In this document: positions 1 to 64,000 of the stretch, piece by piece | How positions within the stretch are numbered: position 1 is the first letter of the stretch | Layout: the number at the start of each line of letters is the position of its first letter | Origin: an archaeon | Lineage (GTDB): Archaea; Thermoproteota; Nitrososphaeria; Nitrososphaerales; Nitrosopumilaceae | Length of the DNA stretch: 64,000 nucleotides | Assembly (NCBI GenBank): GCA_024276695.1 | Contig: JAJRWR010000017.1 | Span: 1 to 64,000, forward strand | Direction: 5' to 3' | Notes under the pieces: model-generated | Databases searched by the model: none | The model's input: only the letters and a program-made list of their open reading frames with translations | What the model was told of the DNA's origin: nothing | Translations under genes and position numbers: made by a program

Positions 1-1206
1 AAGGTATTTCGAGGTTTTTAACAATGATTTCTTTGATGATGTTATCTGCGTGTTTACCTTGACAAAGTCCAAAACAGAAAGCGATCCTCTAATTTTCCCA
101 AATCCATTTGTTGGAAGAATGTGATTTGAGCCTAGAATATAGTCACTTGCAGATGAAGGAGTGTTATTTCCAATCAGAATCAGTCCAGATGAGGTGATTT
201 TTGAGGATATTGATTCAGGATTTTTAGTCATTATTTGCAAGTGTTCAGGAGCCAAAATATTTGCTAGTTTAATCATATCAGAATTTGTTTTGCATATTCC
301 AATAAATCCATTATTTTTCAGACTAAATTTAGCAATTTTTCCTCTCTGGATTTTTGGAATTAATTCTGAAATAATTTTGTTCACGGACGTTGCAAGTTTT
401 TTAGATGTTGTAATCAAATAACAAAAAGTATCATCGCTATGTTCTGCTTGAGAAATCAAATCCAGTGCGACAAATTTTGGATTTGCGGAGTTGTCTGCCA
501 TAATTCCTAATTCAGTAGGACCTGCAAGCATGTCAATCCCAGTTTGATCACTGACCAAAGATTTTGCAGTTGTTACAAATGCACCACCAGGACCTACAAT
601 TTTGTCAACTTTGGGGATAGACTTTGTACCATAAGATAGTGCTGCAATAGATTGTACACCTCCTGTTTTGTAAATCTCATCAGATCCACAAATATCAGCA
701 GATACAATTGTTAATGGATCAATTTTCCCATCAGAGTTTGGCGGGGATACAACCACAACTCTTTTGACTCCTGCAATTTTAGCTGGAACCACAGACATTA
801 TAACTGAACTTGGATATTTTGCCAGTCCACCAGGAACATAACATCCTACACTTTGAAGCGGTATGAATTTTTTTATAATTTTTATTCCATCTTGATTAAT
901 TGTTTTATTTTTTAGCAATGATTTGACAGTAGATTCTGTTTTGCCAAGCTTTACTTTTGCTAATTGTAACGCATCAAGTTCAATTTTTGAGATCTTGGAA
1001 TATGCGTGTTTTATTTCATTTTGAGATAAACGTAATGAAGAGATGTTTGCTTTGCTAAATTTTTTTTCATATTTTTTAATTGCAGCATCGCCATTTTTTT
1101 TAACATCTTTTAGAATGGATTCGACTATAGTTTTGTTATTTTGAGGCTGTTTTGGGATAATTCTTGCTGCAAACTTTTCGACATTAGATACCTTGATTAT
1201 TCTCAT
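1..1206 (-). CDS. hisD: Histidinol dehydrogenase (partial, C-terminus beyond window)
   Basis: Catalyses the last two steps of histidine synthesis, NAD-dependent oxidation of L-histidinol to histidine, in the cytosol. The frame is open from an ATG at 1206 to the window edge, 402 codons, so only about 25 residues of the usual 425-430 are missing. Visible motifs are the Zn/catalytic segment SQAEHSDD and the substrate loop VGPGGAFVTTAK (GPGNAYV in most homologues, so N is G here). The start overlaps the hisG stop by one base (TGATG), indicating translational coupling. Family assignment is firm. Confidence 0.95.
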   Translation of the reverse strand, partial: MRIIKVSNVEKFAARIIPKQPQNNKTIVESILKDVKKNGDAAIKKYEKKFSKANISSLRLSQNEIKHAYSKISKIELDALQLAKVKLGKTESTVKSLLKNKTINQDGIKIIKKFIPLQSVGCYVPGGLAKYPSSVIMSVVPAKIAGVKRVVVVSPPNSDGKIDPLTIVSADICGSDEIYKTGGVQSIAALSYGTKSIPKVDKIVGPGGAFVTTAKSLVSDQTGIDMLAGPTELGIMADNSANPKFVALDLISQAEHSDDTFCYLITTSKKLATSVNKIISELIPKIQRGKIAKFSLKNNGFIGICKTNSDMIKLANILAPEHLQIMTKNPESISSKITSSGLILIGNNTPSSASDYILGSNHILPTNGFGKIRGSLSVLDFVKVNTQITSSKKSLLKTSKYL

Positions 1207-2198
1207 CAATTTTCTTCGTCACGCTTTATCTCCTCAAGTTCAAGTATTTGTCGTGGTTCATGAACTACAAGTCCCTGAGCAATCTTCCTTAATTTAGGGA
1301 TGAGTTTGTGGAATTCTTCTTTTTTGATGACTGTATTTACTCCAAACCATCCCTCTTCGCTTAGTGGACTTATTGTAGGTTTTTTCAGAGAAGGCATCTG
1401 TGTCAAAAGTTTTTTCAGATTTTTTTCTTCAACATTCAGGTAAATGTGTAAGAATTTTCTGCCATGAACTGCACCTCTCATTAAAGTGACAATATCAAAT
1501 ATTTTTTCACGTTTTTTAGGATCTCTTAGTGATTTTTTATTTACAATCAAATGTGCAGTGGAAGTAAGAACTTCATCAACAATTTTGAGTTTATTTTGTT
1601 TTAGGGTTGTACCTGTTTCTGTTACATCCATTATCGCATCAACATCCTCAGGAGGTTTTGCTTCAGTTGCACCAAAGGACAAATGAATTTGAACATTTTT
1701 GTTGTTTCCCAATCTTACCCAAGGGGTTACAATCAAAGGATCTTTTGAACCGTGATATTTTTTGTAAGATTTTGATTGCTTTAGAAATTTTGAGGCAGTT
1801 GTAAGATATTCAGATGAAATTCTAAGTGTTTTTTTCTTTTTACCATAATCTGCAATCATTTCATCAAGATTTTTGTAACGGTATTTGTCAGGAAAAGCAA
1901 TTACTAGTCTAATTTTACCATATTCTAAATCCAGTATCGGTTCGACATCAGAATTTGTTTCCCCCATCCAATCCTTGCCAGTAATTCCCACATCATACAA
2001 TCCTTCTGCAACTAATGTTGGGATTTCTTGAGGGCGAAGCATTTTAACAACAATGCTTGTGTCATCCAGATAAACTCGATAAGTTCTACTTTTTCTATTT
2101 ACTCTAGTCCAGGATTTTTCCAATAGTTTGAATGTGGCATCCTCTAGACTTCCTTTTGGAATAGCAAATTTTACTTCAGACATTTTTAATATTTTCAT
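1206..2198 (-). CDS. hisG: ATP phosphoribosyltransferase, long form
   Basis: First and committed step of histidine synthesis: ATP plus PRPP gives phosphoribosyl-ATP. At up to 330 residues it is the long form, with the catalytic bilobal domain (FAIPKGSLEDATFKLLEKS near the start, GLYDVGITGKDW) and a C-terminal ACT-like regulatory domain (last ~90 residues), so histidine feedback inhibition is expected. Two ATGs are possible, 2198 and 2183 (MSEVKF). A TATA-like TTATATACC centred about 26 bases before 2183 favours a leaderless start at 2183. It is followed directly by hisD. Confidence 0.95.
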   Translation of the reverse strand: MKILKMSEVKFAIPKGSLEDATFKLLEKSWTRVNRKSRTYRVYLDDTSIVVKMLRPQEIPTLVAEGLYDVGITGKDWMGETNSDVEPILDLEYGKIRLVIAFPDKYRYKNLDEMIADYGKKKKTLRISSEYLTTASKFLKQSKSYKKYHGSKDPLIVTPWVRLGNNKNVQIHLSFGATEAKPPEDVDAIMDVTETGTTLKQNKLKIVDEVLTSTAHLIVNKKSLRDPKKREKIFDIVTLMRGAVHGRKFLHIYLNVEEKNLKKLLTQMPSLKKPTISPLSEEGWFGVNTVIKKEEFHKLIPKLRKIAQGLVVHEPRQILELEEIKRDEEN

Positions 2199-2204
2199 TT
2201 TTTA

Positions 2205-2213
2205 GGTATATAA
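2205..2213 (-). promoter_or_regulatory. TATA-like box upstream of hisG
   Basis: TTATATACC on the minus strand lies between the hmgA stop and hisG, about 26 bases before the second hisG ATG. This is the spacing expected for an archaeal leaderless transcript. It suggests hisG-hisD has its own promoter and is not only read through from hmgA. Confidence 0.4.
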
Positions 2214-2221
2214 TCTCATGT

Positions 2222-3478
2222 TTAAATTTGCCCAAGTAATTCTTTAGCTCTATCAAGTGAAATTTTCTTTTCTTCAATCATTTTTCGAACAATATCATCA
2301 ATTTGTTCAGATGTAGCACCTGCAGCAGCTGCCAAATTTCTTGCGTGAAGACGCATGTGTCCTTTTTGAATTCCTTCAGTAGCAAGTGCTCTAATGGCAC
2401 TATAATTTTGGGCTAAACCAGTGGCAGTCATTACACATGCTAGTTCTTGCGCAGATGATGCTCCCAAAATTTTTGTACAAACTTTGGCTACAGGATGAAC
2501 GTTTGCAATTCCTCCCACAATGCCTACAGAAAGTGGGATTTCCAAAGTTCCAACTAAATTTCCATCATCATCCTTACTCCATTTACTCAAAGAACGGTAT
2601 TTTCCAGATTGTGCTGCATATGCATTTGCTGCAGCTTCAATGGCTCTACTATCTTGACCAACAGCATTTGCAACAGCTATAGTTCCATTCATTATACCTT
2701 TGTTATGAGTAACAGCTCTATACACATCATTATCAGCAAATTCAAACGCAGAGATGATATTATCGACAACTTGTTTGCCACCAACTGCTTCCTTTTCAAA
2801 TACAGCTTTCGCTTTAGCTATTCGTCTAGTAGAATAATTAGATAAAATACGAAGCAATGCTTTACCGCCAGTGATTTTTTCAATTAAAGGCGAAATAGCC
2901 TCACACATGGTATTAGTTACATTAGCACCCATTGCATCACCCACATCTATTAGCAATTCGACAATGAGCATTTTTCCAGATGGCGTATCAATTTCTTTGC
3001 ATGAAACTTCTTTTGCACCTTTTCCCATTTTAGATAAAGTATTACTTTTAGAATTTGCAAGTTGGATAAGTTCATTTGAAGAGTTTTTAATTTGAGAAAC
3101 AGCTGAAGGTATGTCAACATCTAACATCTGTATTTGTCCAATACTAAACGATTCATCTGCAGAAACTTCAAAACCGCCTTTAATTCGTGCAATTTTAGCT
3201 CCCTTTGATGCTGCAGCAATCACGGATGGTTCTTCAATAACCATAGGAACAACATAATCTTTGCCATTTATCTTGAAATTTGTTGCAACACCCAACGGAA
3301 GCGAAAATGTTCCAATAGCATTCTCTATCATTTTATCTGCTTTGTCAAAAGAAATTCCTCCGTTATCATTTTGCAAAATCTCCAAGTCTTCATCTGAAAG
3401 ATTTGCAAAGTTTGCAACTATGTCTAATCTATCTTTTCTAGATTTTTCAAAAAATTTGGAAATTGATGAATCTGTCAT
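2222..3478 (-). CDS. hmgA: Hydroxymethylglutaryl-CoA reductase, class II
   Basis: Reduces HMG-CoA to mevalonate for archaeal isoprenoid lipids. The 418-residue protein resembles the bacterial class II enzyme (Pseudomonas mevalonii type) along its whole length: ENAIGTFSLPLGVATNF, EEPSVIAAAS, DAMGANVTNT, the catalytic-lysine motif THNKGIMNG, and the C-terminal KGHMRLHARNLA carrying the catalytic histidine. It has no membrane anchor. One base separates it from the upstream propeller gene on the same strand, so the two are probably co-transcribed. Class II in an archaeon implies bacterial origin of the gene. Confidence 0.95.
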   Translation of the reverse strand: MTDSSISKFFEKSRKDRLDIVANFANLSDEDLEILQNDNGGISFDKADKMIENAIGTFSLPLGVATNFKINGKDYVVPMVIEEPSVIAAASKGAKIARIKGGFEVSADESFSIGQIQMLDVDIPSAVSQIKNSSNELIQLANSKSNTLSKMGKGAKEVSCKEIDTPSGKMLIVELLIDVGDAMGANVTNTMCEAISPLIEKITGGKALLRILSNYSTRRIAKAKAVFEKEAVGGKQVVDNIISAFEFADNDVYRAVTHNKGIMNGTIAVANAVGQDSRAIEAAANAYAAQSGKYRSLSKWSKDDDGNLVGTLEIPLSVGIVGGIANVHPVAKVCTKILGASSAQELACVMTATGLAQNYSAIRALATEGIQKGHMRLHARNLAAAAGATSEQIDDIVRKMIEEKKISLDRAKELLGQI

Positions 3479-3479
3479 T

Positions 3480-4571
3480 TTATTTCAATATCCTCAGTAG
3501 TTTATCATCCATACTGTCTGGAAAACCTTTTCCATCAGTATTTGAGGTAATCACATAAAGACTTCCATCTTGACCTTCAACCACATCACGTACACGTCCT
3601 ATACCACTAAGAATTGATTTTTGAGAACTCAATCCCTCTTCAAAATCTAATTGGTATAGATTTGCTGCTCGCATAGATGCCATGACAAATGAAGATTCAA
3701 AATCTAAGGAGTCTCCAGAATAAAATAATATCCCACCAGGCTCTATACTTGGATCATAGCAAAGAATGGCATCTTGAAAATCTTCATTACCAGAACACTG
3801 TTGTTCAGGCCAACCATAGTTTTTTCCTGCTTGAATCAGATTAATTTCATCATTTTTTTCTGGTCCAAATTCTGCTACAAACATATTTCCATCATCATCC
3901 CAAGTCATTCCTTGAGGATTCCTATGTCCCAATGAATAGATTGGCGAGTTAGGAAATGGATTATCATATGGAATTGAGCCGTCATCATTTAATCTTAAAA
4001 TTTTTCCAGACAAAGAGTTAAGATCTTGTGGAAGATGTGATGCATCAGAAACAGTTCCAGTACCTACATACAATTTTTCATCAGGTCCAAATTTTATAAA
4101 ACCACCATTTGTAAATGAAGATGCTGGAATGTAATCTAGGATAGTTTCTGCATCAACTAGTTTGTTTTCAAATTCAGTGATTCTCAAGATCTTATTCCAT
4201 AAATTTCCATCCTCATCATATGTCAAAAATACATACAGATAGTGATTGTTTGAAAAATTTGGATGTAGTGTTATTCCTAACAGTCCACCATCAAACACAT
4301 CAGCAGTACGCAGTGTAGCTAATGGCGATTCTAGCAAAGTATTATTTTGAATTACTCTAATCGTTCCATCTTTTTCTGTAACAAAAATTCTATCATCAGA
4401 AATTGCAATGGCTCTAGGTTTGTTGAGATTTTTAGCTAGAATAGTTACAAAGTCAGATTTGGAATTTGAATTTGGTTCAGGTAATGGAATTGGATCAGTT
4501 GGAGATGTTAAAACAAATACAGAAAATACTACTGCAACAACAATTGCAGCGATTTGTATTTTTTTATCCAT
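3480..4571 (-). CDS. PQQ-dependent sugar dehydrogenase-like beta-propeller protein
   Basis: A 363-residue protein with an N-terminal membrane anchor or signal (hydrophobic residues ~6-25) and a glucose/sorbosone-dehydrogenase six-bladed propeller. Family hallmarks seen are GGLLGITLHPNF, YVGTGT, GHRNPQGMTWD (the His-Arg motif of soluble aldose dehydrogenases) and KNYGWP. The expected role is extracytoplasmic oxidation of an aldose using PQQ, but the substrate and actual PQQ use are unknown, since these archaea do not clearly make PQQ. It is the first gene before hmgA, one base away. Confidence 0.8.
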   Translation of the reverse strand: MDKKIQIAAIVVAVVFSVFVLTSPTDPIPLPEPNSNSKSDFVTILAKNLNKPRAIAISDDRIFVTEKDGTIRVIQNNTLLESPLATLRTADVFDGGLLGITLHPNFSNNHYLYVFLTYDEDGNLWNKILRITEFENKLVDAETILDYIPASSFTNGGFIKFGPDEKLYVGTGTVSDASHLPQDLNSLSGKILRLNDDGSIPYDNPFPNSPIYSLGHRNPQGMTWDDDGNMFVAEFGPEKNDEINLIQAGKNYGWPEQQCSGNEDFQDAILCYDPSIEPGGILFYSGDSLDFESSFVMASMRAANLYQLDFEEGLSSQKSILSGIGRVRDVVEGQDGSLYVITSNTDGKGFPDSMDDKLLRILK

Positions 4572-4625
4572 GAAAAGACAATCTTTTCAAATCCTATTAA
4601 TTACTTTCAAGAATTTGATAAAGCG

Positions 4626-4631
4626 TATATA
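4626..4631 (+). promoter_or_regulatory. TATA box of the initiator tRNA gene
   Basis: TATATA about 25 bases before the mature tRNA start is at the usual distance for TBP/TFB-driven transcription beginning at or just before the tRNA. Confidence 0.5.
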
Positions 4632-4653
4632 CGGCTCAACTTCATTTATGTTC

Positions 4654-4728
4654 AGCGGGGTGGGGAAGCCAGGTCATCCCGGCGGGCTCATAACCCGCAG
4701 TTCAACAGTTCAAATCTGTTCCCCGCTA
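4654..4728 (+). tRNA. Initiator tRNA-Met (CAT)
   Basis: Full cloverleaf: acceptor AGCGGGG with CCCCGCT, anticodon arm GCGGG-CTCATAA-CCCGC, T arm AACAG-TTCAAAT-CTGTT, discriminator A. The anticodon CAT is at 4689-4691. The A1-U72 pair and three consecutive G-C pairs at the base of the anticodon loop mark it as the initiator and not elongator Met or Ile2. No CCA is encoded and no intron is seen. Its last three bases overlap the tiaS stop codon on the other strand. Confidence 0.95.
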
Positions 4729-6054
4729 CTTTTCATATACACAAAACCATGAAAGCGAATTATCAAATTTTGTGGATTTGTTGACAGTCCCAATTCTCTG
4801 TAATGGTCTACTCAGATGTCTATGAGCAGATATTTCTGGGAGATATAGTTGATTTTTTATTTTTCTTGAATTTTTAATAGTAGTTTTTCTAGAAGCTTTT
4901 GCTCCGCATCGAATACACTGAAATCCCTGATCTTTACCTTTGGATTTCATTTTTTTATTGCATTTTTTGCATTCAGGATTTGATAATGTAGTATTTTCTA
5001 CAAGAGAAAGTACATCAAGAAATTCTAGATTAATTATTCGAGGGAAGTTTTTTGAAGCTTTTCTAACCCCACCGCCTACACATATTTTGTCTCCTTTTAA
5101 CAAATTTGATGCAACAGTAGTTATGCCAGTTGGTTTGTAAACTGCACACCAAAATTCATGATTTTTAGAAATAATTTTGAAAAAGACATGACCGCCTTTC
5201 ATAATTTTTGGCATATTAGATACAACTCCAGTAATTTTTCCAGATGCATACGGTTTCATATTTTCAAAATTTAATTCATTTTTCAAATGATCTCCAGTTC
5301 CCTGATTTGATTTAAAAATCATGTAACCATCTAGTTTTTCAGCTGTTTTTAGAATTTTAGTGGCATAAACTAAAGAATCTACATTTTCTCCTCGCACACC
5401 ATAAAAAACAGGATCAGGTCCACGGGGAGTAATTAGAATTCTTCCTTTCTTAGTATCAAAACTGTTAAACGTGTTAGGGAAAGTTTTTTCCTGCATATCT
5501 TTTACACTTTTGCTAGAAATTTTTCTTTCCTTTCCAAATTTTGGTTTTTTACGATAACTCAATAGCTCTAACGTATGATCATGAAAATCATATCCTATAG
5601 CACCAATTGCACCAACTAACCCTTGGCCATTACCTTGATAGTGAACTTCAAGGTTATTTTTTTTAGCAAATTTTTTTGCATTATTTCGATTAATTAGTTG
5701 CCATAAAGCCAATTTACTAAATTTAGTGAATTCAGATGGAATGGAATCACTTTCAAAAAATACCAGTCCAGGGTTTGCACCATTTTTTGTATCAGAATAT
5801 TGTTCAACAAGATTTTTGATTTGGTTTTTTATTTTAGAGGGATTTTTTGTCTTAATCTTCATAGAGACGGCTCCATTTCCTCGTGTTTTCCATGGAATGT
5901 TAGGATTGAATCTGACTAGTCTGGGAAAATCTAAAAATTCTGTTTTTTGTTTTTGTAGCAAACCAACAATTTTGTAAGCAAGAAAGGTGGTACACATTCC
6001 TATAGGTGAATCAGTATCGTCAAATCCAACATTAAGAGTGATTTCTTTTTCCAT
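4726..6054 (-). CDS. tiaS: tRNA(Ile2) 2-agmatinylcytidine synthetase
   Basis: Modifies C34 of tRNA-Ile(CAU) with agmatine so that it reads AUA and not AUG. The 442 residues are the usual length. Seen: the N-terminal GFDDTDSPIGMCTTFLAYK segment, RFNPNIPWKTRGNGAV, then GAIGAIGYDF, an OB-like region, and a C-terminal zinc ribbon (CKKCNKK...CIRCGAKASR). The stop codon TAG lies on the last three bases of the convergent initiator tRNA, leaving no room for a separate terminator. Confidence 0.93.
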   Translation of the reverse strand: MEKEITLNVGFDDTDSPIGMCTTFLAYKIVGLLQKQKTEFLDFPRLVRFNPNIPWKTRGNGAVSMKIKTKNPSKIKNQIKNLVEQYSDTKNGANPGLVFFESDSIPSEFTKFSKLALWQLINRNNAKKFAKKNNLEVHYQGNGQGLVGAIGAIGYDFHDHTLELLSYRKKPKFGKERKISSKSVKDMQEKTFPNTFNSFDTKKGRILITPRGPDPVFYGVRGENVDSLVYATKILKTAEKLDGYMIFKSNQGTGDHLKNELNFENMKPYASGKITGVVSNMPKIMKGGHVFFKIISKNHEFWCAVYKPTGITTVASNLLKGDKICVGGGVRKASKNFPRIINLEFLDVLSLVENTTLSNPECKKCNKKMKSKGKDQGFQCIRCGAKASRKTTIKNSRKIKNQLYLPEISAHRHLSRPLQRIGTVNKSTKFDNSLSWFCVYEK

Positions 6055-6136
6055 GACTTGTTTTAATTAATCAGACATTTTTAGTTGTTGTAAGCTTCAG
6101 TTGATTTAAATTAATAACATACCGTTCCAAGCTGAA

Positions 6137-7132
6137 TTGATCATAATAGATGAAGCGAGAATTTTCAAAGAAATAGAAGAAAAGAAACCAGCATCAGTTT
6201 CATTAAATGGTCCAGATGGCATGTTGCCTCAGGTTCAAGATATGGCAATTAAAATTTCAAAAAAATACGAAATCCCAGCATATGTTTTAGCAGACACAAC
6301 ATGGGGAACTTGTGATTTGAATACAACTGGTTCAAAAATATTAGGAGCGGAAATTCAATTCAACATTGGACATACGATTAACACAGAGTCATTAGAGAAA
6401 AATTTAGTTTTAATTGATGCTTTTGATGATGTTAAGTTTGACAGTGTTGCAGAGAAATGCACAAATCTCTTAAAAGGAAAATTAATTTCTCTAGTTACAG
6501 ATAGTCAACATTTGCATCAAATGGATAAAGTTGAAAAAATTTTAACAAAAAACGGGATTAAAGTAAAAATTGGAAAGGGGAAAGGGCAACTAAATGATGG
6601 TCAAGTATTTGGATGTGAATTTTATCCCGCAACAGAATTAAAAAAAGAAGTAGACGCCTACGTATTTTTAGGACAAAGCAATTTTCATGCCGCAGGTATT
6701 GCATTATCAACAAATTTACCAACATTTGTTTTAGATCCTTATTTCAATGAAATAAGAGAAGTAACAGAATTTGCACGTACTCTAAAAAAGAAAGCATCTC
6801 TAGCAATATTTAAAGCAGCAGAAGCAAAATCATTTGGAATAATTATTGGATTAAAAGAAGGGCAATTATCCAAAGTATTTGGCTTAAAATTTAAAAAAGA
6901 ATTAGAAAAAGAAGGGAAAAAAGTTCAATTATTTGCACTTACAGATATTACAAATGAGAGATTAAACAATCTTAGAGGAATTGATGCATTTATTCAAGTT
7001 GCGTGCCCAAGAATTTCCACAGATAATCAATTTGACAAGCCGTTATTGTCTACACCGCAGGCTAATGCACTTCTAAAAGTTTTACGAAAAGAAAGCATTG
7101 ATGAATATTTAGAAATTCCACATTGGTTATAG
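6137..7132 (+). CDS. dph2: Diphthamide synthesis radical enzyme (2-(3-amino-3-carboxypropyl)histidine synthase)
   Basis: First step of diphthamide formation on elongation factor 2: transfers the 3-amino-3-carboxypropyl group of SAM to a histidine, using a [4Fe-4S] cluster. At 331 residues it fits archaeal Dph2. The three cluster cysteines fall in TTWGTCDLN, FGCEFYPA and VACPRIS, one per domain. The start is TTG at 6137 (the next codons read IIIDEAR). It is transcribed away from tiaS. Confidence 0.93.
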   Translation: MIIIDEARIFKEIEEKKPASVSLNGPDGMLPQVQDMAIKISKKYEIPAYVLADTTWGTCDLNTTGSKILGAEIQFNIGHTINTESLEKNLVLIDAFDDVKFDSVAEKCTNLLKGKLISLVTDSQHLHQMDKVEKILTKNGIKVKIGKGKGQLNDGQVFGCEFYPATELKKEVDAYVFLGQSNFHAAGIALSTNLPTFVLDPYFNEIREVTEFARTLKKKASLAIFKAAEAKSFGIIIGLKEGQLSKVFGLKFKKELEKEGKKVQLFALTDITNERLNNLRGIDAFIQVACPRISTDNQFDKPLLSTPQANALLKVLRKESIDEYLEIPHWL

Positions 7133-7741
7133 TTACAATACTAATTTTTTGAATCTAGGGTTATCTAACAATTTTTCAAATATTTTTGATTTTTTTGCTT
7201 TGATTTTATATTGTATTCCTTGAGAAATTGCACGCTCAAGAAGATCTAATGCTTCATCATATTTGGACAACATTGCAAAGTTGCAGGACTTGTCAAACAA
7301 AATATCTCCATTGTCAGGATAATCATTTAGGATTTGATTACAACACAAAATGGATTCATCAAAATTTTCCATAGAAAATAAAATTCGTTCTTTATGATAC
7401 AGGGCAATGTTGTACTTTGGATTGTTCTTTAAGATACTATTACAAATAGATAGCGCGTCATCAAAATTTCCCTGTTTACGAAAGGATGAGATTTTGTTAA
7501 CTAAAACAGATAGATCATCTGGAGAAATTTCTAGAGCAGCATCATAGCACTTCATGGCATTATCAAAGTCTTTTAGTTTGCTTAGAGCATATCCTTTATT
7601 GTTAAGTGAACTCAAATGTTGTGAGTTTTCATCTAGAATTTTATCATAATATGTAATTGCTTCTTGCAGTTTTCCTTGTAAAAATAATCTATTACCTTCA
7701 TCTAAAATTGAGTTTATTCTTGGATCTTCCACAGTAATCAA
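7133..7741 (-). CDS. TPR repeat protein
   Basis: A 202-residue protein built from about five tetratricopeptide repeats (for example GNRLFLQGKLQEAITYYDKI, NKGYALSKLKDFDNAMKCYD). A scaffold or adaptor role is likely; partners are unknown. Its ATG overlaps the upstream dehydrogenase stop by four bases (ATGA), so the two are co-translated. It ends right against dph2 (convergent). A second TPR protein of similar style lies at 56057-56758. Confidence 0.85.
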   Translation of the reverse strand: MITVEDPRINSILDEGNRLFLQGKLQEAITYYDKILDENSQHLSSLNNKGYALSKLKDFDNAMKCYDAALEISPDDLSVLVNKISSFRKQGNFDDALSICNSILKNNPKYNIALYHKERILFSMENFDESILCCNQILNDYPDNGDILFDKSCNFAMLSKYDEALDLLERAISQGIQYKIKAKKSKIFEKLLDNPRFKKLVL

Positions 7742-8823
7742 GATCCAGGTTTGATTAAGATTTTTCCAAACAATCCTTTGCCTTTGAGCATTTTTGTGTG
7801 AGCTATAGCAGCTTCTTCCAGAGAATATACTGAATCAATTATAGATTTTATTTTGCCTTGTGATATCCAATACATGCCTTGTTCTAATTCAGATCTAGTT
7901 CCCTGAGTTGAGCCTAAAATATTGATACCTTTAAAGAAAATATGGCGTAAATCAGTTTTGGCATCATATCCAGTAGTTGCACCAGTTGTAACTATTGTTC
8001 CACCATAATTTAGTAAAGTTAATTCTTTATTCCAGTGAGATCCACCAATATGTTCAAAAATTATATCCACTCCACTAACATCCCCCAAGGGTTTTGGAAT
8101 TTTTTTTGCAATTGAACGTACTTCTTTATGCCAATCTTCTTTTCTGTGATCTACTGCATAATCAGCTCCGAGTTCCAATAGCTTATCTAATTTATCAGGA
8201 CTTGCAGTAGCTATTACAGTGCAACCAAAAAGTTTTGCGATTTGAATTCCATAATTGCCAACTCCAGAACTGCCACCCATTATCAAAACAATTTGTCCAG
8301 GTTGGATTTTTGCTCGACCTACTAACATATGCCATGACGTCAACAAAGTCATTGATGCAGCAGCTGCTTCATCGTATGAAACACCTTCCGGAATTTTAAC
8401 GACATTAACTTCTGGAAGGTGTGTAAATTCACAGTAACCTCCCCATAGCGGACCTGTTTCAAAACCCCATATGGTTCGCTCTCTACAATCAAATTCCCTA
8501 CCATCAGTGCACGCTTTACAAACTCGACAAGACATGTTCCCATGTGATACAACTCTATCTCCAACTTTGATATTTTTAACATCACATCCAATTGCTGTTA
8601 CATCACCAGCAGCATCAGTGCCAGATATGTGAGGCAGTGGAATTGCCAATGGTTTGCCTCTCATCCCCCAAATATCGTCATAGTTTAGAGCGGCTGTTTT
8701 TACTTTGATTATAACTTCATTAGATTTTGGTTCAGGTATTGGAATTTCTTTAATTTTCAAGATTTTAGAAAAATCATCATCGTCAGTATATTGATCATAT
8801 ACTAGAGCTTTCATGATTTCCAT
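7738..8823 (-). CDS. MDR-family dehydrogenase/reductase, copy 1
   Basis: A 361-residue medium-chain dehydrogenase. The structural-zinc lobe is intact (CRVCKACTDGREFDC) and the Rossmann motif is GGSSGVGNYG. The catalytic-zinc ligands of alcohol dehydrogenases are absent: NYDDIWG replaces the CxxD-type motif and SGTDAAG replaces GHE. That pattern fits enoyl/acryloyl-CoA reductases or quinone reductases better than a zinc alcohol dehydrogenase. A close paralogue lies at 58942-60021. The true start may be the second ATG (MKALVYDQY). The substrate is inferred only. Confidence 0.8.
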   Translation of the reverse strand: MEIMKALVYDQYTDDDDFSKILKIKEIPIPEPKSNEVIIKVKTAALNYDDIWGMRGKPLAIPLPHISGTDAAGDVTAIGCDVKNIKVGDRVVSHGNMSCRVCKACTDGREFDCRERTIWGFETGPLWGGYCEFTHLPEVNVVKIPEGVSYDEAAAASMTLLTSWHMLVGRAKIQPGQIVLIMGGSSGVGNYGIQIAKLFGCTVIATASPDKLDKLLELGADYAVDHRKEDWHKEVRSIAKKIPKPLGDVSGVDIIFEHIGGSHWNKELTLLNYGGTIVTTGATTGYDAKTDLRHIFFKGINILGSTQGTRSELEQGMYWISQGKIKSIIDSVYSLEEAAIAHTKMLKGKGLFGKILIKPGS

Positions 8824-8901
8824 CTAATTTTTGAAGATATATGATTTATCAAGATCATTCAAACCACAAACAATTATAATCATAAAAGCAAAATTCTCAA
8901 T

Positions 8902-9453
8902 ATGTCTGAAAACGCAATATTTCCAGGTGACAAAATAGCATCTATTGAAGAATATGAGGCAGGAAATAATGCTTTTGACGATGGAGATATGGTAAGGGCA
9001 GCAACAGTTGGAGAAAAAGACATTGACAAGACATCACGAATCGTCAACGTAAAGCATCCAAAACTTCTATCAATTCCAAAAGTGGCAGATATCATTATTG
9101 GAACAGTTGTTGCAGTAATGTCATCCATGATTGCAGTTTCAATTGATTACATCAATGGAAAACCAACAACATCTAAAGTAGAATGTGTTTGTGGAACAAG
9201 GAATTTGAGGATAAGAAATGTTGCACTAGTTAATGACATTGTTACATTAAAAATTCTAAATCACCTTAATGGTACTATTCATGCATCAATTAGTGAACCA
9301 AGTTTAGGAATTTTATTTACCAAATGTAGAAAATGTGGAGGAAAAGTTGTTCCAATGCGCGATGCAATAAAATGCACAGATTGTGCATGGATTGATGAGA
9401 GAAAACTTTCTTCAAACTTTGGAAATAGTGATTTCGTAAATTTAAGAGGATAA
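8902..9453 (+). CDS. csl4: Exosome RNA-binding subunit Csl4
   Basis: Cap subunit of the archaeal RNA exosome, which recruits RNA and DnaG to the Rrp41/42 ring. The 183 residues show an N-terminal domain (FPGDKIASIEEYEAGNNAFD), a central S1 domain (VADIIIGTVVAV) and a C-terminal zinc ribbon (CRKCGGKVV...CTDCAW). It is divergent from the dehydrogenase at 7738-8823 and four codon-sized bases upstream of pheA, a likely two-gene transcript. Confidence 0.93.
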   Translation: MSENAIFPGDKIASIEEYEAGNNAFDDGDMVRAATVGEKDIDKTSRIVNVKHPKLLSIPKVADIIIGTVVAVMSSMIAVSIDYINGKPTTSKVECVCGTRNLRIRNVALVNDIVTLKILNHLNGTIHASISEPSLGILFTKCRKCGGKVVPMRDAIKCTDCAWIDERKLSSNFGNSDFVNLRG

Positions 9454-9456
9454 TAG

Positions 9457-10272
9457 ATGATACGTGTTTCGTTCCAAGGTGAACGAGGGGCTTATAGTGA
9501 AGCTGCAGCAAGATCATTTTTCAATGAACAGATCGAAACGATCCCTCTGACAACATTTGCCGAAGTATTAGAAAACACTACCAATGAAAAAACACAATAT
9601 GCTGTTTTGCCAGTAGAAAATTCTCTAGAAGGAAGTGTTGGTGAAAGTTATGATTTGTTATATTCAACATCTCTAAATGCAACAGGCGAAATTTATCATA
9701 GAATCGAACATTGTTTAATTGGAACTGGCAATATTGATCAAATTGATACAGTCTATTCACATCCACAAGCTTTAGGCCAATGCAGAAAGTTCATTGAAGA
9801 GCATAACATGAAAACAATTCCTGCATATGATACAGCAGGAAGTGTAAAAATAGTCAAAGAGATAAACAAAGAAAATTGTGCATGTATTGCCAGCAAAGAG
9901 GCAGCAAAAAGATATGAAGTGCCAATCATCTTAGACAATATTGCAAATAATCTGAACAACTATACCAGATTTTTGATTCTATCAAAAACAGACAATTCTG
10001 AGACAGGTAATGACAAAACATCAATAATATTTTCAATAAAACACGAACCAGGCTCGTTATTTAGAATAATTGAGAATTTCCACAGAAACAATGTAAACCT
10101 AACAAAGATAGAATCAAGACCAACAAAAGCAAATACTTGGGAATATAATTTCTATGTAGATTTTGAAGGACATCAAAATAACCCTAAAATTTCTGAAATG
10201 TTAAAAAGAATAAAACAAGAAACTCTGTTTATGAAAGTTTTAGGATCCTATCCTTCAGCGAAATTGAGCTAA
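9457..10272 (+). CDS. pheA: Prephenate dehydratase
   Basis: Converts prephenate to phenylpyruvate in phenylalanine synthesis. It is a monofunctional 271-residue form with no chorismate mutase. It has the PDT domain (GERGAYSEAAA, VENSLEGSVGESYDLL, catalytic NNYTRFLIL) followed by an ACT domain with the phenylalanine-binding ESRP motif, so feedback control is expected. It ends convergently over the stop of the membrane protein at 10269-10739. Confidence 0.94.
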   Translation: MIRVSFQGERGAYSEAAARSFFNEQIETIPLTTFAEVLENTTNEKTQYAVLPVENSLEGSVGESYDLLYSTSLNATGEIYHRIEHCLIGTGNIDQIDTVYSHPQALGQCRKFIEEHNMKTIPAYDTAGSVKIVKEINKENCACIASKEAAKRYEVPIILDNIANNLNNYTRFLILSKTDNSETGNDKTSIIFSIKHEPGSLFRIIENFHRNNVNLTKIESRPTKANTWEYNFYVDFEGHQNNPKISEMLKRIKQETLFMKVLGSYPSAKLS

Positions 10273-10739
10273 AATCCTTTAGGTTTTCTCAGAGTAAAGC
10301 CCATACTAAATCCAATGATTACAACTCCTGATGTAATTACCATAAGATCAAAAGTAAATCCAATTGGATTAGGAGTTTGTTTGGTTATTGCTGTAATTTC
10401 TAAATCAGAGCTTCCTGTATTTTGAATTTGAATTTTTGTTTCACCGTCTTTTAGATGAACCCAGTCTAAAGTTAATTCTTTTTTGTACGAAGTGTTTGGA
10501 ATTTGTAATCCATCTCCAGGACTTTGAAGTTTGAGATCAAAGGCATCGCCAATAATGGTCAAAGATTGAGGTGCATGATTAGGTGCAGGAATTCTTAAAG
10601 TGGTTGAATCACCTTCGACTATAGTAAAAATTTCAGTTACATCTACGGTAGGTCCCAAATTAGAAAATAAAGAATAACCCCCAAGTGCAAGAATTACACT
10701 TCCAACTACCAATCCAATAATAGTTCGTTTAGAAAGCAT
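10269..10739 (-). CDS. Small membrane protein with extracytoplasmic beta domain
   Basis: 156 residues with a hydrophobic segment at ~8-27, a polar middle rich in beta-type residues, and a second hydrophobic segment at ~130-148, then RKPKGF. This would place the central domain outside the cell, anchored at both ends. I do not recognise the family. The stop overlaps the pheA end by four bases on opposite strands. Confidence 0.65.
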   Translation of the reverse strand: MLSKRTIIGLVVGSVILALGGYSLFSNLGPTVDVTEIFTIVEGDSTTLRIPAPNHAPQSLTIIGDAFDLKLQSPGDGLQIPNTSYKKELTLDWVHLKDGETKIQIQNTGSSDLEITAITKQTPNPIGFTFDLMVITSGVVIIGFSMGFTLRKPKGF

Positions 10740-10741
10740 AA

Positions 10742-11533
10742 TTGAATAATTCTAGATACTGTTTAAAAAATTATCTACAATGTGGATCTAATCTCTATTA
10801 CTCTGCATTCCATCTAGCATCGTCTTTCATATTTTTGGCAAATGAATCTCAGTTAAAATTAGATGATTATTTGTTGAGCCCAAATACGTCTGAAAATACC
10901 AAAAAAAGAAGAATTTTAGATATTTCACATACAGAACTTCCAAAATATCTCCTAAAGGTATCAGGACATGATGATTTTAAGAAAAATCTTTCAGAAAGTC
11001 TAGAAATCTTAATGGAATTACGTGAACTTCATTCGTATGGGCCTTATCTGCAATTACTAAAGGATTATGATGAAAGTGAAAAAAATATTGGATTTTCTTA
11101 CAAATTTGTTTTACAAAAAGAACACTTCAATCTAAAAGATAAACAAAGAACTGATGACAAACCACTATTTACTGAAACATATCGAATTTGTGAAATACAA
11201 TATAAAAAAATTGAACAGTTAATCAGCAATTATTATGATATTTTTGTGGAGAGAAAACCTAGATTTGAAAAATATCAATCAGGGCTTTTAGCTTATGTAA
11301 TACCTCCGTTAATTCCTAATGTTTTATCTCCATTATCAGATAAATCAATTCTAAAAGAAGTAGAAAAGAAAATGGAAGTCTTATCTGAAATGTTAGGAAA
11401 AGATGAAAAGAAAATGTACAATCAAGGTAAAAAACGAAATGCTGAACCACAGAGAAAATCTCTTGAGAAAGGTGAGGTTCTAACAGAAATTAGATTAGGA
11501 TTATCTAAAAAATATACAATTAGATCTGACTAA
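10742..11533 (+). CDS. Hypothetical protein, possible HEPN-like fold
   Basis: A 263-residue soluble protein. The first possible start is TTG at 10742; no ATG occurs in the first ~90 codons, so the start is uncertain. It is largely helical with charged C-terminal coils. The segments LYYSAFHLASSFIFLA and LRELHSYGPY recall HEPN domains (the YxxAxxxA helix and an Arg-His pair), but this is weak. It is followed by another HEPN-like ORF 50 bases downstream. Function unknown. Confidence 0.55.
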   Translation: MNNSRYCLKNYLQCGSNLYYSAFHLASSFIFLANESQLKLDDYLLSPNTSENTKKRRILDISHTELPKYLLKVSGHDDFKKNLSESLEILMELRELHSYGPYLQLLKDYDESEKNIGFSYKFVLQKEHFNLKDKQRTDDKPLFTETYRICEIQYKKIEQLISNYYDIFVERKPRFEKYQSGLLAYVIPPLIPNVLSPLSDKSILKEVEKKMEVLSEMLGKDEKKMYNQGKKRNAEPQRKSLEKGEVLTEIRLGLSKKYTIRSD

Positions 11534-11583
11534 AATCATTAATCATGGAGAATACAGAATAAGGGAAGGAATAATCACAATGT

Positions 11584-12243
11584 ATGTCCACATTTTTACA
11601 AGTATACCAACAAGCTCAATTAGATTTCCAGCAACTTTGCTCTAAAATAAGAGATCTAAACTTGAAAGCAAATTATCCAGCAACTGACAAAAGACATGGG
11701 GCACTTCAATCACTAATGAAAATTTGTATGTGGAAATTGATGGACATTAAGAGTTTTCAAAACTATGGAATTGAACATACTTCAATTCTAATAACTACTT
11801 TTAATCTAAATAGACATGATGCGCTTCAATTTGCCAATTCCACTGATATTCTATTACGAGTATCTTTTCTTACATTGTTCATGTTTCAAACAGAAAATTT
11901 GCTAAGAATGATTCTGGATAATCTAGATGTGAATGGAACTAGTAACAAATACTATAATATTTGTAAAGATGTTTTACAGGTTACTCATCCCAATAATTTA
12001 CAAGAAAAACACGATATTTTACAGGTCACAGCATATTTGCGTAACTGCCTTCACAATAGTGGGGCTCATACAAATCAATCAAAATCATTTACAATTGGGA
12101 ATGTAACTTATGATTTTGTACAAAATCAGATGTTTTCTCATGCTGCATGGTCAGATATTATTATCATGGTTAATGAATTAGTGGATGTTGTTGATGAAAT
12201 TATTTCTGATTCAAATGTAAAAGCATTAAGCATACTAAGATAA
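11584..12243 (+). CDS. Hypothetical HEPN-like protein
   Basis: 219 residues, soluble and mainly helical. Near residue 150 it has YLRNCLHNSGAH, which resembles the RN..H.(N)G catalytic signature of RiboL-PSP/HEPN ribonuclease-type domains, though the Arg-His spacing is three residues and not the common four to six. No obvious antitoxin neighbour is present; the 263-residue ORF upstream is the only candidate partner. Function not assigned. Confidence 0.6.
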   Translation: MSTFLQVYQQAQLDFQQLCSKIRDLNLKANYPATDKRHGALQSLMKICMWKLMDIKSFQNYGIEHTSILITTFNLNRHDALQFANSTDILLRVSFLTLFMFQTENLLRMILDNLDVNGTSNKYYNICKDVLQVTHPNNLQEKHDILQVTAYLRNCLHNSGAHTNQSKSFTIGNVTYDFVQNQMFSHAAWSDIIIMVNELVDVVDEIISDSNVKALSILR

Positions 12244-12306
12244 TATTGCAATTTCAATTAACCGACTCTTACAAAATAGTATAATTGAATTTGAAAGTTT
12301 AAGTAT

Positions 12307-13737
12307 CTACATCAAAGAAACATCATGAGGCTGACTTTCTGCAAATCCAGCTCTTGACATTTTGATAAATTCTGCATTTTCTTGCATTTGTGGAATTGTG
12401 TGGGCTCCACAATAACTCAGACCAGAACGTACTCCACCTGTTAATTGTTTTAAAATATCAGTAACAGTTCCTTTGTAAGGAACCATTGCCTCCACTCCTT
12501 CTGCAACATAATCATTAAGATCATCATCAAGGGATATCGAGCCTGTTTCTTTTGATTTTCTACCAATTGATGCAGCTAGTGATGCCATTCCCCTATACAC
12601 TTTGAATCGTTTTCCATTTTTAGTCAGAACGGTACCAGGAGACTCGTCAGTTCCTCCAAGCATACTGCCCACCATTACTGAAGAAGCACCAGAAGCTAAT
12701 GCTTTAGTGGCATCACCGGATGTCCGGGTTCCGCCATCAGAAATTATAGGAATTCCATGATCATTGCCAATTTTTGCACAGTCCATTACTGCAGTTAACT
12801 GAGGTACACCAGAGCCAGTAATTACCCTAGTAATACAAATCGAACCAGAACCTACACCGACTTTAACAGCATCAACCCCAGCTTTAATCAAATCTTCGGC
12901 TCCTTGAGCAGTTGCGATATTTCCTGCAATTAATTCACAGTTTGGAAATGCTTTTTTGATATTTCTGATTGTACTCATTGCATTTTCACTATGTCCATGA
13001 GCAATGTCAACTACAAGAACATCAGCACCTGCTTCTAAAAGAGATTCGCTTCTTTCTAAAAAGTCACCTTTCACTCCAACTGCTGCACCAACTAATGGTC
13101 TACCTTTCTTATCTTTAGATGCATTTGGAAAATCAGCATTATTTGTAATATCCTTGCTTGTAATCAGACCTTTGACAATTCCAGAATCATCAACTATTGG
13201 TAGTTTTTCAATTCTATGTTTATGTAAGATTTCTTTAGATTCATTTAATGTAACACCTAATTTCGCTGTTACAACATCTTTAGTCATTACATCTTGGATT
13301 TTATTGTCTCTATTTGCAAACAGTAAATCTCGCTCAGTTACAATTCCTATTAATTTAGAATTAGAATCAACAACTAATAATCCAGAGATTTCTTTGTCTT
13401 CTGCATAATCAAGTGCTTCTTCAATAGATTTGTCTGGAGATATAGAATATGGGTTTTCAATCATTACACTGCCTGATCGTTTGACTTTGAGAACCTCATT
13501 TGCTTGTTCTCTGATTGTCAAAAATCTATGAATAATTCCTATGCCTCCTGCACGAGCCATAGCTCCTGCCATAGAAGATTCAGTTACAGTATCCATATTT
13601 GCACTCACAAAAGGAATGTTAATTGATAAATTTCGAGATAATTTGGTAGTTAAGTCTGTCTGACTTCTACTAGTAATATCTGAATATTTGGGTACGAGAA
13701 GAACGTCATCAAAAGTTAATCCTTCTTTGAATTCCAA
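12307..13737 (-). CDS. guaB: Inosine-5'-monophosphate dehydrogenase
   Basis: Oxidises IMP to XMP with NAD, committing purines to GMP. The 476-residue protein has the TIM barrel ([15 protein letters not shown] at the start), two CBS domains inserted at about residues 95-205 ([17 protein letters not shown]...VMTKDVVTA), the phosphate-binding and catalytic-cysteine loop [13 protein letters not shown], and the mobile flap region. guaA, the next enzyme, is in this window at 16015 on the other strand. Confidence 0.97.
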
Positions 13738-13767
13738 TGAAACCTTGTTAAGAAAGTAAAATATTGA

Positions 13768-14646
13768 TTATAAGCCTTTGTGTTGTGTGGATAGTTTAGA
13801 GGCGATCGTTATCGCATCTTTGGTTGCATCCACGTTATGAGTACGAACGATATCAGCCCCATTCATAACAGAAACAGTTTCTGCGGCAATCGATCCAAAT
13901 AATCGATCCTTTGGATTTTCTTTTCCTAAGATTTTTCCTATAAATGATTTGTTAGAAACTGAGATTAGAATAGGAAAAGTTTGTTTTATCGAACTTAGAC
14001 TTTTCAATATAGATAGATCCCTTTCTAGCCAGTCTGATTTGATTTTTGTAAAAAATGGACCTTTACCAGTTTTTCTAAAAAATCCAATAGCAGGATCTAA
14101 AACGATTTTTTGGTTAGATATGTTGGATTTTTTTGCTATTTGCAAGCTATCTCTAAGTAGTTTCTTGGCAAGGATTACAGGATTTCCAACTGCAATTTTT
14201 GGAGAAAATGCACATAAAATTAGAGATGGAGAAAATTTGGATACGACTTCTTGCATTTTTTCATCATATTTTAATCCAGAAATATCATTGATTATTTCAA
14301 CTCCATATTCTAAAGCATCAGTTGCAACTTTTGCTCTACAAGTATCAACAGATATTGGAAGATTTGTAGAGTTTTGTATAATCTTAACTGCATCAATAAT
14401 TCTTTTTGATTCAGTTTTTTCTGAAATCATTGTAGATAGATACGGCGCAGTGGACATACCACCGACATCAATAAAATCTGCTCCCTGATTTTCCATCAAT
14501 TTAACAGTATTTTTTATATTCGTTTTACTAGTATTAACAGACTTTTTGTAAAATGATTCAGGACTAGTATTCAAAATTCCCATGATTCGTACAGGATTCT
14601 TTCCACCTACACCCACATTCGCAATTTTTGCCACATGGTTTATCAA
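13768..14646 (-). CDS. folP: Dihydropteroate synthase
   Basis: Condenses dihydropterin pyrophosphate with p-aminobenzoate in tetrahydrofolate-type cofactor synthesis. The 292-residue TIM barrel shows IMGILNTSPESFY, ADFIDVGGMSTAP, SVDTCRAKVA, INDISGL, LDPAIGFFRKTGKG and a C-terminal VRTHNVDATKDA, all standard DHPS elements. It is divergent from mptE with 12 bases between start codons. The pair encodes consecutive reactions, pterin pyrophosphorylation and then condensation. Confidence 0.9.
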   Translation of the reverse strand: MINHVAKIANVGVGGKNPVRIMGILNTSPESFYKKSVNTSKTNIKNTVKLMENQGADFIDVGGMSTAPYLSTMISEKTESKRIIDAVKIIQNSTNLPISVDTCRAKVATDALEYGVEIINDISGLKYDEKMQEVVSKFSPSLILCAFSPKIAVGNPVILAKKLLRDSLQIAKKSNISNQKIVLDPAIGFFRKTGKGPFFTKIKSDWLERDLSILKSLSSIKQTFPILISVSNKSFIGKILGKENPKDRLFGSIAAETVSVMNGADIVRTHNVDATKDAITIASKLSTQHKGL

Positions 14647-14658
14647 ATCTAATACAAT

Positions 14659-15405
14659 TTGAGTGATATGATGATTTCAGGTTGGAAAAAGAGATACTCT
14701 AAGATTTTAAAGGACTTCGGATATAGTGAAAAAAAAGATACAGAATCTGCTATTCTTTTGAATTCAATTTTGAAAAAATCTGATGTCAATAAGAAAATCA
14801 TAAGTTTAGTTAAAGGAAAAACAGTTTTTGTTATTGGTTCAGGCCCTTCTTTGTCGATGGCAATACCAAAATTAAAAAAATACAAAAAAATTATAAAAAT
14901 TGCTGCAGATAGTTCAATTAAACCACTTGTAGAAAATGGAATCATTCCAGATATTGTTGTTACAGATTTGGATGGGGATGAAAACACATTAAAAGAAATT
15001 GGAAAAACAAATTCCATTTTTGTAGTACATGCACATGGAGATAATGCAAGACGATTGGAATTTGTAAAAGAATTCAAAAATTGTATGGGAACAACACAGT
15101 CAATTCCTTTTAGTAAAATTGAAAACTTTGGAGGATTTACAGATGGAGACAGGGGGGTTTTTCTAGCAAATCATTTTCAAGCAAAAAAAGTTATTTTGTT
15201 TGGTATGGATTTTGGAAAACAAATAGGTAAATTTTCAAAAACTAAAAAATCTGAAAGGAAAATAAAATTAATGAAATTAAAACAAGGAAAATCTCTTTTG
15301 GAATGGCTATCCACCTTTACAAAATTGGAATTATTTACCACATCAAAGTCGATTAAAGGATTTGAAAAAATATCATATAAGGAACTGGATATCATAATTA
15401 CCTAG
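14659..15405 (+). CDS. mptE: 6-hydroxymethyl-7,8-dihydropterin pyrophosphokinase, archaeal type
   Basis: Archaeal non-homologous replacement of FolK (DUF115 family), which makes the pterin pyrophosphate used by folP. 248 residues with VIGSGPSLSMAI, IKIAADSS, DIVVTDLDGD, FVVHAHGDN, FGGFTDGDRGVFLA and ILFGMDFG, typical MptE signatures. Starts possible at TTG 14659 or at ATG 14668/14671; the short gap to folP suggests a leaderless ATG. The neighbour supports the pathway assignment. Confidence 0.88.
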   Translation: MSDMMISGWKKRYSKILKDFGYSEKKDTESAILLNSILKKSDVNKKIISLVKGKTVFVIGSGPSLSMAIPKLKKYKKIIKIAADSSIKPLVENGIIPDIVVTDLDGDENTLKEIGKTNSIFVVHAHGDNARRLEFVKEFKNCMGTTQSIPFSKIENFGGFTDGDRGVFLANHFQAKKVILFGMDFGKQIGKFSKTKKSERKIKLMKLKQGKSLLEWLSTFTKLELFTTSKSIKGFEKISYKELDIIIT

Positions 15406-15440
15406 AATGCATTTAATACCCATTCCTCATTAATCAAATT

Positions 15441-16010
15441 ATGAAATTCTCAGAAGAGCAAGTAAAAGAAATTGTTGCTTTGAAGGAAAATTTGATCGAG
15501 CAAATTGACAAGCATCAAGAAGGCATAGAAATGCTTGAGAAAAATATCAGTGTTTTAGATTTGTTCTTAAAAGACTCTAGTTTTACGAAAGCTTCTCAGT
15601 TAGGAATTAGGGAGGAAGTAGAGTCTAAACCAGAGATTATAGAAAAGCCTGTAGAAAATTCAATTCCAATTAAGAGAGTCAATGATGGCAAAATAATTGC
15701 CAATGCATTTGTTACACCAGATCAAGTTTCCATAGTTTTAGATAATGAAATTGTGATTAATGCAGACACGCCACCTTTCAAGTCATTCTTCTTAGACAGA
15801 ATAATTGGAGAAATGAAAAAGAAAGATATTGTAGAAGCAGAGAATGGAAAAATCCAAAAAGAGTCGGTAATTGATTATATTGTTAATAAAAACGGGGCAG
15901 ACATTAGAGAAATCATAATTAAAAACTATAGGCAAAAAGAAAGAGTAAATGAGTTAATCAATACAGCTGGATGGTCATTAACCCGAATGCTAGAAAATGT
16001 AAACAAGTGA
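15441..16010 (+). CDS. Conserved hypothetical protein, coiled coil plus alpha/beta domain
   Basis: 189 residues. The first ~55 form a likely coiled coil (QVKEIVALKENLIEQIDKHQ), then a low-complexity linker and a C-terminal region ending NTAGWSLTRMLENVNK. It sits four bases before guaA on the same strand and is probably co-transcribed with it. I do not recognise the family; a link to GMP synthesis is only positional. Confidence 0.75.
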   Translation: MKFSEEQVKEIVALKENLIEQIDKHQEGIEMLEKNISVLDLFLKDSSFTKASQLGIREEVESKPEIIEKPVENSIPIKRVNDGKIIANAFVTPDQVSIVLDNEIVINADTPPFKSFFLDRIIGEMKKKDIVEAENGKIQKESVIDYIVNKNGADIREIIIKNYRQKERVNELINTAGWSLTRMLENVNK

Positions 16011-16014
16011 TAAT

Positions 16015-17538
16015 ATGGATAAAATTGTAGTTTTAGATTTTGGATCACAATATAGTCATTTAATTTGTAGAAGAATTCGAGAGTTTTCTGTCTATGCAGA
16101 ACTAGTTCCTTATGATATTAGTTATGATGAATTACAAAAACTAAACCCTACAGGAATAATTTTCTCAGGTGGTCCATCGAGTGTTTATAGTTCAGACGCA
16201 CCTATTCCAGAAAATAAAATTTTTGATATGAATTTACCATTACTTGGAATTTGTTATGGTCATCAATTGATTATTAACAAGTATGGAGGAAAAGTGAAAA
16301 GAGCAAACAAAGAATATGGCTCATCATTACTAACAATTGATGATGATGAAGATCTTTTAAACGGAGTCGGTGAATCGGTTAGGGCATGGATGAGTCATGG
16401 TGATGAGGCAGAACAAATTCCAGAGGGTTTCAAAGTAATAGGTCATACTGAAAGTGCAAAAGCAGCTGCAATTGCATCAGAAGAGAAATCAATCTATGGA
16501 ATTCAATTTCATCCTGAAGTAGTACATACAGAACAAGGCACAGAAATTCTGAAGAATTTTGTTTTGAAAGTTTGTGGTGCAAAACAAGATTGGACTATGG
16601 AAGGTTTTATCGACACTGCTGTTGAAAAAATCTCAAAGATTGAAGGAAACGTACTCTGTGGAGTTAGTGGAGGTATAGATTCTACTGTTGTTGCATTACT
16701 TATTCACAAAGCAATAGGGGATAGGCTAAAGTGTGTTTTTGTTGATAATGGTTTGTTGCGATTAAATGAAGAAAAAGAGATTGAGGAAATGTTCAAAGAT
16801 AATTTCAAAGTAGATTTTACAGCTGTGAATGCGGCTGATGCATTTCTTGGGAAACTCAAAGGAATAGAAGAGCCTGAGAGAAAAAGGAAAATTGTAGGAG
16901 AAGAATTTGTTCAAGCATTCACTAAATTTGCTGAAGGAAATGGTCCATTCAAATGGTTAGCTCAAGGAACACTATATCCAGATGTTATTGAAAGTGGAGT
17001 ATCAAAAGGACCTGCTGCAGTTATAAAATCCCATCACAATGTGGGAGGATTACCAGAATGGCTTGATTTAGAGATTTTAGAGCCATTAAGGGATTTGTAC
17101 AAAGATGAAGTAAGAAAAATTGCAAAAATTCTTCAAGTTCCAGAAAATCTTTTCATGAGACATCCATTTCCAGGTCCAGGTTTGTCAGTCAGGATAATTG
17201 GAGAAGTTACTCCAACAAAGCTAGAGATTTGTAAAGTAGCCAGTAAAATTGTCGAAGATGAGTTGATTGAGGCTGGTTTGTATGAAAAAGTATGGCAGGC
17301 ATACGCAGCAGTGGGAGATGACAGAGCAGTTGGAGTTGTTGGAGATGAACGCAGATATGGAAATATTGTAATGATTAGAGTTGTAGATTCAGTTGATGCA
17401 ATGACTGCAGATTGGACAAGATTACCACATGGATTATTAGAAAAGATGAGTAACAGGATAACAAATGAAATTGAAGACGTTACTTGGGTTACATATGCCA
17501 TATCAAGCAAACCACCAGCAACCATAGAGCCGCAGTAG
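16015..17538 (+). CDS. guaA: GMP synthase (glutamine-hydrolysing), two-domain
   Basis: Amidates XMP to GMP. 507 residues with both functions in one chain: glutamine amidotransferase (catalytic Cys in LLGICYGHQ, His/Glu in GIQFHPEV) and ATP pyrophosphatase (SGGIDST P-loop at ~215, then the dimerisation domain ending SSKPPATIEPQ). Many Euryarchaeota split these domains into two genes, so the fused bacterial-style form is notable. The stop overlaps the next gene's GTG start (TAGTG). Confidence 0.97.
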   Translation: MDKIVVLDFGSQYSHLICRRIREFSVYAELVPYDISYDELQKLNPTGIIFSGGPSSVYSSDAPIPENKIFDMNLPLLGICYGHQLIINKYGGKVKRANKEYGSSLLTIDDDEDLLNGVGESVRAWMSHGDEAEQIPEGFKVIGHTESAKAAAIASEEKSIYGIQFHPEVVHTEQGTEILKNFVLKVCGAKQDWTMEGFIDTAVEKISKIEGNVLCGVSGGIDSTVVALLIHKAIGDRLKCVFVDNGLLRLNEEKEIEEMFKDNFKVDFTAVNAADAFLGKLKGIEEPERKRKIVGEEFVQAFTKFAEGNGPFKWLAQGTLYPDVIESGVSKGPAAVIKSHHNVGGLPEWLDLEILEPLRDLYKDEVRKIAKILQVPENLFMRHPFPGPGLSVRIIGEVTPTKLEICKVASKIVEDELIEAGLYEKVWQAYAAVGDDRAVGVVGDERRYGNIVMIRVVDSVDAMTADWTRLPHGLLEKMSNRITNEIEDVTWVTYAISSKPPATIEPQ

Positions 17539-17903
17539 TGATAAGATTGGAATACGAAAAAATTTGTGAGCAGATTCTAAAATGTGATAAGAATGTTCGA
17601 TATGTGGGAATTTATGATTTCGGAGAATTGTATGATAGAATGCGTCCGGGATTGAAGAGCCATTTATCAAGAGAAGAAACTGAGATATCCTTATCTCAGG
17701 CAGTTTACAGATGGTCAACACGTAAAAAAACTGCAGACAAAATTGGAAAACCAATTTATTCATTAACAAAATATGGGAAAATTTACAGGGTAACTATTCC
17801 AATTGGAGGTGCCGGATTGATTCTCGCTAGTATTGAATTAGATTCGGAAGTAAGCATGATCGTAGAAAAAATTATAACAATTAAAAACCAATATTCTTCG
17901 TAA
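17538..17903 (+). CDS. DUF6659-type small protein
   Basis: About 121 residues from a GTG that overlaps the guaA stop. The segments YEKICEQILKCDKNVRYVGI, LSREETEISLSQAVYRW and KIGKPIYSLTKYGKIYRVTI match a family common in ammonia-oxidising archaea, of unknown function, with a roadblock/profilin-like look. In-frame codons continue upstream inside guaA, but coupling at TAGTG is the more natural start. Confidence 0.72.
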   Translation: MIRLEYEKICEQILKCDKNVRYVGIYDFGELYDRMRPGLKSHLSREETEISLSQAVYRWSTRKKTADKIGKPIYSLTKYGKIYRVTIPIGGAGLILASIELDSEVSMIVEKIITIKNQYSS

Positions 17904-17906
17904 TTT

Positions 17907-18176
17907 ATGATTAGTATGGATTTTCATGTTTTTGACACATACGTAAAAGCAAAAGATGGACACATAATGCATTTTGATGTAGTAACTGACAATAGCGAAG
18001 TAGAAAAAGCAATTTTGTTTGCAAAAGAATGGCTAAAGTCAATTGGGGAAGAATCATCCACTGTTACTACAAAAGAATGCAAGTTTTGTCACACACAATC
18101 CGTTCCAGAAGATATGGAGATTGAAATAATGACAGATGGGTATTCAATTTCAAAGATGGAAGGATGTCCAAATTAA
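17907..18176 (+). CDS. DUF2024 family protein
   Basis: 89 residues. FHVFDTYVKAKDGHIMHFDV and KECKFCHTQSVPEDMEIEI match the DUF2024 family, small alpha/beta proteins with a Cys-x2-Cys-His-like site. Function unknown. It is four bases after the previous stop, so probably part of the guaA transcript. Its last four bases overlap the convergent ROK kinase stop. Confidence 0.8.
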   Translation: MISMDFHVFDTYVKAKDGHIMHFDVVTDNSEVEKAILFAKEWLKSIGEESSTVTTKECKFCHTQSVPEDMEIEIMTDGYSISKMEGCPN

Positions 18177-19039
18177 AGCATACAGGCACCAAAAACACCT
18201 GCAGAATCACCTAATTTGTTTTTCAGAATGGGTGTATCAATTAAATCTGAGAATACTTTGTTGTAAACGGATTCTTTTCCCTCAGTGTATAAAAAATCAA
18301 TATTTGACAAACCACCACCTAAGACAATAGCATCAGGATCTAGGATATCAATGACATTTGCAAGACCAAATCCAAAATTTTCTAAAAATTCATCTTTCCA
18401 TTTCATTCCAATTTCATTATCAATATTACTAAGAATTTCAGGTAAAGATGAAGATTTTCCTGTTAATTTAGTCCATTGATTTTCAAGTGATGGACCGCTA
18501 ATGTAAGTCTCCACACATCCAGTTTTTCCACAATAACACGGATTACCATTACGATGTAATGTATGATGTCCCCATTCACCACCAATGTTTGTTCTTCCAG
18601 GATAGAGTTTTTTATTAATTACAATTCCACCTCCTACCCCAGTGCCAATAATTACACCAAAAACTAAATCAAAATCAATTGCAGCGCCTAACGTTGCTTC
18701 AGCCATTGCAAAACAATTAGCATCATTTTCTATAGAGATTTTTTTTCCAAGTTTATTTTCTAAATCTTCTTTTATAGATTTCCCAATCAAGCATTGAGTA
18801 TTGCTATTTTTTATTAATCCAGTCTGTTTAGAAATTGCACCAGGAGTACAAATTCCTAATGAGAAATCAGAAATATTTTCAGATATTTCCAAGACTAGAG
18901 ATGAAATAGAATTTAGGATTTGTTGATAATCATTTTGTGGGGTTGTAATTCTTTTTCTCTCTATGACATTAAGAGTTTCATCTAGAAGAATAGCTTCAGT
19001 TTTGGTTCCACCTAAATCAACACCAAGCTTGTACAACAA
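18173..19039 (-). CDS. ROK family sugar kinase
   Basis: 288 residues. ATP-binding LGVDLGGTKTEAILLDE at the N-terminus, GVGGGIVINKKLYPG, and the ROK zinc-site segment GHHTLHRNGNPCYCGKTGCVETYISG (positions ~160-185, His plus three Cys). It probably phosphorylates glucose or an N-acetylhexosamine. Specificity cannot be read from the sequence. The start is TTG (19039 or 19036); no ATG is near. Confidence 0.88.
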   Translation of the reverse strand: MLYKLGVDLGGTKTEAILLDETLNVIERKRITTPQNDYQQILNSISSLVLEISENISDFSLGICTPGAISKQTGLIKNSNTQCLIGKSIKEDLENKLGKKISIENDANCFAMAEATLGAAIDFDLVFGVIIGTGVGGGIVINKKLYPGRTNIGGEWGHHTLHRNGNPCYCGKTGCVETYISGPSLENQWTKLTGKSSSLPEILSNIDNEIGMKWKDEFLENFGFGLANVIDILDPDAIVLGGGLSNIDFLYTEGKESVYNKVFSDLIDTPILKNKLGDSAGVFGACML

Positions 19040-19080
19040 TAATTATCAAAAAGTAAAACGCTTAAGCTTTAACTAAAATT

Positions 19081-20703
19081 TTAGCCTGCTGGAGGCATGC
19101 CACCGCCACCTGGAGCTCCAGATATAGCAATAACATCATCAATTCTAAGAATCATACATGCAGCTTCAGTTGCAGATTTGATAATCTGTTCTTTAACTAC
19201 AATTGGCTCTACGACATTAATTGCCATCATATCAGATATTTTCATATTTTTAGCATCAATTCCAGTCCATTTTTGACCTTGATTTTGTTTTGCTCTAAGA
19301 TTAGCCATAGTATCAATTGGATCCATTCCCGCATTCTCAGCAATTGTTAGTGGAATTGTTTCTAATGCTTCTGCATATTTCTTAATTGCAAGTTGTTCTC
19401 TTCCATCAAAATTATCAGCCCAATCTTTGAGTAATGAGGCTGCAAATGCTTCAGGTGCACCTCCTCCAGCAACAATTGCTGGTTTTTCAATTACATCTTT
19501 TACAACCATTAACGAATCATGTATTGAACGATCAACTTCATCAATCACTCTTTGTGTTCCACCACGAATTAGCATTGTAATTGATTGCGGATGTTTACAT
19601 CCTTCAATGAAAACCCATTTGTCAGATTCAACTTTCTTTTGTTGAGCTAAATCTGCACTTCCAAGATCATTTTCTGATAGGTCATCAAGATTACTAATGA
19701 CACGTCCGCCTGTAGCTTTGGAAAGTTTAATCATATCACTTTCTTTGACACGACGTACTGCCATAATACCATATTTTGCAAGATAATGTTGTGAAATGTC
19801 ATCAATTCCTTTTTGACAAATTAGGACATTGGCTCCTACGTCATGTAATTTATCAACCATTGTTTTTAGCATTCTATTTTCTTCCTCTAAGAACATCTGC
19901 ATTTGGGTTGGGTCAGTAATTCTAATTTCTGAACTAAGTTCAGTTTTTTCAATTTCTAATGCTGAATTAAGTAATGCGATTTTTGCTTTCTCAATTTTTG
20001 TAGGCATTCCACTATGAACAATTTCTTTATCCAAAACAATTCCTTTTACAATTTGTGTATCATCAATTGAACCTCCAGCTTTCTTTTCTATTTTGATATT
20101 TTCAAGGTCAACAGAATAAGTATCACCTTTCTTTGTTGCAATGCTAAGAATTGCGTCAACTATAATTTTAGAAAGCAATGAACTATCTTCAGAAATTAGT
20201 TTTGATTGCATACTTGTTGTGGCAATTTTTAAAAGAGATGCTTTATCATCAGGTTGAATTTTCTTCGCTAAATCGGAGTAAATTTCAAGTGTTTTATCTG
20301 CTGCTGCTTGATATCCATCAATAATAGTTGAAGAATGAACATCTTTGTTTAGAAGATCTTCCGCTCTAGCTAATAATGCGCCTCCAAAAATCACAGAAGA
20401 TGTAGTGCCATCTCCTACTTCGTTATCTACAGTTTTAGAAATTTCAACCATCATTTTAGCGGCTGGATGTTGAACATCAATTTCTTTTAAAATTGTGGCA
20501 CCATCATTTGTAATAGTAACATCGCCTAAGGAATCAACTAACATTTTATCAAGACCCCTAGGTCCAAGACTGCTTCTAACTAATTGTGCAACCAATTTTG
20601 CTGCAGCAATATTGTTTTGTTGAGCATCTTTGCCTTTTTGCTGTAATGCACTCTCTTTGAGAACTAAAACAGGTCCGTTTGGTCCTTGTTGAATTGATGC
20701 CAT
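19081..20703 (-). CDS. thsA: Thermosome subunit (group II chaperonin)
   Basis: ATP-driven protein-folding chaperonin. 540 residues, normal length. Seen: [28 protein letters not shown], the nucleotide motif [19 protein letters not shown] and the C-terminal [12 protein letters not shown] tail lining the cavity. It is followed by the ROK kinase but separated by about 40 bases of AT-rich DNA. Confidence 0.98.
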
Positions 20704-20747
20704 TTAGATTCAGCTTCAATCCACTAAATCCCCCTTTTTAACATTAC

Positions 20748-22511
20748 TTACTTGATCGGCGATATGTAACTACGTTTTTTCACATCAACAATACCACCAG
20801 ACAGAATTCTAATTGAAGGTAAAGCCAAAAAAGGTAAGAATAAAGGAATCAAATGGGGTCTAGAAAATTTAGAACCTGAATCTATAATTGTATTATTGAT
20901 TTTTTCAAAATTAGAAGAAACCTTTTCAAAAGAATCAGTTGAAATGATTCCTCCAAGTTGCAATGGTAGAGAAGCAAGAATCTTTCCAGATTTGACTGCA
21001 ACTAGGCCACCTTGATTCTTAATTAGATGATTAGCTGCAATTGCCATATCAGAATCATTTGAACCAATTACAATCATATCATTTTCATGAAAACTCCAAG
21101 TTGAAGCAAAAGCTCCTATATCTGCTCCAAAATTTTCGAGAAAACTAATTGAGTGTCTATTTGTTCCATGAATTCTGTCAAATGCTGCAACTTTCCATAT
21201 ATCAGAATCTAAAGAAGCAAAAACATGACCATCTTTAGAATGAAGTTCAGCTGAACCTAGTTTTGTAATTATTTCAGTTTGCATATAGATGGTATTTGCA
21301 ATGACATCTTTCTTTTTTGATTTTATAAGAAAATCATTTTTTGAGAAATTTTTTAGTTTTACTGTTTTTTTGATCCAAGGAGAAATTGTTTTCCTTTTGA
21401 TAGGAGTAACAATTTGTCCATTAGATACTACAAGTTTTCCTCCAACGAAGACTTTGTTTGGTTTGAATGATTTCAAATTATCAAAAATTAGAATGTCTGC
21501 TAATTTTCCAGGGGCTATACCGCCAAGATCTTTTCCCATATTGTAATAGTCAAAATTATTCTTTGATGCCATTGTAACTGCATCTATTGGTTTGAGACCA
21601 AGTTTGATGGATTCACGTATACAATGATCAATGTGTCCAAATTTAGAAATGTCAAGAGGATCAAGGCCATCAGAACAAAACATCAATCGATTAAGATACG
21701 TTCCATGAGATAAAACTCGTGGAATTATTTCTTTCAAATCACGTCTGATAGAACCTTCTCTAATCATTATCCACATTCCAAGACGTAATCTTTCTAAAAC
21801 TTGATCAAAATTGATTGGCTCATGACAAGATAATACACCAGATGAAACATACGCATTGAGTTTTTTTTCACTTGCACCAGCAGTATGTCCATTAATGATA
21901 CAATCACATTCAAGCATTGCTGAAAGTGATTTCATAGTTTTTGGCTCACGTAAAGTAACTTTGGTCCACGAAAAAACTTCTCCCATTCCAATAACATGAG
22001 GATGCTTTACTGCAGATTTTTCTTGTGATAAGGTTAAGGATTTGCTGTTACTGAATTTTGTATCTACGGGTAAACCCCCTGGAACCATTTGAAAAATTCT
22101 AATTGAAAGATCTTCTCCAAGTTTAAGAAATTCTTGAAAACCACGATATCCTGCAACACTAACAATGTCAATTGGATCAGAGAATAGGGATGTGACACCA
22201 CAAAGTAAAGCCTTTTTTGCAAATTCTGATGGCAATACAAATTGATCAATATGTAAATGGGGATCTGCAAATCCAGGACCAACATATTTTTCCTTTACAT
22301 CAATTACAGTTGTTTTGGGACCAATGGCGTGTGAAGCATCTGGACCAACATATGCAATTCTATCATTAATAATGGCAATCTGAATTTTTGGAATAATTTC
22401 TCTAGTATACACAGATAACAAATTACAATTTTTTAAAATTAGATCGGCTTTTTTGTCACCCATTGCTACAGAATTGAGAAACGAGATCGAATTTGCTAGG
22501 CTCGAAGTCAC
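20748..22511 (-). CDS. ade: Adenine deaminase
   Basis: Amidohydrolase-superfamily enzyme converting adenine to hypoxanthine. 587 residues: composite beta domain, barrel with metal site PGFADPHLHID, INGHTAGA, RLMFCSDGLDPLDI, and the family's long C-terminal domain (NRHSISFLENFGADIGAFAS, GGLVAVKSG). Together with guaB/guaA this is a second purine-interconversion gene in the window. Divergent from eL42. Confidence 0.92.
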   Translation of the reverse strand: MTSSLANSISFLNSVAMGDKKADLILKNCNLLSVYTREIIPKIQIAIINDRIAYVGPDASHAIGPKTTVIDVKEKYVGPGFADPHLHIDQFVLPSEFAKKALLCGVTSLFSDPIDIVSVAGYRGFQEFLKLGEDLSIRIFQMVPGGLPVDTKFSNSKSLTLSQEKSAVKHPHVIGMGEVFSWTKVTLREPKTMKSLSAMLECDCIINGHTAGASEKKLNAYVSSGVLSCHEPINFDQVLERLRLGMWIMIREGSIRRDLKEIIPRVLSHGTYLNRLMFCSDGLDPLDISKFGHIDHCIRESIKLGLKPIDAVTMASKNNFDYYNMGKDLGGIAPGKLADILIFDNLKSFKPNKVFVGGKLVVSNGQIVTPIKRKTISPWIKKTVKLKNFSKNDFLIKSKKKDVIANTIYMQTEIITKLGSAELHSKDGHVFASLDSDIWKVAAFDRIHGTNRHSISFLENFGADIGAFASTWSFHENDMIVIGSNDSDMAIAANHLIKNQGGLVAVKSGKILASLPLQLGGIISTDSFEKVSSNFEKINNTIIDSGSKFSRPHLIPLFLPFLALPSIRILSGGIVDVKKRSYISPIK

Positions 22512-22581
22512 GTCTTTTAATTGGGTTTTGCGCCTATTATAGATTCAATGCTTAAATTACGGTTGAAGAGGTTTTGTTGAT

Positions 22582-22863
22582 ATGAACATCCCTAAGGTGA
22601 TCAGAAAGTATTGTGCAAAATGTAATACACACACTGAGCAAAAGATCTCCATTTACAAAGCTGGAAAAAGACGGGGTTCTGCCGCAGGTGAACGTCGACA
22701 TGCAGAGCGTAAACAGGGATATGGTGGACAAAAGTTCCCAAAATTAGCAAAACCAGCCAAAGTTACAAAGAAAGTTACTCCCCTTATGACATGTACTGTA
22801 TGTAAAAAGAAATACAATAAAAAAGGCGTTAGAATTAAGAAATTTGAGTTGGTAGCAGCATGA
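22582..22863 (+). CDS. rpl44e: Large ribosomal subunit protein eL42 (L44e)
   Basis: 93 residues with the zinc-binding pair CAKCNTHT near the N-terminus and CTVCKKKY near the C-terminus, and the basic GERRHAERKQGYGGQ loop that reaches the E site. Its stop overlaps the eS27 ATG by four bases. Confidence 0.96.
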   Translation: MNIPKVIRKYCAKCNTHTEQKISIYKAGKRRGSAAGERRHAERKQGYGGQKFPKLAKPAKVTKKVTPLMTCTVCKKKYNKKGVRIKKFELVAA

Positions 22864-23057
22864 AGAAAGATCACGTTGAAATTCCAAAACCTTCAAGCAA
22901 GTTTCAAAAGGTCAATTGCAATGAGTGTGGTGAATTACAAATAGTTTATTCACATGCATCAACACAAATTGCATGCAATTCATGTGGTAACACTATTTCA
23001 GAACCAACTGGTTCTAAAGCACAAATAAATGGTAAAATTTTAGGCAGTGCCGAGTAA
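22860..23057 (+). CDS. rps27e: Small ribosomal subunit protein eS27
   Basis: 65 residues, a zinc-ribbon protein with CNECGELQIVYSHAST followed by CNSCGNTI. Co-translated with eL42. The end overlaps the convergent cobY by 18 bases. Confidence 0.95.
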   Translation: MKKDHVEIPKPSSKFQKVNCNECGELQIVYSHASTQIACNSCGNTISEPTGSKAQINGKILGSAE

Positions 23058-23624
23058 ATCATAATCCTGTTTTGAATTTAGATTAAAAGCAATTCTCTTA
23101 TCATCGATGATGAAATAATTTTCAACCAAATTTTCTAGAGAAGAAATTTTTTCTGAATTTATCAAGGAAATTCCGGTGAAATGGCATTTTTTTCCATCAA
23201 AATTAACAGAATAGTCAGATTCAAGGCCAAGTGAAGTTAAAAATTTCTCAGTTACAAGTATGCTAGTCCAGATTTTTTTAGGATCAAATTGATTTATGAT
23301 GTTTTGAATAATTTCTTTGTCCAGCAATGGCAAATCACCAGATGTGACTAAGACTTTATCATGAATATTCTTTAATGCCAAATTAAGATCTTTCACATAA
23401 CCAATTCCAGGAGTATCAAAAGTTTCAACACCATTTTCTTCTAATAATTTTTTTGTTTTAGGAGAATTACAACTAGTAACAGCCAATATTTTTGAAAATG
23501 AATTTGAATGTTTTAACGAGTCAACTACATGAAGAATTATTGGTTTTTTATATTCTAGTAATAATTTTTCATTATCTAAGTTCATTCTAGTACCTTTACC
23601 ACCTGCCATAACAAGACCAATCAT
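23040..23624 (-). CDS. cobY: GTP:adenosylcobinamide-phosphate guanylyltransferase
   Basis: Nucleotidyltransferase of 194 residues with the signature MAGGKGTRMN and a LVTSGDLPLL aspartate segment. It is the archaeal CobY type, which replaces bacterial CobU and lacks a kinase domain. It makes adenosylcobinamide-GDP, the substrate of CobS. It overlaps cobS by four bases and is the last gene of the cobalamin operon. Confidence 0.88.
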   Translation of the reverse strand: MIGLVMAGGKGTRMNLDNEKLLLEYKKPIILHVVDSLKHSNSFSKILAVTSCNSPKTKKLLEENGVETFDTPGIGYVKDLNLALKNIHDKVLVTSGDLPLLDKEIIQNIINQFDPKKIWTSILVTEKFLTSLGLESDYSVNFDGKKCHFTGISLINSEKISSLENLVENYFIIDDKRIAFNLNSKQDYDLLGTA

Positions 23625-24361
23625 ATTGAAATAAATACCATCAATGAAGCCAATCGTGTGAATTCGTTAGTGGCTCCAAGTACATCACCAGTAATTCCAC
23701 CAAAACTACGAGTAGAAAGAGCCAAGAGAAATAAAGTTAATGCAATTGTCATGCCAAGCATTACCAGTCCAGTTGTTTCGCCAATCAAAATAACAGGAAT
23801 TAACATTATCAAAAATGCTACCGAAAGTTTTTTCTTATCCTTCATAAATTCTATAAATGGAGAATTTGAGCCTAATGATGCAGATTTTCCTAAACTAGCC
23901 ATCAATACCATTGAAAATTTTGCCAAAATTTCACTAATCAGAATTGCTTTAAACAAATCAAATCCGCTAGTAAGAGAAATAGTGATTATCAATCCAATAA
24001 GATACAAAACAATAGTAACAATTCCTGCAGATCCAGTAGAAAGATCTTTCATAGCTTTTAGTTTTTTGTCTTTTGTACCTTTTACCATAAGTCCATCTGC
24101 AAAATCAGCCAGACCGTCTGTATGATGTATTCCAGTAACAATTGCAATAGAAGCAACAACTAGCAAACTAACCAATAGTGGCGCTAAGAAAAAAGATAAT
24201 CCAAAACCTAATGAACCAACTAAAAGCCCAATTGCAATTCCAACAATTGGAAATATGAACATGTATTTTGCAATGTTATCTAAAGTAGCATTTGAAGATG
24301 GGAATATTGTTAGAAATGAGAAAACAGAACCAATTTCTTTAAGCATGTACCCACCATCCAA
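23621..24361 (-). CDS. cobS: Adenosylcobinamide-GDP ribazoletransferase (cobalamin synthase)
   Basis: Polytopic membrane enzyme, 246 residues with about six hydrophobic helices. It joins adenosylcobinamide-GDP to the lower-ligand riboside. The family motif TGIHHTDGLADFADG is present at residues ~75-90. The first residues may start at the internal ATG (MLKEIGSVFSF). It overlaps cbiB by 23 bases. Confidence 0.93.
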   Translation of the reverse strand: MDGGYMLKEIGSVFSFLTIFPSSNATLDNIAKYMFIFPIVGIAIGLLVGSLGFGLSFFLAPLLVSLLVVASIAIVTGIHHTDGLADFADGLMVKGTKDKKLKAMKDLSTGSAGIVTIVLYLIGLIITISLTSGFDLFKAILISEILAKFSMVLMASLGKSASLGSNSPFIEFMKDKKKLSVAFLIMLIPVILIGETTGLVMLGMTIALTLFLLALSTRSFGGITGDVLGATNEFTRLASLMVFISI

Positions 24362-25310
24362 CTAATGATAAAATGTAAATTATTGGAATAGTTACCATTC
24401 CAAAGAAAAGTATCGATGTAAGCTTCATTATTGAAATTGCAGAATACACATGTTCATTTGTTAATATGATTTCACCATCACCTAATTTGTAATGATTAAT
24501 TTTTTCAAACTTTGTTTCTAAAGCTCCTGCTAAAGCAGCCATAGGATATCCAGCATTAGGACTTTCAGTTTTTTTACCATCTCTAATCATTATTTTGTAT
24601 GATTCCTTCCAATTGTTTTGTAAAATAGCAGCTGACATTATCATTACTAATCCTGTGAGTCTAGATGGAATGTAATTTAAAATACTATCACAAGTTGCTG
24701 CAAACCAACCAACATTTTTGAAAATATCAGTCTTGTATCCAATCATAGAATCTGCAGTATTTATGACACGATAAACAAATGCACCTGGCAATCCAAAAAG
24801 AGCATAATAAAACAGAGGTCCGGTTATTCCATCTACAGTATTTTCACTAATGCTTTCAAGTACACCTGAAAGAATGTGATTTTTGTCTAAATTCTTGGTG
24901 TTTCTCTTTACAATCATGGAGAGATTATTTCTAGCCACATCAAGATTTGTCTCATCAATGGATTCCAATATAGATTTTGCATGTTTTTCCATTCCATGAA
25001 TAGCAATTGTACTTTTTAATAATAATCCACCAATAATTACAGAAATGATGATTGAAACATAGTCAACTGTGATCAAGGAAATTGTAATATTCAATGTAAA
25101 AAGTAATAAAATTACCAATCCCGAAGTAATTACAACAACGCAAACGCCCCCAAATTTTTCTATAGTAGAATTTTCATTTTTTGTAATCGGAGTAAGTTTT
25201 GCAAGAAAAGTTCCAATCCAAGCTGTTGGATGATATTTATTTTTAGGATCTCCAAACTTAAAATCAAGTAAAAGAGCAAACCCAATTATCACCAGAGATT
25301 CAATAATCAT
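24339..25310 (-). CDS. cbiB: Adenosylcobinamide-phosphate synthase
   Basis: Integral membrane enzyme, 323 residues. It attaches aminopropanol or its phosphate to adenosylcobyric acid. FKFGDPKNKYHPTAWIG and SENTVDGITGPLFYYALFG, then DSMIGYKTD, are typical CbiB/CobD motifs. It overlaps cobQ by four bases (ATGA). Confidence 0.92.
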   Translation of the reverse strand: MIIESLVIIGFALLLDFKFGDPKNKYHPTAWIGTFLAKLTPITKNENSTIEKFGGVCVVVITSGLVILLLFTLNITISLITVDYVSIIISVIIGGLLLKSTIAIHGMEKHAKSILESIDETNLDVARNNLSMIVKRNTKNLDKNHILSGVLESISENTVDGITGPLFYYALFGLPGAFVYRVINTADSMIGYKTDIFKNVGWFAATCDSILNYIPSRLTGLVMIMSAAILQNNWKESYKIMIRDGKKTESPNAGYPMAALAGALETKFEKINHYKLGDGEIILTNEHVYSAISIMKLTSILFFGMVTIPIIYILSLVGWWVHA

Positions 25311-26146
25311 TGCAACATTTTCTCGATACCGTTCATTGCAATATTTGATTTGACAGTTTTTGCTAATTTATCTAATTCTTTATCAATTTTTGATATATTT
25401 TTTCTAGTCCATTTAATCTCTTTAGGATTGGCATTAAGGGAATCTTCTTCAGGCAAGTCCAATGTCATTAAAGGAATTGTTCCTAAAACAGGTATATTTG
25501 TAATATTTTTGAGTTTTTTAAATCCTAGTTTTAGCACATCTAAATCTCCTCTGAATTTGTTAAAGATGAAACCTTTTACCATTTTTTGATATTTTTTTTC
25601 AATCAAAGCCATAGTTCCAACAAGACTTGCAAATGATCCACCTTTATCTACATCTGAAATCAATAAGACTGGGGCATTAGCTTTTTGTGCAATTTTCATG
25701 TTTGTAATATCAAATTTTTGTAGATTTATTTCAGCAGGAGAACCAGCACCTTCTAAAATAACTAAATCAAAATTTTTTTGTAATATTTTTAGTGATTTTG
25801 ATGCTATACGAATTCCTTCATTATTTACAAATTTTTCATAGTATTCTTTTGCATGCATTTTCTTGTATCGTTTTCCATTAAGATACACAATACTGTTGTA
25901 ATTTCCTATGGGTTTAAGTAAAATCGGATTAAGATCAGGTATAATTTTACATCTTGCACCTATAGCCTGAATTGCTTGGGCACGAGATATCTCAAATTCA
26001 GACGTAGCATATGCAAAATTTGACATATTTTGAGATTTGAATGGTGCAACACTGTAACCTTTATCAGAAAAAATTCTACAAAGTGCTGCCACTAATGTTG
26101 TTTTACCAGCTCCAGATGAGGTACCTTGAATCATTAAAGATTTCAT
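25307..26146 (-). CDS. cobQ: Cobyric acid synthase-like protein lacking the amidotransferase domain
   Basis: 279 residues matching only the N-terminal ATP-binding (dethiobiotin synthetase-like) half of CobQ/CbiP: IQGTSSGAGKTTLVAALCRI (P-loop), FKSQNMSNFA, PILLKPIGN, VLEGAGSPAEINL, ISDVDKGGSFAS, GFIFNKFRGD. The standard enzyme is about 480-500 residues and ends with a glutamine-amidotransferase domain carrying the catalytic cysteine. Here the frame stops and the next gene starts in an ATGA overlap, so the short form looks deliberate. The nitrogen source would have to be free ammonia or a separate subunit. Confidence 0.82.
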   Translation of the reverse strand: MKSLMIQGTSSGAGKTTLVAALCRIFSDKGYSVAPFKSQNMSNFAYATSEFEISRAQAIQAIGARCKIIPDLNPILLKPIGNYNSIVYLNGKRYKKMHAKEYYEKFVNNEGIRIASKSLKILQKNFDLVILEGAGSPAEINLQKFDITNMKIAQKANAPVLLISDVDKGGSFASLVGTMALIEKKYQKMVKGFIFNKFRGDLDVLKLGFKKLKNITNIPVLGTIPLMTLDLPEEDSLNANPKEIKWTRKNISKIDKELDKLAKTVKSNIAMNGIEKMLQ

Positions 26147-27219
26147 TTTAAATTCTCCAATGCTTTTACAAGTTTTAGATTATCTTTATGTGATTTTACA
26201 GCAATTCTAATAAAGTGATTATTTAATCCTCTAAAATTTTTACAATCACGAATTAAAATTTTTTGTTCGAGTAATTTTTTTTGTAATTTTGTTGAATTTT
26301 TTTTTGTTTTTATTAGAATAAAATTTGTAGATGAATCATCACAATGAAATCCATCCAATCCATTAATTTTATTTATTAAATAATTTAGTTCTTTTTTAAT
26401 TATTAAATTTGATTTAGTAAGATGAGATTTATTTTTAAGGGCAGTATTTGCTGCATCTTGAGCTAAAGAATTTACACTCCATGGAATTTTTATTTTTTCT
26501 AAAATTTCAATTATTTGTCTTGATGCTACAGCATATCCAATTCGTATTCCAGGTAATGCAAATGATTTTGTTAATGAGCGTAAAACAAAAAGATTGTCAT
26601 ATTTTTTAACATATGGTATTATAGATTCATTTGATTCTGGAACCATTTCAATAAAACATTCGTCAACAAATACAAGTGTTGAAAGTTTTTTTGCTTTTTT
26701 AGTTATTTTGAGTAGTTGATTTTTAGGCAAAAGTTTTCCTGTTGGATTGTTAGGATTGCAAATGAATACACATCCATTTTTTGGAATTTGGGAAATAAAT
26801 GAATCTAGATTTTTAGATAAATTCATTGTTTTAAAATATGATATTTTGCAATTATTGAGTTTGGCGGCTGTTTCATATTCTTGAAAAGTTGGAATTGGGA
26901 TCAAAACTTTTGTTTTTTTAGATAAAAATGCAAAGCAAAAATTATAAATTATTTCTATTGCTCCATTTCCGACCAAAATATTTGACTTCTCTAACTGGGT
27001 ATATTTTTTTAGGCTTGAAATTACTGTTGATGAATTAAAATCAGGATAATTTTTAATATTATCAATATTTTTTTTAAGAGTTTTTTTTACCGAGAGTGGA
27101 GTTCCAATAGGAGAAATATTTGAGCTAAAATCAATGATTTGAGGATCATGTAAAGTGTGTCTTCCCCCATGAATCACAGGAACATGTCTAATAATGGATA
27201 GTTTTGTTCGTATTTTCAC
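26143..27219 (-). CDS. cobD: L-threonine-phosphate decarboxylase-type PLP enzyme
   Basis: Class I aminotransferase fold, 358 residues. HGGRHTLHDPQIIDFSSNISPIG at the N-terminus is the CobD-type opening, followed by NPNNPTGK, the PLP-lysine region RSLTKSFALPGIRIGYA, and a C-terminal FIRIAVKSH. It would make aminopropanol phosphate for CbiB. HisC is the closest alternative family, but its position as first gene of the cobalamin operon (ATGA overlap with cobQ) favours CobD. Confidence 0.82.
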   Translation of the reverse strand: MKIRTKLSIIRHVPVIHGGRHTLHDPQIIDFSSNISPIGTPLSVKKTLKKNIDNIKNYPDFNSSTVISSLKKYTQLEKSNILVGNGAIEIIYNFCFAFLSKKTKVLIPIPTFQEYETAAKLNNCKISYFKTMNLSKNLDSFISQIPKNGCVFICNPNNPTGKLLPKNQLLKITKKAKKLSTLVFVDECFIEMVPESNESIIPYVKKYDNLFVLRSLTKSFALPGIRIGYAVASRQIIEILEKIKIPWSVNSLAQDAANTALKNKSHLTKSNLIIKKELNYLINKINGLDGFHCDDSSTNFILIKTKKNSTKLQKKLLEQKILIRDCKNFRGLNNHFIRIAVKSHKDNLKLVKALENLK

Positions 27220-27302
27220 AGTTCCAAATAGAATTCGTCGATTTAGTATGTTTTGGTAATCCAGAAAACGATTATTAGTTGAAAGCGATCAATAATTAAA
27301 TT

Positions 27303-28379
27303 ATGGGTAAGAAAAGAGTAGCAATTATTGGTGTTACAGGTTCTGTTGGTCAGGAATTTGTCCAGTCATTGAATAGCCATCCATGGTTTGAGGTAACTCA
27401 AATTGCTGCATCTTCACGTTCTGCAGGGAAAAAGTATCTTAATGCAATCAAAGATGCAAGTGGAATAGTTGCATGGGACGTAGGTGGGGAAATTCCAGAA
27501 TATATCAAAGAAATGACAGTAAAATCAATTGACGAGTTAGATGTTTCTAAATTAGATTTAGTATTTTCTGCAGTTGAATCAGAAGCTGCTAGAGACATTG
27601 AAACTAAAATGGCAAAAGATTTACCAGTAATCTCAACAAGTTCAGCTTATAGATATGAAGAAGATGTACCAATTTTAATTCCAGGTATTAATGATGAACA
27701 AATAGAATTACTAGAAATTCAAAAAAAGAACAGAAATTGGAAGGGGTGGATAGCACCGTTACCAAATTGCACTACAACAGGTTTAGCAATTACGTTAAAA
27801 CCATTACTTGAGAAATATGGAGCAAAAAAAGTTATGATGACTTCAATGCAAGCAATATCGGGTGGTGGGAAATCAGGAGTATCAGCTATGGGCATTACAG
27901 ATAATATAATTCCATATATCCCAAAAGAAGAAGGAAAAGTAAGATTAGAAACAAGAAAAATTTTAGGTAAACTAAAAGATGGAAAAATTGAAGATGCGGA
28001 TATTAGAATTAGTTGTACTTGTACCAGAGTACCAGTAATTGATGGGCATACAGAATCTGTTTTTGTTGAGACTACAAAAGAAATTGATCCATCAAAAGCA
28101 AAGGACACTTACAATGAATACAATAAAGATATTTCTGTAATGGGATTACCATCAGCGCCAAAGGATTACTATGCATTTCATGAAGATCCTACCAGACCTC
28201 AACCAAGAATGGAAAGAACCGTTGGAGACGGAATGACTACCACTATAGGAAGAGTGGAGAAAGAAGAACTATTTGATAATGGTCTGAAATACATGTTATT
28301 CTCACACAATAAAAAAATGGGTTCAGCTAAAGGTGCAGTGTTGTTAGCAGAAATGTTATACAAAAAAGGCAAGATTTAG
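27303..28379 (+). CDS. asd: Aspartate-semialdehyde dehydrogenase, archaeal/fungal type
   Basis: 358 residues: NADP-binding GVTGSVGQEFVQSL, catalytic Cys in APLPNCTTTGLA, SMQAISGGGKSGV, and the substrate-binding R-V-P-V...H segment CTRVPVIDGHTE. It reduces aspartyl phosphate on the way to lysine, threonine and methionine. In Sulfolobales a paralogue of this family is malonyl-CoA reductase. That role cannot be excluded from sequence alone, but this copy reads as ordinary Asd. Confidence 0.9.
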   Translation: MGKKRVAIIGVTGSVGQEFVQSLNSHPWFEVTQIAASSRSAGKKYLNAIKDASGIVAWDVGGEIPEYIKEMTVKSIDELDVSKLDLVFSAVESEAARDIETKMAKDLPVISTSSAYRYEEDVPILIPGINDEQIELLEIQKKNRNWKGWIAPLPNCTTTGLAITLKPLLEKYGAKKVMMTSMQAISGGGKSGVSAMGITDNIIPYIPKEEGKVRLETRKILGKLKDGKIEDADIRISCTCTRVPVIDGHTESVFVETTKEIDPSKAKDTYNEYNKDISVMGLPSAPKDYYAFHEDPTRPQPRMERTVGDGMTTTIGRVEKEELFDNGLKYMLFSHNKKMGSAKGAVLLAEMLYKKGKI

Positions 28380-28409
28380 ATAATTTTTTGCAATTTTTAC
28401 AATAATAAC

Positions 28410-28417
28410 TTTATAAG
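28410..28417 (+). promoter_or_regulatory. TATA-like box upstream of the Lrp regulator
   Basis: TTTATAAG is centred about 26 bases before 28440, predicting transcription starting at about 28439-28442, essentially at the beginning of the regulator gene. The transcript would be leaderless or nearly so. Confidence 0.4.
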
Positions 28418-28450
28418 ATCCAGAAAACTATATCGACTCAGGTGTTTTAA

Positions 28451-28918
28451 ACGGCAAAAGTTGATGACTTAGATTTACAAATTTTATCAGAGTTATCCAA
28501 TGATGCTTCAATTTCAGTTCCTCGATTATCAAAAAAAATCAATGTCAACTCATCTGTTGTATATTCAAGAATCAAAAGGTTAGTAAAAAGAAAACTGATT
28601 GAGCGTTTCACAATTGTTGTAAATGATGATGAACTTGGCTATAATGTTAAAGCATTAACTGGAATTAATATGGACACAAAAAAACGAGATCACATTATTG
28701 AAGAATTATTCAAGATTGATGGGGTTAGAGAAGTCGCTGAAGTTACAGGTAGATTTGATATTCTGGTAACAATGTATTCAAAATCATTAGATCAAATGCA
28801 TAAAATGGTTTCTGAGCAAATTGGTAGAATCGAAGGAATTCAGTCTTCTGAGTCATTCATTGAAATGAAATCCCGAATGAAAGCAATGCCATATATGCCA
28901 TCAAAGGATAATGACTGA
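28451..28918 (+). CDS. Lrp/AsnC family transcription regulator with no standard start codon
   Basis: The full two-domain protein is visible in one frame: a winged HTH (KVDDLDLQILSELSNDASIS, VVYSRIKRLVKRKLIERF) and then an Lrp ligand-binding domain ending MKAMPYMPSKDND, about 155 residues. The first in-frame ATG (28670) is at residue ~74 and would remove the HTH. Upstream the frame reads GTG TTT TAA ACG GCA AAA, so either ACG at 28451 is the start, or a GTG at 28442 is followed by a stop at the third codon. It lies just before ctaB. Its amino-acid effector is unknown. Confidence 0.8.
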   Translation, partial: TAKVDDLDLQILSELSNDASISVPRLSKKINVNSSVVYSRIKRLVKRKLIERFTIVVNDDELGYNVKALTGINMDTKKRDHIIEELFKIDGVREVAEVTGRFDILVTMYSKSLDQMHKMVSEQIGRIEGIQSSESFIEMKSRMKAMPYMPSKDND

Positions 28919-28920
28919 TA

Positions 28921-29850
28921 TTGCAAAAGCAAAAATCTGAATCTAGAGTAGCAGTATATTATGAATTAACAAAGCCAAAAATTTGGTATTTACTTGTTTT
29001 TACAGCATTTGGTGCAGCATTAACAGCATCCAATATTTATGATATTGAAATTTCCCCAGCAACATGGCTTTTGATGTTATTTTCAGTTGCAGCCGGTTCA
29101 GCTGCTGCAAATACTTTGACAAATTATCATGATAGAGACATTGATGCCATTATGGAAAGAACAAAAGACAGACCTTTACCATCAAAAAGAATTTACCCAG
29201 CAGTAAAAGCAAGGAATTTTGGATTAGTATTAGCAGGTATATCATTAGTTTTAGCATTTGGAATTTCTTTTACCACTACACTAGAGCAAGGTGCATGGGC
29301 AACTGCTTTCATTGCATTTGGGTTAGTAAATAATATTATAATTTATTCATATGTACTAAAACGAAATTCAAGAACTAATATAATTTTAGGAGGATTATGT
29401 GGCGGGTCACCACCAATGATTGGATGGGTAGCTGTCAGTATGTCAGATTTGTGGACTATGGGTCTTGCTATGGCAGGATTAGTGTTTATATGGATTCCAA
29501 TGCATATTTGGGCTCTAACTTTACATTTCAAAGAAGATTATAACAAAGTAAGTGTTCCAATGTTAACTGCAGTACAATCAGAAAAAACTTCTGCAAGAGC
29601 TATTGCACTTTCAACAGTTGTGATGGTGTTATTTTCTATTGCTCCATTTTTCATCACCACTCAAAACGGTGAAGAAATGGTTGGTGTAGTATATCTATGG
29701 ACAGCAATTGCGTCGGGTGCATTAATGTTGGGATTATCAGCATGGGTTATAGTCAAGCCCATGGAAAAAGCTGCATGGACATTGTTTAAATTTTCTAGTC
29801 CATATTTAGCAGTATTATTTATTGCATTAATGGTTGACTCTGCATTATAA
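28921..29850 (+). CDS. ctaB: Protoheme IX farnesyltransferase (heme O synthase)
   Basis: Membrane prenyltransferase, 309 residues with about eight or nine hydrophobic helices. The two aspartate-rich motifs are present: NYHDRDIDAIMERTKDRPLP and the second near HFKEDYNKVSVPML. It makes heme O for a terminal oxidase. The start is TTG at 28921, two bases after the regulator's stop. The last bases overlap the convergent small ORF by six. Confidence 0.95.
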   Translation: MQKQKSESRVAVYYELTKPKIWYLLVFTAFGAALTASNIYDIEISPATWLLMLFSVAAGSAAANTLTNYHDRDIDAIMERTKDRPLPSKRIYPAVKARNFGLVLAGISLVLAFGISFTTTLEQGAWATAFIAFGLVNNIIIYSYVLKRNSRTNIILGGLCGGSPPMIGWVAVSMSDLWTMGLAMAGLVFIWIPMHIWALTLHFKEDYNKVSVPMLTAVQSEKTSARAIALSTVVMVLFSIAPFFITTQNGEEMVGVVYLWTAIASGALMLGLSAWVIVKPMEKAAWTLFKFSSPYLAVLFIALMVDSAL

Positions 29851-30054
29851 AATACTCCCTTTATCATCTAAGTTGTTAAGTTCCTTGGTTATTTCAGAAT
29901 GATTTTCTATCAAAGTTTTTAATTCATTTTTTAATTGTTCAGAGTTCCAATCTGAAGAAATTAACGATGTTAATTTAGCAACAATTTCCCATTGGAAATT
30001 GTTTTGATCATCAATTAATTCTAAAAATCGCTTTCCCTTTTCATCATCATTCAT
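29845..30054 (-). CDS. Small acidic hypothetical protein
   Basis: 69 residues, helical and acidic (MNDDEKGKRFLELIDDQNNF). No recognised domain. ATG start; convergent with ctaB. Codon use looks like its neighbours, so probably a real gene. Confidence 0.6.
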   Translation of the reverse strand: MNDDEKGKRFLELIDDQNNFQWEIVAKLTSLISSDWNSEQLKNELKTLIENHSEITKELNNLDDKGSIL

Positions 30055-30144
30055 AATTTTTTATCATAAAACAATCATAAAAAGTTAGCATTGGTAATTA
30101 CATTATTTCAAAGTTTTATTAGCAAATAATAATTATTTTTCATT

Positions 30145-30300
30145 ATGCAATGTAGTATTTCAGAATGTAAACAAAAAGCAGCAGAGACAGTACAAATTAG
30201 CTTTCGGGAAACGAGAAGTCTATGCAATAAACACTATAAATTATTCAGTAACAAGGATAGGAAACATATTCCAAAATTTTCTAAAGCATCAAATTCTTAG
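30145..30300 (+). CDS. Small Cys/His protein (51 aa), putative zinc finger
   Basis: Reading from the ATG at 30145 gives 51 residues beginning MQCSISECKQKA, with SLCNKHYKLF in the middle, and ending at TAG. The spacing Cys-x4-Cys...Cys-x2-His is a plausible zinc site of the type seen in small archaeal zinc-finger proteins. It lies alone in the gap between two genes, with a T-rich stretch before it. Expression is not shown. Confidence 0.55.
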   Translation: MQCSISECKQKAAETVQISFRETRSLCNKHYKLFSNKDRKHIPKFSKASNS

Positions 30301-30372
30301 TAAAAAACCAAGTTGTTATTCAAATTATGAAATTATTGAAAGATTTAACATCTACCATTTTCAAAGTAAAAT

Positions 30373-30837
30373 ATGGCAGCCAAGAAGAAAAATGTATCCA
30401 AAAAGAAAGTAAAAAAAATAGCTTCTAAACCAAAAAAACAAATTATATCAAAAAAACCCGAGTTCGAAAAAGCATGGAAAGACTACAATTCTGCTTTAGA
30501 TGGTTGGAAAGAATCTCTTGCACAATGGCAAAAAGCTACAAATGAAACTTTAATGACTTATCATGATGCCTGTCAGAAAGCATTAGAAACAGATGCTGAA
30601 TTATTAAAAAAAGTTAGTTCAAGTTGGGAAAATACTTGGGAAGAAATTGGTCCAGAATATATCAAACAACAGACAAAAATGATAGAAAATATCTTTAAAG
30701 AAACTAACATTGAATCAATAAAAAAATTCAATGGTCAGTGGGAAAAATTTCTTAAAACCTCTGGGGATGACTCAATAGTGGCATATCAAGAAGCTATCAA
30801 AAAATTTAATCAAGCATGGCAATCAGGACAAATGTGA
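30373..30837 (+). CDS. Phasin-like helical protein
   Basis: 154 residues. A lysine-rich N-terminal tail (about 30 residues) precedes long amphipathic helices with regularly spaced Trp (WKDYNSALDGWKESLAQWQK, WENTWEEIG, FNGQWEKFL). This composition recalls phasins and PhaE-type subunits of polyhydroxyalkanoate granules. A second protein of the same style lies at 33991-34404. No PHA synthase is in the window, so function is inferred weakly. Confidence 0.6.
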   Translation: MAAKKKNVSKKKVKKIASKPKKQIISKKPEFEKAWKDYNSALDGWKESLAQWQKATNETLMTYHDACQKALETDAELLKKVSSSWENTWEEIGPEYIKQQTKMIENIFKETNIESIKKFNGQWEKFLKTSGDDSIVAYQEAIKKFNQAWQSGQM

Positions 30838-30860
30838 TGTTATCACATTAGATGAAATTT

Positions 30861-31859
30861 TTATTTTTTCATTTTTACTATTCGGAAAACTTTGCATTCA
30901 CATACTGAACAAGATCCCTTAATGGCAGATCTGCCATTTTTCATTATAGTTTCTTCAGGGTTTTTGATAATTCTTTTAGTTTTACACTTAACACAATATA
31001 CTTCTTGTGAAATTGTTTTTGAAGTTTTTATTTCAGATATATCCGGATGATTAAGTTTATTTTCAATAGCACCAAGTTTTTTATCTTGTTTTCTTAATGT
31101 TTGAATAATTTCACGTTCAATATCTACAGATTCTAATTTTTCAATTTCCTTTTCTAATTCCTTAACCTTAGATAATTGCTCAGGAGTAGCTTCTTCCTCT
31201 GATTGTGAATATGGAAAATTTTGATGTGAAAGAACATTTTCTAAATCATCTATTTGTTGTTGTAAATCATTTACTTGTGATAATTGCTCAGGAGTAGCTT
31301 CTTCTTTTTCTGGTTCTACTGGTTCAGGTGCAAGGTCTAGCTCTTGAGGAAGTTCTTCTGCAGATTCTTTTGGTAGTGAACCTCTAGGGCTAGAAGGTGG
31401 TTCTGGTTCTACTGGTTCAGATTTTGATTCTAATTCTTGAATTTGTTTTTCTAATTGTTCTAATCTGTTTAATTGCTCAGGAGTAGCTTCTTCTTTTTCT
31501 GGTTCTACGGGTTCAGATTTTGATTCTAATTCTTGAATTGATAAAGATTTTACAAATGAAGATAGAGGTAAATCTCCAAGAAAATCTAATGTTACTTTAT
31601 TTTTATCAATTCGGATATAAGGACTACCATCAATTGAGAAAGCATGAATTTTATGACCTCTTTTCCAGGAATCTCTTCCACTGTATATTGTAATGTAAAA
31701 TAATCCATTCTTAATGTCAGAAGCAATTGTTAATCGATCGATAGGTTGCCCTTTAGTAATTCCTTTAGCGGTATCTTGATGCCTAGTTGCAACTGAGATT
31801 AAATTTTCAGAATCATAACTAACTTCAGAAATTAAATAATCAGCCCATTTCTTCATCAT
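30861..31859 (-). CDS. DUF3892-like / acidic repeat / zinc-ribbon protein
   Basis: 332 residues in three parts. Residues 1-100 resemble DUF3892 (ISVATRHQDTAKGITKGQPI, GLFYITIYSGR). The middle holds Pro/Glu-rich repeats, several copies of EEATPEQL followed by a short leucine-zipper-like helix. The C-terminus has a DUF5679-type zinc ribbon (YCVKCKTKR...CSVCECKVF). The repeats are also visible as near-identical DNA at 31171-31196, 31279-31304 and 31471-31493. A binding/scaffold protein is plausible; function unknown. Confidence 0.7.
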   Translation of the reverse strand: MMKKWADYLISEVSYDSENLISVATRHQDTAKGITKGQPIDRLTIASDIKNGLFYITIYSGRDSWKRGHKIHAFSIDGSPYIRIDKNKVTLDFLGDLPLSSFVKSLSIQELESKSEPVEPEKEEATPEQLNRLEQLEKQIQELESKSEPVEPEPPSSPRGSLPKESAEELPQELDLAPEPVEPEKEEATPEQLSQVNDLQQQIDDLENVLSHQNFPYSQSEEEATPEQLSKVKELEKEIEKLESVDIEREIIQTLRKQDKKLGAIENKLNHPDISEIKTSKTISQEVYCVKCKTKRIIKNPEETIMKNGRSAIKGSCSVCECKVFRIVKMKK

Positions 31860-32003
31860 AAAAAATAATGATTAATTTCTACTAATTAAGCGATGATTTT
31901 TTAATTCGAATTATTAAAAAGTAATTTGGTCAAATATCTAAGATTTTCATCAAAATAGGCTCAAAAAATAAGATTATTACTAGTAAATTTTCAATGTTGA
32001 TAA

Positions 32004-32384
32004 ATGGAAATTTCTATAGAGCCATGGAAAAAGCTGATAATCCATGAAGTAATTGAATACAAATTTGAGGATTGGGTAAAACAAATAGCATTCAGTACAA
32101 GATCATCAGGAGGAGGAATTCCCACTATGCAATGGACAAATGGAATTGTTTTCTCTCCAGTAAATTTTCCAACAACTAATTCTACAGTAGATGAACAATT
32201 GAAAGGTACTCTACATTGGTCTTCAGTGTCATTTGCAATTAAAGAGAAATTTGAAAAACAGATTGTGAAAGAAAATGCTACAATAAATTTAGTGGATGTT
32301 AGTGTAAATGAGATTTTTAAAGAATTAGCTACTAGTTTAAAAACACAATCAAAATATGCTATTTCCGAGCATGGCAATTCCTAA
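32004..32384 (+). CDS. Hypothetical protein, first of a two-gene unit
   Basis: 126 residues, mixed alpha/beta, no recognised motif. Its TAA overlaps the ATG of the next ORF (TAATG), so the two products are made together and may interact. I do not recognise the family. Confidence 0.6.
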   Translation: MEISIEPWKKLIIHEVIEYKFEDWVKQIAFSTRSSGGGIPTMQWTNGIVFSPVNFPTTNSTVDEQLKGTLHWSSVSFAIKEKFEKQIVKENATINLVDVSVNEIFKELATSLKTQSKYAISEHGNS

Positions 32385-33061
32385 TGAATATTGAAAAAGA
32401 AATAACAAAATGTGAAATTGCTTTAAAACAAATTAAACAATATGATCCTGATCCATATTATGTTGACTATTTTTTTAATGAATACATGATTTCTGTAAAT
32501 AATATAATTGAAGGAATTTTTAAAGAAGCAAATATGGATTTTGGATTATTTGTATCAGAACAAATTTCTGAAAAAAAATTTCATGAAAAAGCAAAAATGA
32601 AAAATGATGAGGGAGCCATTGAATTTTCAGAATGGTATTTAAAAAAATACATTGAAGAACACAAAAATCCATATCCAGATGTTATTAGTCAAGTACGTGA
32701 TTTTAAAAATAAATTTAAAAAATTACCTGAAATTAAAATAATGATCAGAGCATCAGTGAGATACAAGGATGATATTAATCAAAAAATTAAAGTAAATTTG
32801 AGTAATAAGAAATTAAGATCAAGAGATGAATTAGACATCGAAATAAAAAGACAATTACCAGTTTTTTTACAAGTGATTAATCACAAAAGACATGAAAAAA
32901 ATGAGCCCAAAATAGAAGAAAATCAGGTTATTGCATCAGCATTCATAGATATTGAAAACCATGAAGATGTTGAAATAGCATATGCAGCAGAAATTTACAT
33001 TCCTGTTATGAAACGACTAGTAGAAGAATCAAGGAAAAAAATTAAGAAATTAATCAGATAG
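32384..33061 (+). CDS. Hypothetical helical protein, second of a two-gene unit
   Basis: 225 residues, highly charged. The first ~90 residues are helical (KCEIALKQIKQYDPDPYYVD, FFNEYMISVNNIIEGIFKEA) and recall HEPN-like or coiled-coil bundles. Lys-rich C-terminus. It shares a TAATG overlap with the upstream gene. Function unknown. Confidence 0.6.
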   Translation: MNIEKEITKCEIALKQIKQYDPDPYYVDYFFNEYMISVNNIIEGIFKEANMDFGLFVSEQISEKKFHEKAKMKNDEGAIEFSEWYLKKYIEEHKNPYPDVISQVRDFKNKFKKLPEIKIMIRASVRYKDDINQKIKVNLSNKKLRSRDELDIEIKRQLPVFLQVINHKRHEKNEPKIEENQVIASAFIDIENHEDVEIAYAAEIYIPVMKRLVEESRKKIKKLIR

Positions 33062-33075
33062 AAAATTTTCAGAGT

Positions 33076-33744
33076 TTAATCAGATAATCCAAAAATTGAA
33101 TGGTTAGTCTTGACTTTGATGATTGGTAGATATGAATAACCATGATCAAAATTATCTGAGAATTCTGGATCTTGTCCTTGATTTCCTTGATATTTAACAA
33201 AATGTTTTGTGGGTTCAGAATCTAATTCAACATAATTGAAATTATAGTACACCTCATCCATTTCTAAAGAAGTAATGTAACCAATTATCCAAGACGTTTT
33301 GTATACTAATGCATAAAGTGTGAGATTTTGCTCGTCTGGAAATTCTGGATCATATGTTAATCGTGCTAAGCTACCCAAATCTTTTATTTGAATTGGATGG
33401 AATTGGTCAGGGAGGTTTTTTGATTTCATCTGTAATGTAGAAATTTTAGATTTCATATGAACGATAGGTGCATAACGAGAATTGGTTTTTGTTGATTCGA
33501 CAATATCACAAATCTCTTTTCCCGCAGTCACCTGATATGAAACATATCTACCAAACTTTGGCATTGGTGCATAAAAAATCATCAAGGTATTTGCTAATGT
33601 TATACTACTTGAAATAATTCTAGAACCATCTAATTCTTGAGAATATACCCTTTTTGGATATTCTCGAAATGCACATGCATATCTTGCTAAATCATCAAAA
33701 CTAGATAATTCAACAAAGCATTCATTCTGTGTAATAGACATCAA
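33076..33744 (-). CDS. Hypothetical protein
   Basis: 222 residues, soluble, beta-rich, with no signal peptide and no recognised domain. It sits in a patch of poorly known genes between the phasin-like proteins. ATG start, with a second ATG directly after it. Confidence 0.6.
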   Translation of the reverse strand: MMSITQNECFVELSSFDDLARYACAFREYPKRVYSQELDGSRIISSSITLANTLMIFYAPMPKFGRYVSYQVTAGKEICDIVESTKTNSRYAPIVHMKSKISTLQMKSKNLPDQFHPIQIKDLGSLARLTYDPEFPDEQNLTLYALVYKTSWIIGYITSLEMDEVYYNFNYVELDSEPTKHFVKYQGNQGQDPEFSDNFDHGYSYLPIIKVKTNHSIFGLSD

Positions 33745-33759
33745 TAAATTATAAATTGA

Positions 33760-33981
33760 TCATATTTTTATTCTTTCTATATTTTGAGGATTTTTTTGTT
33801 TGAAGTTTTTTCTATCAAAATATTCCATTATAAAATGAAAAACGATTAGTTTTCCAAAAACAATCATAGAGATTAGAGAAAGGATTGACTCGCCTAGATA
33901 ATACAAATACACAGTAACGCCTATGGCAGTCATTACTTCAATAGCAGTACATGAACAAAAAAAGAGAAATTTGTTTCTCAA
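33760..33981 (-). CDS. Small two-helix membrane protein
   Basis: 73 residues with two hydrophobic helices (about 7-27 and 32-52), then a basic tail (FDRKNFKQKNPQ). It lies between the phasin-like gene and the previous ORF on the same strand with gaps of about 10-15 bases, so probably co-transcribed. Function unknown. Confidence 0.55.
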   Translation of the reverse strand: MRNKFLFFCSCTAIEVMTAIGVTVYLYYLGESILSLISMIVFGKLIVFHFIMEYFDRKNFKQKNPQNIERIKI

Positions 33982-33990
33982 TTTACCAAG

Positions 33991-34404
33991 TTATTGGGAT
34001 TTTGGCCACATTGAAGTCCAAGTTTCAGCAAATTTTTTCATCATTTCACCATAAGCATTCATCTGTTCTAATCCAGATGAACTAAGTGCCTTTTGGCAAT
34101 TTTCTGTGAATTGTTTGAAAGTAGCTGTATTAGTGTCATTGAGAGCCTTTTGCCAATTTTCACCAAATTCTTTGAATGAATTCATTCCTACTTCATTGAG
34201 AGCCTTTTGCCAATTTTCACCAAATAATTTCATGGTATCAGCACTAGATTCAACAGTTGCTTTATCCCAAACACGGTTAAACTTTGATTGCATGTCATTA
34301 CTTGCATTTTGAATTTGCTCAAAAAGAGATTTCCAATTTTCAAGAGATTTGGTATATTCGCCCCATAATGAATCCCATTCATTATTTTTTTCTTGTTCAG
34401 ACAT
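33991..34404 (-). CDS. Phasin-like repeat protein
   Basis: 137 residues of amphipathic helix with about three 19-residue repeats beginning at residue ~60: FGENWQKALNEVG, FGENWQKALNDTN, FTENCQKALSSSG. Two of the repeats keep 32 identical bases at DNA level (34137-34168 and 34194-34225, 57 bases apart). The regular Trp pattern resembles phasins or PhaE. Related in style to 30373-30837. A granule-surface role is a guess. Confidence 0.65.
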   Translation of the reverse strand: MSEQEKNNEWDSLWGEYTKSLENWKSLFEQIQNASNDMQSKFNRVWDKATVESSADTMKLFGENWQKALNEVGMNSFKEFGENWQKALNDTNTATFKQFTENCQKALSSSGLEQMNAYGEMMKKFAETWTSMWPKSQ

Positions 34405-34458
34405 TAATTGAAGATAATTTTCATTATTCTTAAATGGATCTATGAAAACAAGTGCATA

Positions 34459-34947
34459 TTATTTTTGGCGATTTTTTAATCTAATATCCATTCGGATTTT
34501 GGCTTCTTCAAATTTTAATCTATCATCATCAGTTTTAAGAGCTAATTTAGGAACAGTCATAGGCTTTCCATTTTTGTTAAGAGCCACAAACGTAACAAAA
34601 GCAGTTCCAGTAACAGTTCTAATTCCAGTGACTATATCCTCAGCTTCAGCTTTAACTTCAATTTCCATTGATGAATTATGAACATAATTTATTCTGGCAT
34701 TTAATGTAAGAACATTACCAACAAAAACAGGTTTCAAAAAATTTACACTATCCATAGATACTGTTACTGCATTAGACTGAGAATGACGTTGGGCAACAAT
34801 TCCTGCCACCATATCAATATGTTTTAAAATTTCACCACCAAATACATTTCCTGCAGGATTTGCATCTGAAGGAAACATTCTAACAATTACTTCAGCATGT
34901 GATTCAGAAGGACTTTTTTCTTGAATTTTAGAATTTTCTGATGACAT
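34459..34947 (-). CDS. Acyl-CoA thioesterase, hotdog fold
   Basis: 162 residues, YciA/acyl-CoA-hydrolase type. RMFPSDANPAGNVFGGEILKHID contains the catalytic Asp/Asn and Gly-Gly helix start, followed by VTVSMDSVNFLKPVFVGNVL. It hydrolyses acyl-CoA esters; chain length not predictable. It starts just downstream of the broken ubiD region on the same strand. Confidence 0.88.
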   Translation of the reverse strand: MSSENSKIQEKSPSESHAEVIVRMFPSDANPAGNVFGGEILKHIDMVAGIVAQRHSQSNAVTVSMDSVNFLKPVFVGNVLTLNARINYVHNSSMEIEVKAEAEDIVTGIRTVTGTAFVTFVALNKNGKPMTVPKLALKTDDDRLKFEEAKIRMDIRLKNRQK

Positions 34948-35003
34948 ATTAACTAATTTTTAGTCCTTAATTTATACAATTTAATTTAATCAGTCAATTC
35001 AGG

Positions 35004-36335
35004 TTATTTGAAATATTTTTCTAGTTTAATTTTATCAATTTTAGGAATTTTAGCTAATTCGAATCCTTCAGGACGTTTAGAAAGAGACCTAGTTGCATCA
35101 ATACCCATTTTTGCAGTTTGTAATTTTTGTTGATTACTAGAAGGATCAAGGCTAGAACCGCGGACATTTTTAATGATTATTAGATCTTTATCTGCTTGGA
35201 ATCTTGTTGCCATAGCATATTCTACCGACTCTGCACTATTAGGATCAATGTCTTCATCAACTACAGTAACTTGTTTCAATTAACGATGAGATTCAAATGT
35301 TTTTTTAATAATTTTTTTAGGATCAGAATCATTTTTCTTTTTAATTTGTATTACAGCGTGTAACCAATTACATCCACCATTAGTCATTGAAACCTGTTTA
35401 GTCTGAGAGAAAGATTTTTTCAATTCTCCATTTAATTTAGATTCAATTGGCATTCCCATTAACAATCTATGTTCTGAATATCCAGAAAGAACATCATGAA
35501 AAATAGGATTATTTCTGAAAAAAAGATTTTCAAGTTCAAAAATGGGTTGGGATCTTTTATGATCATATGTCTGAAGCATTTCAACCATCCATTCGGGATG
35601 GGTTTTATTATGGAGGATTTTTCCTTCCATAACAATTTCAGCACCAGAGGGTACATTCAATCCTGAAAAAGGGAGTTTTGTTAAAGTTAATTTTCCATCC
35701 AAAAGAGAATTTGCAATATCAATTTCATCTTTCCCCCAATCAGCCTGATATGCACCAGCAATTGAAATGGCAGGATGTACACCTACAGTAATAGCAATTT
35801 TAAGATCTTCACCATGTTCTTTTGCATCAGTAAAACACCTATGCAAATGGCGACCTTCTACCATTCTTATAGAAAAATGAGTTTTGTCAATTGGCATCAT
35901 TCTATGAAATGAAGAGTTTTGCTTTCCGGTTTCAGGATTTTTTGCATATACAATAGATGATGTAATAAATGGTCCAGATTCCTTTTCAAAATGAGTCACT
36001 ATAGGCATAGAAAGGAGATTTTTTGACTTGTTTTCCATGAATTTTCCTGAAGAAATAATTTTTGGTTTTTTTGCTTTTTTAATTGCTGAAATTACTTTTT
36101 TGTGGATATTATCTTCAGTACCGCCAACAGCAATACCGAATCGTTTTCGAGTTCCAACTAAATTAGCAATTAATCTAAAATCGCTTTCTTTGATTTTTTC
36201 AAATAAAATAGCATGCAAGCCATCAACCTTAGCTGTAATTCCAGCAATTTCAAATTTTGTTGAAACTGTAGTTTTTACAGTTTTGAGTTCATTGATTTTT
36301 TTAATTTGGGAAATGTAACTTCTTAAATCACTCAT
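35004..36335 (-). pseudogene. ubiD: UbiD-family decarboxylase interrupted by an in-frame TAA
   Basis: Residues 1-351 (35280-36335) cover the prenylated-FMN decarboxylase core (VGTRKRFGIAVGG, SFHRMMPIDKTHFSIRM, VHPAISIAGAYQ, SGLNVPSGAEIV). After ESHR comes TAA (35280-35282). In exactly the same frame the missing C-terminus continues for 91 codons (KQVTVVDEDIDPNSAESVEY, GSSLDPSS). Together they give the normal UbiD length of about 443. It may be a nonsense mutation, a read-through gene or an assembly error; a TTG directly after the stop could also start a separate C-terminal peptide. Overlaps the upstream ORF by eight bases. Confidence 0.88.
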
Positions 36336-36669
36336 TCTCGATCATCTCCATTATCTCAGACATTAAGGCTTTTGCAGTATTAGATTCTAAAGGTTTTTGA
36401 ATAAAAGTGGAAACTAAGGCAATTCCTCTCATTCTAGTACTAATTCGTTCAGCCATAAGTTTTAGAAAAAGAGATTCTGATCTAGATGGTATAATGGTAG
36501 TTGTTATTGGAGTAGGTCCAGTTGCTAATGATACTACCATTGAACCTAGTTTGTTAGTACCTTCAGTTACTGAAACAAAATAACCATTTTCAAATTTTTG
36601 AATTTGTAAAGAAAAACTTCGACTCTCCAAATTTACCATTTTATGGAAAAATCCATTTGGAGAGGTCAA
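36328..36669 (-). CDS. Small conserved hypothetical protein upstream of ubiD
   Basis: 113 residues from a TTG; later in-frame ATG possible (MVNLESRSF). One alpha/beta domain with a Gly-Ser and proline-threonine loop (SMVVSLATGPTPITTTI), somewhat like proteasome-assembly chaperones, but this is weak. It overlaps the start of ubiD by eight bases, so it is co-translated with it. Confidence 0.6.
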   Translation of the reverse strand: MTSPNGFFHKMVNLESRSFSLQIQKFENGYFVSVTEGTNKLGSMVVSLATGPTPITTTIIPSRSESLFLKLMAERISTRMRGIALVSTFIQKPLESNTAKALMSEIMEMIENE

Positions 36670-36686
36670 CGAGCTATGAACAAATC

Positions 36687-37121
36687 TTATGCTTTTATTG
36701 CTATTGATTCACTAGTCTGGGAAGCTATAACTTCAGGATTCTTCTTGCAATTCTTCTCATGTTTATCTGGATAAACATAGAGTTTTTCACAATGTTTGCA
36801 GGGAGTTTTTTCTTTAGTTTTAGTTGTTTTTGCTTTAGCAGTTTTGGCTTTTGATTTTGCCTTTACTTCTTGAACTTCTGATTCAATTTCAGTAGCTGCT
36901 GCAGCTTCCATAGAATCAGCCTCAACTCTAGCTCGTAATTTTGCTTTGTATTTCAAATTACGTGGTTTTGTTCTTAATCTATATCCACAACATGGACACC
37001 ATAGTCCTTCCCATTTGATGAATATTTCACAAATCTGGCATCGACGTTGTCCAGAAGCATATCTTCCAGTGCCAACAGGCTTTTGAGCCTTATATCTAAC
37101 ACAAATTCCTTTACAAGTCAT
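36687..37121 (-). CDS. Zinc-ribbon protein with Lys/Ala-rich linker
   Basis: 144 residues. N-terminal half has two Cys pairs (MTCKGICVRY, CQICEIFIKWEGLWCPCCGYR), then a low-complexity Lys/Ala/Glu linker (about 70-105) and a C-terminal CKHCEKLYVYPDKHEKNCKK zinc-finger-like segment. It looks like a nucleic-acid-binding protein of ammonia-oxidising archaea; target unknown. Confidence 0.7.
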   Translation of the reverse strand: MTCKGICVRYKAQKPVGTGRYASGQRRCQICEIFIKWEGLWCPCCGYRLRTKPRNLKYKAKLRARVEADSMEAAAATEIESEVQEVKAKSKAKTAKAKTTKTKEKTPCKHCEKLYVYPDKHEKNCKKNPEVIASQTSESIAIKA

Positions 37122-37445
37122 CTTGGTATTATTGTATAGAATTCATAGCTATATAAGCATGGATCGATAAAATTCATAAAAAAAGCCTAAAAATATTGTA
37201 AATATTATATGTTTTATACCGATCAAATTTATAATTTTCAAATAAAAACACAAAATCTTCAATAAATATGTATAGCTTAAGTTAAATCAACATTTTTTGA
37301 AAAAATAGCAGGTACCAATATAGTTGTTTAATAAAAAAATTCATCTTTTTTAAAAAAACATGGAATATTTATAATATTATCATACTTTAATCAGCAGCAA
37401 TTAAAATGAATGTTGTGAAATATTCATAGTTTTTAATCATATATG
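37122..37445. other. AT-rich intergenic region
   Basis: About 320 bases without a supported gene. Very AT-rich, with A and T runs and several short near-repeats (ATATTATA, GAATATTTAT, AATATTCAT). No tRNA-like structure or clear hairpin. It may hold promoters for the zinc-ribbon gene or an AT-rich unwinding element, but I see no direct evidence for either. Confidence 0.4.
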
Positions 37446-38099
37446 TTATCCAGTAATTGATAATGGAAGAATAGAATGTCTATATCCTTCTCGCTGAGAA
37501 ATATATTTTGCCGAAAGCATATCTCGTTTTCCTCGTTGATTGAAATTTTTAATTTTTAAACTAGTTTTTCTTTCATCTACAAACTCTAATTGAAATGATG
37601 AACAAAATTTGAGATTCAGCATTGTGACAATTTGTTTTGAAATTTCCATATTTCCATCTCCAATTTTTAGAATTTTTCTTTTTGCTCTAAGACCACCAAA
37701 AATTCCAATAATATGAAAAACTAATTTTTCAATGGAAGTATATACTGAGCTCTCTATTTCTATTCCATAGTAAAATATTGACAAACCTATTCTTTGTCCT
37801 GGATCAACTCCTAAAACTAGATCATTCTCTTCAAAAGTAAAATTAAGTTTTTGTATCATCAAGCCTCTAATTACAGTAGGATGGTATTCAAGAATATCTT
37901 CATGAAATAAAATTTTCTCACATTTTTTAGGAGCCTCTTTTTGAGTAGTTAGTATCATATGTCCAGAATACTCCTGAATATCTTCAGGAAGAATAGAGTC
38001 AAAAGATAAATTCAGGGATTTCAGATAGGTAGAAAATCTATAATATGGTTTACCATAAGTAGTTGCAATTCCAATACGAAAATTCTGTAAGGGATCGAT
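37446..38099 (-). CDS. RNase H-fold (RuvC/YqgF-like) protein with unclear start
   Basis: The part after the first ATG (37958) is 170 residues with a RuvC/YqgF-type strand, LVLGVDPGQRIGLSIFYYG, and a possible second acidic site (LEFVDERKTS) before a Lys/Arg-rich GKRDMLSAKYIS. In the same frame, protein-like sequence continues upstream for 47 codons (DPLQNFRIGIATTYGKPYY...PEDIQEYSGH), but no ATG, GTG or TTG occurs before a stop. ATC at 38097-38099, just before DPLQNF, sits where an ATG would be expected. Possible nuclease or Holliday-junction resolvase; unproven. Confidence 0.6.
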   Translation of the reverse strand: MDPLQNFRIGIATTYGKPYYRFSTYLKSLNLSFDSILPEDIQEYSGHMILTTQKEAPKKCEKILFHEDILEYHPTVIRGLMIQKLNFTFEENDLVLGVDPGQRIGLSIFYYGIEIESSVYTSIEKLVFHIIGIFGGLRAKRKILKIGDGNMEISKQIVTMLNLKFCSSFQLEFVDERKTSLKIKNFNQRGKRDMLSAKYISQREGYRHSILPLSITG

Positions 38100-38129
38100 A
38101 CTTGAGAAAAGAAAATATTAGATTTAGGT

Positions 38130-38465
38130 TTATGCCTTCAAAACAGTTGACACTACATGTTTGACTGCTTCATCAAAATTAGCGTCAATACTGGACTGAA
38201 TTTCGGCTAGTTTTGCATCCCCTTCTTGGGCAATTTTTGCAGATTCAACAGTTGCCTTTTCTTTTGATGCATTAATTATTATTTCAGCTTCTTTAGTAGC
38301 CATTTCTCTAGTTTTTTCTAATAAACTATCAATTTCAGATTGAGCTTTCATAGCAAGTTGTTTTTTCATATCCCCAACTTTGCTGTTTAGGGAATCTAGA
38401 TCATCTTCCAAGGCATTTAGAGATTTGATAATTCCAGTAACTTTGGATTCGGCCATACTACTCAT
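38130..38465 (-). CDS. V-type ATP synthase peripheral-stalk-like subunit H
   Basis: 111 residues, almost entirely coiled-coil (MKAQSEIDSLLEKTREMATK), with AEIIINASKEKATVESAKIA repeats as in AhaH/AtpH stalk subunits. Size fits. No other ATP synthase gene is nearby, so the call rests on composition and length. An alternative is another small coiled-coil protein. Confidence 0.55.
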   Translation of the reverse strand: MSSMAESKVTGIIKSLNALEDDLDSLNSKVGDMKKQLAMKAQSEIDSLLEKTREMATKEAEIIINASKEKATVESAKIAQEGDAKLAEIQSSIDANFDEAVKHVVSTVLKA

Positions 38466-38604
38466 TATACTCCAAATCTAATGATTCCATTACTTAAATC
38501 ATTCATTTTGTAGGCGTGATCTATGCCTAAAAAACCTCATTTAGGTACAAAAGATTGATTTTTTGCAATATGCTTAAGTTCACAATTATTTCAGAAAATA
38601 AGTA

Positions 38605-38856
38605 ATGAAATCAGAATCAATTAAAATTTTGATAGGTGAAATTGATTACAAACTTGGTCGTGTTGATTACTTTAAAACCCATCTAGAAGAATGGAAAAAT
38701 AAGGAAGATGAAGATTATGAAAAGTCACAAAGACGACTTGCCAAGTTGATTGATGAGGCAACTAATCTTTTGCAGATCATGAAATTAGAGGAACTCGATG
38801 AGTTCAACAAATATCAAGAAATTTTCAAAAAACTGGAGATATCATCCAGTAGTTAA
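38605..38856 (+). CDS. Small helical hypothetical protein
   Basis: 83 residues, charged and helical (LDEFNKYQEIFKKLEI at the end). ATG start after a T-rich gap. It overlaps the convergent NAC gene by 15 bases. No family recognised. Confidence 0.55.
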   Translation: MKSESIKILIGEIDYKLGRVDYFKTHLEEWKNKEDEDYEKSQRRLAKLIDEATNLLQIMKLEELDEFNKYQEIFKKLEISSSS

Positions 38857-39183
38857 AAGCAAAATAGCTCTTGCTAGATCTCCTTCTGCTTCTTCTAAAG
38901 CACTTTTTGCCTTTTCCTCATCAACACCAGCTTGTTGACTAACTAATTGGATATCCTCATCTGAGAAAATTGGAACCTCTAATTCTCTTTCTTCATAACT
39001 ATCTGCAGTTACTGTAAAAATAGAATTATCTTTTGCTTTCATTTCAGTGACAGAGGGTTTTGAAATGATAATTTCTTTTTTATCAGTTTTAATTATTACT
39101 TCTTGAACATTAGATAATTCATTCATATCTAGACCCATCTTATCCATCATTCTCCGCATTTCGCGATTTCCTCCTCGCATCAT
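38842..39183 (-). CDS. nac: Nascent polypeptide-associated complex protein
   Basis: 113 residues. NAC domain (NELSNVQEVIIKTDKKEIII, DNSIFTVTADSYEER) plus a C-terminal UBA domain (EDIQLVSQQAGVDEEKAKSA). The homodimer binds ribosome exit-site nascent chains. The start overlaps the PUA gene stop by four bases. Confidence 0.95.
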   Translation of the reverse strand: MMRGGNREMRRMMDKMGLDMNELSNVQEVIIKTDKKEIIISKPSVTEMKAKDNSIFTVTADSYEERELEVPIFSDEDIQLVSQQAGVDEEKAKSALEEAEGDLARAILLLTTG

Positions 39184-39653
39184 GATTTTATTTCATCATT
39201 ACGACTTTTTAAACTATCTCTAACCTTGATAGCTACACCTCTTTCAAAATCAGAAATCATCTCAGAAGATAAAATTGCCCTTCCAACAGCAATAACTTGA
39301 TTTTTGAATAATACAGGTGTATCTGCAGAAATATGCACATTTTTTCCACATGAAATTACATGCTTACAAAATACTGATCTACCTTGTTCTACAAATGGAG
39401 CAGCATCTGCATTTATCTCAACACAATTTTCTTTGAATTTTTTATTTTTTAATAATGTTTGAGCAAAATGAGTACTTATTGCCAAACTTCCATCAATTCT
39501 TAAAGTACAAAGTAATTTTCCCCTATGCGAGACTGTTCTAATTCTTCCAGTCTTTCGAGAAAAAGTCATTTCAACGTCTTTAGGTAATAACTTTGAAGTA
39601 CCATTTCCAAATAGAGCATCAAGAGAATGTTGAATTTTCAGAATATGGTCCAT
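39180..39653 (-). CDS. PUA domain RNA-binding protein
   Basis: 157 residues. C-terminal PUA domain from residue ~75 (VEINADAAPFVEQGRSVFCKHV, PVLFKNQVIAVGRAILS). N-terminal part resembles the pre-PUA region of archaeal tRNA-modification or MCT-1-like proteins. Likely RNA-binding; partner enzyme unknown. Its ATGA overlap with NAC suggests a ribosome-linked operon. Confidence 0.85.
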   Translation of the reverse strand: MDHILKIQHSLDALFGNGTSKLLPKDVEMTFSRKTGRIRTVSHRGKLLCTLRIDGSLAISTHFAQTLLKNKKFKENCVEINADAAPFVEQGRSVFCKHVISCGKNVHISADTPVLFKNQVIAVGRAILSSEMISDFERGVAIKVRDSLKSRNDEIKS

Positions 39654-39744
39654 TATACAGGGCAGAATCTTTTCTAAATATTAGTTCAATGATAGTCTAT
39701 ATTATTGAGATCAATCTATATAGAATCGAATTTTCCCTTTAGAT

Positions 39745-40791
39745 ATGGAAGTAGGTGAAGAAACTAGAAAAATTCAGTTCACTGGAAAATCATCATACAT
39801 AGTTTCATTACCAAAACAGTGGATCATGGAATTGGGTCTAAAACAAGGAGATCAAATCAGAATGATTCGAAAAGGTTCATCAACATTAGAGCTTTATCCA
39901 CCAAATATTGAATCTCGAACTCAGAAAAAAGAAGATGCAGTTATTGAAATCAAAGGAGAAGAAGAAGCATCTTCAATTGTTAGAAAGTTAATTTCATTGT
40001 ATTTTTTAGGATTCAAGACAATTAAGATAAAACCAAAAAACGGCAGGTTAAATGCTCATCAGAGAACTACAGTAAAACAAGCTGTTAAACGAATGCTAAT
40101 GGGTTCCGAAATAATTGCAGATTCTACAGGTGGAATCACAGTGCAAGTTCTTGTCAATTTATTAGAATTATCAGTAGATGGTGCATTCAAGAGGATGATT
40201 CACTTGGCAAAATCAATGTCAAGTGATGCAATTTTAGCCGTAAAAGAAAATAATTTAGAATTGGCTCAAGAAGTTATCAATACAGATGATGAAGTAGATA
40301 GATTTGGATTTTACATTATTCGACAATTAAAGATTGCAATTCAAAATGAACATATGCTTAAAGAGATGGGTTTCAGAAATGCTAGAAATTGTTTAGGATA
40401 TAGACTCATTGTAAAAAATATAGAGAGAACAGGAGATCATGCAGCATTCATTGCCAAAGATCTAATTGAATTTAAAAAGTCTGTAAAAAAAGAGATTTTA
40501 CAAAAATTACAAGAAATGAATGAGTTTTGTTTGTCCGTTTTAGACGATTCATGTCTAGCTTTATTCAAAGAAGACTACTATCAGGCTGAAAAGACCATTA
40601 CAAAAATTAATGAAATTGTAAAATTTGAGAAAAAAGTAAGGGATGCTTCAAAATCATTAAAAGATGATGAGGAAATTTACAGGGTAAGAAGAATGACTGA
40701 AAATATTAGAAGAGTTTCGGAATATGCTAGTGATATAGCTGAAATAGTTTTGAATATGAATATAGAAAAAACACTAAAAAAATCTGATTAA
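39745..40791 (+). CDS. AbrB-PhoU phosphate/metal-uptake regulator
   Basis: 348 residues. N-terminal SpoVT-AbrB DNA-binding swapped hairpin (KIQFTGKSSYIVSLPKQW, LGLKQGDQIRMI) followed by two PhoU helical domains with the E/D-x3-D metal-binding patterns (NTDDEVDRFGFYIIRQ, NIERTGDHAAFIAKD). Archaeal fusion thought to control phosphate transport genes. It is divergent from the PUA-NAC unit. Confidence 0.88.
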   Translation: MEVGEETRKIQFTGKSSYIVSLPKQWIMELGLKQGDQIRMIRKGSSTLELYPPNIESRTQKKEDAVIEIKGEEEASSIVRKLISLYFLGFKTIKIKPKNGRLNAHQRTTVKQAVKRMLMGSEIIADSTGGITVQVLVNLLELSVDGAFKRMIHLAKSMSSDAILAVKENNLELAQEVINTDDEVDRFGFYIIRQLKIAIQNEHMLKEMGFRNARNCLGYRLIVKNIERTGDHAAFIAKDLIEFKKSVKKEILQKLQEMNEFCLSVLDDSCLALFKEDYYQAEKTITKINEIVKFEKKVRDASKSLKDDEEIYRVRRMTENIRRVSEYASDIAEIVLNMNIEKTLKKSD

Positions 40792-40848
40792 TTTCTAAAA
40801 ATATGTCCAATACAATTATGTTATATTCAATTAGAAAAACGAATTAGG

Positions 40849-41952
40849 ATGAATTCTGCAATTTTAATCACTTACGATCAAGAAGATTCTATTAATGAGG
40901 CCAAAGGACTGTGTGATGCTGCAGGATATGAAGTAGTGCATATTATCAAACAGAATTTTCTCCAGAAACCAAAATACGGTATTAGTGGTGGAGTAGTAGA
41001 ACAATTAGAAGAAATATCAGATAAATTAAGACCAGACGTAATAGTTTTTGATGAGATTCTAAAACCAAGTCAAAACTATAATCTTGCAACAGTATTGCAC
41101 AGAGAGGTTTTAGATAGAGAAGCACTAATTCTTGAAATTTTTGAAAGTAGAGCATCAAGTGCAGAATCAAAATTACAAGTAAAATTAGCACAATTGAGAT
41201 ATGAAATGGCAAGAGCCAAAGAGAAAGTTAGACTTGCTAACATGGGAGAACAACCTGGTTTTATGGGAATAGGAAAATTCGAAGTTGATGTGTATTATAA
41301 TGACATCAAACACAGAATGAAAACAATAAGATCCAAGCTTGAAAAAGCTGGAAAACAAAGAGAGCTTCATAGACAAGGAAGAAAGAGAATGGGATTCAAT
41401 ACAATATCACTTGCAGGGTATACGTCTGCTGGAAAGACAACATTGTTTAACAAAACAACAGGTGAAACAAGAACTCAGAGTAAAGAACTTTTCACAACTC
41501 TTACCACAACTACACGAAGATTAATTATAGATCAAGAGTCATTTTTGATTGCAGATACAGTTGGTTTTATCAGTAAATTACCAGCTTACATGATTGATGC
41601 ATTCAAATCAACACTAGAAGAATTGGCACATACAGATGTGATTATTTTGGTAATTGACATTAATGACTCAGTTACTGAATTGAAAAAGAAATTTTCCAGT
41701 TGTATGAGAACTTTGAGTGAATTAGGGGTAGAACAAGACAAGGTAGTTTTTGCTCTAAATAAATCAGATTTATTAAAAAATGAAGAGATTGAACGGAAAA
41801 TTGGATTTCTTAATTTATCTGAAAATAAAAAAGTAGTTTCAGTTTCAGCAAAAACTGGAAAAAACACCACACAATTAAAAAAATTAATCAAAGAAATTAT
41901 AAAAAGTCAGAATTTTCATAAACCAAAAAACAATACATGGGAAGGAGTCTAG
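40849..41952 (+). CDS. hflX: GTPase HflX
   Basis: 367 residues: N-terminal HflX domain ([30 protein letters not shown]), coiled segment, then G domain with P-loop [12 protein letters not shown]2 threonines TLTTTTRR, G3 [10 protein letters not shown] and G4 NKSD. It binds the 50S subunit; role in ribosome rescue in bacteria, less clear in archaea. Followed seven bases later by trm56. Confidence 0.95.
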
Positions 41953-41959
41953 AAAACAT

Positions 41960-42493
41960 TTGGTAATTGAAGTAGTTAGAATTGGACAACGTCTAGTAAG
42001 AGATGACAGGGTAACAACACATGTTGCACTTGTTTCCAGGGGATTTGGCGCTGAGAGAATTTACATGTCTGAGATAAATCCGGAAATTAAAGAAACTATT
42101 GAAAAGATCAACAATATTTGGGGAAGCAATTTTGAGGTGAAATTTATTGAAAAATGGAAAACAATTGTGAAAAAGAAAAAAGATGAAGGATTCAAAATTG
42201 TTCATCTTTCAATGTATGGTGAAAATATCAATGATGCTCAAGAAAAAATTCAAGACGAAGAAAATTTATTGATTGTTGTAGGAGCTGAAAAAGTTCCAAG
42301 AGAAATTTATGAATTAGCAGATTATAATGTAGGGATAGGTAGTCAACCCCATTCAGAGATTAGTGCTTTGGCAATTCTCTTAGATCGTATCCAAAATGGC
42401 AAACAATTTGAAAAAGAGTTTCCAAATGCAAAAAGAAAGATCATACCTACCAAACATGGTAAAAACGTGCAGGTAAAAGAAACAAGGGATTAA
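41960..42493 (+). CDS. trm56: tRNA (cytidine(56)-2'-O)-methyltransferase
   Basis: 177 residues, SPOUT class. RLVRDDRVTTHVALVSRGFGAERI and LIVVGAEKVPREIYELADYNVGIGSQPHSEISALAILLDR are the archaeal Trm56 signatures including the knot. Methylates C56 in the T loop. The start is TTG at 41960. Co-oriented with hflX and TFE. Confidence 0.93.
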   Translation: MVIEVVRIGQRLVRDDRVTTHVALVSRGFGAERIYMSEINPEIKETIEKINNIWGSNFEVKFIEKWKTIVKKKKDEGFKIVHLSMYGENINDAQEKIQDEENLLIVVGAEKVPREIYELADYNVGIGSQPHSEISALAILLDRIQNGKQFEKEFPNAKRKIIPTKHGKNVQVKETRD

Positions 42494-42519
42494 TAGTAGA
42501 AAATCAGGAGTCATTAGAG

Positions 42520-43035
42520 TTGGTAGACAAATACGAAGATCCTTTTGTTAGAATTGCTTCAATGATTGGAGGAGATGAATACCTCAAAGTAGCAAGATCT
42601 CTTCTAAAAGCTGAAGATGCCACTGATGAAGAAATTGCTAGTTCTACAGGTCTCAGAATCAATATGGTAAGAAAAGTGTTGTATGATCTGTTTGGAAAAT
42701 CCCTCATTACTGGAATCAGAGTAAAAGACGAACGAAAAGGATGGTTTGTCTATAGATGGAGAACTAGAAGAGAAGAAGTTGAACATTTTATTGAAAATCA
42801 AAAGAAGAAAATTGATGAAAGATTACAGCAAAGATTAGATTATGAAAATGCTTCAGATTTCTATCACTGTGGAAATGAAGATTGTCCAAGAGTCACATTT
42901 GAAAATGCTCTTGATGGAATGTTCAAATGCCCATCATGTCAAAATGTTTTGAATTTAAAAAAGAATGATAAATCTAAAAAAGCATATCAGAAGAAAATTG
43001 ATGAGATCAAAAAAGATATGCAACAAACTTTTTGA
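42520..43035 (+). CDS. tfe: Transcription factor E, alpha subunit
   Basis: 171 residues. N-terminal winged helix (YLKVARSLLKAEDATDEEIA, INMVRKVLYDLFGKSLI) and a C-terminal zinc ribbon (YHCGNEDCPRVTFENALDGMFKCPSCQ). Stabilises the open transcription complex. The start is TTG at 42520. Confidence 0.96.
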   Translation: MVDKYEDPFVRIASMIGGDEYLKVARSLLKAEDATDEEIASSTGLRINMVRKVLYDLFGKSLITGIRVKDERKGWFVYRWRTRREEVEHFIENQKKKIDERLQQRLDYENASDFYHCGNEDCPRVTFENALDGMFKCPSCQNVLNLKKNDKSKKAYQKKIDEIKKDMQQTF

Positions 43036-43115
43036 TTGATTTTTGGAATCATATTAAATAGAGAATTTGGAAAATAAGTTACTAGAATAAATAGGAGAAA
43101 ATTAGTGTAATAACC

Positions 43116-44507
43116 TTGAGTCAAATATCTACAGTAAATCCAACAACTGGAGAAGAAATCAAAACATTTTCAACAATGGACAGAAATCAAGTATTTGAAT
43201 TAGTAAGAAAAGCAAAAAGAGCATATCCAGAATGGAAAAAAGAGTATGAGAAACGTAGAAGTTACATTTACAATTTAGTAGAATATCTAAAGAAGAATAA
43301 AACCGAACTTGCAACAGTAGCTACATCTGAAATGGGTAAACCACTCAAAGAATCAATTGGGGAAGTTGAAAAATGTGCATGGGCTTTAGAATTTTATGCA
43401 GATCATGGAGATAGTTTTCTTTCAGATGAAGTATTGAACACAGATGCAAGAAAGAGTTTTCTAACTTTTGAACCATTAGGTGTTATAGGCTCAATCATGC
43501 CATGGAATTTCCCTTATTGGCAAGCATTAAGATTTGCAGCTCCTTGTTTGATGGCAGGAAATGTAATTGTTATGAAACCATCTAGAGTGACAATGCAGTC
43601 TGGTATTGAAATTGAAAAAGCATTTACTGAATCAGGAATGCCTGATGGAATTTTTCAAACAGTAGTTGGAAGTGTAGAATCTGCAAATCATCTTATAGAT
43701 TCAGATGTTAATGCTGTAACATTTACTGGCAGTACTAATGCTGGTGCAAAAGTAGGTGAAAGAGCTGCAAAGAATTTGAAAAAATGTGTATTAGAATTAG
43801 GTGGAAGTGATCCTTTCATAGTATTAGATGATGCAATTATCGAAAAAGCAGCAGAAGGTGCTGTAAAAGGTAGATTCATCAATTGTGGTCAAAGTTGTGT
43901 TGCATCAAAAAGATTTTTCGTGGGAAAAAATATTGCAGAAGAATTTATTGAGTTATTTATTAAGAAAGCATCTCAACTCAAAATAGGAGATCCTATGTCA
44001 ATTGAAACTGATATTGGACCTCTATCAAGTAAAGATAGTTTAGAAACAATTTCTGGAATAGTTGAAGACGCAAAAGAAAAAGGTGTTGAAATTCTTCTAG
44101 GAGGATCTGAAATAGATGGAAAAGGATTCTTTTACAAACCAACAATTCTTAAAAATGTTAAATCAAACATGAGAATAGCAAAAGAAGAAACTTTTGGGCC
44201 AGTAGCTCCAATTACAATTGTTGAAAATGAAGGTGAGGCAGTAAAATTGGCTAATGAAAGTGAATTTGGTCTAGGTGCAAGCATTTGGACAAAAGATCTT
44301 GCCAAGGCAGATAAGATGTCAAGGCGGATAGAGTCCGGAATTGTTAGTGTTAATAATGTGGTAATTTCAGATCCAAGAATTCCATTTGGAGGGATTAAAC
44401 ATAGTGGATTTGGAAGAGAGTTGTCAAGGTATGGTATGTTAGAGTTTGTTAACTTAAAATCAGTTAGATTTTACGATAATTTAACACATCATCACTACGT
44501 TGAATAA
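43116..44507 (+). CDS. Aldehyde dehydrogenase (succinate-semialdehyde dehydrogenase family)
   Basis: 463 residues. Has FNPTTGEE-type opening, catalytic Glu in LELGGSDPF, and catalytic Cys in NCGQSCVASKRF, with E-T-F-G-P at ~355. The start is TTG at 43116 after a GGAG-like sequence. In Nitrosopumilus a member of this family has been proposed as a succinyl-CoA or malonyl-CoA reductase in the 3-hydroxypropionate/4-hydroxybutyrate cycle. That role fits but is not shown here; NAD(P) specificity unknown. Confidence 0.88.
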   Translation: MSQISTVNPTTGEEIKTFSTMDRNQVFELVRKAKRAYPEWKKEYEKRRSYIYNLVEYLKKNKTELATVATSEMGKPLKESIGEVEKCAWALEFYADHGDSFLSDEVLNTDARKSFLTFEPLGVIGSIMPWNFPYWQALRFAAPCLMAGNVIVMKPSRVTMQSGIEIEKAFTESGMPDGIFQTVVGSVESANHLIDSDVNAVTFTGSTNAGAKVGERAAKNLKKCVLELGGSDPFIVLDDAIIEKAAEGAVKGRFINCGQSCVASKRFFVGKNIAEEFIELFIKKASQLKIGDPMSIETDIGPLSSKDSLETISGIVEDAKEKGVEILLGGSEIDGKGFFYKPTILKNVKSNMRIAKEETFGPVAPITIVENEGEAVKLANESEFGLGASIWTKDLAKADKMSRRIESGIVSVNNVVISDPRIPFGGIKHSGFGRELSRYGMLEFVNLKSVRFYDNLTHHHYVE

Positions 44508-44529
44508 TTCATTTTCTATTTACAGAAGA

Positions 44530-44814
44530 TTATTCTTCTGATTCATCATCTTCTAAATCATCTTCATCATCACATTCTTCTAATTCAACATATGTTGGAT
44601 TACCATTATCTCCAAAGAAGATTTCAATACAAGTATCAGTAGCTAAAGTAGAGACCAAAGTTTCAGTTAATTCTTTAGGAAAATTTCCCAATCTACTCGG
44701 ATCTGATGAATATCGATATGTGGTAATTTCATCATCATGGTAAAAATCAACTTCAATATCACCATTAACAAATTTTCTGACTGTAGTTACTTGACCAAAT
44801 ATGCTATAAGTCAA
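44530..44814 (-). CDS. Small acidic hypothetical protein
   Basis: 94 residues. Beta-rich N-terminal two thirds and a very acidic C-terminal tail (ELEECDDEDDLEDDESEE). Two bases before it on the same strand lies the hemerythrin gene, so probably one transcript. Not recognised. Confidence 0.6.
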   Translation of the reverse strand: MTYSIFGQVTTVRKFVNGDIEVDFYHDDEITTYRYSSDPSRLGNFPKELTETLVSTLATDTCIEIFFGDNGNPTYVELEECDDEDDLEDDESEE

Positions 44815-44816
44815 TT

Positions 44817-45374
44817 TTAACTACCTTGCTGAGATACATCTTTTGTAAGATTTTCAGCTAATTGTTCATAATGTTCTCTAGTTTTTCCAAGTTCAGTTAG
44901 TCTAGATTTTTCAATTTCGGAAAGTTCTTTGTCAACTTTTTCGGAAACATATTGTAATCTTGCCTCTGCCATCATGAATAATTTATTATTCTCTTTCCAC
45001 AAATGTTCAGTGATATGTTCTGTATACTCTTGCATATCGCTAATTAGTTTAGTTGAATCTCCTGATGAAAGATATTCTCTTGCAGATTCTTCCATTTGAG
45101 CACCTATTTCTCTTGAACGTTGATGATCAATTAACATCATGGCAATCGGTCCCATATTGGTAGGTAATCCAGCTTGTTCTAATGCAGGAAACAAAGATTT
45201 TTCTTCTTTACTATGATGACAAACATCTGTAAAGTTTTTTGAAAAATCAATTACAGGTAATAGAATAGATTCAGGAATTTGTTTATCATCATTTAATAAT
45301 TGGATAGTGGATTCCATTGATTTGATAACTTTTTCAATTAATTCATGATCGCGTCTTAATGATGCAGTTGACAT
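44817..45374 (-). CDS. Hemerythrin HHE-domain protein
   Basis: 185 residues. Four-helix HHE cation-binding domain: RRDHELIEKVIKSME, DVCHHSKEEKSLFPALE, LIDHQRSRE and EHITEHLWKENNKLF give the His and Glu ligands of a diiron site. Likely oxygen/redox sensing or iron handling. A C-terminal helix extends 40 residues past the domain. It is divergent from the CRISPR-cas island. Confidence 0.85.
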   Translation of the reverse strand: MSTASLRRDHELIEKVIKSMESTIQLLNDDKQIPESILLPVIDFSKNFTDVCHHSKEEKSLFPALEQAGLPTNMGPIAMMLIDHQRSREIGAQMEESAREYLSSGDSTKLISDMQEYTEHITEHLWKENNKLFMMAEARLQYVSEKVDKELSEIEKSRLTELGKTREHYEQLAENLTKDVSQQGS

Positions 45375-45430
45375 GATTATTTTGAATTAAATCCAATATC
45401 TATACTTTATTCATTTTAAAATCTGGTTAA

Positions 45431-45470
45431 CTGTCAGATGTGAAAACATCCAATGAGTCATTTCTGACAG
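45431..45470. repeat. 8-bp inverted repeat at the left edge of the cas island
   Basis: CTGTCAGA at 45431-45438 and TCTGACAG at 45463-45470 form a perfect inverted repeat with 24 bases between. It lies in the gap between hemerythrin and cas3. TGTCAGATG here (45432-45440) is the reverse complement of CATCTGACA at 51276-51284 beyond the array. It may be a boundary of an inserted island or a cas-operon operator. Confidence 0.4.
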
Positions 45471-45493
45471 AAAGACGCCAAAAATTTCTTGGT

Positions 45494-45600
45494 ATGACCT
45501 TCTTTTTGGAGGGTTCTTAGTTGGCAAGAACATACATCAGAATTAGAAGAAAGCGTGCAACAGAAGAGCAGATAACTGACGAAATTTTCTCAACATATCC
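45494..45600 (+). pseudogene. Displaced N-terminal coding remnant of cas3
   Basis: Fragments MTFFLEGS (frame of ATG 45494), VLSWQEHTSELEESVQQKSR (next frame, ends TAA at 45573-45575) and LTKFSQHIL (same frame after TAA) read, in order, like the HD-domain first helices of Cas3. They require about two single-base corrections, at a G run near 45509-45513 and GG at 45603-45604, plus removal of the stop. The fragments are real in the sequence; their joining is inference. Confidence 0.5.
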
Positions 45601-47652
45601 TTGGCTTTTTATTCTGGATTGTTACATGATATTGGAAAAATAAATCCAGTTTATCAGGAGATATTTTATGAAACAAAAAACAGAAAACAAGTAGAAGAAA
45701 AAATACTAGAAAAATACGTCAAAGAACATTCAAGATTTTCTGCTTGGACTGTAGATAAGCTATTGGAAAAAAGAGGTCTTGATCATAGTACAATTGACAA
45801 AATAACTGTATTAATTTATGGACATCATTCCACAATTAGAGGAAACCTTGGAAGTGTAGAAGGGAATAAATTTACAGCGACCAAAGATACAATTTCCCAA
45901 GTATTACCTGAATTTAGATCACAAGCATCAAATTGTTCTAAATTCTCAGAACTTAATTGGGATTCATGTTTGGAGGAATTTCAATACCCTGTAGATTTTC
46001 AGGTCAACCTTTCAGAGTTCAAAAATTCACTTGATGATTATTTGGAGATATCCTGTGCATTTTCATGCCTACTTCAGGCAGATAGAGGCAGTTTTGACAA
46101 GTGGTATATACCTAATTTTGATTTGAAATTACAGACCCAGTCTCTAATTTCAGACAGTCCTCTTGGAAAAATCCGTACAGATTTTCAAAAACAGGTAATG
46201 GATAACTTTGATGAAGCCCAGGGAATTTCAATAATTAATGCACCTACAGGAATTGGAAAGACCAAGGTATTTTTGGATATCATTAATCAATATTCAGAAA
46301 ACAAAGATGTTGAGCGAATATTTTACTTTTCCCCATTACTTGCATTAACTGAAGACTTTGAATCAAAGATAGCATCCGTAATATCAAAAAACCAGCAAGA
46401 AGATATTTTGATTTACAACCATCTGTATTCCGGTTCCTTACAAGATAAGAGAGAAGAAGGAGAAACTAGAATCTCTAATCAATGGATATTTGAAAATGAA
46501 TCATTTAACAAAAAATTTGTCATAACTACTACTCAGAGATTACTCATGACAATTTACTCTAACAAATCTCGAGACAAAATGAAGATGGCATCATTTAGAA
46601 ACTCAGTATTAATTATTGATGAAGTTCAAACAATTCCAAAATCAATACTATCCAATCTGAAAGATATTTTCAAAAAAATGAATCAATACATGAGAACCAA
46701 ATTCATTTTAGTTAGTGCGACAATTCCTCATGAGATAAGTGACATTAAACGAGTTGAATTATCTTTAGAAACTTTGAAAGATTATTTATCTCAGACAAAA
46801 AAGCAAATCTCACTTCAACCCCTAGATGTAAAGACCATTCCAATTAAAAAAACACTAGTAATGGCAAACACCAGAAAAAAGGCAGTACAACTATATTCTG
46901 AAATTAAGCAAGAATATCAAGACAAAAAAATAATCTACATCTCTACTGGAATTAGAAAAAAAGACAGAATACGTATAATCCAAGACCTGCCTAAAATATA
47001 TGAGTATGTCCTTGTTGCAACTCAGGTAGTCGAAGCAGGTGTAGACATTGATTTCTCACATGTGTTTAGAGAGCAGACACCACTTGATAATCTCATTCAA
47101 GTGATGGGCAGATTAAACAGAGAGGGGAAAAACCCTGAGGCAAAATTAGTTATTTATCCTACAGACGGTAATCCAATTCCTTATAGTCCATTAGAATTTC
47201 AAGTGACTCAGGAAAAAATTTTAGGCATCACTAATTCTATGCAAATATATGATATTTTAGATCAATATTATTCTGAGATTTCTGAACGAAATACGAGTAA
47301 TTCTGAGGCTGCAGAGAAACTAGAACGACTAATTGCAAGAATGGATTTTGATGGGGTATGGGAATTTGTCAGAAATAAGGTATTTCAGGAAGATAGTCGT
47401 GATACCGTGTTTATTCCAGATATTGAGTACTGGGATGAGGTAAAAAATGGATTACTATGTGGAGTGACTCGTGAAAGTTTCAAAGAATTTGGAAATTTGA
47501 CAGCATCACTTCCAATTTCACTAGATAAAGTTGGGGCAGAATTTTTTGATGAAGAATTAATAGAGAAAAATATTCTGTTACCAAAAAAAGAACACCTCGA
47601 AATAATTTATGATAAAGATATGGGATTAGACAAATGGATAACAAAAGAATAA
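45601..47652 (+). CDS. cas3: CRISPR helicase-nuclease Cas3, 5' end apparently broken
   Basis: 683 residues from a TTG. HD nuclease residues: GLLHDIGKINPVYQ, KEHSRFSAW, IYGHHS. Helicase: Walker A NAPTGIGKTK, Walker B IIDEVQ, VSATIP, and VLVATQVVEAGVDIDFSH with QVMGRLNREG. The HD domain's usual first His is absent from this frame. It can be read upstream as WQEHTSELEES in another frame (45522-45572), followed by TAA and then LTKFSQHIL. The true gene probably began near ATG 45494 and has suffered a stop and frameshifts, or the sequence has errors. Overlaps cas6 by 19 bases. Confidence 0.88.
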   Translation: MAFYSGLLHDIGKINPVYQEIFYETKNRKQVEEKILEKYVKEHSRFSAWTVDKLLEKRGLDHSTIDKITVLIYGHHSTIRGNLGSVEGNKFTATKDTISQVLPEFRSQASNCSKFSELNWDSCLEEFQYPVDFQVNLSEFKNSLDDYLEISCAFSCLLQADRGSFDKWYIPNFDLKLQTQSLISDSPLGKIRTDFQKQVMDNFDEAQGISIINAPTGIGKTKVFLDIINQYSENKDVERIFYFSPLLALTEDFESKIASVISKNQQEDILIYNHLYSGSLQDKREEGETRISNQWIFENESFNKKFVITTTQRLLMTIYSNKSRDKMKMASFRNSVLIIDEVQTIPKSILSNLKDIFKKMNQYMRTKFILVSATIPHEISDIKRVELSLETLKDYLSQTKKQISLQPLDVKTIPIKKTLVMANTRKKAVQLYSEIKQEYQDKKIIYISTGIRKKDRIRIIQDLPKIYEYVLVATQVVEAGVDIDFSHVFREQTPLDNLIQVMGRLNREGKNPEAKLVIYPTDGNPIPYSPLEFQVTQEKILGITNSMQIYDILDQYYSEISERNTSNSEAAEKLERLIARMDFDGVWEFVRNKVFQEDSRDTVFIPDIEYWDEVKNGLLCGVTRESFKEFGNLTASLPISLDKVGAEFFDEELIEKNILLPKKEHLEIIYDKDMGLDKWITKE

Positions 47653-48287
47653 AAATATGCTATGCAGTACTGGATTTTGATTCAGATTACAAGGTAACAC
47701 CTGTCAAATTAAGAGGTTTTTTAGCACATCTTTTTGCAAATATTTCTGAATTTCACCATCATTCAGATAGTGCATATCACTATCCACTGATACAGTACAA
47801 AAGAATTGAAAAGAAACTAGCAGTAGTTGGAATAAAAGAATTTGCAGATATTATTTTTCAGAACATGTCTAGATTAGATCACATAACTACTGAAACAGAA
47901 AAGATTCCATTAAACAATATCGAGATTAAAAGTAGTTCATTTGAAGTAGAACAAGTTCCACAAAAATACAAATTCATATCACCTTGGCTTGCATTAAATG
48001 AAAAAAATTATGCAAAGTTTAAGGAATTGACAAATAATGAAAAGAGACCATTCTTAGAAAAAATACTTGTTGGAAATATCTTATCTTTATTGAAAGGATT
48101 GGACATATTTGTGGATCATAAAATTATTGTATCCATTACAAAGTTTAACAGTGTTAGAATCACTGCTCATCAAAACAGTTTTGCAGGAATTTATGCAGAG
48201 TTTGAATGCAATACATTACTACCTGAATATCTTGGTCTTGGTAAAAGTGTCACAAAAGGATTGGGAGTAATAAAGAAAATATCATGA
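47634..48287 (+). CDS. cas6: CRISPR RNA endoribonuclease Cas6 (Cas6b-like)
   Basis: 217 residues. The segments KLRGFLAHLFA, FHHHSDSAYHYPLIQYKRI, FISPWLALNEKNYAKF and the glycine-rich C-terminal loop LGLGKSVTKGLGVIKK match the Cas6b-type RAMP family. It is expected to cut the repeat just before AUUGAAAC, leaving an 8-base 5' handle. The histidine cluster at residues ~41-50 may hold catalytic residues. The first ATG overlaps cas3 by 19 bases and the stop overlaps cas1 by four. Confidence 0.85.
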   Translation: MDNKRIKICYAVLDFDSDYKVTPVKLRGFLAHLFANISEFHHHSDSAYHYPLIQYKRIEKKLAVVGIKEFADIIFQNMSRLDHITTETEKIPLNNIEIKSSSFEVEQVPQKYKFISPWLALNEKNYAKFKELTNNEKRPFLEKILVGNILSLLKGLDIFVDHKIIVSITKFNSVRITAHQNSFAGIYAEFECNTLLPEYLGLGKSVTKGLGVIKKIS

Positions 48288-49240
48288 TAATCGAGGTAAG
48301 CACTCATGGCAGCACCATAAAAAGAGATCATGATTCTTTCGTAATTCAGTCAAAGGATGAAAAAACTGAGATTCCAGCAGAAAAAGTTGATGCGGTAATA
48401 ATTACAGCAAACTCCTTGATCAGTACACATGCAGTACGATTATGCGTTGAAAAGCAGATACAGATGGTAATTTCAACATGGTCAGGAAAACCTGTTGCCA
48501 GATTATGGTCAAGTACTCCTGGAAAATCAACACAGCTAAGACGTAATCAGTATTTGAATCAAGACACCGTTATGGGATTTGAAATATCTGTAATGATCTT
48601 AGAGAAAAAACTACTAGAACAAAGAACATTTTTAAATAATTTAAAAAATAATCGAAATTCACCTCCGACAAAAATAGAGCGAGTAATTCCCACCATTACT
48701 AATTCTATTAAGAAAGTCCAAGATCTCAAGTATTCAAATGACTACAAATCCACTCTCTTGGGATTGGAAGGTGCATGTGCTGCAGGCTATTTCCAGGCAA
48801 TTTCATCGATTTTACCACAAAAATGGTCTACTGATAAACGAAGTCAGCACCCAGCACATGACAGTTTTAATGCCGTTTTAAACTATTTGTATGGAATGGC
48901 ATATGCCGATGTTGAGAAAATAATCATACTTTCAGGCCTTGATCCAAATGCGGGATTTTACCATGCTGATTCTTATGGAAAACCTACATTATCTTATGAT
49001 GTGATTGAGCTAGTACGACCAGTTGTAGATAGAATTGCAGTGACGTCATTTACCAAAAAAAGGGTTCATGATGATTGGTTTAAAATACAAGATAATGGTA
49101 TTGATGGCGTCTTTCTCTCAAAAACTGCAAGACAGTTTTTCATCTCATTATATGTTGAAAATGGACGTAAAATTATAGAGTCAAGATCATGGGATTTTTG
49201 CAAAAACATTATAAAAAAACTGCAAGGTAATGCCACATGA
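48284..49240 (+). CDS. cas1: CRISPR adaptation integrase Cas1
   Basis: 318 residues. Catalytic Glu in GLEGACAAGYFQAI, His in GFYHADSYGKPTLSYDVIEL, and the acidic residue in the same helix (VIELVRPVVDR) are all present, so the enzyme looks active. Beta-rich N-terminal domain, helical C-terminal domain. Coupled by ATGA overlaps to cas6 and cas2. Confidence 0.96.
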   Translation: MIIEVSTHGSTIKRDHDSFVIQSKDEKTEIPAEKVDAVIITANSLISTHAVRLCVEKQIQMVISTWSGKPVARLWSSTPGKSTQLRRNQYLNQDTVMGFEISVMILEKKLLEQRTFLNNLKNNRNSPPTKIERVIPTITNSIKKVQDLKYSNDYKSTLLGLEGACAAGYFQAISSILPQKWSTDKRSQHPAHDSFNAVLNYLYGMAYADVEKIIILSGLDPNAGFYHADSYGKPTLSYDVIELVRPVVDRIAVTSFTKKRVHDDWFKIQDNGIDGVFLSKTARQFFISLYVENGRKIIESRSWDFCKNIIKKLQGNAT

Positions 49241-49530
49241 AAAATATGTATTATGCAGTTTATGATATCAGTGATGATTCTACTCGCAGTTCAGTAATTC
49301 ACATTCTTAAAAATCAGGGATTTTCAAGGATTCAAAAAAGTGTTTTTTGTGGAAGTTTATCCGGGCAAAACAAAAAGGATTTGATTGAATCAATAAAGAT
49401 GATAGTAGATGAGAATGACTCTTTTTATTTAATATTGACTTGTAATCAATGCTTTGGCAAGATCAAAATAATCGGTAAAGGGTTTGATGAGGAATACGTT
49501 TCTGACAAGAAACCTGCAGTTGTATTATGA
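49237..49530 (+). CDS. cas2: CRISPR adaptation protein Cas2
   Basis: 97 residues, ferredoxin-like: YYAVYDISDDSTRSSVIHIL contains the conserved Asp, then FSRIQKSVFCGSL. It bridges two Cas1 dimers during spacer integration. ATGA overlaps on both sides. Confidence 0.95.
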   Translation: MKNMYYAVYDISDDSTRSSVIHILKNQGFSRIQKSVFCGSLSGQNKKDLIESIKMIVDENDSFYLILTCNQCFGKIKIIGKGFDEEYVSDKKPAVVL

Positions 49531-50120
49531 CTTTTCCACTTACCGTTACAGATGTAGTAGAATACGCATTTTGTCCAAAATTTACGTATTTTATCAATGT
49601 TCTAGGGTTAGGACAGTTTGAGCAAAAAAGAGGATCTGTTTCTGCTGGACGCAAACTACACAACAAACATGAAAGAAGTAATTTGGATTATGTTCCACAA
49701 GGATTCAAAGGGAAGAAAATTATTGCATGCAAATTCTTTTCAGAAAAATATGAATTGTCAGGCAAGATTGATGAGGCAATAGACATGGAAAACGAAATAA
49801 TACTAATTGAACGAAAGTACAGTGACAATCACAAAGTATATCCTGCACTCAGAATACAGTTGGGATTACTTTCTGTACTAATTGAAGAAAACATGCACAA
49901 GCCTGTAAGAAAAGCAATTGTAATTTTTAATAAAACACAAAGAAAAGCAATTCATGTCATTATCGATGATTCAATAAGAAATGAATCGCTAGAAATGTTA
50001 AATGATGTAAAAAAAATAATTAAAAGTGAAATTATGCCTGAATCTGAATTTGACAATAGATGTCTAAATTGTTGTTTTAGAAGAATTTGTCCTACGGGTT
50101 CTTTAAATAGTGACGAATAA
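49527..50120 (+). CDS. cas4: CRISPR adaptation nuclease Cas4
   Basis: 197 residues, RecB-like exonuclease with iron-sulfur cluster. Cluster Cys in EYAFCPKFTYF and CLNCCFRRICPTGS; nuclease residues in LSGKIDEAI, ILIERKYS and the later Gln (RIQLGLL). Expected to trim prespacers and select PAM. Last cas gene; the array starts 80 bases downstream. Confidence 0.94.
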   Translation: MTFPLTVTDVVEYAFCPKFTYFINVLGLGQFEQKRGSVSAGRKLHNKHERSNLDYVPQGFKGKKIIACKFFSEKYELSGKIDEAIDMENEIILIERKYSDNHKVYPALRIQLGLLSVLIEENMHKPVRKAIVIFNKTQRKAIHVIIDDSIRNESLEMLNDVKKIIKSEIMPESEFDNRCLNCCFRRICPTGSLNSDE

Positions 50121-50200
50121 TTTGTTGAAACCAAGAAATATGTTGATTAGATATGGTGAAAATTAATAAAATAGGCACAGATTCGGACATAATAGTTGCT
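50121..50200 (+). promoter_or_regulatory. CRISPR leader
   Basis: 80 bases between cas4 and the first repeat. AT-rich, with no ORF. The degenerate repeat is at the far right, so the leader is on this side and transcription is left to right. It includes TTGAAACCAAG-like sequence close to the cas4 stop. Short for a leader; cas-operon read-through is likely. Confidence 0.6.
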
Positions 50201-50816
50201 GTCAAAATGACAAATCCATCATAACAAGGATTGAAACACTATGAAGAAGACATACACAACATACTAGAACACCCGTCAAAATGACAAATCCATCATAACA
50301 AGGATTGAAACCGGAATTAATGAGGATAGGAAAAGTGGCTCCCTAGGTCAAAATGACAAATCCATCATAACAAGGATTGAAACTGTACCCTTGGACCAAT
50401 AAGTGCAGTTGTGAAGGAAGGTCAAAATGACAAATCCATCATAACAAGGATTGAAACCTCCATGTATTGCATACAGTCCATACCCTGATCTGAGTCAAAA
50501 TGACAAATCCATCATAACAAGGATTGAAACTTAAATGTTTAGTTAGCAGGACGTATCAAGGAAAGTCAAAATGACAAATCCATCATAACAAGGATTGAAA
50601 CGGGGTTTTGCTGGCGGTAACTCACCTAGAGATATTGTCAAAATGACAAATCCATCATAACAAGGATTGAAACCAAACGTAGTAACCATGTCTATTCATT
50701 TTTCTCCTGGGTCAAAATGACAAATCCATCATAACAAGGATTGAAACTCGTTGTATGAGTGTGCCAGTTCTTCCATGATATCAAGTCAAAATGACAAATC
50801 CATCATAACAAGGATT
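50201..50816 (+). CRISPR. CRISPR array, eight full repeats plus one degenerate terminal repeat
   Basis: 37-base repeats, starting GTCAAAATGACAAAT and ending GGATTGAAAC, at 50201, 50275, 50347, 50421, 50494, 50565, 50637 and 50711, all identical. A ninth at 50785 matches for 32 bases (to GGATT) and then diverges. Eight spacers of 37, 35, 37, 36, 34, 35, 37 and 37 bases. Within the repeat AATCC and GGATT can form a 5-bp hairpin, and the 3' ATTGAAAC is the typical crRNA handle. No spacer visibly matches other parts of the window. Confidence 0.98.
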
Positions 50817-51396
50817 AAAGTCGAGACTTGATAAAGTTAGCAAAAATCAATTCGGTAATACTACTGTATACATATCCCAGTTGTTTTTTGTGTAGCATAT
50901 AGAATCAAAGATGTATCATGTAATGTAGATGTTCAACTTATTATTTGTCAATTCATTTGTTAGAAGAAAACAAATGATCATTTAGTGAATATCAAGTGTA
51001 AAATAACTCATATTCTCTACACTAGTTTAACAGATATCTTTAGTATAGTAAATGCGGGCATTACAAAAATGGTCTATCAGGCATAACTGATTTTCTGTTA
51101 AACATTGTGTCAGGCATTACAGAATTACGTGTAGAAAATGTAGAGATTTGTAGTGCCTACATTTTCCAATATTTGTGAATTTTTTACATATATGTATTTT
51201 GTATATTGTTAACAAAATATGGAGATTGTTGTGCTTAACAAGTAAAATTGTTAATGTATGGATGTAGAAAATGGTCATCTGACACTTGACCTGACACAAT
51301 CTGTCAGGTGTTAGGTACAAAAGTAACCGAAATACTTATTTTAAAAAATAATTAAAAGATAGAAATGAGTTAACGATGATTCGTTAACATGTGGGT
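50817..51396. other. Noncoding region downstream of the array
   Basis: About 580 bases with no supported gene. AT-rich, with inverted repeats: ATTGTGTCAGG (51104-51114) against CCTGACACAAT (51290-51300); a hairpin GAAAATGTAG/CTACATTTTC (51134-51143, 51157-51166); and ACCTGACA/TGTCAGGT (51289-51296, 51302-51309). No transposase. It could be a mobile-element remnant, a structured RNA or an island boundary. Confidence 0.55.
51104..51300. repeat. 11-bp inverted-repeat-bounded segment
   Basis: A perfect 11-bp terminal-type inverted repeat encloses 197 bases, including an internal 10-bp stem with a 13-base loop. The layout resembles a MITE-like element, but no flanking target duplication is evident, and a structured RNA is equally possible. 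Confidence 0.4.
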
Positions 51397-51651
51397 TTAA
51401 CGATTAGAAAGGCTGTTTGATTTTACAAATGTCCAAATCTTTTTGGTCATTTCACTTGGTGCAATTGGTTTCTTACCAAATACTTGTTCTACAGTTTCAG
51501 AACGTCCTGCAAAACTGATTGCATATCCACCAAATGCTGATTTTTTAGCTTTTGATTTAGTTGCTTTCTTTTTTGATGCTGTTTTTCTTTTTGTTGTAGC
51601 CTTTTTTGTTGTAGCTTTTCTTTTGGTTGTGGTTTTCTTTTTTACTGCCAA
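51397..51651 (-). CDS. Lysine-rich SWIB-like chromatin protein
   Basis: 84 residues. About 38 Lys/Thr/Ala-rich N-terminal residues resembling a histone tail, then a short domain ending IAPSEMTKKIWTFVKSNSLSNR, which resembles part of a SWIB/MDM2 domain. Probably DNA-associated. Small proteins of this design are common in ammonia-oxidising archaea. Confidence 0.7.
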   Translation of the reverse strand: MAVKKKTTTKRKATTKKATTKRKTASKKKATKSKAKKSAFGGYAISFAGRSETVEQVFGKKPIAPSEMTKKIWTFVKSNSLSNR

Positions 51652-51687
51652 TTTCTTGTAATTTTATTTCAAATAAAGTATAATAAC

Positions 51688-52344
51688 TTACACTTTTAGA
51701 TAACTCAACACAAGATGATTTTTGAGCCTCTTGATTGATTTAAGTCGTAGTTTAGGAGATTCTGAAATCTTATCGAATCCTTTGCCTTGAACTAGAGAAA
51801 TTGCATTATTTCCTCCAATTATAAAAGGTGAAATGGTAATTATTAATTCATCAAAAAGATTTTGTTTTATGAATTCCCAATTTACAGTCCCACCACCTTC
51901 AATTAGAATTGTTTTAATTTTTTTCTCTGAAAGTTTTTTTAATAATAATTTTATATTTACAGATTTTTTACCTGTAGTAATTATTTCTACAGAGAAATTA
52001 TTTAGTTTTTGAAGATTAGATTTTGTAATTTGTTTAGATACTGCAATAATTGTAGGAACTTTATTGGATGTTTGTAAAATTTTTGATTTTATAGATATTT
52101 CACCTTTAGAATCAAGTATTATCCTAACAGGATTTTTTCCTCTAGTATGACGTACAGTCAATGAAGGATTGTCTTTCATTACAGTATTTTTTCCAATTAG
52201 TATTCCATCAACTTTAGTTCTTAGTTTATGGAGTCTAACAAAATCTTCAGTTGAAGATAGTTTAGAATTACCGATTCTAGTAGCAATTTTTCCATCAATA
52301 GATATTGCTGCACTTAAAATGACATATGGTTTAGATTTTGCCAT
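51688..52344 (-). CDS. arfC: 2,5-diamino-6-ribosylamino-pyrimidinone 5'-phosphate reductase
   Basis: 218 residues, RibD C-terminal-type reductase without the N-terminal deaminase. LSAAISIDGKIATRIGNSKL, VDGILIGKNTVMKDNPSLTVR and ILIEGGGTVNWEFI are typical. It reduces the ribosyl side chain in archaeal riboflavin synthesis. Overlaps the amidohydrolase start by 14 bases. Confidence 0.9.
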   Translation of the reverse strand: MAKSKPYVILSAAISIDGKIATRIGNSKLSSTEDFVRLHKLRTKVDGILIGKNTVMKDNPSLTVRHTRGKNPVRIILDSKGEISIKSKILQTSNKVPTIIAVSKQITKSNLQKLNNFSVEIITTGKKSVNIKLLLKKLSEKKIKTILIEGGGTVNWEFIKQNLFDELIITISPFIIGGNNAISLVQGKGFDKISESPKLRLKSIKRLKNHLVLSYLKV

Positions 52345-53521
52345 GTATTATTTTCCCTCCAATCATTACAGCTTTAATTGTAGATTCAGATGCTCTATGG
52401 ACAATAGATGCATGTGGATTGTGCATCGGTTCTAAATCTAATGCATGTTTATCTAAAAAAATACAATCAGCTAAGTTTCCAGATTTGATTATTCCAATAT
52501 TTTTATTTAAAATTTTTCCACCATTTACAGTAGCCATCTTAAGAATCTCTTTAGGTTCAATTCTTTTTTTGTGTATCCCCATAGTCACTTTCCAAATAAA
52601 ATCCATCTCTCTAAACATATCTGGTGAGTTAATCATCACATTATCTGTGCCTAATCCTATTGTACAGTTGGATTTTTGCATTAATTCAATGTCAGGAATT
52701 CCTTCCGCAAGTGATGAATTAGCTCTTGGACAAATTACAATACCCCTAGTTTTTTTAGATACTAAATGAAGATCAGATTTTGACGCATACGTCATATGAA
52801 CTAAAAAATCAGGTTTTAGCGTTAAAGCCCTAATAGTTTCTGATTTTCCAGTAATTTTTTTTGATTTGGTAATACTTTGTTTAGTTTCGGATGAATGGAT
52901 TGCTCTAATCTTTGATATTTTAGAATAGTAATTCAACACAGAATTACTATTTTCATTTGCACCACTGATACCTATGCCGTCACATTTTTTGAGTAATGAT
53001 AAGAATTCAGAGGATTTTGTGCTAGGAAACGATAAATTTTTTTTGATTTCTTTAGTATCTTGATAAAATTCCATACGCCCTAAAATTATGGAACGTATAG
53101 GAATATCAGATAGAACCTTTTTTAGTAAAATCACTCCCTCTAATCCACCTTCTCTAAAATCAACAAAAGTTGTAATCCCTTTTCTAATCATAGAATAACA
53201 TGTATTTTTCATAAAATTTCCCAAATGCTCATTTGATGTGTTTTTAAGAATTTTTGATTTAGCGCCAAATACAGGATGGATCTTTTGATCAACTGTTTTG
53301 TCTAAAGAAATGTCTTTTCCAATCGAGTCTCCGATATGCGTATGTGCATTAATAAATCCAGGAATCATCAATAGTCCTTCACAGTCTACAGATTCTTCTT
53401 TTACATTTGATTTAATTTTTGATTGAATCTTTTTAAATTTATCATTTTTAATTTGTATATCAGTATTTGGAATAAAATCCAAATCTTGTCCAGATAATAT
53501 GCTGATGTTTTTAATTAACAT
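52331..53521 (-). CDS. Amidohydrolase of the riboflavin operon, putative aminohydrolase
   Basis: 396 residues, ATZ/TRZ-type (guanine/SAH/cytosine deaminase-like) fold. Metal ligands and catalytic residues visible: INAHTHIGDS, RAIHSSET, HMTYAS, CPRANSSLAEG and GLGTDNVMINSPDMF. It overlaps arfA by seven bases and arfC by 14, so it is made with them. Candidate for the unassigned riboflavin deaminase in archaea, or for the formamide hydrolase step; not a proven function. Confidence 0.85.
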   Translation of the reverse strand: MLIKNISILSGQDLDFIPNTDIQIKNDKFKKIQSKIKSNVKEESVDCEGLLMIPGFINAHTHIGDSIGKDISLDKTVDQKIHPVFGAKSKILKNTSNEHLGNFMKNTCYSMIRKGITTFVDFREGGLEGVILLKKVLSDIPIRSIILGRMEFYQDTKEIKKNLSFPSTKSSEFLSLLKKCDGIGISGANENSNSVLNYYSKISKIRAIHSSETKQSITKSKKITGKSETIRALTLKPDFLVHMTYASKSDLHLVSKKTRGIVICPRANSSLAEGIPDIELMQKSNCTIGLGTDNVMINSPDMFREMDFIWKVTMGIHKKRIEPKEILKMATVNGGKILNKNIGIIKSGNLADCIFLDKHALDLEPMHNPHASIVHRASESTIKAVMIGGKIIHGKI

Positions 53522-54267
53522 GATAATTCATAAACTTCAGGTTTTTCTTTGCCTGAATCTCGAATTTTCCTTATAGTATCAAGGGATTTTGTGGCTAATT
53601 TTACTGCCTCTCTACCTGTATTTGCATTACCTATTCCACAATTCAAAGAAATTTTATCGTTATTTTTTACCATATTGATAAAATCTTGTACAGATTTTTT
53701 TGCTTCATCATTTGATACTACCATAAAATTATCACCTCCCATAAAAAATGTGAGAGAATTTTTTTCTAAAAAGAATTTAGACATTTTTGAATATAACTCA
53801 AAGATTACTGATGAAATTTCATAGGGGGAATCAGTTTTCCTTCTGGAAGTAAGGTCATCTACATCTAAGTGCATTATAGAAACTTTAGAATTAGATTTAC
53901 CATTAATGAAACCAAAAATATTATGTTCTGTGTTTAAAATAATTTTATTTTTCTTTCCTTCATATGCTTTCAAGTTTGCATCAAATGGAGTATTTCCAAT
54001 ACCAATAGATATTGTTAATCTAATGTCAAATAATTTTTCAAGTGTTTCTTGGATTTGAATATGATCTTCCAAGTCTAAACCATTTGAAACCACAAAAAAT
54101 TCATCAGATCTATTAAGAAAAACTATACAATTCTTTTCAGAAAATAATTTTTGTACTTCTTTGTAGAGTGAAGCTTGAAGCATTTGGAGTTCATGTTCTC
54201 TATCGCTTCCTAAAGTCAAGGTCCAAGGACCATATTCTGTAATTTTTAAGATACTTAGTTGAATCAT
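53515..54267 (-). CDS. arfA: GTP cyclohydrolase III
   Basis: 250 residues, archaeal GTP cyclohydrolase IIa (ArfA) type, GGDEF-like fold with two related halves (LTISIGIGNTPFDANLKA, FMGGDNFMVVSNDE, SLNCGIGNANTGREAVKLA). Converts GTP to the formylamino-pyrimidine nucleotide that starts archaeal riboflavin synthesis. Overlaps ribH by four bases. Confidence 0.92.
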   Translation of the reverse strand: MIQLSILKITEYGPWTLTLGSDREHELQMLQASLYKEVQKLFSEKNCIVFLNRSDEFFVVSNGLDLEDHIQIQETLEKLFDIRLTISIGIGNTPFDANLKAYEGKKNKIILNTEHNIFGFINGKSNSKVSIMHLDVDDLTSRRKTDSPYEISSVIFELYSKMSKFFLEKNSLTFFMGGDNFMVVSNDEAKKSVQDFINMVKNNDKISLNCGIGNANTGREAVKLATKSLDTIRKIRDSGKEKPEVYELSC

Positions 54268-54680
54268 TTTTGAATCCTTTTTAATTCATCAGATATTTTT
54301 ACAACAGCTTCTATAGCGCGTTCTGCGACTGGTCTAATCCTAGCATAAGCATGTCTTTCTTGCATTCCAGGACCAGAAATTCCTAAAGAAACAGGTTTTT
54401 GATATTTTAATGATAAATCAGTCAGAGCTTTTGCTGCTGCATGAGATATCACCTCGTCATGTTTGGTTTGACCTTTAATGATAGCACCCAAGGTGACTAC
54501 AGCGTCAATGTCTTTTTTGTTCAATAATGAATTTACAATGATAGGCATGTCATAAGCTCCAGGAACCATGGAAATGTGAGAAATTTTTAATTTCATAAAA
54601 TCTGCTTTTTCTTTGGCTATGGCAAGCATCCTAGATGTCACTTCCTCATTAAATTCCGAAACCACTATTGCAATATTCAA
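54264..54680 (-). CDS. ribH: 6,7-dimethyl-8-ribityllumazine synthase
   Basis: 138 residues: IAIVVSEFNEEVTSRML, VPGAYDMP, AVVTLGAIIKGQTKHDEVIS (catalytic His in TKHDEV). Condenses the pyrimidine and dihydroxybutanone phosphate. Two bases after the ribB stop. Confidence 0.95.
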   Translation of the reverse strand: MNIAIVVSEFNEEVTSRMLAIAKEKADFMKLKISHISMVPGAYDMPIIVNSLLNKKDIDAVVTLGAIIKGQTKHDEVISHAAAKALTDLSLKYQKPVSLGISGPGMQERHAYARIRPVAERAIEAVVKISDELKRIQK

Positions 54681-54682
54681 AA

Positions 54683-55348
54683 CTACTTCACCTTGGCGTA
54701 TTCTAAAAGCTCTTTTCCATCAATTAATGGAATTCCATTTTGCTTTGCAAATTTTTCAGCCTTTTCTACAGATAATGCAGAATAAGTTTCAGCATCCATC
54801 ATTTCACAAATTGTAGTTACAGGAGTTAAACCTGCAATCTGTGCTAAATAAACAGACATTTCTGTATGTCCCTGACGTGCAGCTAACAAACCTTTAGATG
54901 CAATCAATAATGGAATATGTCCAGGGGTTTTAAAAGATGATGCAAACTTTTTCTGTTTGTTTTCAACATTGTAGATTTTTGCCATCTCATTAATTGTTAG
55001 GGATCTATCTTTATCAGTAATTCCAGTATATGTTTGATAATGATTAATAGATAATGAAAAGGTAGGATAATCACCATAAGGTGCCAAGCCCATAATCATT
55101 TCTTTATTTGAGATAGAAGATTCTGAAAGAATTTCATGCATATACTGTAGATCCAAAGATTTTGCAAAATTGTTATCAATTGCAATACATAGTAATCCAC
55201 CAGCATATTGACGCATTCTTGCAACATGTTCAGGTGTAACGAATTCTGCTGCAACAACCATATCAATTTCATTTTCTCTTCCAACAGAATCAAATAACAG
55301 AACAAATTCTCCACGTTTCAAAGATTGTAATGCAGATTCAAGAGACAT
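54683..55348 (-). CDS. ribB: 3,4-dihydroxy-2-butanone 4-phosphate synthase
   Basis: 221 residues from the ATG at 55348 (MSLESALQSLKRGEFVLLFD); a longer in-frame form from 55405 adds residues not typical of the family. Acidic DSVGRENEIDMV loop, RMRQYAGGLLCIA and RQGHTEMSVYLAQIAGL are present. Makes the four-carbon riboflavin precursor from ribulose 5-phosphate. Part of the rib operon. Confidence 0.93.
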   Translation of the reverse strand: MSLESALQSLKRGEFVLLFDSVGRENEIDMVVAAEFVTPEHVARMRQYAGGLLCIAIDNNFAKSLDLQYMHEILSESSISNKEMIMGLAPYGDYPTFSLSINHYQTYTGITDKDRSLTINEMAKIYNVENKQKKFASSFKTPGHIPLLIASKGLLAARQGHTEMSVYLAQIAGLTPVTTICEMMDAETYSALSVEKAEKFAKQNGIPLIDGKELLEYAKVK

Positions 55349-55426
55349 ATGAGAAAAGCTCGTTAATCTAATTATAAAGTTTACTAAAAAATTGGTAATT
55401 ACCACTAAATTTGTAGATAATTGGCT

Positions 55427-56026
55427 TTATTTTAGAATGTATTTTCCAAGAATGTCAGTTTCAATATTAACTTTATCGCCTACTTTTTTGGTATGAAAAT
55501 TTGTCACTTTGATAGTATGAGGAATTAATGATACTGATGCAAGAGAATTTTCGATATCAACTACAGTTAAGCTAATTCCATCTATTGCAATAGAACCTTT
55601 TTTCACAACAAATTTTGATAGTTTTTTGGGAACTTCAAACCAAACCTGAACTTCTTTTGGTTTTTTTAGGATTTTTTTAATGATTCCCACTCCATCTACA
55701 TGTCCTAAAACAAAATGACCTTCTAATCGATCCCCTGCTTTTAAACTACGTTCAATATTTACAATTCCTCCAACTTTCAAATTTCCAAGATCTGTTTTTT
55801 TTGTGGTTTCTTCGATCATTTCAAAGATACAATTAGATTTTGAAAGTTTTGTTGCTGTCAAACAAACTCCGTTTAGAGCAACACTTTGTCCAATTTTTAA
55901 TCCCTTTGCATGTTTTCCTAAATTTATTGACATTTCAATTGCGCTTCTATTTTTGGTGTTTTTAGAAATTTTTTCTACTTTGCCAACTCCTTCAACTATT
56001 CCAGTAAACATTATCAATTCTATCAT
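55427..56026 (-). CDS. ribE: Riboflavin synthase, bacterial lumazine-binding type
   Basis: 199 residues, with the natural start at the internal ATG (MFTGIVEGVG, 56011). Two lumazine-binding barrels: MFTGIVEGVGKV...VALNGVCLTA and HFVLGHVDGVG...SIAIDGISLTV. This is the bacterial RibE fold and not the archaeal RibC. First gene of the rib operon. Confidence 0.94.
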   Translation of the reverse strand: MIELIMFTGIVEGVGKVEKISKNTKNRSAIEMSINLGKHAKGLKIGQSVALNGVCLTATKLSKSNCIFEMIEETTKKTDLGNLKVGGIVNIERSLKAGDRLEGHFVLGHVDGVGIIKKILKKPKEVQVWFEVPKKLSKFVVKKGSIAIDGISLTVVDIENSLASVSLIPHTIKVTNFHTKKVGDKVNIETDILGKYILK

Positions 56027-56056
56027 GTTTGTCTATAAAATTATTTAGATGACATA

Positions 56057-56758
56057 TCATTTGTTGAGTTTTTCAAATTCTTCTTGGCAAAACTGATTAA
56101 AGACAGAACATTTGTTTTCTTTGGCATTATTTTTGATTTTTTCCATATCTTTGTTTAGAACACCTTGGGCAGCTAAAAATGCATCATCAGACATTCCTAA
56201 TTTATCAAGCAATCTAGATTTGGCAAGATGTATTTCTTTTAATTTTGGATTAATTATTTGGGCCATGTCATAATAGCTTACTGCGTCTCTGTATTTCCCA
56301 AGATGACTTAAAGAAATTGCTTTATTCATTAGTGCAGTAACATCGTTTGGATCTATTATTAGAGTTGTATCATAAAATTTTAAAGCATCTTGATGACGGT
56401 TTAATTCATTAAGTGATAATCCCATACTGTTTAGTGCCCAAATATCTTTTGAATCATGAGTAAGAATTATTTGGCATAATTCTAAGACTTGTTCATGTTT
56501 TTTCAGATTTTCCAGAGCATAGATTTTATTTTTTAGTGCATAAGTATCCGAATTTCTAATTTCTAGAACCTTATTACAATAGATGATTGCCTCATCAAAT
56601 TTTTTTAAATAAATTAAAGATAATGAAATATTTTGTAGTGCAACCATGTCATTTGGGATTTTTTCTAGCAAGTTTTTACAATACTCATACAACTCACCAT
56701 ATTTTTGAGCATTGAACATTCTAGTTATCACATTTGAGGGATCAAGAAGATCAACCAT
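56057..56758 (-). CDS. TPR repeat protein
   Basis: 233 residues with about five TPR helical pairs (YLKKFDEAIIYCNKVLEI, LNELNRHQDALKFYDTTL, LSHLGKYRDAVSYYDMAQ). Same style as 7133-7741. Scaffold role likely; partner unknown. Convergent regions absent; a short gap separates it from ribE. Confidence 0.85.
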   Translation of the reverse strand: MVDLLDPSNVITRMFNAQKYGELYEYCKNLLEKIPNDMVALQNISLSLIYLKKFDEAIIYCNKVLEIRNSDTYALKNKIYALENLKKHEQVLELCQIILTHDSKDIWALNSMGLSLNELNRHQDALKFYDTTLIIDPNDVTALMNKAISLSHLGKYRDAVSYYDMAQIINPKLKEIHLAKSRLLDKLGMSDDAFLAAQGVLNKDMEKIKNNAKENKCSVFNQFCQEEFEKLNK

Positions 56759-56829
56759 TTTACTATAATTTATTAAAAATTCATCATCTTTAATCTATTC
56801 CAAAAATAATAAAAGAAAATACCGTGAAA

Positions 56830-56973
56830 TTATTTCAAAGTTTTACGTAGTGATTCATTCAATACTTTAGAATAACTATATGATGATTGTTCTTGTTGAA
56901 TCATTTTTGCTTGACGTAATCGGAGTTTCTTATCAAGATCATCATCAATCATAATTGTAACACGTTTACTCAT
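56830..56973 (-). CDS. Small ribbon-helix-helix protein
   Basis: 47 residues from ATG 56973 to TAA 56830-56832: RVTIMIDDDLDKKLRLRQ forms the beta-strand and first helix of a CopG/Arc-type fold, and SYSKVLNESLRKTLK the second. Short but a complete RHH domain. Probably a DNA-binding repressor; no obvious toxin partner beside it. Confidence 0.75.
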   Translation of the reverse strand: MSKRVTIMIDDDLDKKLRLRQAKMIQQEQSSYSYSKVLNESLRKTLK

Positions 56974-57043
56974 TTGTATCATTATGAGTATCGTATTTTT
57001 TGAATATAATACTATGTGAAAAGTTCCAAAAATGGGAAATTCT

Positions 57044-57393
57044 CTAATTTTGAATCATAGAAATTACTTGATCCATTTTGAATGGTTTTTGGATTAGAGG
57101 AATGTCTAGTTTTTCTAGTTTTTCTTCAGTTGAAAAACTTCCATCAGCAGTTACTGCAATAATTCGTGCTTGGGGATTAATTTCATGAATTTTTTGATTG
57201 CATAAAATCCACTACCATTTGGCATGTTTAGATCAATGAGTACAACATCAGGTTTAGTTTCTTTGAATAATTTCACAGCAGTAATTCCATCAAATCCATT
57301 ACCAATTACTTGTATATTATTTTCTTCTAGGAATTCACTAAATAATCTAACTGTATCTTCATCATCATCAATTACTATTACAGATTTAGTCAT
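57044..57393 (-). pseudogene. CheY-like response regulator, frameshifted
   Basis: Natural start MTKSVIVIDDDEDTVRLF at 57393. The phosphoacceptor Asp is in VVLIDLNMPNGSG. After FYAIKK the frame runs to a stop at 57151. Moving by one base at the A6/T6 run (57190-57195) restores the rest of the domain: KIHEINPQARIIAVTADG and LDIPLIQKPFKMDQV, ending TAG at 57044. One A is missing from the expected run of seven. Single-receiver regulator; broken or a sequencing error. Confidence 0.82.
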
Positions 57394-57450
57394 ATCTGGA
57401 CATAATACATAAACCAGTGCTTTAATATTTTCCATTTATCAAAAACTTTC

Positions 57451-58060
57451 ATGGCTGGAATAGATAGAATGATTGCAAATGCATTATCGTCTGAAATTAA
57501 AAAAGATCTGGATTTAGAGATTCTCAAAAAAGTTGAACAAGAATTGTTTTTACACCATGGTATGTCAATAAAGATATCAATCGAGCATTTTGAAAAATTT
57601 TCGTGTTCTTAAAAAAAATTCTACCTTGGATGTCAATAAATTTGAAAAAGAGTGTATTGAAAAAATTCTTAAAATTAAGAAAAGTGGTGAAAAGTATTTA
57701 GTTACTATAATTGATTTGGATCTAAAGAATTTAATTTTACAATTATTTGGTGAAGAAAAAGCAAGAAAAATAATTTCTTGCCTTTTAGAAAATGAATATA
57801 TCATTCCACAGATTCTTAAAGAATCAAAAGTTCCTAAAACATCTGGATATAGAAAAATTGAAAATTTAATCATTCATGGGTTATTTATTGAATCTGGAAA
57901 AGTTCTCAGTGAAAGTAAAAAAATATCTAAACTACAATGTGTATTTCAAGAAATAAAATTAGACATTAAAAAAGGAAAAATAGCTGTAAATGGAATTATT
58001 AATGAAAAAATGTTTGAAAAGAGTACCAGTATGAAATCTATTTTAGAAACATTAGAATAG
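57451..58060 (+). pseudogene. Transcription-regulator-like protein, frameshifted
   Basis: The first frame from ATG 57451 encodes MAGIDRMIANALSSEIKKDL... to a stop at 57610-57612. Codons from 57602 in the next frame continue the protein (RVLKKNSTLDVNKFEKECIE) to 58060. The shift falls at the T run 57598-57601, where one T too many explains it. The C-terminal half contains an HTH-like segment (PQILKESKVPKTSGYRKIEN). Opposite and divergent from the response regulator, so the two probably work together. Confidence 0.78.
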
Positions 58061-58079
58061 ATAAATTTTGTAAAAAATA

Positions 58080-58934
58080 TTACTTGACAAGTTCTAAAAG
58101 TGCTTTAGCCTGTTTGAAATGTACCTCATCTATCATTTTTCTCTCAACGGTAGTGGCACCTTTTCCTTTCTTTGCTGATTCAAGATAAATTCTACATACT
58201 TTTTCAGCCCATGATATTTCACTTTTATTTGGATGAAATAATTTATGTACAACAGGAATTTGATCAGGGTGTATAATACTTTTTCCTGTATAACCTAAAC
58301 GTTTTCCTAATTTACAGTCTTTTTCTAATCCTTTAGAATCTTTGAGGTCTTGCCAGATTGAATCAATCACCGCTACTCCTGCTGCACGTGCATCAACAGG
58401 TATTTTTCTTCTTGAATATTTTTCTCCTTCAGAATCTTTTGTATATTCTACTCCTAAATCATTTAACAAATCAAAAACACCAAAAACTACAGCAGATATC
58501 CTTTTTCCAAAGGATGCAATATCATATGTATTCACTACTCCTTCTGCAGATTCAATTGATGGAATAATTTGAATTGGTTTTAATTTTTTAGTTTTTTCTA
58601 AACCGGATAAAATTTTTTCAATTTTTTTGATCTCTTTCACATTATTTACTTTGGGGATTACAATTCCATCAATGCCTTTTTGGATAATTTCTTTAAGATC
58701 AGACGGAATTTTTCCAGAATTTGGAGAATTTGTCCTAACAAAAATTGAAGATTCATATAATTTTCTAGAGTTTAGTGCAGATTTGATTAATTTTCGTGCC
58801 TTTACTTTTTCATTATCTGGAACTGAATCTTCTAAATCAAAACATACAATATCAGCTTGGAGGTTTTTTGCTTTTTCTAAAAATCTGGAATTATTTCCAG
58901 GAACAAAAATTAGACTTCTAAAAAGCTGAGTCAT
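58080..58934 (-). CDS. CoA-ester lyase (HpcH/HpaI, CitE-like)
   Basis: 284 residues: SLIFVPGNNSRFLEKA, DIVCFDLEDSVPDNEK, SIFVRTNSPNSG, IIPSIESAEGVVN and SAVVFGVFDLLNDLG with metal-binding Glu and Asp. Cleaves or condenses malyl-/citramalyl-CoA-type esters. It follows the MDR dehydrogenase by seven bases on the same strand, suggesting linked CoA-ester chemistry. Substrate not determined. Confidence 0.85.
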   Translation of the reverse strand: MTQLFRSLIFVPGNNSRFLEKAKNLQADIVCFDLEDSVPDNEKVKARKLIKSALNSRKLYESSIFVRTNSPNSGKIPSDLKEIIQKGIDGIVIPKVNNVKEIKKIEKILSGLEKTKKLKPIQIIPSIESAEGVVNTYDIASFGKRISAVVFGVFDLLNDLGVEYTKDSEGEKYSRRKIPVDARAAGVAVIDSIWQDLKDSKGLEKDCKLGKRLGYTGKSIIHPDQIPVVHKLFHPNKSEISWAEKVCRIYLESAKKGKGATTVERKMIDEVHFKQAKALLELVK

Positions 58935-58941
58935 TAAATGA

Positions 58942-60021
58942 TTATGTGCCCTCTGGTTTTAGCAAAATTTTGCCAAAGAGACCTTTTCCAGTTAACATCT
59001 TTGTATGAGCCTCTGCTGCTTGATCAAATGTATATGTTGAATCAATTGCAGCCTTGATTTTGCCTTGACCCATCCAATAGAGTCCTTGTTCTAGTTCGGC
59101 TTTAGTTCCTTGTGTTGAACCTAGGATGTTAGTTCCTTTAAAGAACACATGTCTAAGATCAGTTTGTGCATTGTAACCAGTAGTTGCTCCACAGGATACT
59201 AGAGTTGCACCATATTTGAGTAAGGTTAATTGTTTGTTCCAGTGTGTTTCACCAATGTGATCAAATGACACATCAATTCCTGGTACCTCACCTTTCTTCT
59301 TTGCAAGTTCTTTTGTAATTGCTCTAACTTCTTTATGCCAATCTTCTTTTCTATGATCTACTGCATAATCTGCTCCAAGTTCTAGACATTTGTCTAGCTT
59401 ATCTGGACTTGCTGTTGCAATAACATCACAATTGTATAGTTTAGCAATTTGAATACCAAAGCTACCTACTCCAGAACCTCCACCCATAATTAAGACGGTT
59501 TGTCCTGGTGTAATTTTGGCTCTTCCTACAAGCATATGCCATGATGTCAACAAAGTCATTGATGCAGCAGCTGCTTCATCGTATGAAACACCTTCAGGAA
59601 TTTTTGCGATATTTACTTCAGGTAAATGGGTTACTTCTTGAAATGCTCCCCAATTAGGACCAGTTTGAAATCCCCAAATGATTCTCTTTACACAATCGAA
59701 TTCTCTACCATCAGTACATGCTTTACAAACCCTACATGACATGTTAGAGTGAGATACTACTCTATCACCAACTTTGATATTTTTAACATCTTCACCTACA
59801 GCGATTACATCACCTGCAGCATCAGAACCTGAAACGTGTGGTAATGGAACAGGAACTGGATTACCTCTCATTCCCCAAATATCATTATAATTAAGAGCAG
59901 CAGCTTTTACTTTGAAAACTACTTCATCTGACTTGGGTTTTGGTTCTTCTATATCCTGGACTTTAAGGATTTTAGCAAAATCATCTTCTGGTGAATATTC
60001 TGTGTATACTATGGCTTTCAT
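58942..60021 (-). CDS. MDR-family dehydrogenase/reductase, copy 2
   Basis: 359 residues, very close to the protein at 7738-8823. It keeps the structural-zinc Cys cluster (CRVCKACTDGREFDC) and GGGSGVGSFG, but lacks the catalytic-zinc ligands (NYNDIWG, SGSDAAG). Over about 60 bases around 59529-59590 the two genes are nearly identical at DNA level, so duplication or gene conversion has been recent. Co-oriented with the CoA-ester lyase. A CoA-ester (acryloyl/crotonyl-CoA) reductase role is plausible. Confidence 0.82.
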   Translation of the reverse strand: MKAIVYTEYSPEDDFAKILKVQDIEEPKPKSDEVVFKVKAAALNYNDIWGMRGNPVPVPLPHVSGSDAAGDVIAVGEDVKNIKVGDRVVSHSNMSCRVCKACTDGREFDCVKRIIWGFQTGPNWGAFQEVTHLPEVNIAKIPEGVSYDEAAAASMTLLTSWHMLVGRAKITPGQTVLIMGGGSGVGSFGIQIAKLYNCDVIATASPDKLDKCLELGADYAVDHRKEDWHKEVRAITKELAKKKGEVPGIDVSFDHIGETHWNKQLTLLKYGATLVSCGATTGYNAQTDLRHVFFKGTNILGSTQGTKAELEQGLYWMGQGKIKAAIDSTYTFDQAAEAHTKMLTGKGLFGKILLKPEGT

Positions 60022-60062
60022 GTAATTATCGACTTTATTCCCATAATTATATTTTTTCTGGA

Positions 60063-60344
60063 TCAGATTCGATTTATCTTAAAATCACGTTTAGGTTGCT
60101 GTGTAGAGAGCAAAATTTGCTTTAATTGATCGTCATTAATCTGTCCAGGGATTTTTCCTTGAGTTGCCATTCCAATTAGATACTGCTCAACCATATCAGA
60201 CAATTCAGGCTTTACCATTTTGATATTGTTTAGTCTACTTCTGGCTTCAGGGGTTAAAACTTGTTTTAAAATTTGTTCTTTTTGTGCAGCTAATTCATGA
60301 TTGGTATTATCTATTGGTGATTCGTTAGATTCCGGAAAACTCAT
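60063..60344 (-). CDS. PDCD5-family DNA-binding protein
   Basis: 93 residues, TFAR19/PDCD5 type: AAQKEQILKQVLTPEARSRL and a basic C-terminus (QPKRDFKINRI). Conserved in archaea beside eS19, as here (seven bases apart). Confidence 0.9.
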   Translation of the reverse strand: MSFPESNESPIDNTNHELAAQKEQILKQVLTPEARSRLNNIKMVKPELSDMVEQYLIGMATQGKIPGQINDDQLKQILLSTQQPKRDFKINRI

Positions 60345-60351
60345 TTTGAAT

Positions 60352-60804
60352 CTAAGAATATATTTTTAATTGTGGAGTTTCAACAATTAGTTCTTTAAGA
60401 ATTTCTGTTGATAATCTGTCAAGTTTTTTCATTCCTTGTTTGGAAATTATACGTCCTTTCTTCTCTACTTTTTCTACATATCCAAGTTTTTCTAAACCTT
60501 GAATTGCATTACGAATAATTGCACCACCAGCATCTTTATGATGAGCGGCTCCATATCCAGAAGGCTTGCCTCCACCATAATCATTTTTTAAAGCATTAAT
60601 TCCAATTGGACCATTAAGGTAAATTTTTCTCATAATTGAAGCGCATCTAGTATGCCACCAGTCTCTATCTTGTGGGGGCTTGTCTGCATGAGCTCCAGTT
60701 TTTACAAATGGAATCCAAGAAGGTGCGGGAATGTCTTCGTTTTTTAGAGCTGAAGATAATCTTCCTATCAATACATCTGCGGGTACATCGTATACCTTTG
60801 CCAT
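60352..60804 (-). CDS. rps19e: Small ribosomal subunit protein eS19
   Basis: 150 residues. VPADVLIGRLSSALKNEDI, WIPFVKTGAHADKPPQDRDW and YGAAHHKDAGGAIIRNAIQG are typical eS19. Confidence 0.96.
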   Translation of the reverse strand: MAKVYDVPADVLIGRLSSALKNEDIPAPSWIPFVKTGAHADKPPQDRDWWHTRCASIMRKIYLNGPIGINALKNDYGGGKPSGYGAAHHKDAGGAIIRNAIQGLEKLGYVEKVEKKGRIISKQGMKKLDRLSTEILKELIVETPQLKIYS

Positions 60805-60838
60805 AAAGTCAAAAACTCGATAATCGTCTTATAAATCA

Positions 60839-61138
60839 TTAAGATATAATTTTGCGATAAGTATGCCCACACAAGTTACAAGAAATTCTGATCGACTTGA
60901 CAGATACTCTTCCTAAACGAATTCTAGAATTTATTCCAGGCGCAATAAAGGATTTACATTTTTTACAAAAAACCATTCTTAGATAATATGGCATTCGGAT
61001 TTTGTGTCTGGTGCTAATTCTTCTAGCAATAGAAGCTTGTCTCTGAGAAAGTACAGGATCTGTCTTTGCATTAATAATTGCATTTTCAATAAGAATCTCC
61101 ATTCTTTCTATTGCAATTTTTTTTGCTCCAAGTTTCAC
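60839..61138 (-). CDS. rnp4: Ribonuclease P protein component 4
   Basis: 99 residues starting at GTG 61138 (VKLGAKKIAIERMEILIENA). A longer in-frame reading to 61219 would cover part of the tRNA-Gly gene and is unlikely. Zinc ribbon FCKKCKSFIAPG...CNLCGHTYRK, plus basic RRISTRHKIRMPYYLRM. The Rpp21 partner of Rpp29 in RNase P; it lies beside a tRNA gene. Confidence 0.87.
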   Translation of the reverse strand: MKLGAKKIAIERMEILIENAIINAKTDPVLSQRQASIARRISTRHKIRMPYYLRMVFCKKCKSFIAPGINSRIRLGRVSVKSIRISCNLCGHTYRKIIS

Positions 61139-61189
61139 AATAATTCCTGAAACTACACCTAAAAATTGGTTCTCATAATAATTGAAAAA

Positions 61190-61263
61190 TGCAGTCAGCG
61201 GGATTCGAACCCGCGTCACAGGGTTGGAAACCCCGAATACTAACCAGGCTATACTATGACTGC
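61190..61263 (-). tRNA. tRNA-Gly (TCC)
   Basis: Acceptor GCAGTCA with TGACTGC, T arm GCGGG-TTCGAAT-CCCGC, anticodon arm CGGGG-TTTCCAA-CCCTG with anticodon TCC, discriminator A. No intron, no encoded CCA. Lies between Nep1 and rnp4. Confidence 0.93.
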
Positions 61264-61285
61264 AATAAAATGCAAATTTTATTTC

Positions 61286-61957
61286 CTACATAAAAATGGT
61301 TTTTTCATACTCATAGAGTATTCTAGCAGCTACAACATGTCCTTCAAATGATTCATCACCAATTGAATAGAGATCTGTTATTTTATTTTCAGTCGAATCA
61401 GAGAAATGTCCCTTTTGGAATCCACCAAGAATAATACAAGTATCATCAGTTATCTTGGTCGCAATTTTTTCATATGTACTCTTTGTACCTTTTGTTGAGA
61501 ATCCAATTACTTTAGAAGGATTAATCTCATCAATTAGTTCAGAGAATGTTTTTTCTTCAATTTTTAATAAAAGATCATCATCTTTTGTTATGATTCTTTT
61601 TTCCGGATACAGTTTTTCTATCATACCTTCAAATCTGTGATATGATTTAGGAATGTGAACATTTTCACCAAATGATATTACTTTATCATCAAGTGTATGA
61701 ACAAAAAGTTTCATTTTATTTTGAAGATACAACGGAATAGTTGTAGCTTCTAGTATTGAAAAGTGAACTAGATCAGGTCTGCCTCTCTTCAATTCGTTTT
61801 CAATTCCTTTCATAGCTGCAAAATGCCATGAATTATCAAGTAAGATTTCTGATGGATATTTTCCAAGTTTTCTTGCATGTGAAACTATTGATGGATGATG
61901 TTTTAATTCAATTGGAACAAGTTCTAATGAAGATTCAGATAAAATTAAAGAAATCAT
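61286..61957 (-). CDS. nep1: Ribosome biogenesis methyltransferase Nep1
   Basis: 223 residues, SPOUT class: LSESSLELVPIELKHHPSIV, LLDNSWHFAAM, RGRPDLVHFSILEA and the knot region IILGGFQKGHFSD. N1-methylates a pseudouridine in 16S rRNA. Its start abuts the secreted protein's stop by two bases. Confidence 0.94.
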   Translation of the reverse strand: MISLILSESSLELVPIELKHHPSIVSHARKLGKYPSEILLDNSWHFAAMKGIENELKRGRPDLVHFSILEATTIPLYLQNKMKLFVHTLDDKVISFGENVHIPKSYHRFEGMIEKLYPEKRIITKDDDLLLKIEEKTFSELIDEINPSKVIGFSTKGTKSTYEKIATKITDDTCIILGGFQKGHFSDSTENKITDLYSIGDESFEGHVVAARILYEYEKTIFM

Positions 61958-61958
61958 T

Positions 61959-63077
61959 TTAGTTTATCATCTGAATTTGTTTCTTAAATTCATTCCAGCT
62001 TGATTTAGGACTGCCATTATTATTGATCAGTCCAGCACTACAAATGTAATTGCTTAATCTTTCAGATACATATTCACTGCTTCCGAAACCAGAACCTCCA
62101 ACAGTTAGAGTATTCTCCCCTATTGTGGGTGCTTCAACTATACAAGTTCCATCAGGTCGGTCATACTGCCTATACCAAGTAAAAAATTCTATTTCAGATT
62201 CATTTTCAGCATAGAATTCAAAGGATTTTTCTAAAAATTCTGTTTGCATGTCTTCACTTCCACCAACAAAATCAGATGTACTCCAGCTAATCTCAAAAAT
62301 TCCAATGGGTTTATCACCTGCTAAATCAAAGACTTGCTCTAGTTCTTCTTTTGCTTGTTCTGGAGTTTTTACAATATCATTTAGGGTATCAACTGGGGAA
62401 TAAGAAAAAGCAACAAAATCACCAATTGATAAATCAGTTACAATATATCGTAAATTTTTGTTTAATACTTGATGTAATGCAAATGAATTTCCTATTTTTA
62501 CATCAGGGTGTTTTTCTTTTATTTTATCATAAACTCCATTGAATAGTTCTTTGTATACAGGAGTATTTTGCTCATAAAATCTAAATTGTGATTCTGTTTG
62601 TCCTCCAAGAATTACTGTATCTACAATATCATACCTTAACAATATTTCATCAAGTACACTAACTACTCTGTCTTCACCTATAGAATTAAGAGAGGGTTTA
62701 CCAATCCAATTGGGGAAAGGTCCAAGTGTTTCACCATTAATTATAGAAAAATACAGAGTAACTTTGAGATTATTTTTTTGATTCAAACCCATCAAAATAT
62801 CTGATTGTTTCCAATCAAATTCTCCACGTACTGGTTCAACTAAATTCCAAAATAGATAGACATTACTTCTTCCAATTTTAGCATCAGATGCCTCAGAGTA
62901 AGCCTGATCTAATTCTTGTAAGGTTGTTGATTGATTTGGAGAATTAATTACTAGGCCGATTTTTTCATTTGTTTGTTGAGGAGAAACAATATCAATATCA
63001 GAGATACTCAAAACAAGAGATGCTACGCCAATAATTGTCCCTATGCCCACTATTACGCCTAGGAATTTTTTATCCAT
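61959..63077 (-). CDS. Membrane-anchored TIM-barrel-like protein
   Basis: 372 residues, with an N-terminal hydrophobic anchor (about 6-24) and an extracytoplasmic domain. NVYLFWNLVEPVRGEFDWKQ and later GIFEISWSTSDF recall glycoside hydrolase barrels (GH10/42-like, with possible acidic residues), but the family is not certain. It might act on surface glycans. Same strand as Nep1, next to nrdJ. Confidence 0.65.
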   Translation of the reverse strand: MDKKFLGVIVGIGTIIGVASLVLSISDIDIVSPQQTNEKIGLVINSPNQSTTLQELDQAYSEASDAKIGRSNVYLFWNLVEPVRGEFDWKQSDILMGLNQKNNLKVTLYFSIINGETLGPFPNWIGKPSLNSIGEDRVVSVLDEILLRYDIVDTVILGGQTESQFRFYEQNTPVYKELFNGVYDKIKEKHPDVKIGNSFALHQVLNKNLRYIVTDLSIGDFVAFSYSPVDTLNDIVKTPEQAKEELEQVFDLAGDKPIGIFEISWSTSDFVGGSEDMQTEFLEKSFEFYAENESEIEFFTWYRQYDRPDGTCIVEAPTIGENTLTVGGSGFGSSEYVSERLSNYICSAGLINNNGSPKSSWNEFKKQIQMIN

Positions 63078-63123
63078 ATAGTTTGAAAAATAAAAGAAAG
63101 TAAAAAAGTTGTGATTCTGTTAT

Positions 63124-64000
63124 CTATCCAGAAGTACAACCACTGTATCCACATTCAATGCATATACTACAACCTTCTACGAAAACTAGATTGTTTTTAC
63201 ATGTTGGACATAGACGATCTTCTGAAACCTCTTCAACTTTTGGAGGTTCTAGTTTGATTTCTTCGTCATGTACCTTTAATGCTAATGCAGCATTGACTTG
63301 AGACTTGATGTATGGATTTGTGATGTTTGCGGTTACATATTCAGTCATGTAATCACTTGGCATTACCTCAAACATCTTTGTTGCATTCTCACTTGTCATG
63401 TGAAGAACTTGTTTGTGTCGAGAACCATCACGATAAACAGTCATTCCTTTTAGGCCGATTTCGTGTGCTAATAGATATGCAGATTTTACATCCTCTACTG
63501 TTACATCATATGGCATGTTAATTGTTTTTGCAATTGCATTTCCAATCCAATCTTGCCATACACCTTGAGCCATCAGATGATCAGCCCAATGAATGTCCAT
63601 TGCTGTAACAAAGACATCTTGCATATCTTGAGGAATCTCATCAAGTCCTTTCAACGATCCATAGTTGTCTGCAATCTTTTCTAGAATTTCATCTGTGTAA
63701 AGACCTCTTTCTTTTAGGGCTTCTTCAAGAATCTTGTTTGTATAGAAGAATCTTCCAACAGTAACTCTCTTCTCAAATACTAGAGCAAATGCAGGTTCCA
63801 TTCCGTTTGAACAGTCTGCAATCATAGATAGTGTTCCAGTTGGGGCCACGGTTGTAGTCAAAACATTTCTAATACCATGTCTTTGGATTTTCTCAATGAG
63901 TGGATCCCATTCATAGGAATGAGAATCTTTTGGTTTCTCATAGTATCCTGAGACTGGAATCTTCCCTTCAGGAAATTCTGTCTTTGCACAGAGTGGGAAT
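63124..64000 (-). CDS. nrdJ: Adenosylcobalamin-dependent ribonucleotide reductase (partial, N-terminus beyond window)
   Basis: The visible C-terminal ~292 residues: RNVLTTTVAPTGTLSMIADC, SNGMEPAFALVFEKRV, GLKGMTVYRDGSRHKQVL, and a Cys-rich end (CPTCKNNLVFVEGCSICIEC, SGCTSG) serving as redox shuttle/zinc site. Class II enzyme making deoxyribonucleotides with coenzyme B12, which links it to the cobalamin operon at 23-27 kb. Open to the right edge. Confidence 0.95.
   Translation of the reverse strand, partial: FPLCAKTEFPEGKIPVSGYYEKPKDSHSYEWDPLIEKIQRHGIRNVLTTTVAPTGTLSMIADCSNGMEPAFALVFEKRVTVGRFFYTNKILEEALKERGLYTDEILEKIADNYGSLKGLDEIPQDMQDVFVTAMDIHWADHLMAQGVWQDWIGNAIAKTINMPYDVTVEDVKSAYLLAHEIGLKGMTVYRDGSRHKQVLHMTSENATKMFEVMPSDYMTEYVTANITNPYIKSQVNAALALKVHDEEIKLEPPKVEEVSEDRLCPTCKNNLVFVEGCSICIECGYSGCTSG

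What the first reader, a model, noticed from the sequence alone, without database searches (positions are those of the whole stretch)
45494..50816. CRISPR-Cas island with adaptation, Cas6 and Cas3 but no interference complex
The operon runs cas3-cas6-cas1-cas2-cas4-array with overlaps throughout, and contains no cas5, cas7, cas8, csm/cmr or single-protein effector. Flanking genes (hemerythrin, SWIB-like protein) are unrelated. A helicase-nuclease needs Cascade to be loaded, so either the effector genes lie elsewhere, the locus is a remnant, or Cas3 works in an unconventional way with adaptation-only immunity. The array is homogeneous, suggesting it was built recently.
Basis: partly seen in the sequence, partly recalled or inferred. 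Interest (0 to 1): 0.85.

Follow-up and report, generated by a model that had tools for sequence, protein, structure and literature searches.

The report
Decayed mobile CRISPR island missing effector
In a Nitrosopumilus-type archaeon, a mobile DNA island carrying an ordinary type I-B CRISPR immune system lost its target-cutting half in one deletion, leaving the spacer-capture genes, a beheaded Cas3 and a short array, so it is most likely a broken leftover rather than a new kind of immunity.

Summary
In detail: cas3-cas6-cas1-cas2-cas4-array with no cas5, cas7 or cas8. The explanation is ordinary. All five genes are type I-B. Two congeners (G070, and Nitrosopumilus PfA with a frameshifted cas8b) have the full cas8b-cas7-cas5-cas3-cas6-cas1-cas2-cas4-array operon. 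The window has its last five genes, and its Cas3 lacks the first ~46 residues, including an invariant HD-domain histidine. Upstream of that truncation lies not cas sequence but the 5' region and first ~24 codons of a tyrosine-recombinase (integrase) gene, joined at a short TTTTCT microhomology. Relatives up to 93% identical have an empty site; the 5.9-kb island is flanked by the 9-bp repeat ATTTTAAAA. So an integrase-borne I-B element inserted between the hemerythrin and SWIB-like genes, and a deletion then removed most of the integrase, cas8b-cas7-cas5 and the cas3 start. Genome searches (41 contigs, 99.5% complete) with models that find these genes in four relatives found none here, and no type III effector, second array or rest of the integrase. 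The remaining ORFs are intact, so spacer capture and crRNA processing remain possible, but interference is not expected. Thaumarchaeal integrated elements with type I-B CRISPR-Cas are already published; this is a decayed relative.

The parts
45413..45421 (.). left copy of a 9-bp direct repeat (ATTTTAAAA) at the island edge; the flank matches the empty site up to here
   Evidence: blastn to L100 5164-5172; exact repeat with 51338-51346
45422..45585 (+). 5' untranslated region and first ~24 codons (TTG at 45521) of a 406-aa HTH plus tyrosine-recombinase (integrase) gene; remnant
   Evidence: 81% DNA identity to G079 and ~70% to G036/G032 copies; tblastn 58% over 24 aa; relatives carry HALRH...Y motifs and weak Phage_integrase hits
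45578..45586 (.). deletion junction between the integrase gene and cas3, with TTTTCT shared by both sides (microhomology)
   Evidence: comparison with L096 (GAAATTTTCTCA) and L039 cas3 (GTTTTCTAACA)
45601..47652 (+). cas3 (type I-B helicase-nuclease), 5'-truncated: first ~46 residues with an invariant HD His lost, helicase motifs intact
   Evidence: PADLOC Cas3b 2.4e-80 from profile position 36; TIGR01596 HD from position 33; alignment A1
47634..48287 (+). cas6b, crRNA-processing endoribonuclease
   Evidence: Pfam Cas6b_N and Cas6b_C
48284..49240 (+). cas1, spacer integrase
   Evidence: TIGR00287 6.1e-65; PADLOC Cas1b 1.1e-73
49237..49530 (+). cas2
   Evidence: TIGR01573 2.9e-13
49527..50120 (+). 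cas4, prespacer-processing nuclease
   Evidence: TIGR00372 8.8e-27; PADLOC Cas4b 4.6e-37
50121..50200 (+). leader; its end TTGCT next to the first repeat is shared with Nitrosopumilus PfA
   Evidence: sequence comparison
50201..50821 (+). CRISPR array: 9 repeats (GTCAAAATGACAAATCCATCATAACAAGGATTGAAAC), 8 spacers; last repeat degenerate
   Evidence: (Rfam CRISPR-DR7)
50822..51337 (.). non-coding right part of the island, up to the insertion boundary
   Evidence: absent from relatives G033 and G007
51338..51346 (.). right copy of the 9-bp direct repeat ATTTTAAAA

Best explanation
This is a deletion remnant of a mobile type I-B CRISPR-Cas island. Step 1 (shown by empty sites): a ~5.9-kb-or-larger element inserted between the hemerythrin-like and SWIB-like genes, leaving a 9-bp direct repeat. 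Step 2 (inferred from homology): a tyrosine recombinase at its left end did the insertion. Step 3 (shown by comparison with intact operons): a deletion joined codon ~24 of that integrase to codon ~46 of cas3, through a short TTTTCT match. It removed the rest of the integrase, cas8b, cas7, cas5 and the cas3 start. Step 4 (inferred): interference is dead because there is no Cascade and the Cas3 nuclease domain is damaged. Cas6, Cas1, Cas2, Cas4, the leader and the array are intact, so crRNA processing and naive spacer acquisition may still occur without protective effect. The deletion is recent enough that no further frame has been lost.
For: Family assignment is I-B throughout. The full operon cas8b-cas7-cas5-cas3-cas6-cas1-cas2-cas4-array is present in G070, and in G085/Nitrosopumilus PfA with a frameshift in cas8b. 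Cas3 N-terminal truncation is seen against four homologues. Integrase 5' sequence is joined directly to cas3. The empty site in G033 and G007 and the 9-bp repeat define the island. No cas8b, cas7 or cas5 was found in the own genome by models that hit all four relatives. There is no RAMP or true Cas10, only one array, and the rest of the integrase is absent. Only 5 of 95 genomes of the genus carry Cas6b, this one included; in the other four cas3 is full length with cas8b-cas7-cas5 upstream. [quoted passage not shown]
Against: The element's integrase is only a 24-codon stub. No intact element with this integrase next to these cas genes was seen, so integrase and CRISPR could have come together by more than one event. 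The genome is a 41-contig assembly, and reads were not available to test the junction. Repeats are uniform and all five ORFs are open, which would also fit continued use. The direct repeat is AT-rich and short.
Confidence: 0.87

Rival explanations
1. Assembly or binning artefact: the real strain has cas8b-cas7-cas5 and an intact cas3, and the contig wrongly joins an integrase fragment to cas3.
For: Draft genome in 41 contigs. Integrase fragments recur in the genus, so a chimaera is conceivable.
Against: The shared sequence at the junction is only about 6 bp, too short for a usual k-mer misjoin. No effector genes are on any other contig at 99.5% estimated completeness. No second integrase copy is present in the genome to cause the misjoin. 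The junction is in the middle of a 94.7-kb contig.
Confidence: 0.07
2. A working adaptation-plus-memory module: Cas1-Cas2-Cas4 and Cas6 are kept by selection for spacer acquisition or crRNA production used by something other than Cascade.
For: All remaining ORFs are open, the helicase motifs of Cas3 are kept, the leader end and repeats are intact, and the operon is directly downstream of the integrase's 5' region, which may drive it.
Against: Only one genome shows this form. No alternative effector (RAMP, Cas10) is present. The array is the smallest seen: 9 repeats against at least 26, 27 and 43 in relatives. There is a slight excess of amino-acid changes on this branch (125 against 93, p = 0.036), which leans to relaxation.
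Confidence: 0.05
3. Effector genes lie elsewhere and act in trans with this array.
For: Common in principle; the genome is not closed.
Against: Own-genome searches with Cas8b, Cas7b and Cas5b models, RAMP and Cas10 found none, with positive controls working. Only one array has this repeat.
Confidence: 0.01

Closest known systems
Type I-B CRISPR-Cas of Nitrosopumilus sp. PfA (JAEFCZ010000084.1; L039) and G070
   Same: Same gene order cas3-cas6-cas1-cas2-cas4-array. PfA is 65-76% identical over cas3, cas6, cas1 and cas4, with a repeat differing at 2 of 37 positions and the same leader end; G070 is 42-48% identical with a different repeat.
   Different: These have cas8b-cas7-cas5 upstream, a full cas3 and larger arrays (PfA cas8b is frameshifted in the assembly).
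[quoted passage not shown] PMC6563490)
   Same: A type I-B locus carried as cargo of an integrated element in ammonia-oxidizing archaea.
   Different: Those are described with complete cas gene suites; this one is a small remnant without an intact integrase or effector. Sequences of those elements were not compared here.
Provirus-encoded incomplete type I-B systems of Haloferax lucentense (PMC12596717)
   Same: An incomplete I-B locus on an integrated element.
   Different: There the adaptation genes are missing; here the adaptation genes are kept and the effector is missing.

Membership tests
Type I-B CRISPR-Cas | I-B type Cas3, Cas6b, Cas1, Cas2 and Cas4 proteins | tested here: met
   Cas3b, Cas6b, Cas1b, Cas2b and Cas4b are the best or near-best PADLOC matches; Pfam Cas6b_N and Cas6b_C
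Type I-B CRISPR-Cas | Cascade genes cas8b, cas7, cas5 | tested here: not met
   Absent from the window and genome with positive controls. So it is not a functional type I-B system but a derived remnant of one.
Type I-B CRISPR-Cas | Intact Cas3 HD nuclease plus helicase | tested here: not met
   First ~46 residues missing, including an invariant His; helicase motifs kept
Type I-B CRISPR-Cas | Adjacent CRISPR array with leader | tested here: met
   9 repeats, Rfam CRISPR-DR7; leader end TTGCT conserved
Integrated mobile element (tyrosine-recombinase type) of Thaumarchaeota | Inserted segment absent from close relatives, with direct repeats at both ends | tested here: met
   G033 and G007 empty sites; ATTTTAAAA at both edges
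Integrated mobile element (tyrosine-recombinase type) of Thaumarchaeota | Integrase gene | tested here: inconclusive
   Only the 5' region and ~24 codons remain; the rest is absent from the genome
Type III CRISPR-Cas | Cas10 and Csm/Cmr RAMP proteins | tested here: not met
   No RAMP match. The Cas10 palm model hits only GTP cyclohydrolase III at 53515-54267, below cut-off
Casposon or other solo-Cas1 element | Cas1 casposase with a family B polymerase and no CRISPR array | tested here: not met
   Cas1 lies in a cas operon with cas2, cas4 and an array; no polymerase ORF in the island

The most novel reading that the evidence does not exclude
A module of Cas1-Cas2-Cas4, Cas6 and a nuclease-crippled Cas3 has been kept after losing Cascade because spacer capture or processed crRNA alone still serves the cell or the element, for example as a stored memory used when a Cascade-bearing element arrives.
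Probability: 0.05. Interest if true: 0.75.

Novelty: new member of a known kind. Interest (0 to 1): 0.27.

Why it matters
It shows, at base-pair resolution, how a mobile I-B island in marine ammonia-oxidizing archaea can lose its interference half while keeping the adaptation half, through a deletion between the element's integrase and cas3. With the IS-flanked inversion in G009 and the frameshifted cas8b in PfA, it suggests that this rare system (5 of 95 congeners) is repeatedly broken on the effector side. It would matter more only if the leftover module were shown to be active.

Tried and rejected
Spacers: no match in phage records, no exact match of 22-26-nt cores in viral contigs, and only weak 16-29-nt matches in 95 congeneric genomes (best E 0.03), so no targets and no self-target outside the array. 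Cas10 in the own genome: the only match is GTP cyclohydrolase III, a palm-domain relative, so rejected. A frameshifted Cas3 N-terminus in the upstream frame: rejected, because those codons match an integrase, not Cas3. Selection test by dN/dS: synonymous sites are near saturation (dS 1.0-1.8 against PfA), so uninformative; the relative-rate count is only marginal. Matching the island's right end to integrase elements' right ends: no convincing match. Structure prediction was not used: sequence alignment already settles the truncation.

Full report
What is there. The window lies in a 1.56-Mb, 41-contig archaeal genome, in the same genus as Nitrosopumilus sp. PfA. Between a hemerythrin-like gene (44817-45374, minus) and a SWIB-like gene (51397-51651, minus) stand cas3, cas6, cas1, cas2 and cas4, with overlaps of 19, 4, 4 and 4 bp, and an array of nine 37-nt repeats with eight spacers. 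HMM libraries place all five proteins in subtype I-B. No cas5, cas7, cas8 or single-protein effector is present in the island.

The ancestral operon. G070 has the complete order cas8b-cas7-cas5-cas3-cas6-cas1-cas2-cas4-array, and so does Nitrosopumilus PfA (L039, identical to a G085 contig), with cas8b split by a frameshift. The window holds exactly the last five genes plus the array. The PfA repeat differs from the window's at 2 of 37 positions, and the leader ends in the same TTGCT.

The break point. Aligned with four homologues, the window Cas3 starts at column 47: the segment with the invariant LSH and (D/E)HL residues is gone, while LLHD-GK and all invariant helicase residues remain. The Cas3 HD model is entered at position 33 of 178. 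That the first HD-domain histidine is a metal ligand in Cas3 nucleases is established knowledge from solved Cas3 proteins, recalled, not tested here. The open frame reaches only seven codons further upstream.

What replaced the missing part. DNA from about 45404-45414 to 45585-45592 is 70-81% identical to the 5' region and start of a gene present in G079, G036, G032 and G102. The full-length product (406 aa, G036 and G032) has an N-terminal helix-turn-helix, weak Phage_integrase matches at its C-terminus, and the HALRH...Y pattern of tyrosine recombinases. Only its first ~24 codons remain in the window, and the rest is nowhere in the genome. The integrase and cas3 sequences meet at TTTTCT, present on both sides, which suggests a microhomology deletion.

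The insertion site. In G033 (93% identical) and G007 (83-87%) the two flanking genes are neighbours. Window 45421 corresponds to G033 position 5172 and window 51338 to position 5164, so ATTTTAAAA occurs once in the empty site and at both edges of the island. The island is therefore about 5.9 kb (45422-51337).

Are the effectors elsewhere? Models of Cas8b, Cas7b and Cas5b built from the relatives hit all four positive-control genomes (best E per genome from 1e-129 to 1e-276) and gave nothing at E up to 10 in this genome. RAMP proteins: none. The Cas10 palm model hits only GTP cyclohydrolase III. There is no second array with this repeat. Estimated completeness is 99.5%.

How it works now. Best reading: interference is dead (no Cascade, damaged Cas3). 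Cas6, Cas1, Cas2, Cas4, leader and repeats are intact, so crRNA processing and naive acquisition are possible in principle (inferred). The array is the smallest seen: 9 repeats against at least 26, 27 and 43. The window branch shows slightly more amino-acid changes than PfA over cas3, cas6, cas1 and cas4 (125 against 93, p = 0.036), with no gene significant alone; this is weak evidence of relaxation. No spacer target was found.

Comparison with the literature. Thaumarchaeal integrated elements carrying complete type I-B systems, and others carrying only arrays, are described in PMC6563490. An incomplete I-B system on a haloarchaeal provirus, lacking adaptation genes, is in PMC12596717. The present locus is a decayed member of that known kind. 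A specific report of this locus was not found in the five literature searches made.

Limits. Reads were not available, so the junction rests on one assembly. An intact element with this integrase beside these cas genes was not seen, so the link between integrase and CRISPR cargo is by position only.

Noticed in passing
L047 (G009:C1:1734000-1752000), 5168-13596: In G009 the block cas8b-cas7-cas5-cas3-cas6 is inverted relative to cas1-cas2-cas4-array and bounded by two IS4/5-type transposase copies in inverted orientation (90-99% identical), pointing to an IS-mediated inversion that splits interference from adaptation.
   Followed up: partly
L039, 1501-1544: cas8b of Nitrosopumilus PfA is split into 462-aa and 141-aa frames: either an assembly error or a real loss of the effector.
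   Followed up: partly
L048 (G026:C67), 187-638: Downstream of cas6 in G026 lies an IS66-type transposase piece and the contig ends, so the adaptation genes are not visible there.
   Followed up: partly
L102 (G108) 2778-2864; L103 (G003) 2940-3032; L096 (G079) 3497-3787: Solo remnants of the same integrase 5' region recur at other loci in the genus, some without any integrase ORF, suggesting frequent decay of elements of this integrase family.
   Followed up: partly
window 51397-51651 and L100 5222-5569: The SWIB-like protein next to the insertion site has a Lys/Arg/Ala-rich repeat tail whose length differs between close relatives (84, 91 and 115 aa).
   Followed up: no
window 53515-54267: GTP cyclohydrolase III matches the Pfam 'minimal CRISPR polymerase' (mCpol) and, weakly, the Cas10 palm models, a trap for automated type III CRISPR detection.
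   Followed up: yes

Follow-up and report, generated by a model that had tools for sequence, protein, structure and literature searches.

A candidate amidohydrolase-superfamily deaminase for archaeal riboflavin and F420 biosynthesis, encoded between arfA and arfC

The riboflavin operon and its conservation

Riboflavin and F420 synthesis is essential in many archaea. The locus considered here raises the question which step of this pathway could be assigned to an amidohydrolase, AHS, whose gene lies between arfA and arfC. The window, that is, the whole stretch of 64,000 nucleotides that was analysed, contains an operon of six genes on one strand, ribE-ribB-ribH-arfA-AHS-arfC. All are on the minus strand. 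The gene ribE (55427-56026; TIGR00187, PF00677) encodes a bacterial-type riboflavin synthase alpha chain, ribB (54683-55405; TIGR00506, PF00926) DHBP synthase, and ribH (54264-54680; TIGR00114) lumazine synthase. They are followed by arfA (53515-54267) for GTP cyclohydrolase III (PF05165, 172 bits), which matches the GTP cyclohydrolase III structure 2qv6, by AHS (52331-53521), and by arfC (51688-52344) for pyrimidine nucleotide reductase (TIGR01508, 208.7 bits, above 186). The ArfC of the window corresponds to the C-terminal half of RibD only, aligning to model positions 135-336, and has no deaminase domain. AHS is an intact open reading frame of 396 amino acids that shares 7 nt with arfA and 14 nt with arfC. 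A previous sequence-only reading had described a deaminase-type amidohydrolase with HxH, HSSE and GTD motifs that overlaps both neighbours; all these features were recovered, together with a match to Amidohydro_1 of Pfam (124.7 bits).

The riboflavin synthase gene ribE is of the bacterial type and not of the archaeal RibC type, and the same was observed in families f39, f40 and f42. Downstream of arfC there is a gene (51397-51651) for a small lysine-rich protein of 84 amino acids; Pfam gives no match for it, and similar proteins are found in the same place in some relatives (loci L020 and L022). The region 45601-50821 contains Type I CRISPR-Cas genes (cas3 with an HD part, a gene for a 217-aa protein, cas1, cas2, cas4) and then a CRISPR array of nine repeats (50194-50821).

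The gene order is conserved in ammonia-oxidising archaea, in line with a check that the same reading had suggested. All 23 of the 23 Nitrosopumilaceae loci examined have ribB-ribH-arfA-AHS-arfC. The complete string ribE-ribB-ribH-arfA-AHS-arfC was found at 13 loci from families f39, f40 and f42, which share an order with Nitrosopumilaceae; the exceptions are L277, where arfC is situated about 1 kb further on, and L276, where it is split. Since arfA-AHS-arfC is retained in every Nitrosopumilaceae locus examined and in three other families, the arrangement is not due to chance. At six loci of family f19, ribB, ribH, arfA and AHS are consecutive.

In other lineages AHS has additional neighbours. 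AHS-arfC-cofG-cofH occurs in two lineages, and in a third arfC-AHS is accompanied by convergent cofH and cofG. FO synthase consumes the pyrimidine released after the deaminase and phosphatase steps (PMC8498797), and thus the rib and the cofG/cofH neighbourhoods of AHS indicate the same part of the pathway. A creatininase gene belongs to the arfC run in three lineages (loci L231, ribH-arfA-AHS-arfC-creatininase; L273, arfA-AHS-arfC-creatininase-cofG-cofH; and L271), and is divergent from arfA in two genomes of family f10.

Family, fold and active site

AHS scores 331.1 bits against NF005552/PRK07213, an archaeal family labelled 'chlorohydrolase', above the curated cut-off of 294, and is far under the cut-offs of the SAH, guanine and other deaminase models. 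Profile searches produced no creatininase-family match, so that AHS falls outside ArfB as defined by NF033501. They likewise produced no zinc deaminase domain of the PF00383 type, Pfam matching the amidohydrolase family only, and thus AHS is not a deaminase of the RibD type.

A Methanocaldococcus genome, reached via its ArfA, contains one strong NF005552 gene (560 bits). Its neighbours are a gene for an MscS-type channel, a gene for a further protein and the gene for the small subunit of DNA polymerase II, which we take to be MJ0700 to MJ0702 of M. jannaschii. By synteny, the NF005552 gene would then be MJ0699, which places MJ0699 in the AHS family. According to Table 6 of PMC8305020, MJ0699 and its Haloferax homologue HVO_2483 were predicted by Rodionova et al. 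(2017) to fill one of three archaeal riboflavin gaps. PMC8305020 names HVO_1235 as the candidate for ArfB and gives the phosphatase gap separately, and so the gap left for MJ0699 and HVO_2483 is the deaminase. Thus, going by PMC8305020, the deaminase assignment is not new but dates from a comparative-genomics prediction of 2017. Our literature search found no biochemical test of MJ0699 or of the archaeal riboflavin deaminase step.

The motifs of AHS are HxH (H60/H62), HSSE (H209-E212) and GTDN (positions 291-294). In an alignment of 83 family members, Methanocaldococcus included, H60, H62, D65, K88, E124, H209, E212, H242, N268, D293 and N294 are invariant. The AlphaFold2 model of AHS has a pLDDT of 94.4, and its nearest solved structures are adenosine and SAH deaminases (Z about 43), followed by guanine deaminase and by Vcz, a deaminase specific for isocytosine (Z about 41). 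HxH, HxxE, H and D are placed on a TIM barrel, as in mononuclear-type amidohydrolase deaminases. The predicted active site belongs to the deaminase type. Taken alone, however, the fold match fits SAH, guanine and triazine hydrolases as well, and this counts against the deaminase assignment.

The iterated profile search initially took in SAH-deaminase-like paralogues, which were then split off by motifs and by a tree. The AHS family and the paralogues of the same genomes form separate clades with 100/100 support and a branch of 1.76. Six residues, D65, K88, E124, R266, N294 and R376, are conserved in the AHS family but not in the paralogues.

The proposed reaction

Very probably, AHS is an amidohydrolase-superfamily deaminase with a mononuclear metal site, and in the archaeal riboflavin/F420 pathway it takes the place of the deaminase half of bacterial RibD. 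We infer the following order of steps. GTP would be opened by ArfA, formate would be removed by the creatininase-family ArfB, and the ribosyl chain would be reduced by ArfC. AHS would then hydrolyse the 2-amino group of 2,5-diamino-6-ribitylamino-4(3H)-pyrimidinone 5'-phosphate, which has an isocytosine-type ring, yielding 5-amino-6-ribitylamino-2,4-pyrimidinedione 5'-phosphate and ammonia. As judged from the alignment, H60, H62, H209 and D293 would be the metal ligands, and E212/H242 would form the proton shuttle. The family-specific residues D65, E124 and N294 may recognise the ring; for the ribityl phosphate, K88, R266 and R376 may do so.

A variant of this scheme retains a riboflavin-pathway deaminase but has it act on the ribosyl compound before ArfC, as in the bacterial order, or on a dephosphorylated compound. 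The position in the operon is silent on the order of the steps, and no thaumarchaeal enzyme assay was found in the literature. We consider this variant unlikely. The accessible text of PMC13028884, where the archaeal deaminase is not named, reports reduction before deamination in Archaea, and the conserved K88, R266 and R376 would suit a phosphorylated substrate.

Co-occurrence with GTP cyclohydrolase III

In 200 genomes of the class, GTP cyclohydrolase III and AHS are both present in 152 and both absent in 45, leaving three discordant cases (197/200 concordant; Fisher p 4e-41, shared ancestry being ignored). One of these has GTP cyclohydrolase III only and is 66% complete. The other two have AHS only, starting within 400 bases of the contig end, and arfA may be off the contig. 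In the phylum sample, a family match was found in 56 of 57 genomes with GTP cyclohydrolase III, where outside Nitrosopumilaceae 26 matches were checked for motifs and the rest were accepted by hit score and length. Apart from the incomplete genome, the AHS family is present in these samples wherever ArfA is present, with the exception of genome G074. Among the genomes lacking both proteins, 20 were checked and none had a match to the reductase half of RibD/ArfC, and thus gain or loss affects the entire pathway.

Several observations count against the deaminase assignment. G074 contains arfA and arfC (loci L219 and L301), and a profile search near both genes found no diverged member of the AHS family. 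In G019 and G109 (loci L201 and L200, respectively) AHS-arfC-cofG-cofH is present and no GTP cyclohydrolase III was found. Finally, the Methanocaldococcus gene is situated away from arfA.

Two genomes that look nearly complete, G299 and G337, lack GTP cyclohydrolase III, AHS and ArfC, although they share a genus with genomes that have it; this suggests that riboflavin synthesis was lost. Some Nitrosopumilaceae (G068, G243, G290, G308, G315, G340) have an additional GTP cyclohydrolase III gene, separate from the first.

The distribution also bears on the possibility that AHS is a deaminase for the salvage of purines or nucleosides, with guanine, SAH/MTA or 5'-deoxyadenosine as its substrate, and has nothing but the operon in common with its neighbours. 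The nearest solved structures, being SAH/adenosine and guanine deaminases, would agree with such a role. However, AHS tracks GTP cyclohydrolase III almost perfectly, its clade stands apart from the SAH-deaminase-like paralogues, and the paralogues lack its six conserved residues. A salvage role is therefore quite improbable.

Deamination or formamide hydrolysis

The sequence-only reading had left two reactions for AHS, deamination and formamide hydrolysis. The former is upheld as a functional prediction by genomic context, co-occurrence, elimination and the type of the active site, whereas the latter is contradicted by the co-existence of AHS with ArfB or a creatininase. A bona fide ArfB (NF033501 above the cut-off) occurs together with an AHS-family protein in Methanocaldococcus, Methanobrevibacter, a Hadarchaeum and a Hodarchaeaceae genome. 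The Hadarchaeum and Hodarchaeaceae proteins score 248 and 272 bits, below the NF005552 cut-off, and have the family motifs and fall outside the paralogue clade. Moreover, where arfA, AHS, arfC and creatininase, with or without cofG and cofH, form one run, as in some Thermoproteota, deamination and the phosphatase reaction are the only steps left without an assigned gene.

In all 15 ArfC-bearing genomes checked, ArfC consists of the reductase part of RibD only (model positions about 130-340), and one of them has a separate weak match to the deaminase domain (23 bits). The sole PF00383 protein (cytidine-deaminase fold) of the source genome resembles ComEB/dCMP deaminase. Besides the AHS family, no candidate was found that agrees with the genomic context, the distribution and the chemistry at once.

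ArfB had been reported as not seen here, and its absence from the genome, along with that of a RibD deaminase, had been proposed as a check. That ArfB is not seen is true of the window, but the genome does contain one candidate ArfB on another contig. It is the only creatininase-family (PF02633) gene of the source genome (L004, contig C15), and there is exactly one such gene in each of the 23 Nitrosopumilaceae. The L004 protein scores 41 bits against the ArfB model, with the cut-off at 180, and in the creatininase tree the Nitrosopumilaceae proteins form their own clade, not joined to canonical ArfB. It is plausible that this protein is the ArfB of Nitrosopumilaceae. In seven of the seven Nitrosopumilaceae checked, its gene (L004/L253; about 29.6-31.2 kb on contig C15) comes immediately after, or overlaps, a gene whose product has formyltransferase and ACT domains; a link through formate to the ArfB reaction is possible.

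That AHS itself replaces ArfB as the formamide hydrolase of ammonia-oxidising archaea is very improbable, since, although the sole Nitrosopumilaceae creatininase gene lies outside the operon and scores poorly with the ArfB model, one such gene is kept in every genome, the AHS family co-exists elsewhere with bona fide ArfB or an operonic creatininase, and the predicted active site (HxxE, H, D) is that of a deaminase.

Implications for creatinine use

PF02633/COG1402 was found in all sponge Thaumarchaeota analysed in PMC7848895 and COG0402 in every genome except one, and both were interpreted there as creatinine degradation; PMC11812461 prints 'creatinase (arfB)'. The reading as creatinine nitrogen use comes from several papers on sponge symbionts. 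Apart from AHS, the source genome has two PF01979 proteins, which by their sequences resemble an adenine deaminase and a dihydropyrimidinase, and thus the COG0402 member should be AHS. Gene content suggests that the 'cytosine deaminase' (COG0402) and the 'creatininase' (COG1402) that nearly all ammonia-oxidising archaea have are probably the riboflavin/F420 deaminase and the ArfB formamidase, and so would be no evidence of creatinine catabolism there. This explanation is simpler than creatinine use.

If the function of AHS is confirmed, the gene evidence for ammonia-oxidising archaea living on sponge creatinine would be removed, the misleading label 'chlorohydrolase' or 'cytosine deaminase' could be replaced across Archaea, and the phosphatase would be the last gap in the archaeal riboflavin pathway. 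The compact operon makes the pathway easy to reconstitute.

Comparison with known systems

The invariant residues are common to AHS and to the NF005552 members of the MJ0699/HVO_2483 family. Identity to the methanogen members is about 35-40%. In ammonia oxidisers, overlaps with the adjacent genes anchor AHS in the rib operon, whereas the Methanocaldococcus gene stands apart from arfA.

With guanine deaminase and Vcz, AHS shares the fold and the metal and proton-shuttle motifs. Since the proposed substrate has an isocytosine-type ring, the chemistry would also be the same, conversion of a 2-amino-4-oxopyrimidine to the 2,4-dioxo form, if the proposed function is right. However, identity across the aligned fold is only 16-19%, AHS has extra family-specific charged residues, and it scores far below the curated cut-off for guanine deaminase.

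The RibD/Rib2 deaminase of bacteria and fungi would perform the equivalent step with a different fold, that of cytidine deaminase. The formamidases ArfB (MJ0116) and BrbF act in the same pathway but belong to a different family, the creatininases, and co-exist with AHS.
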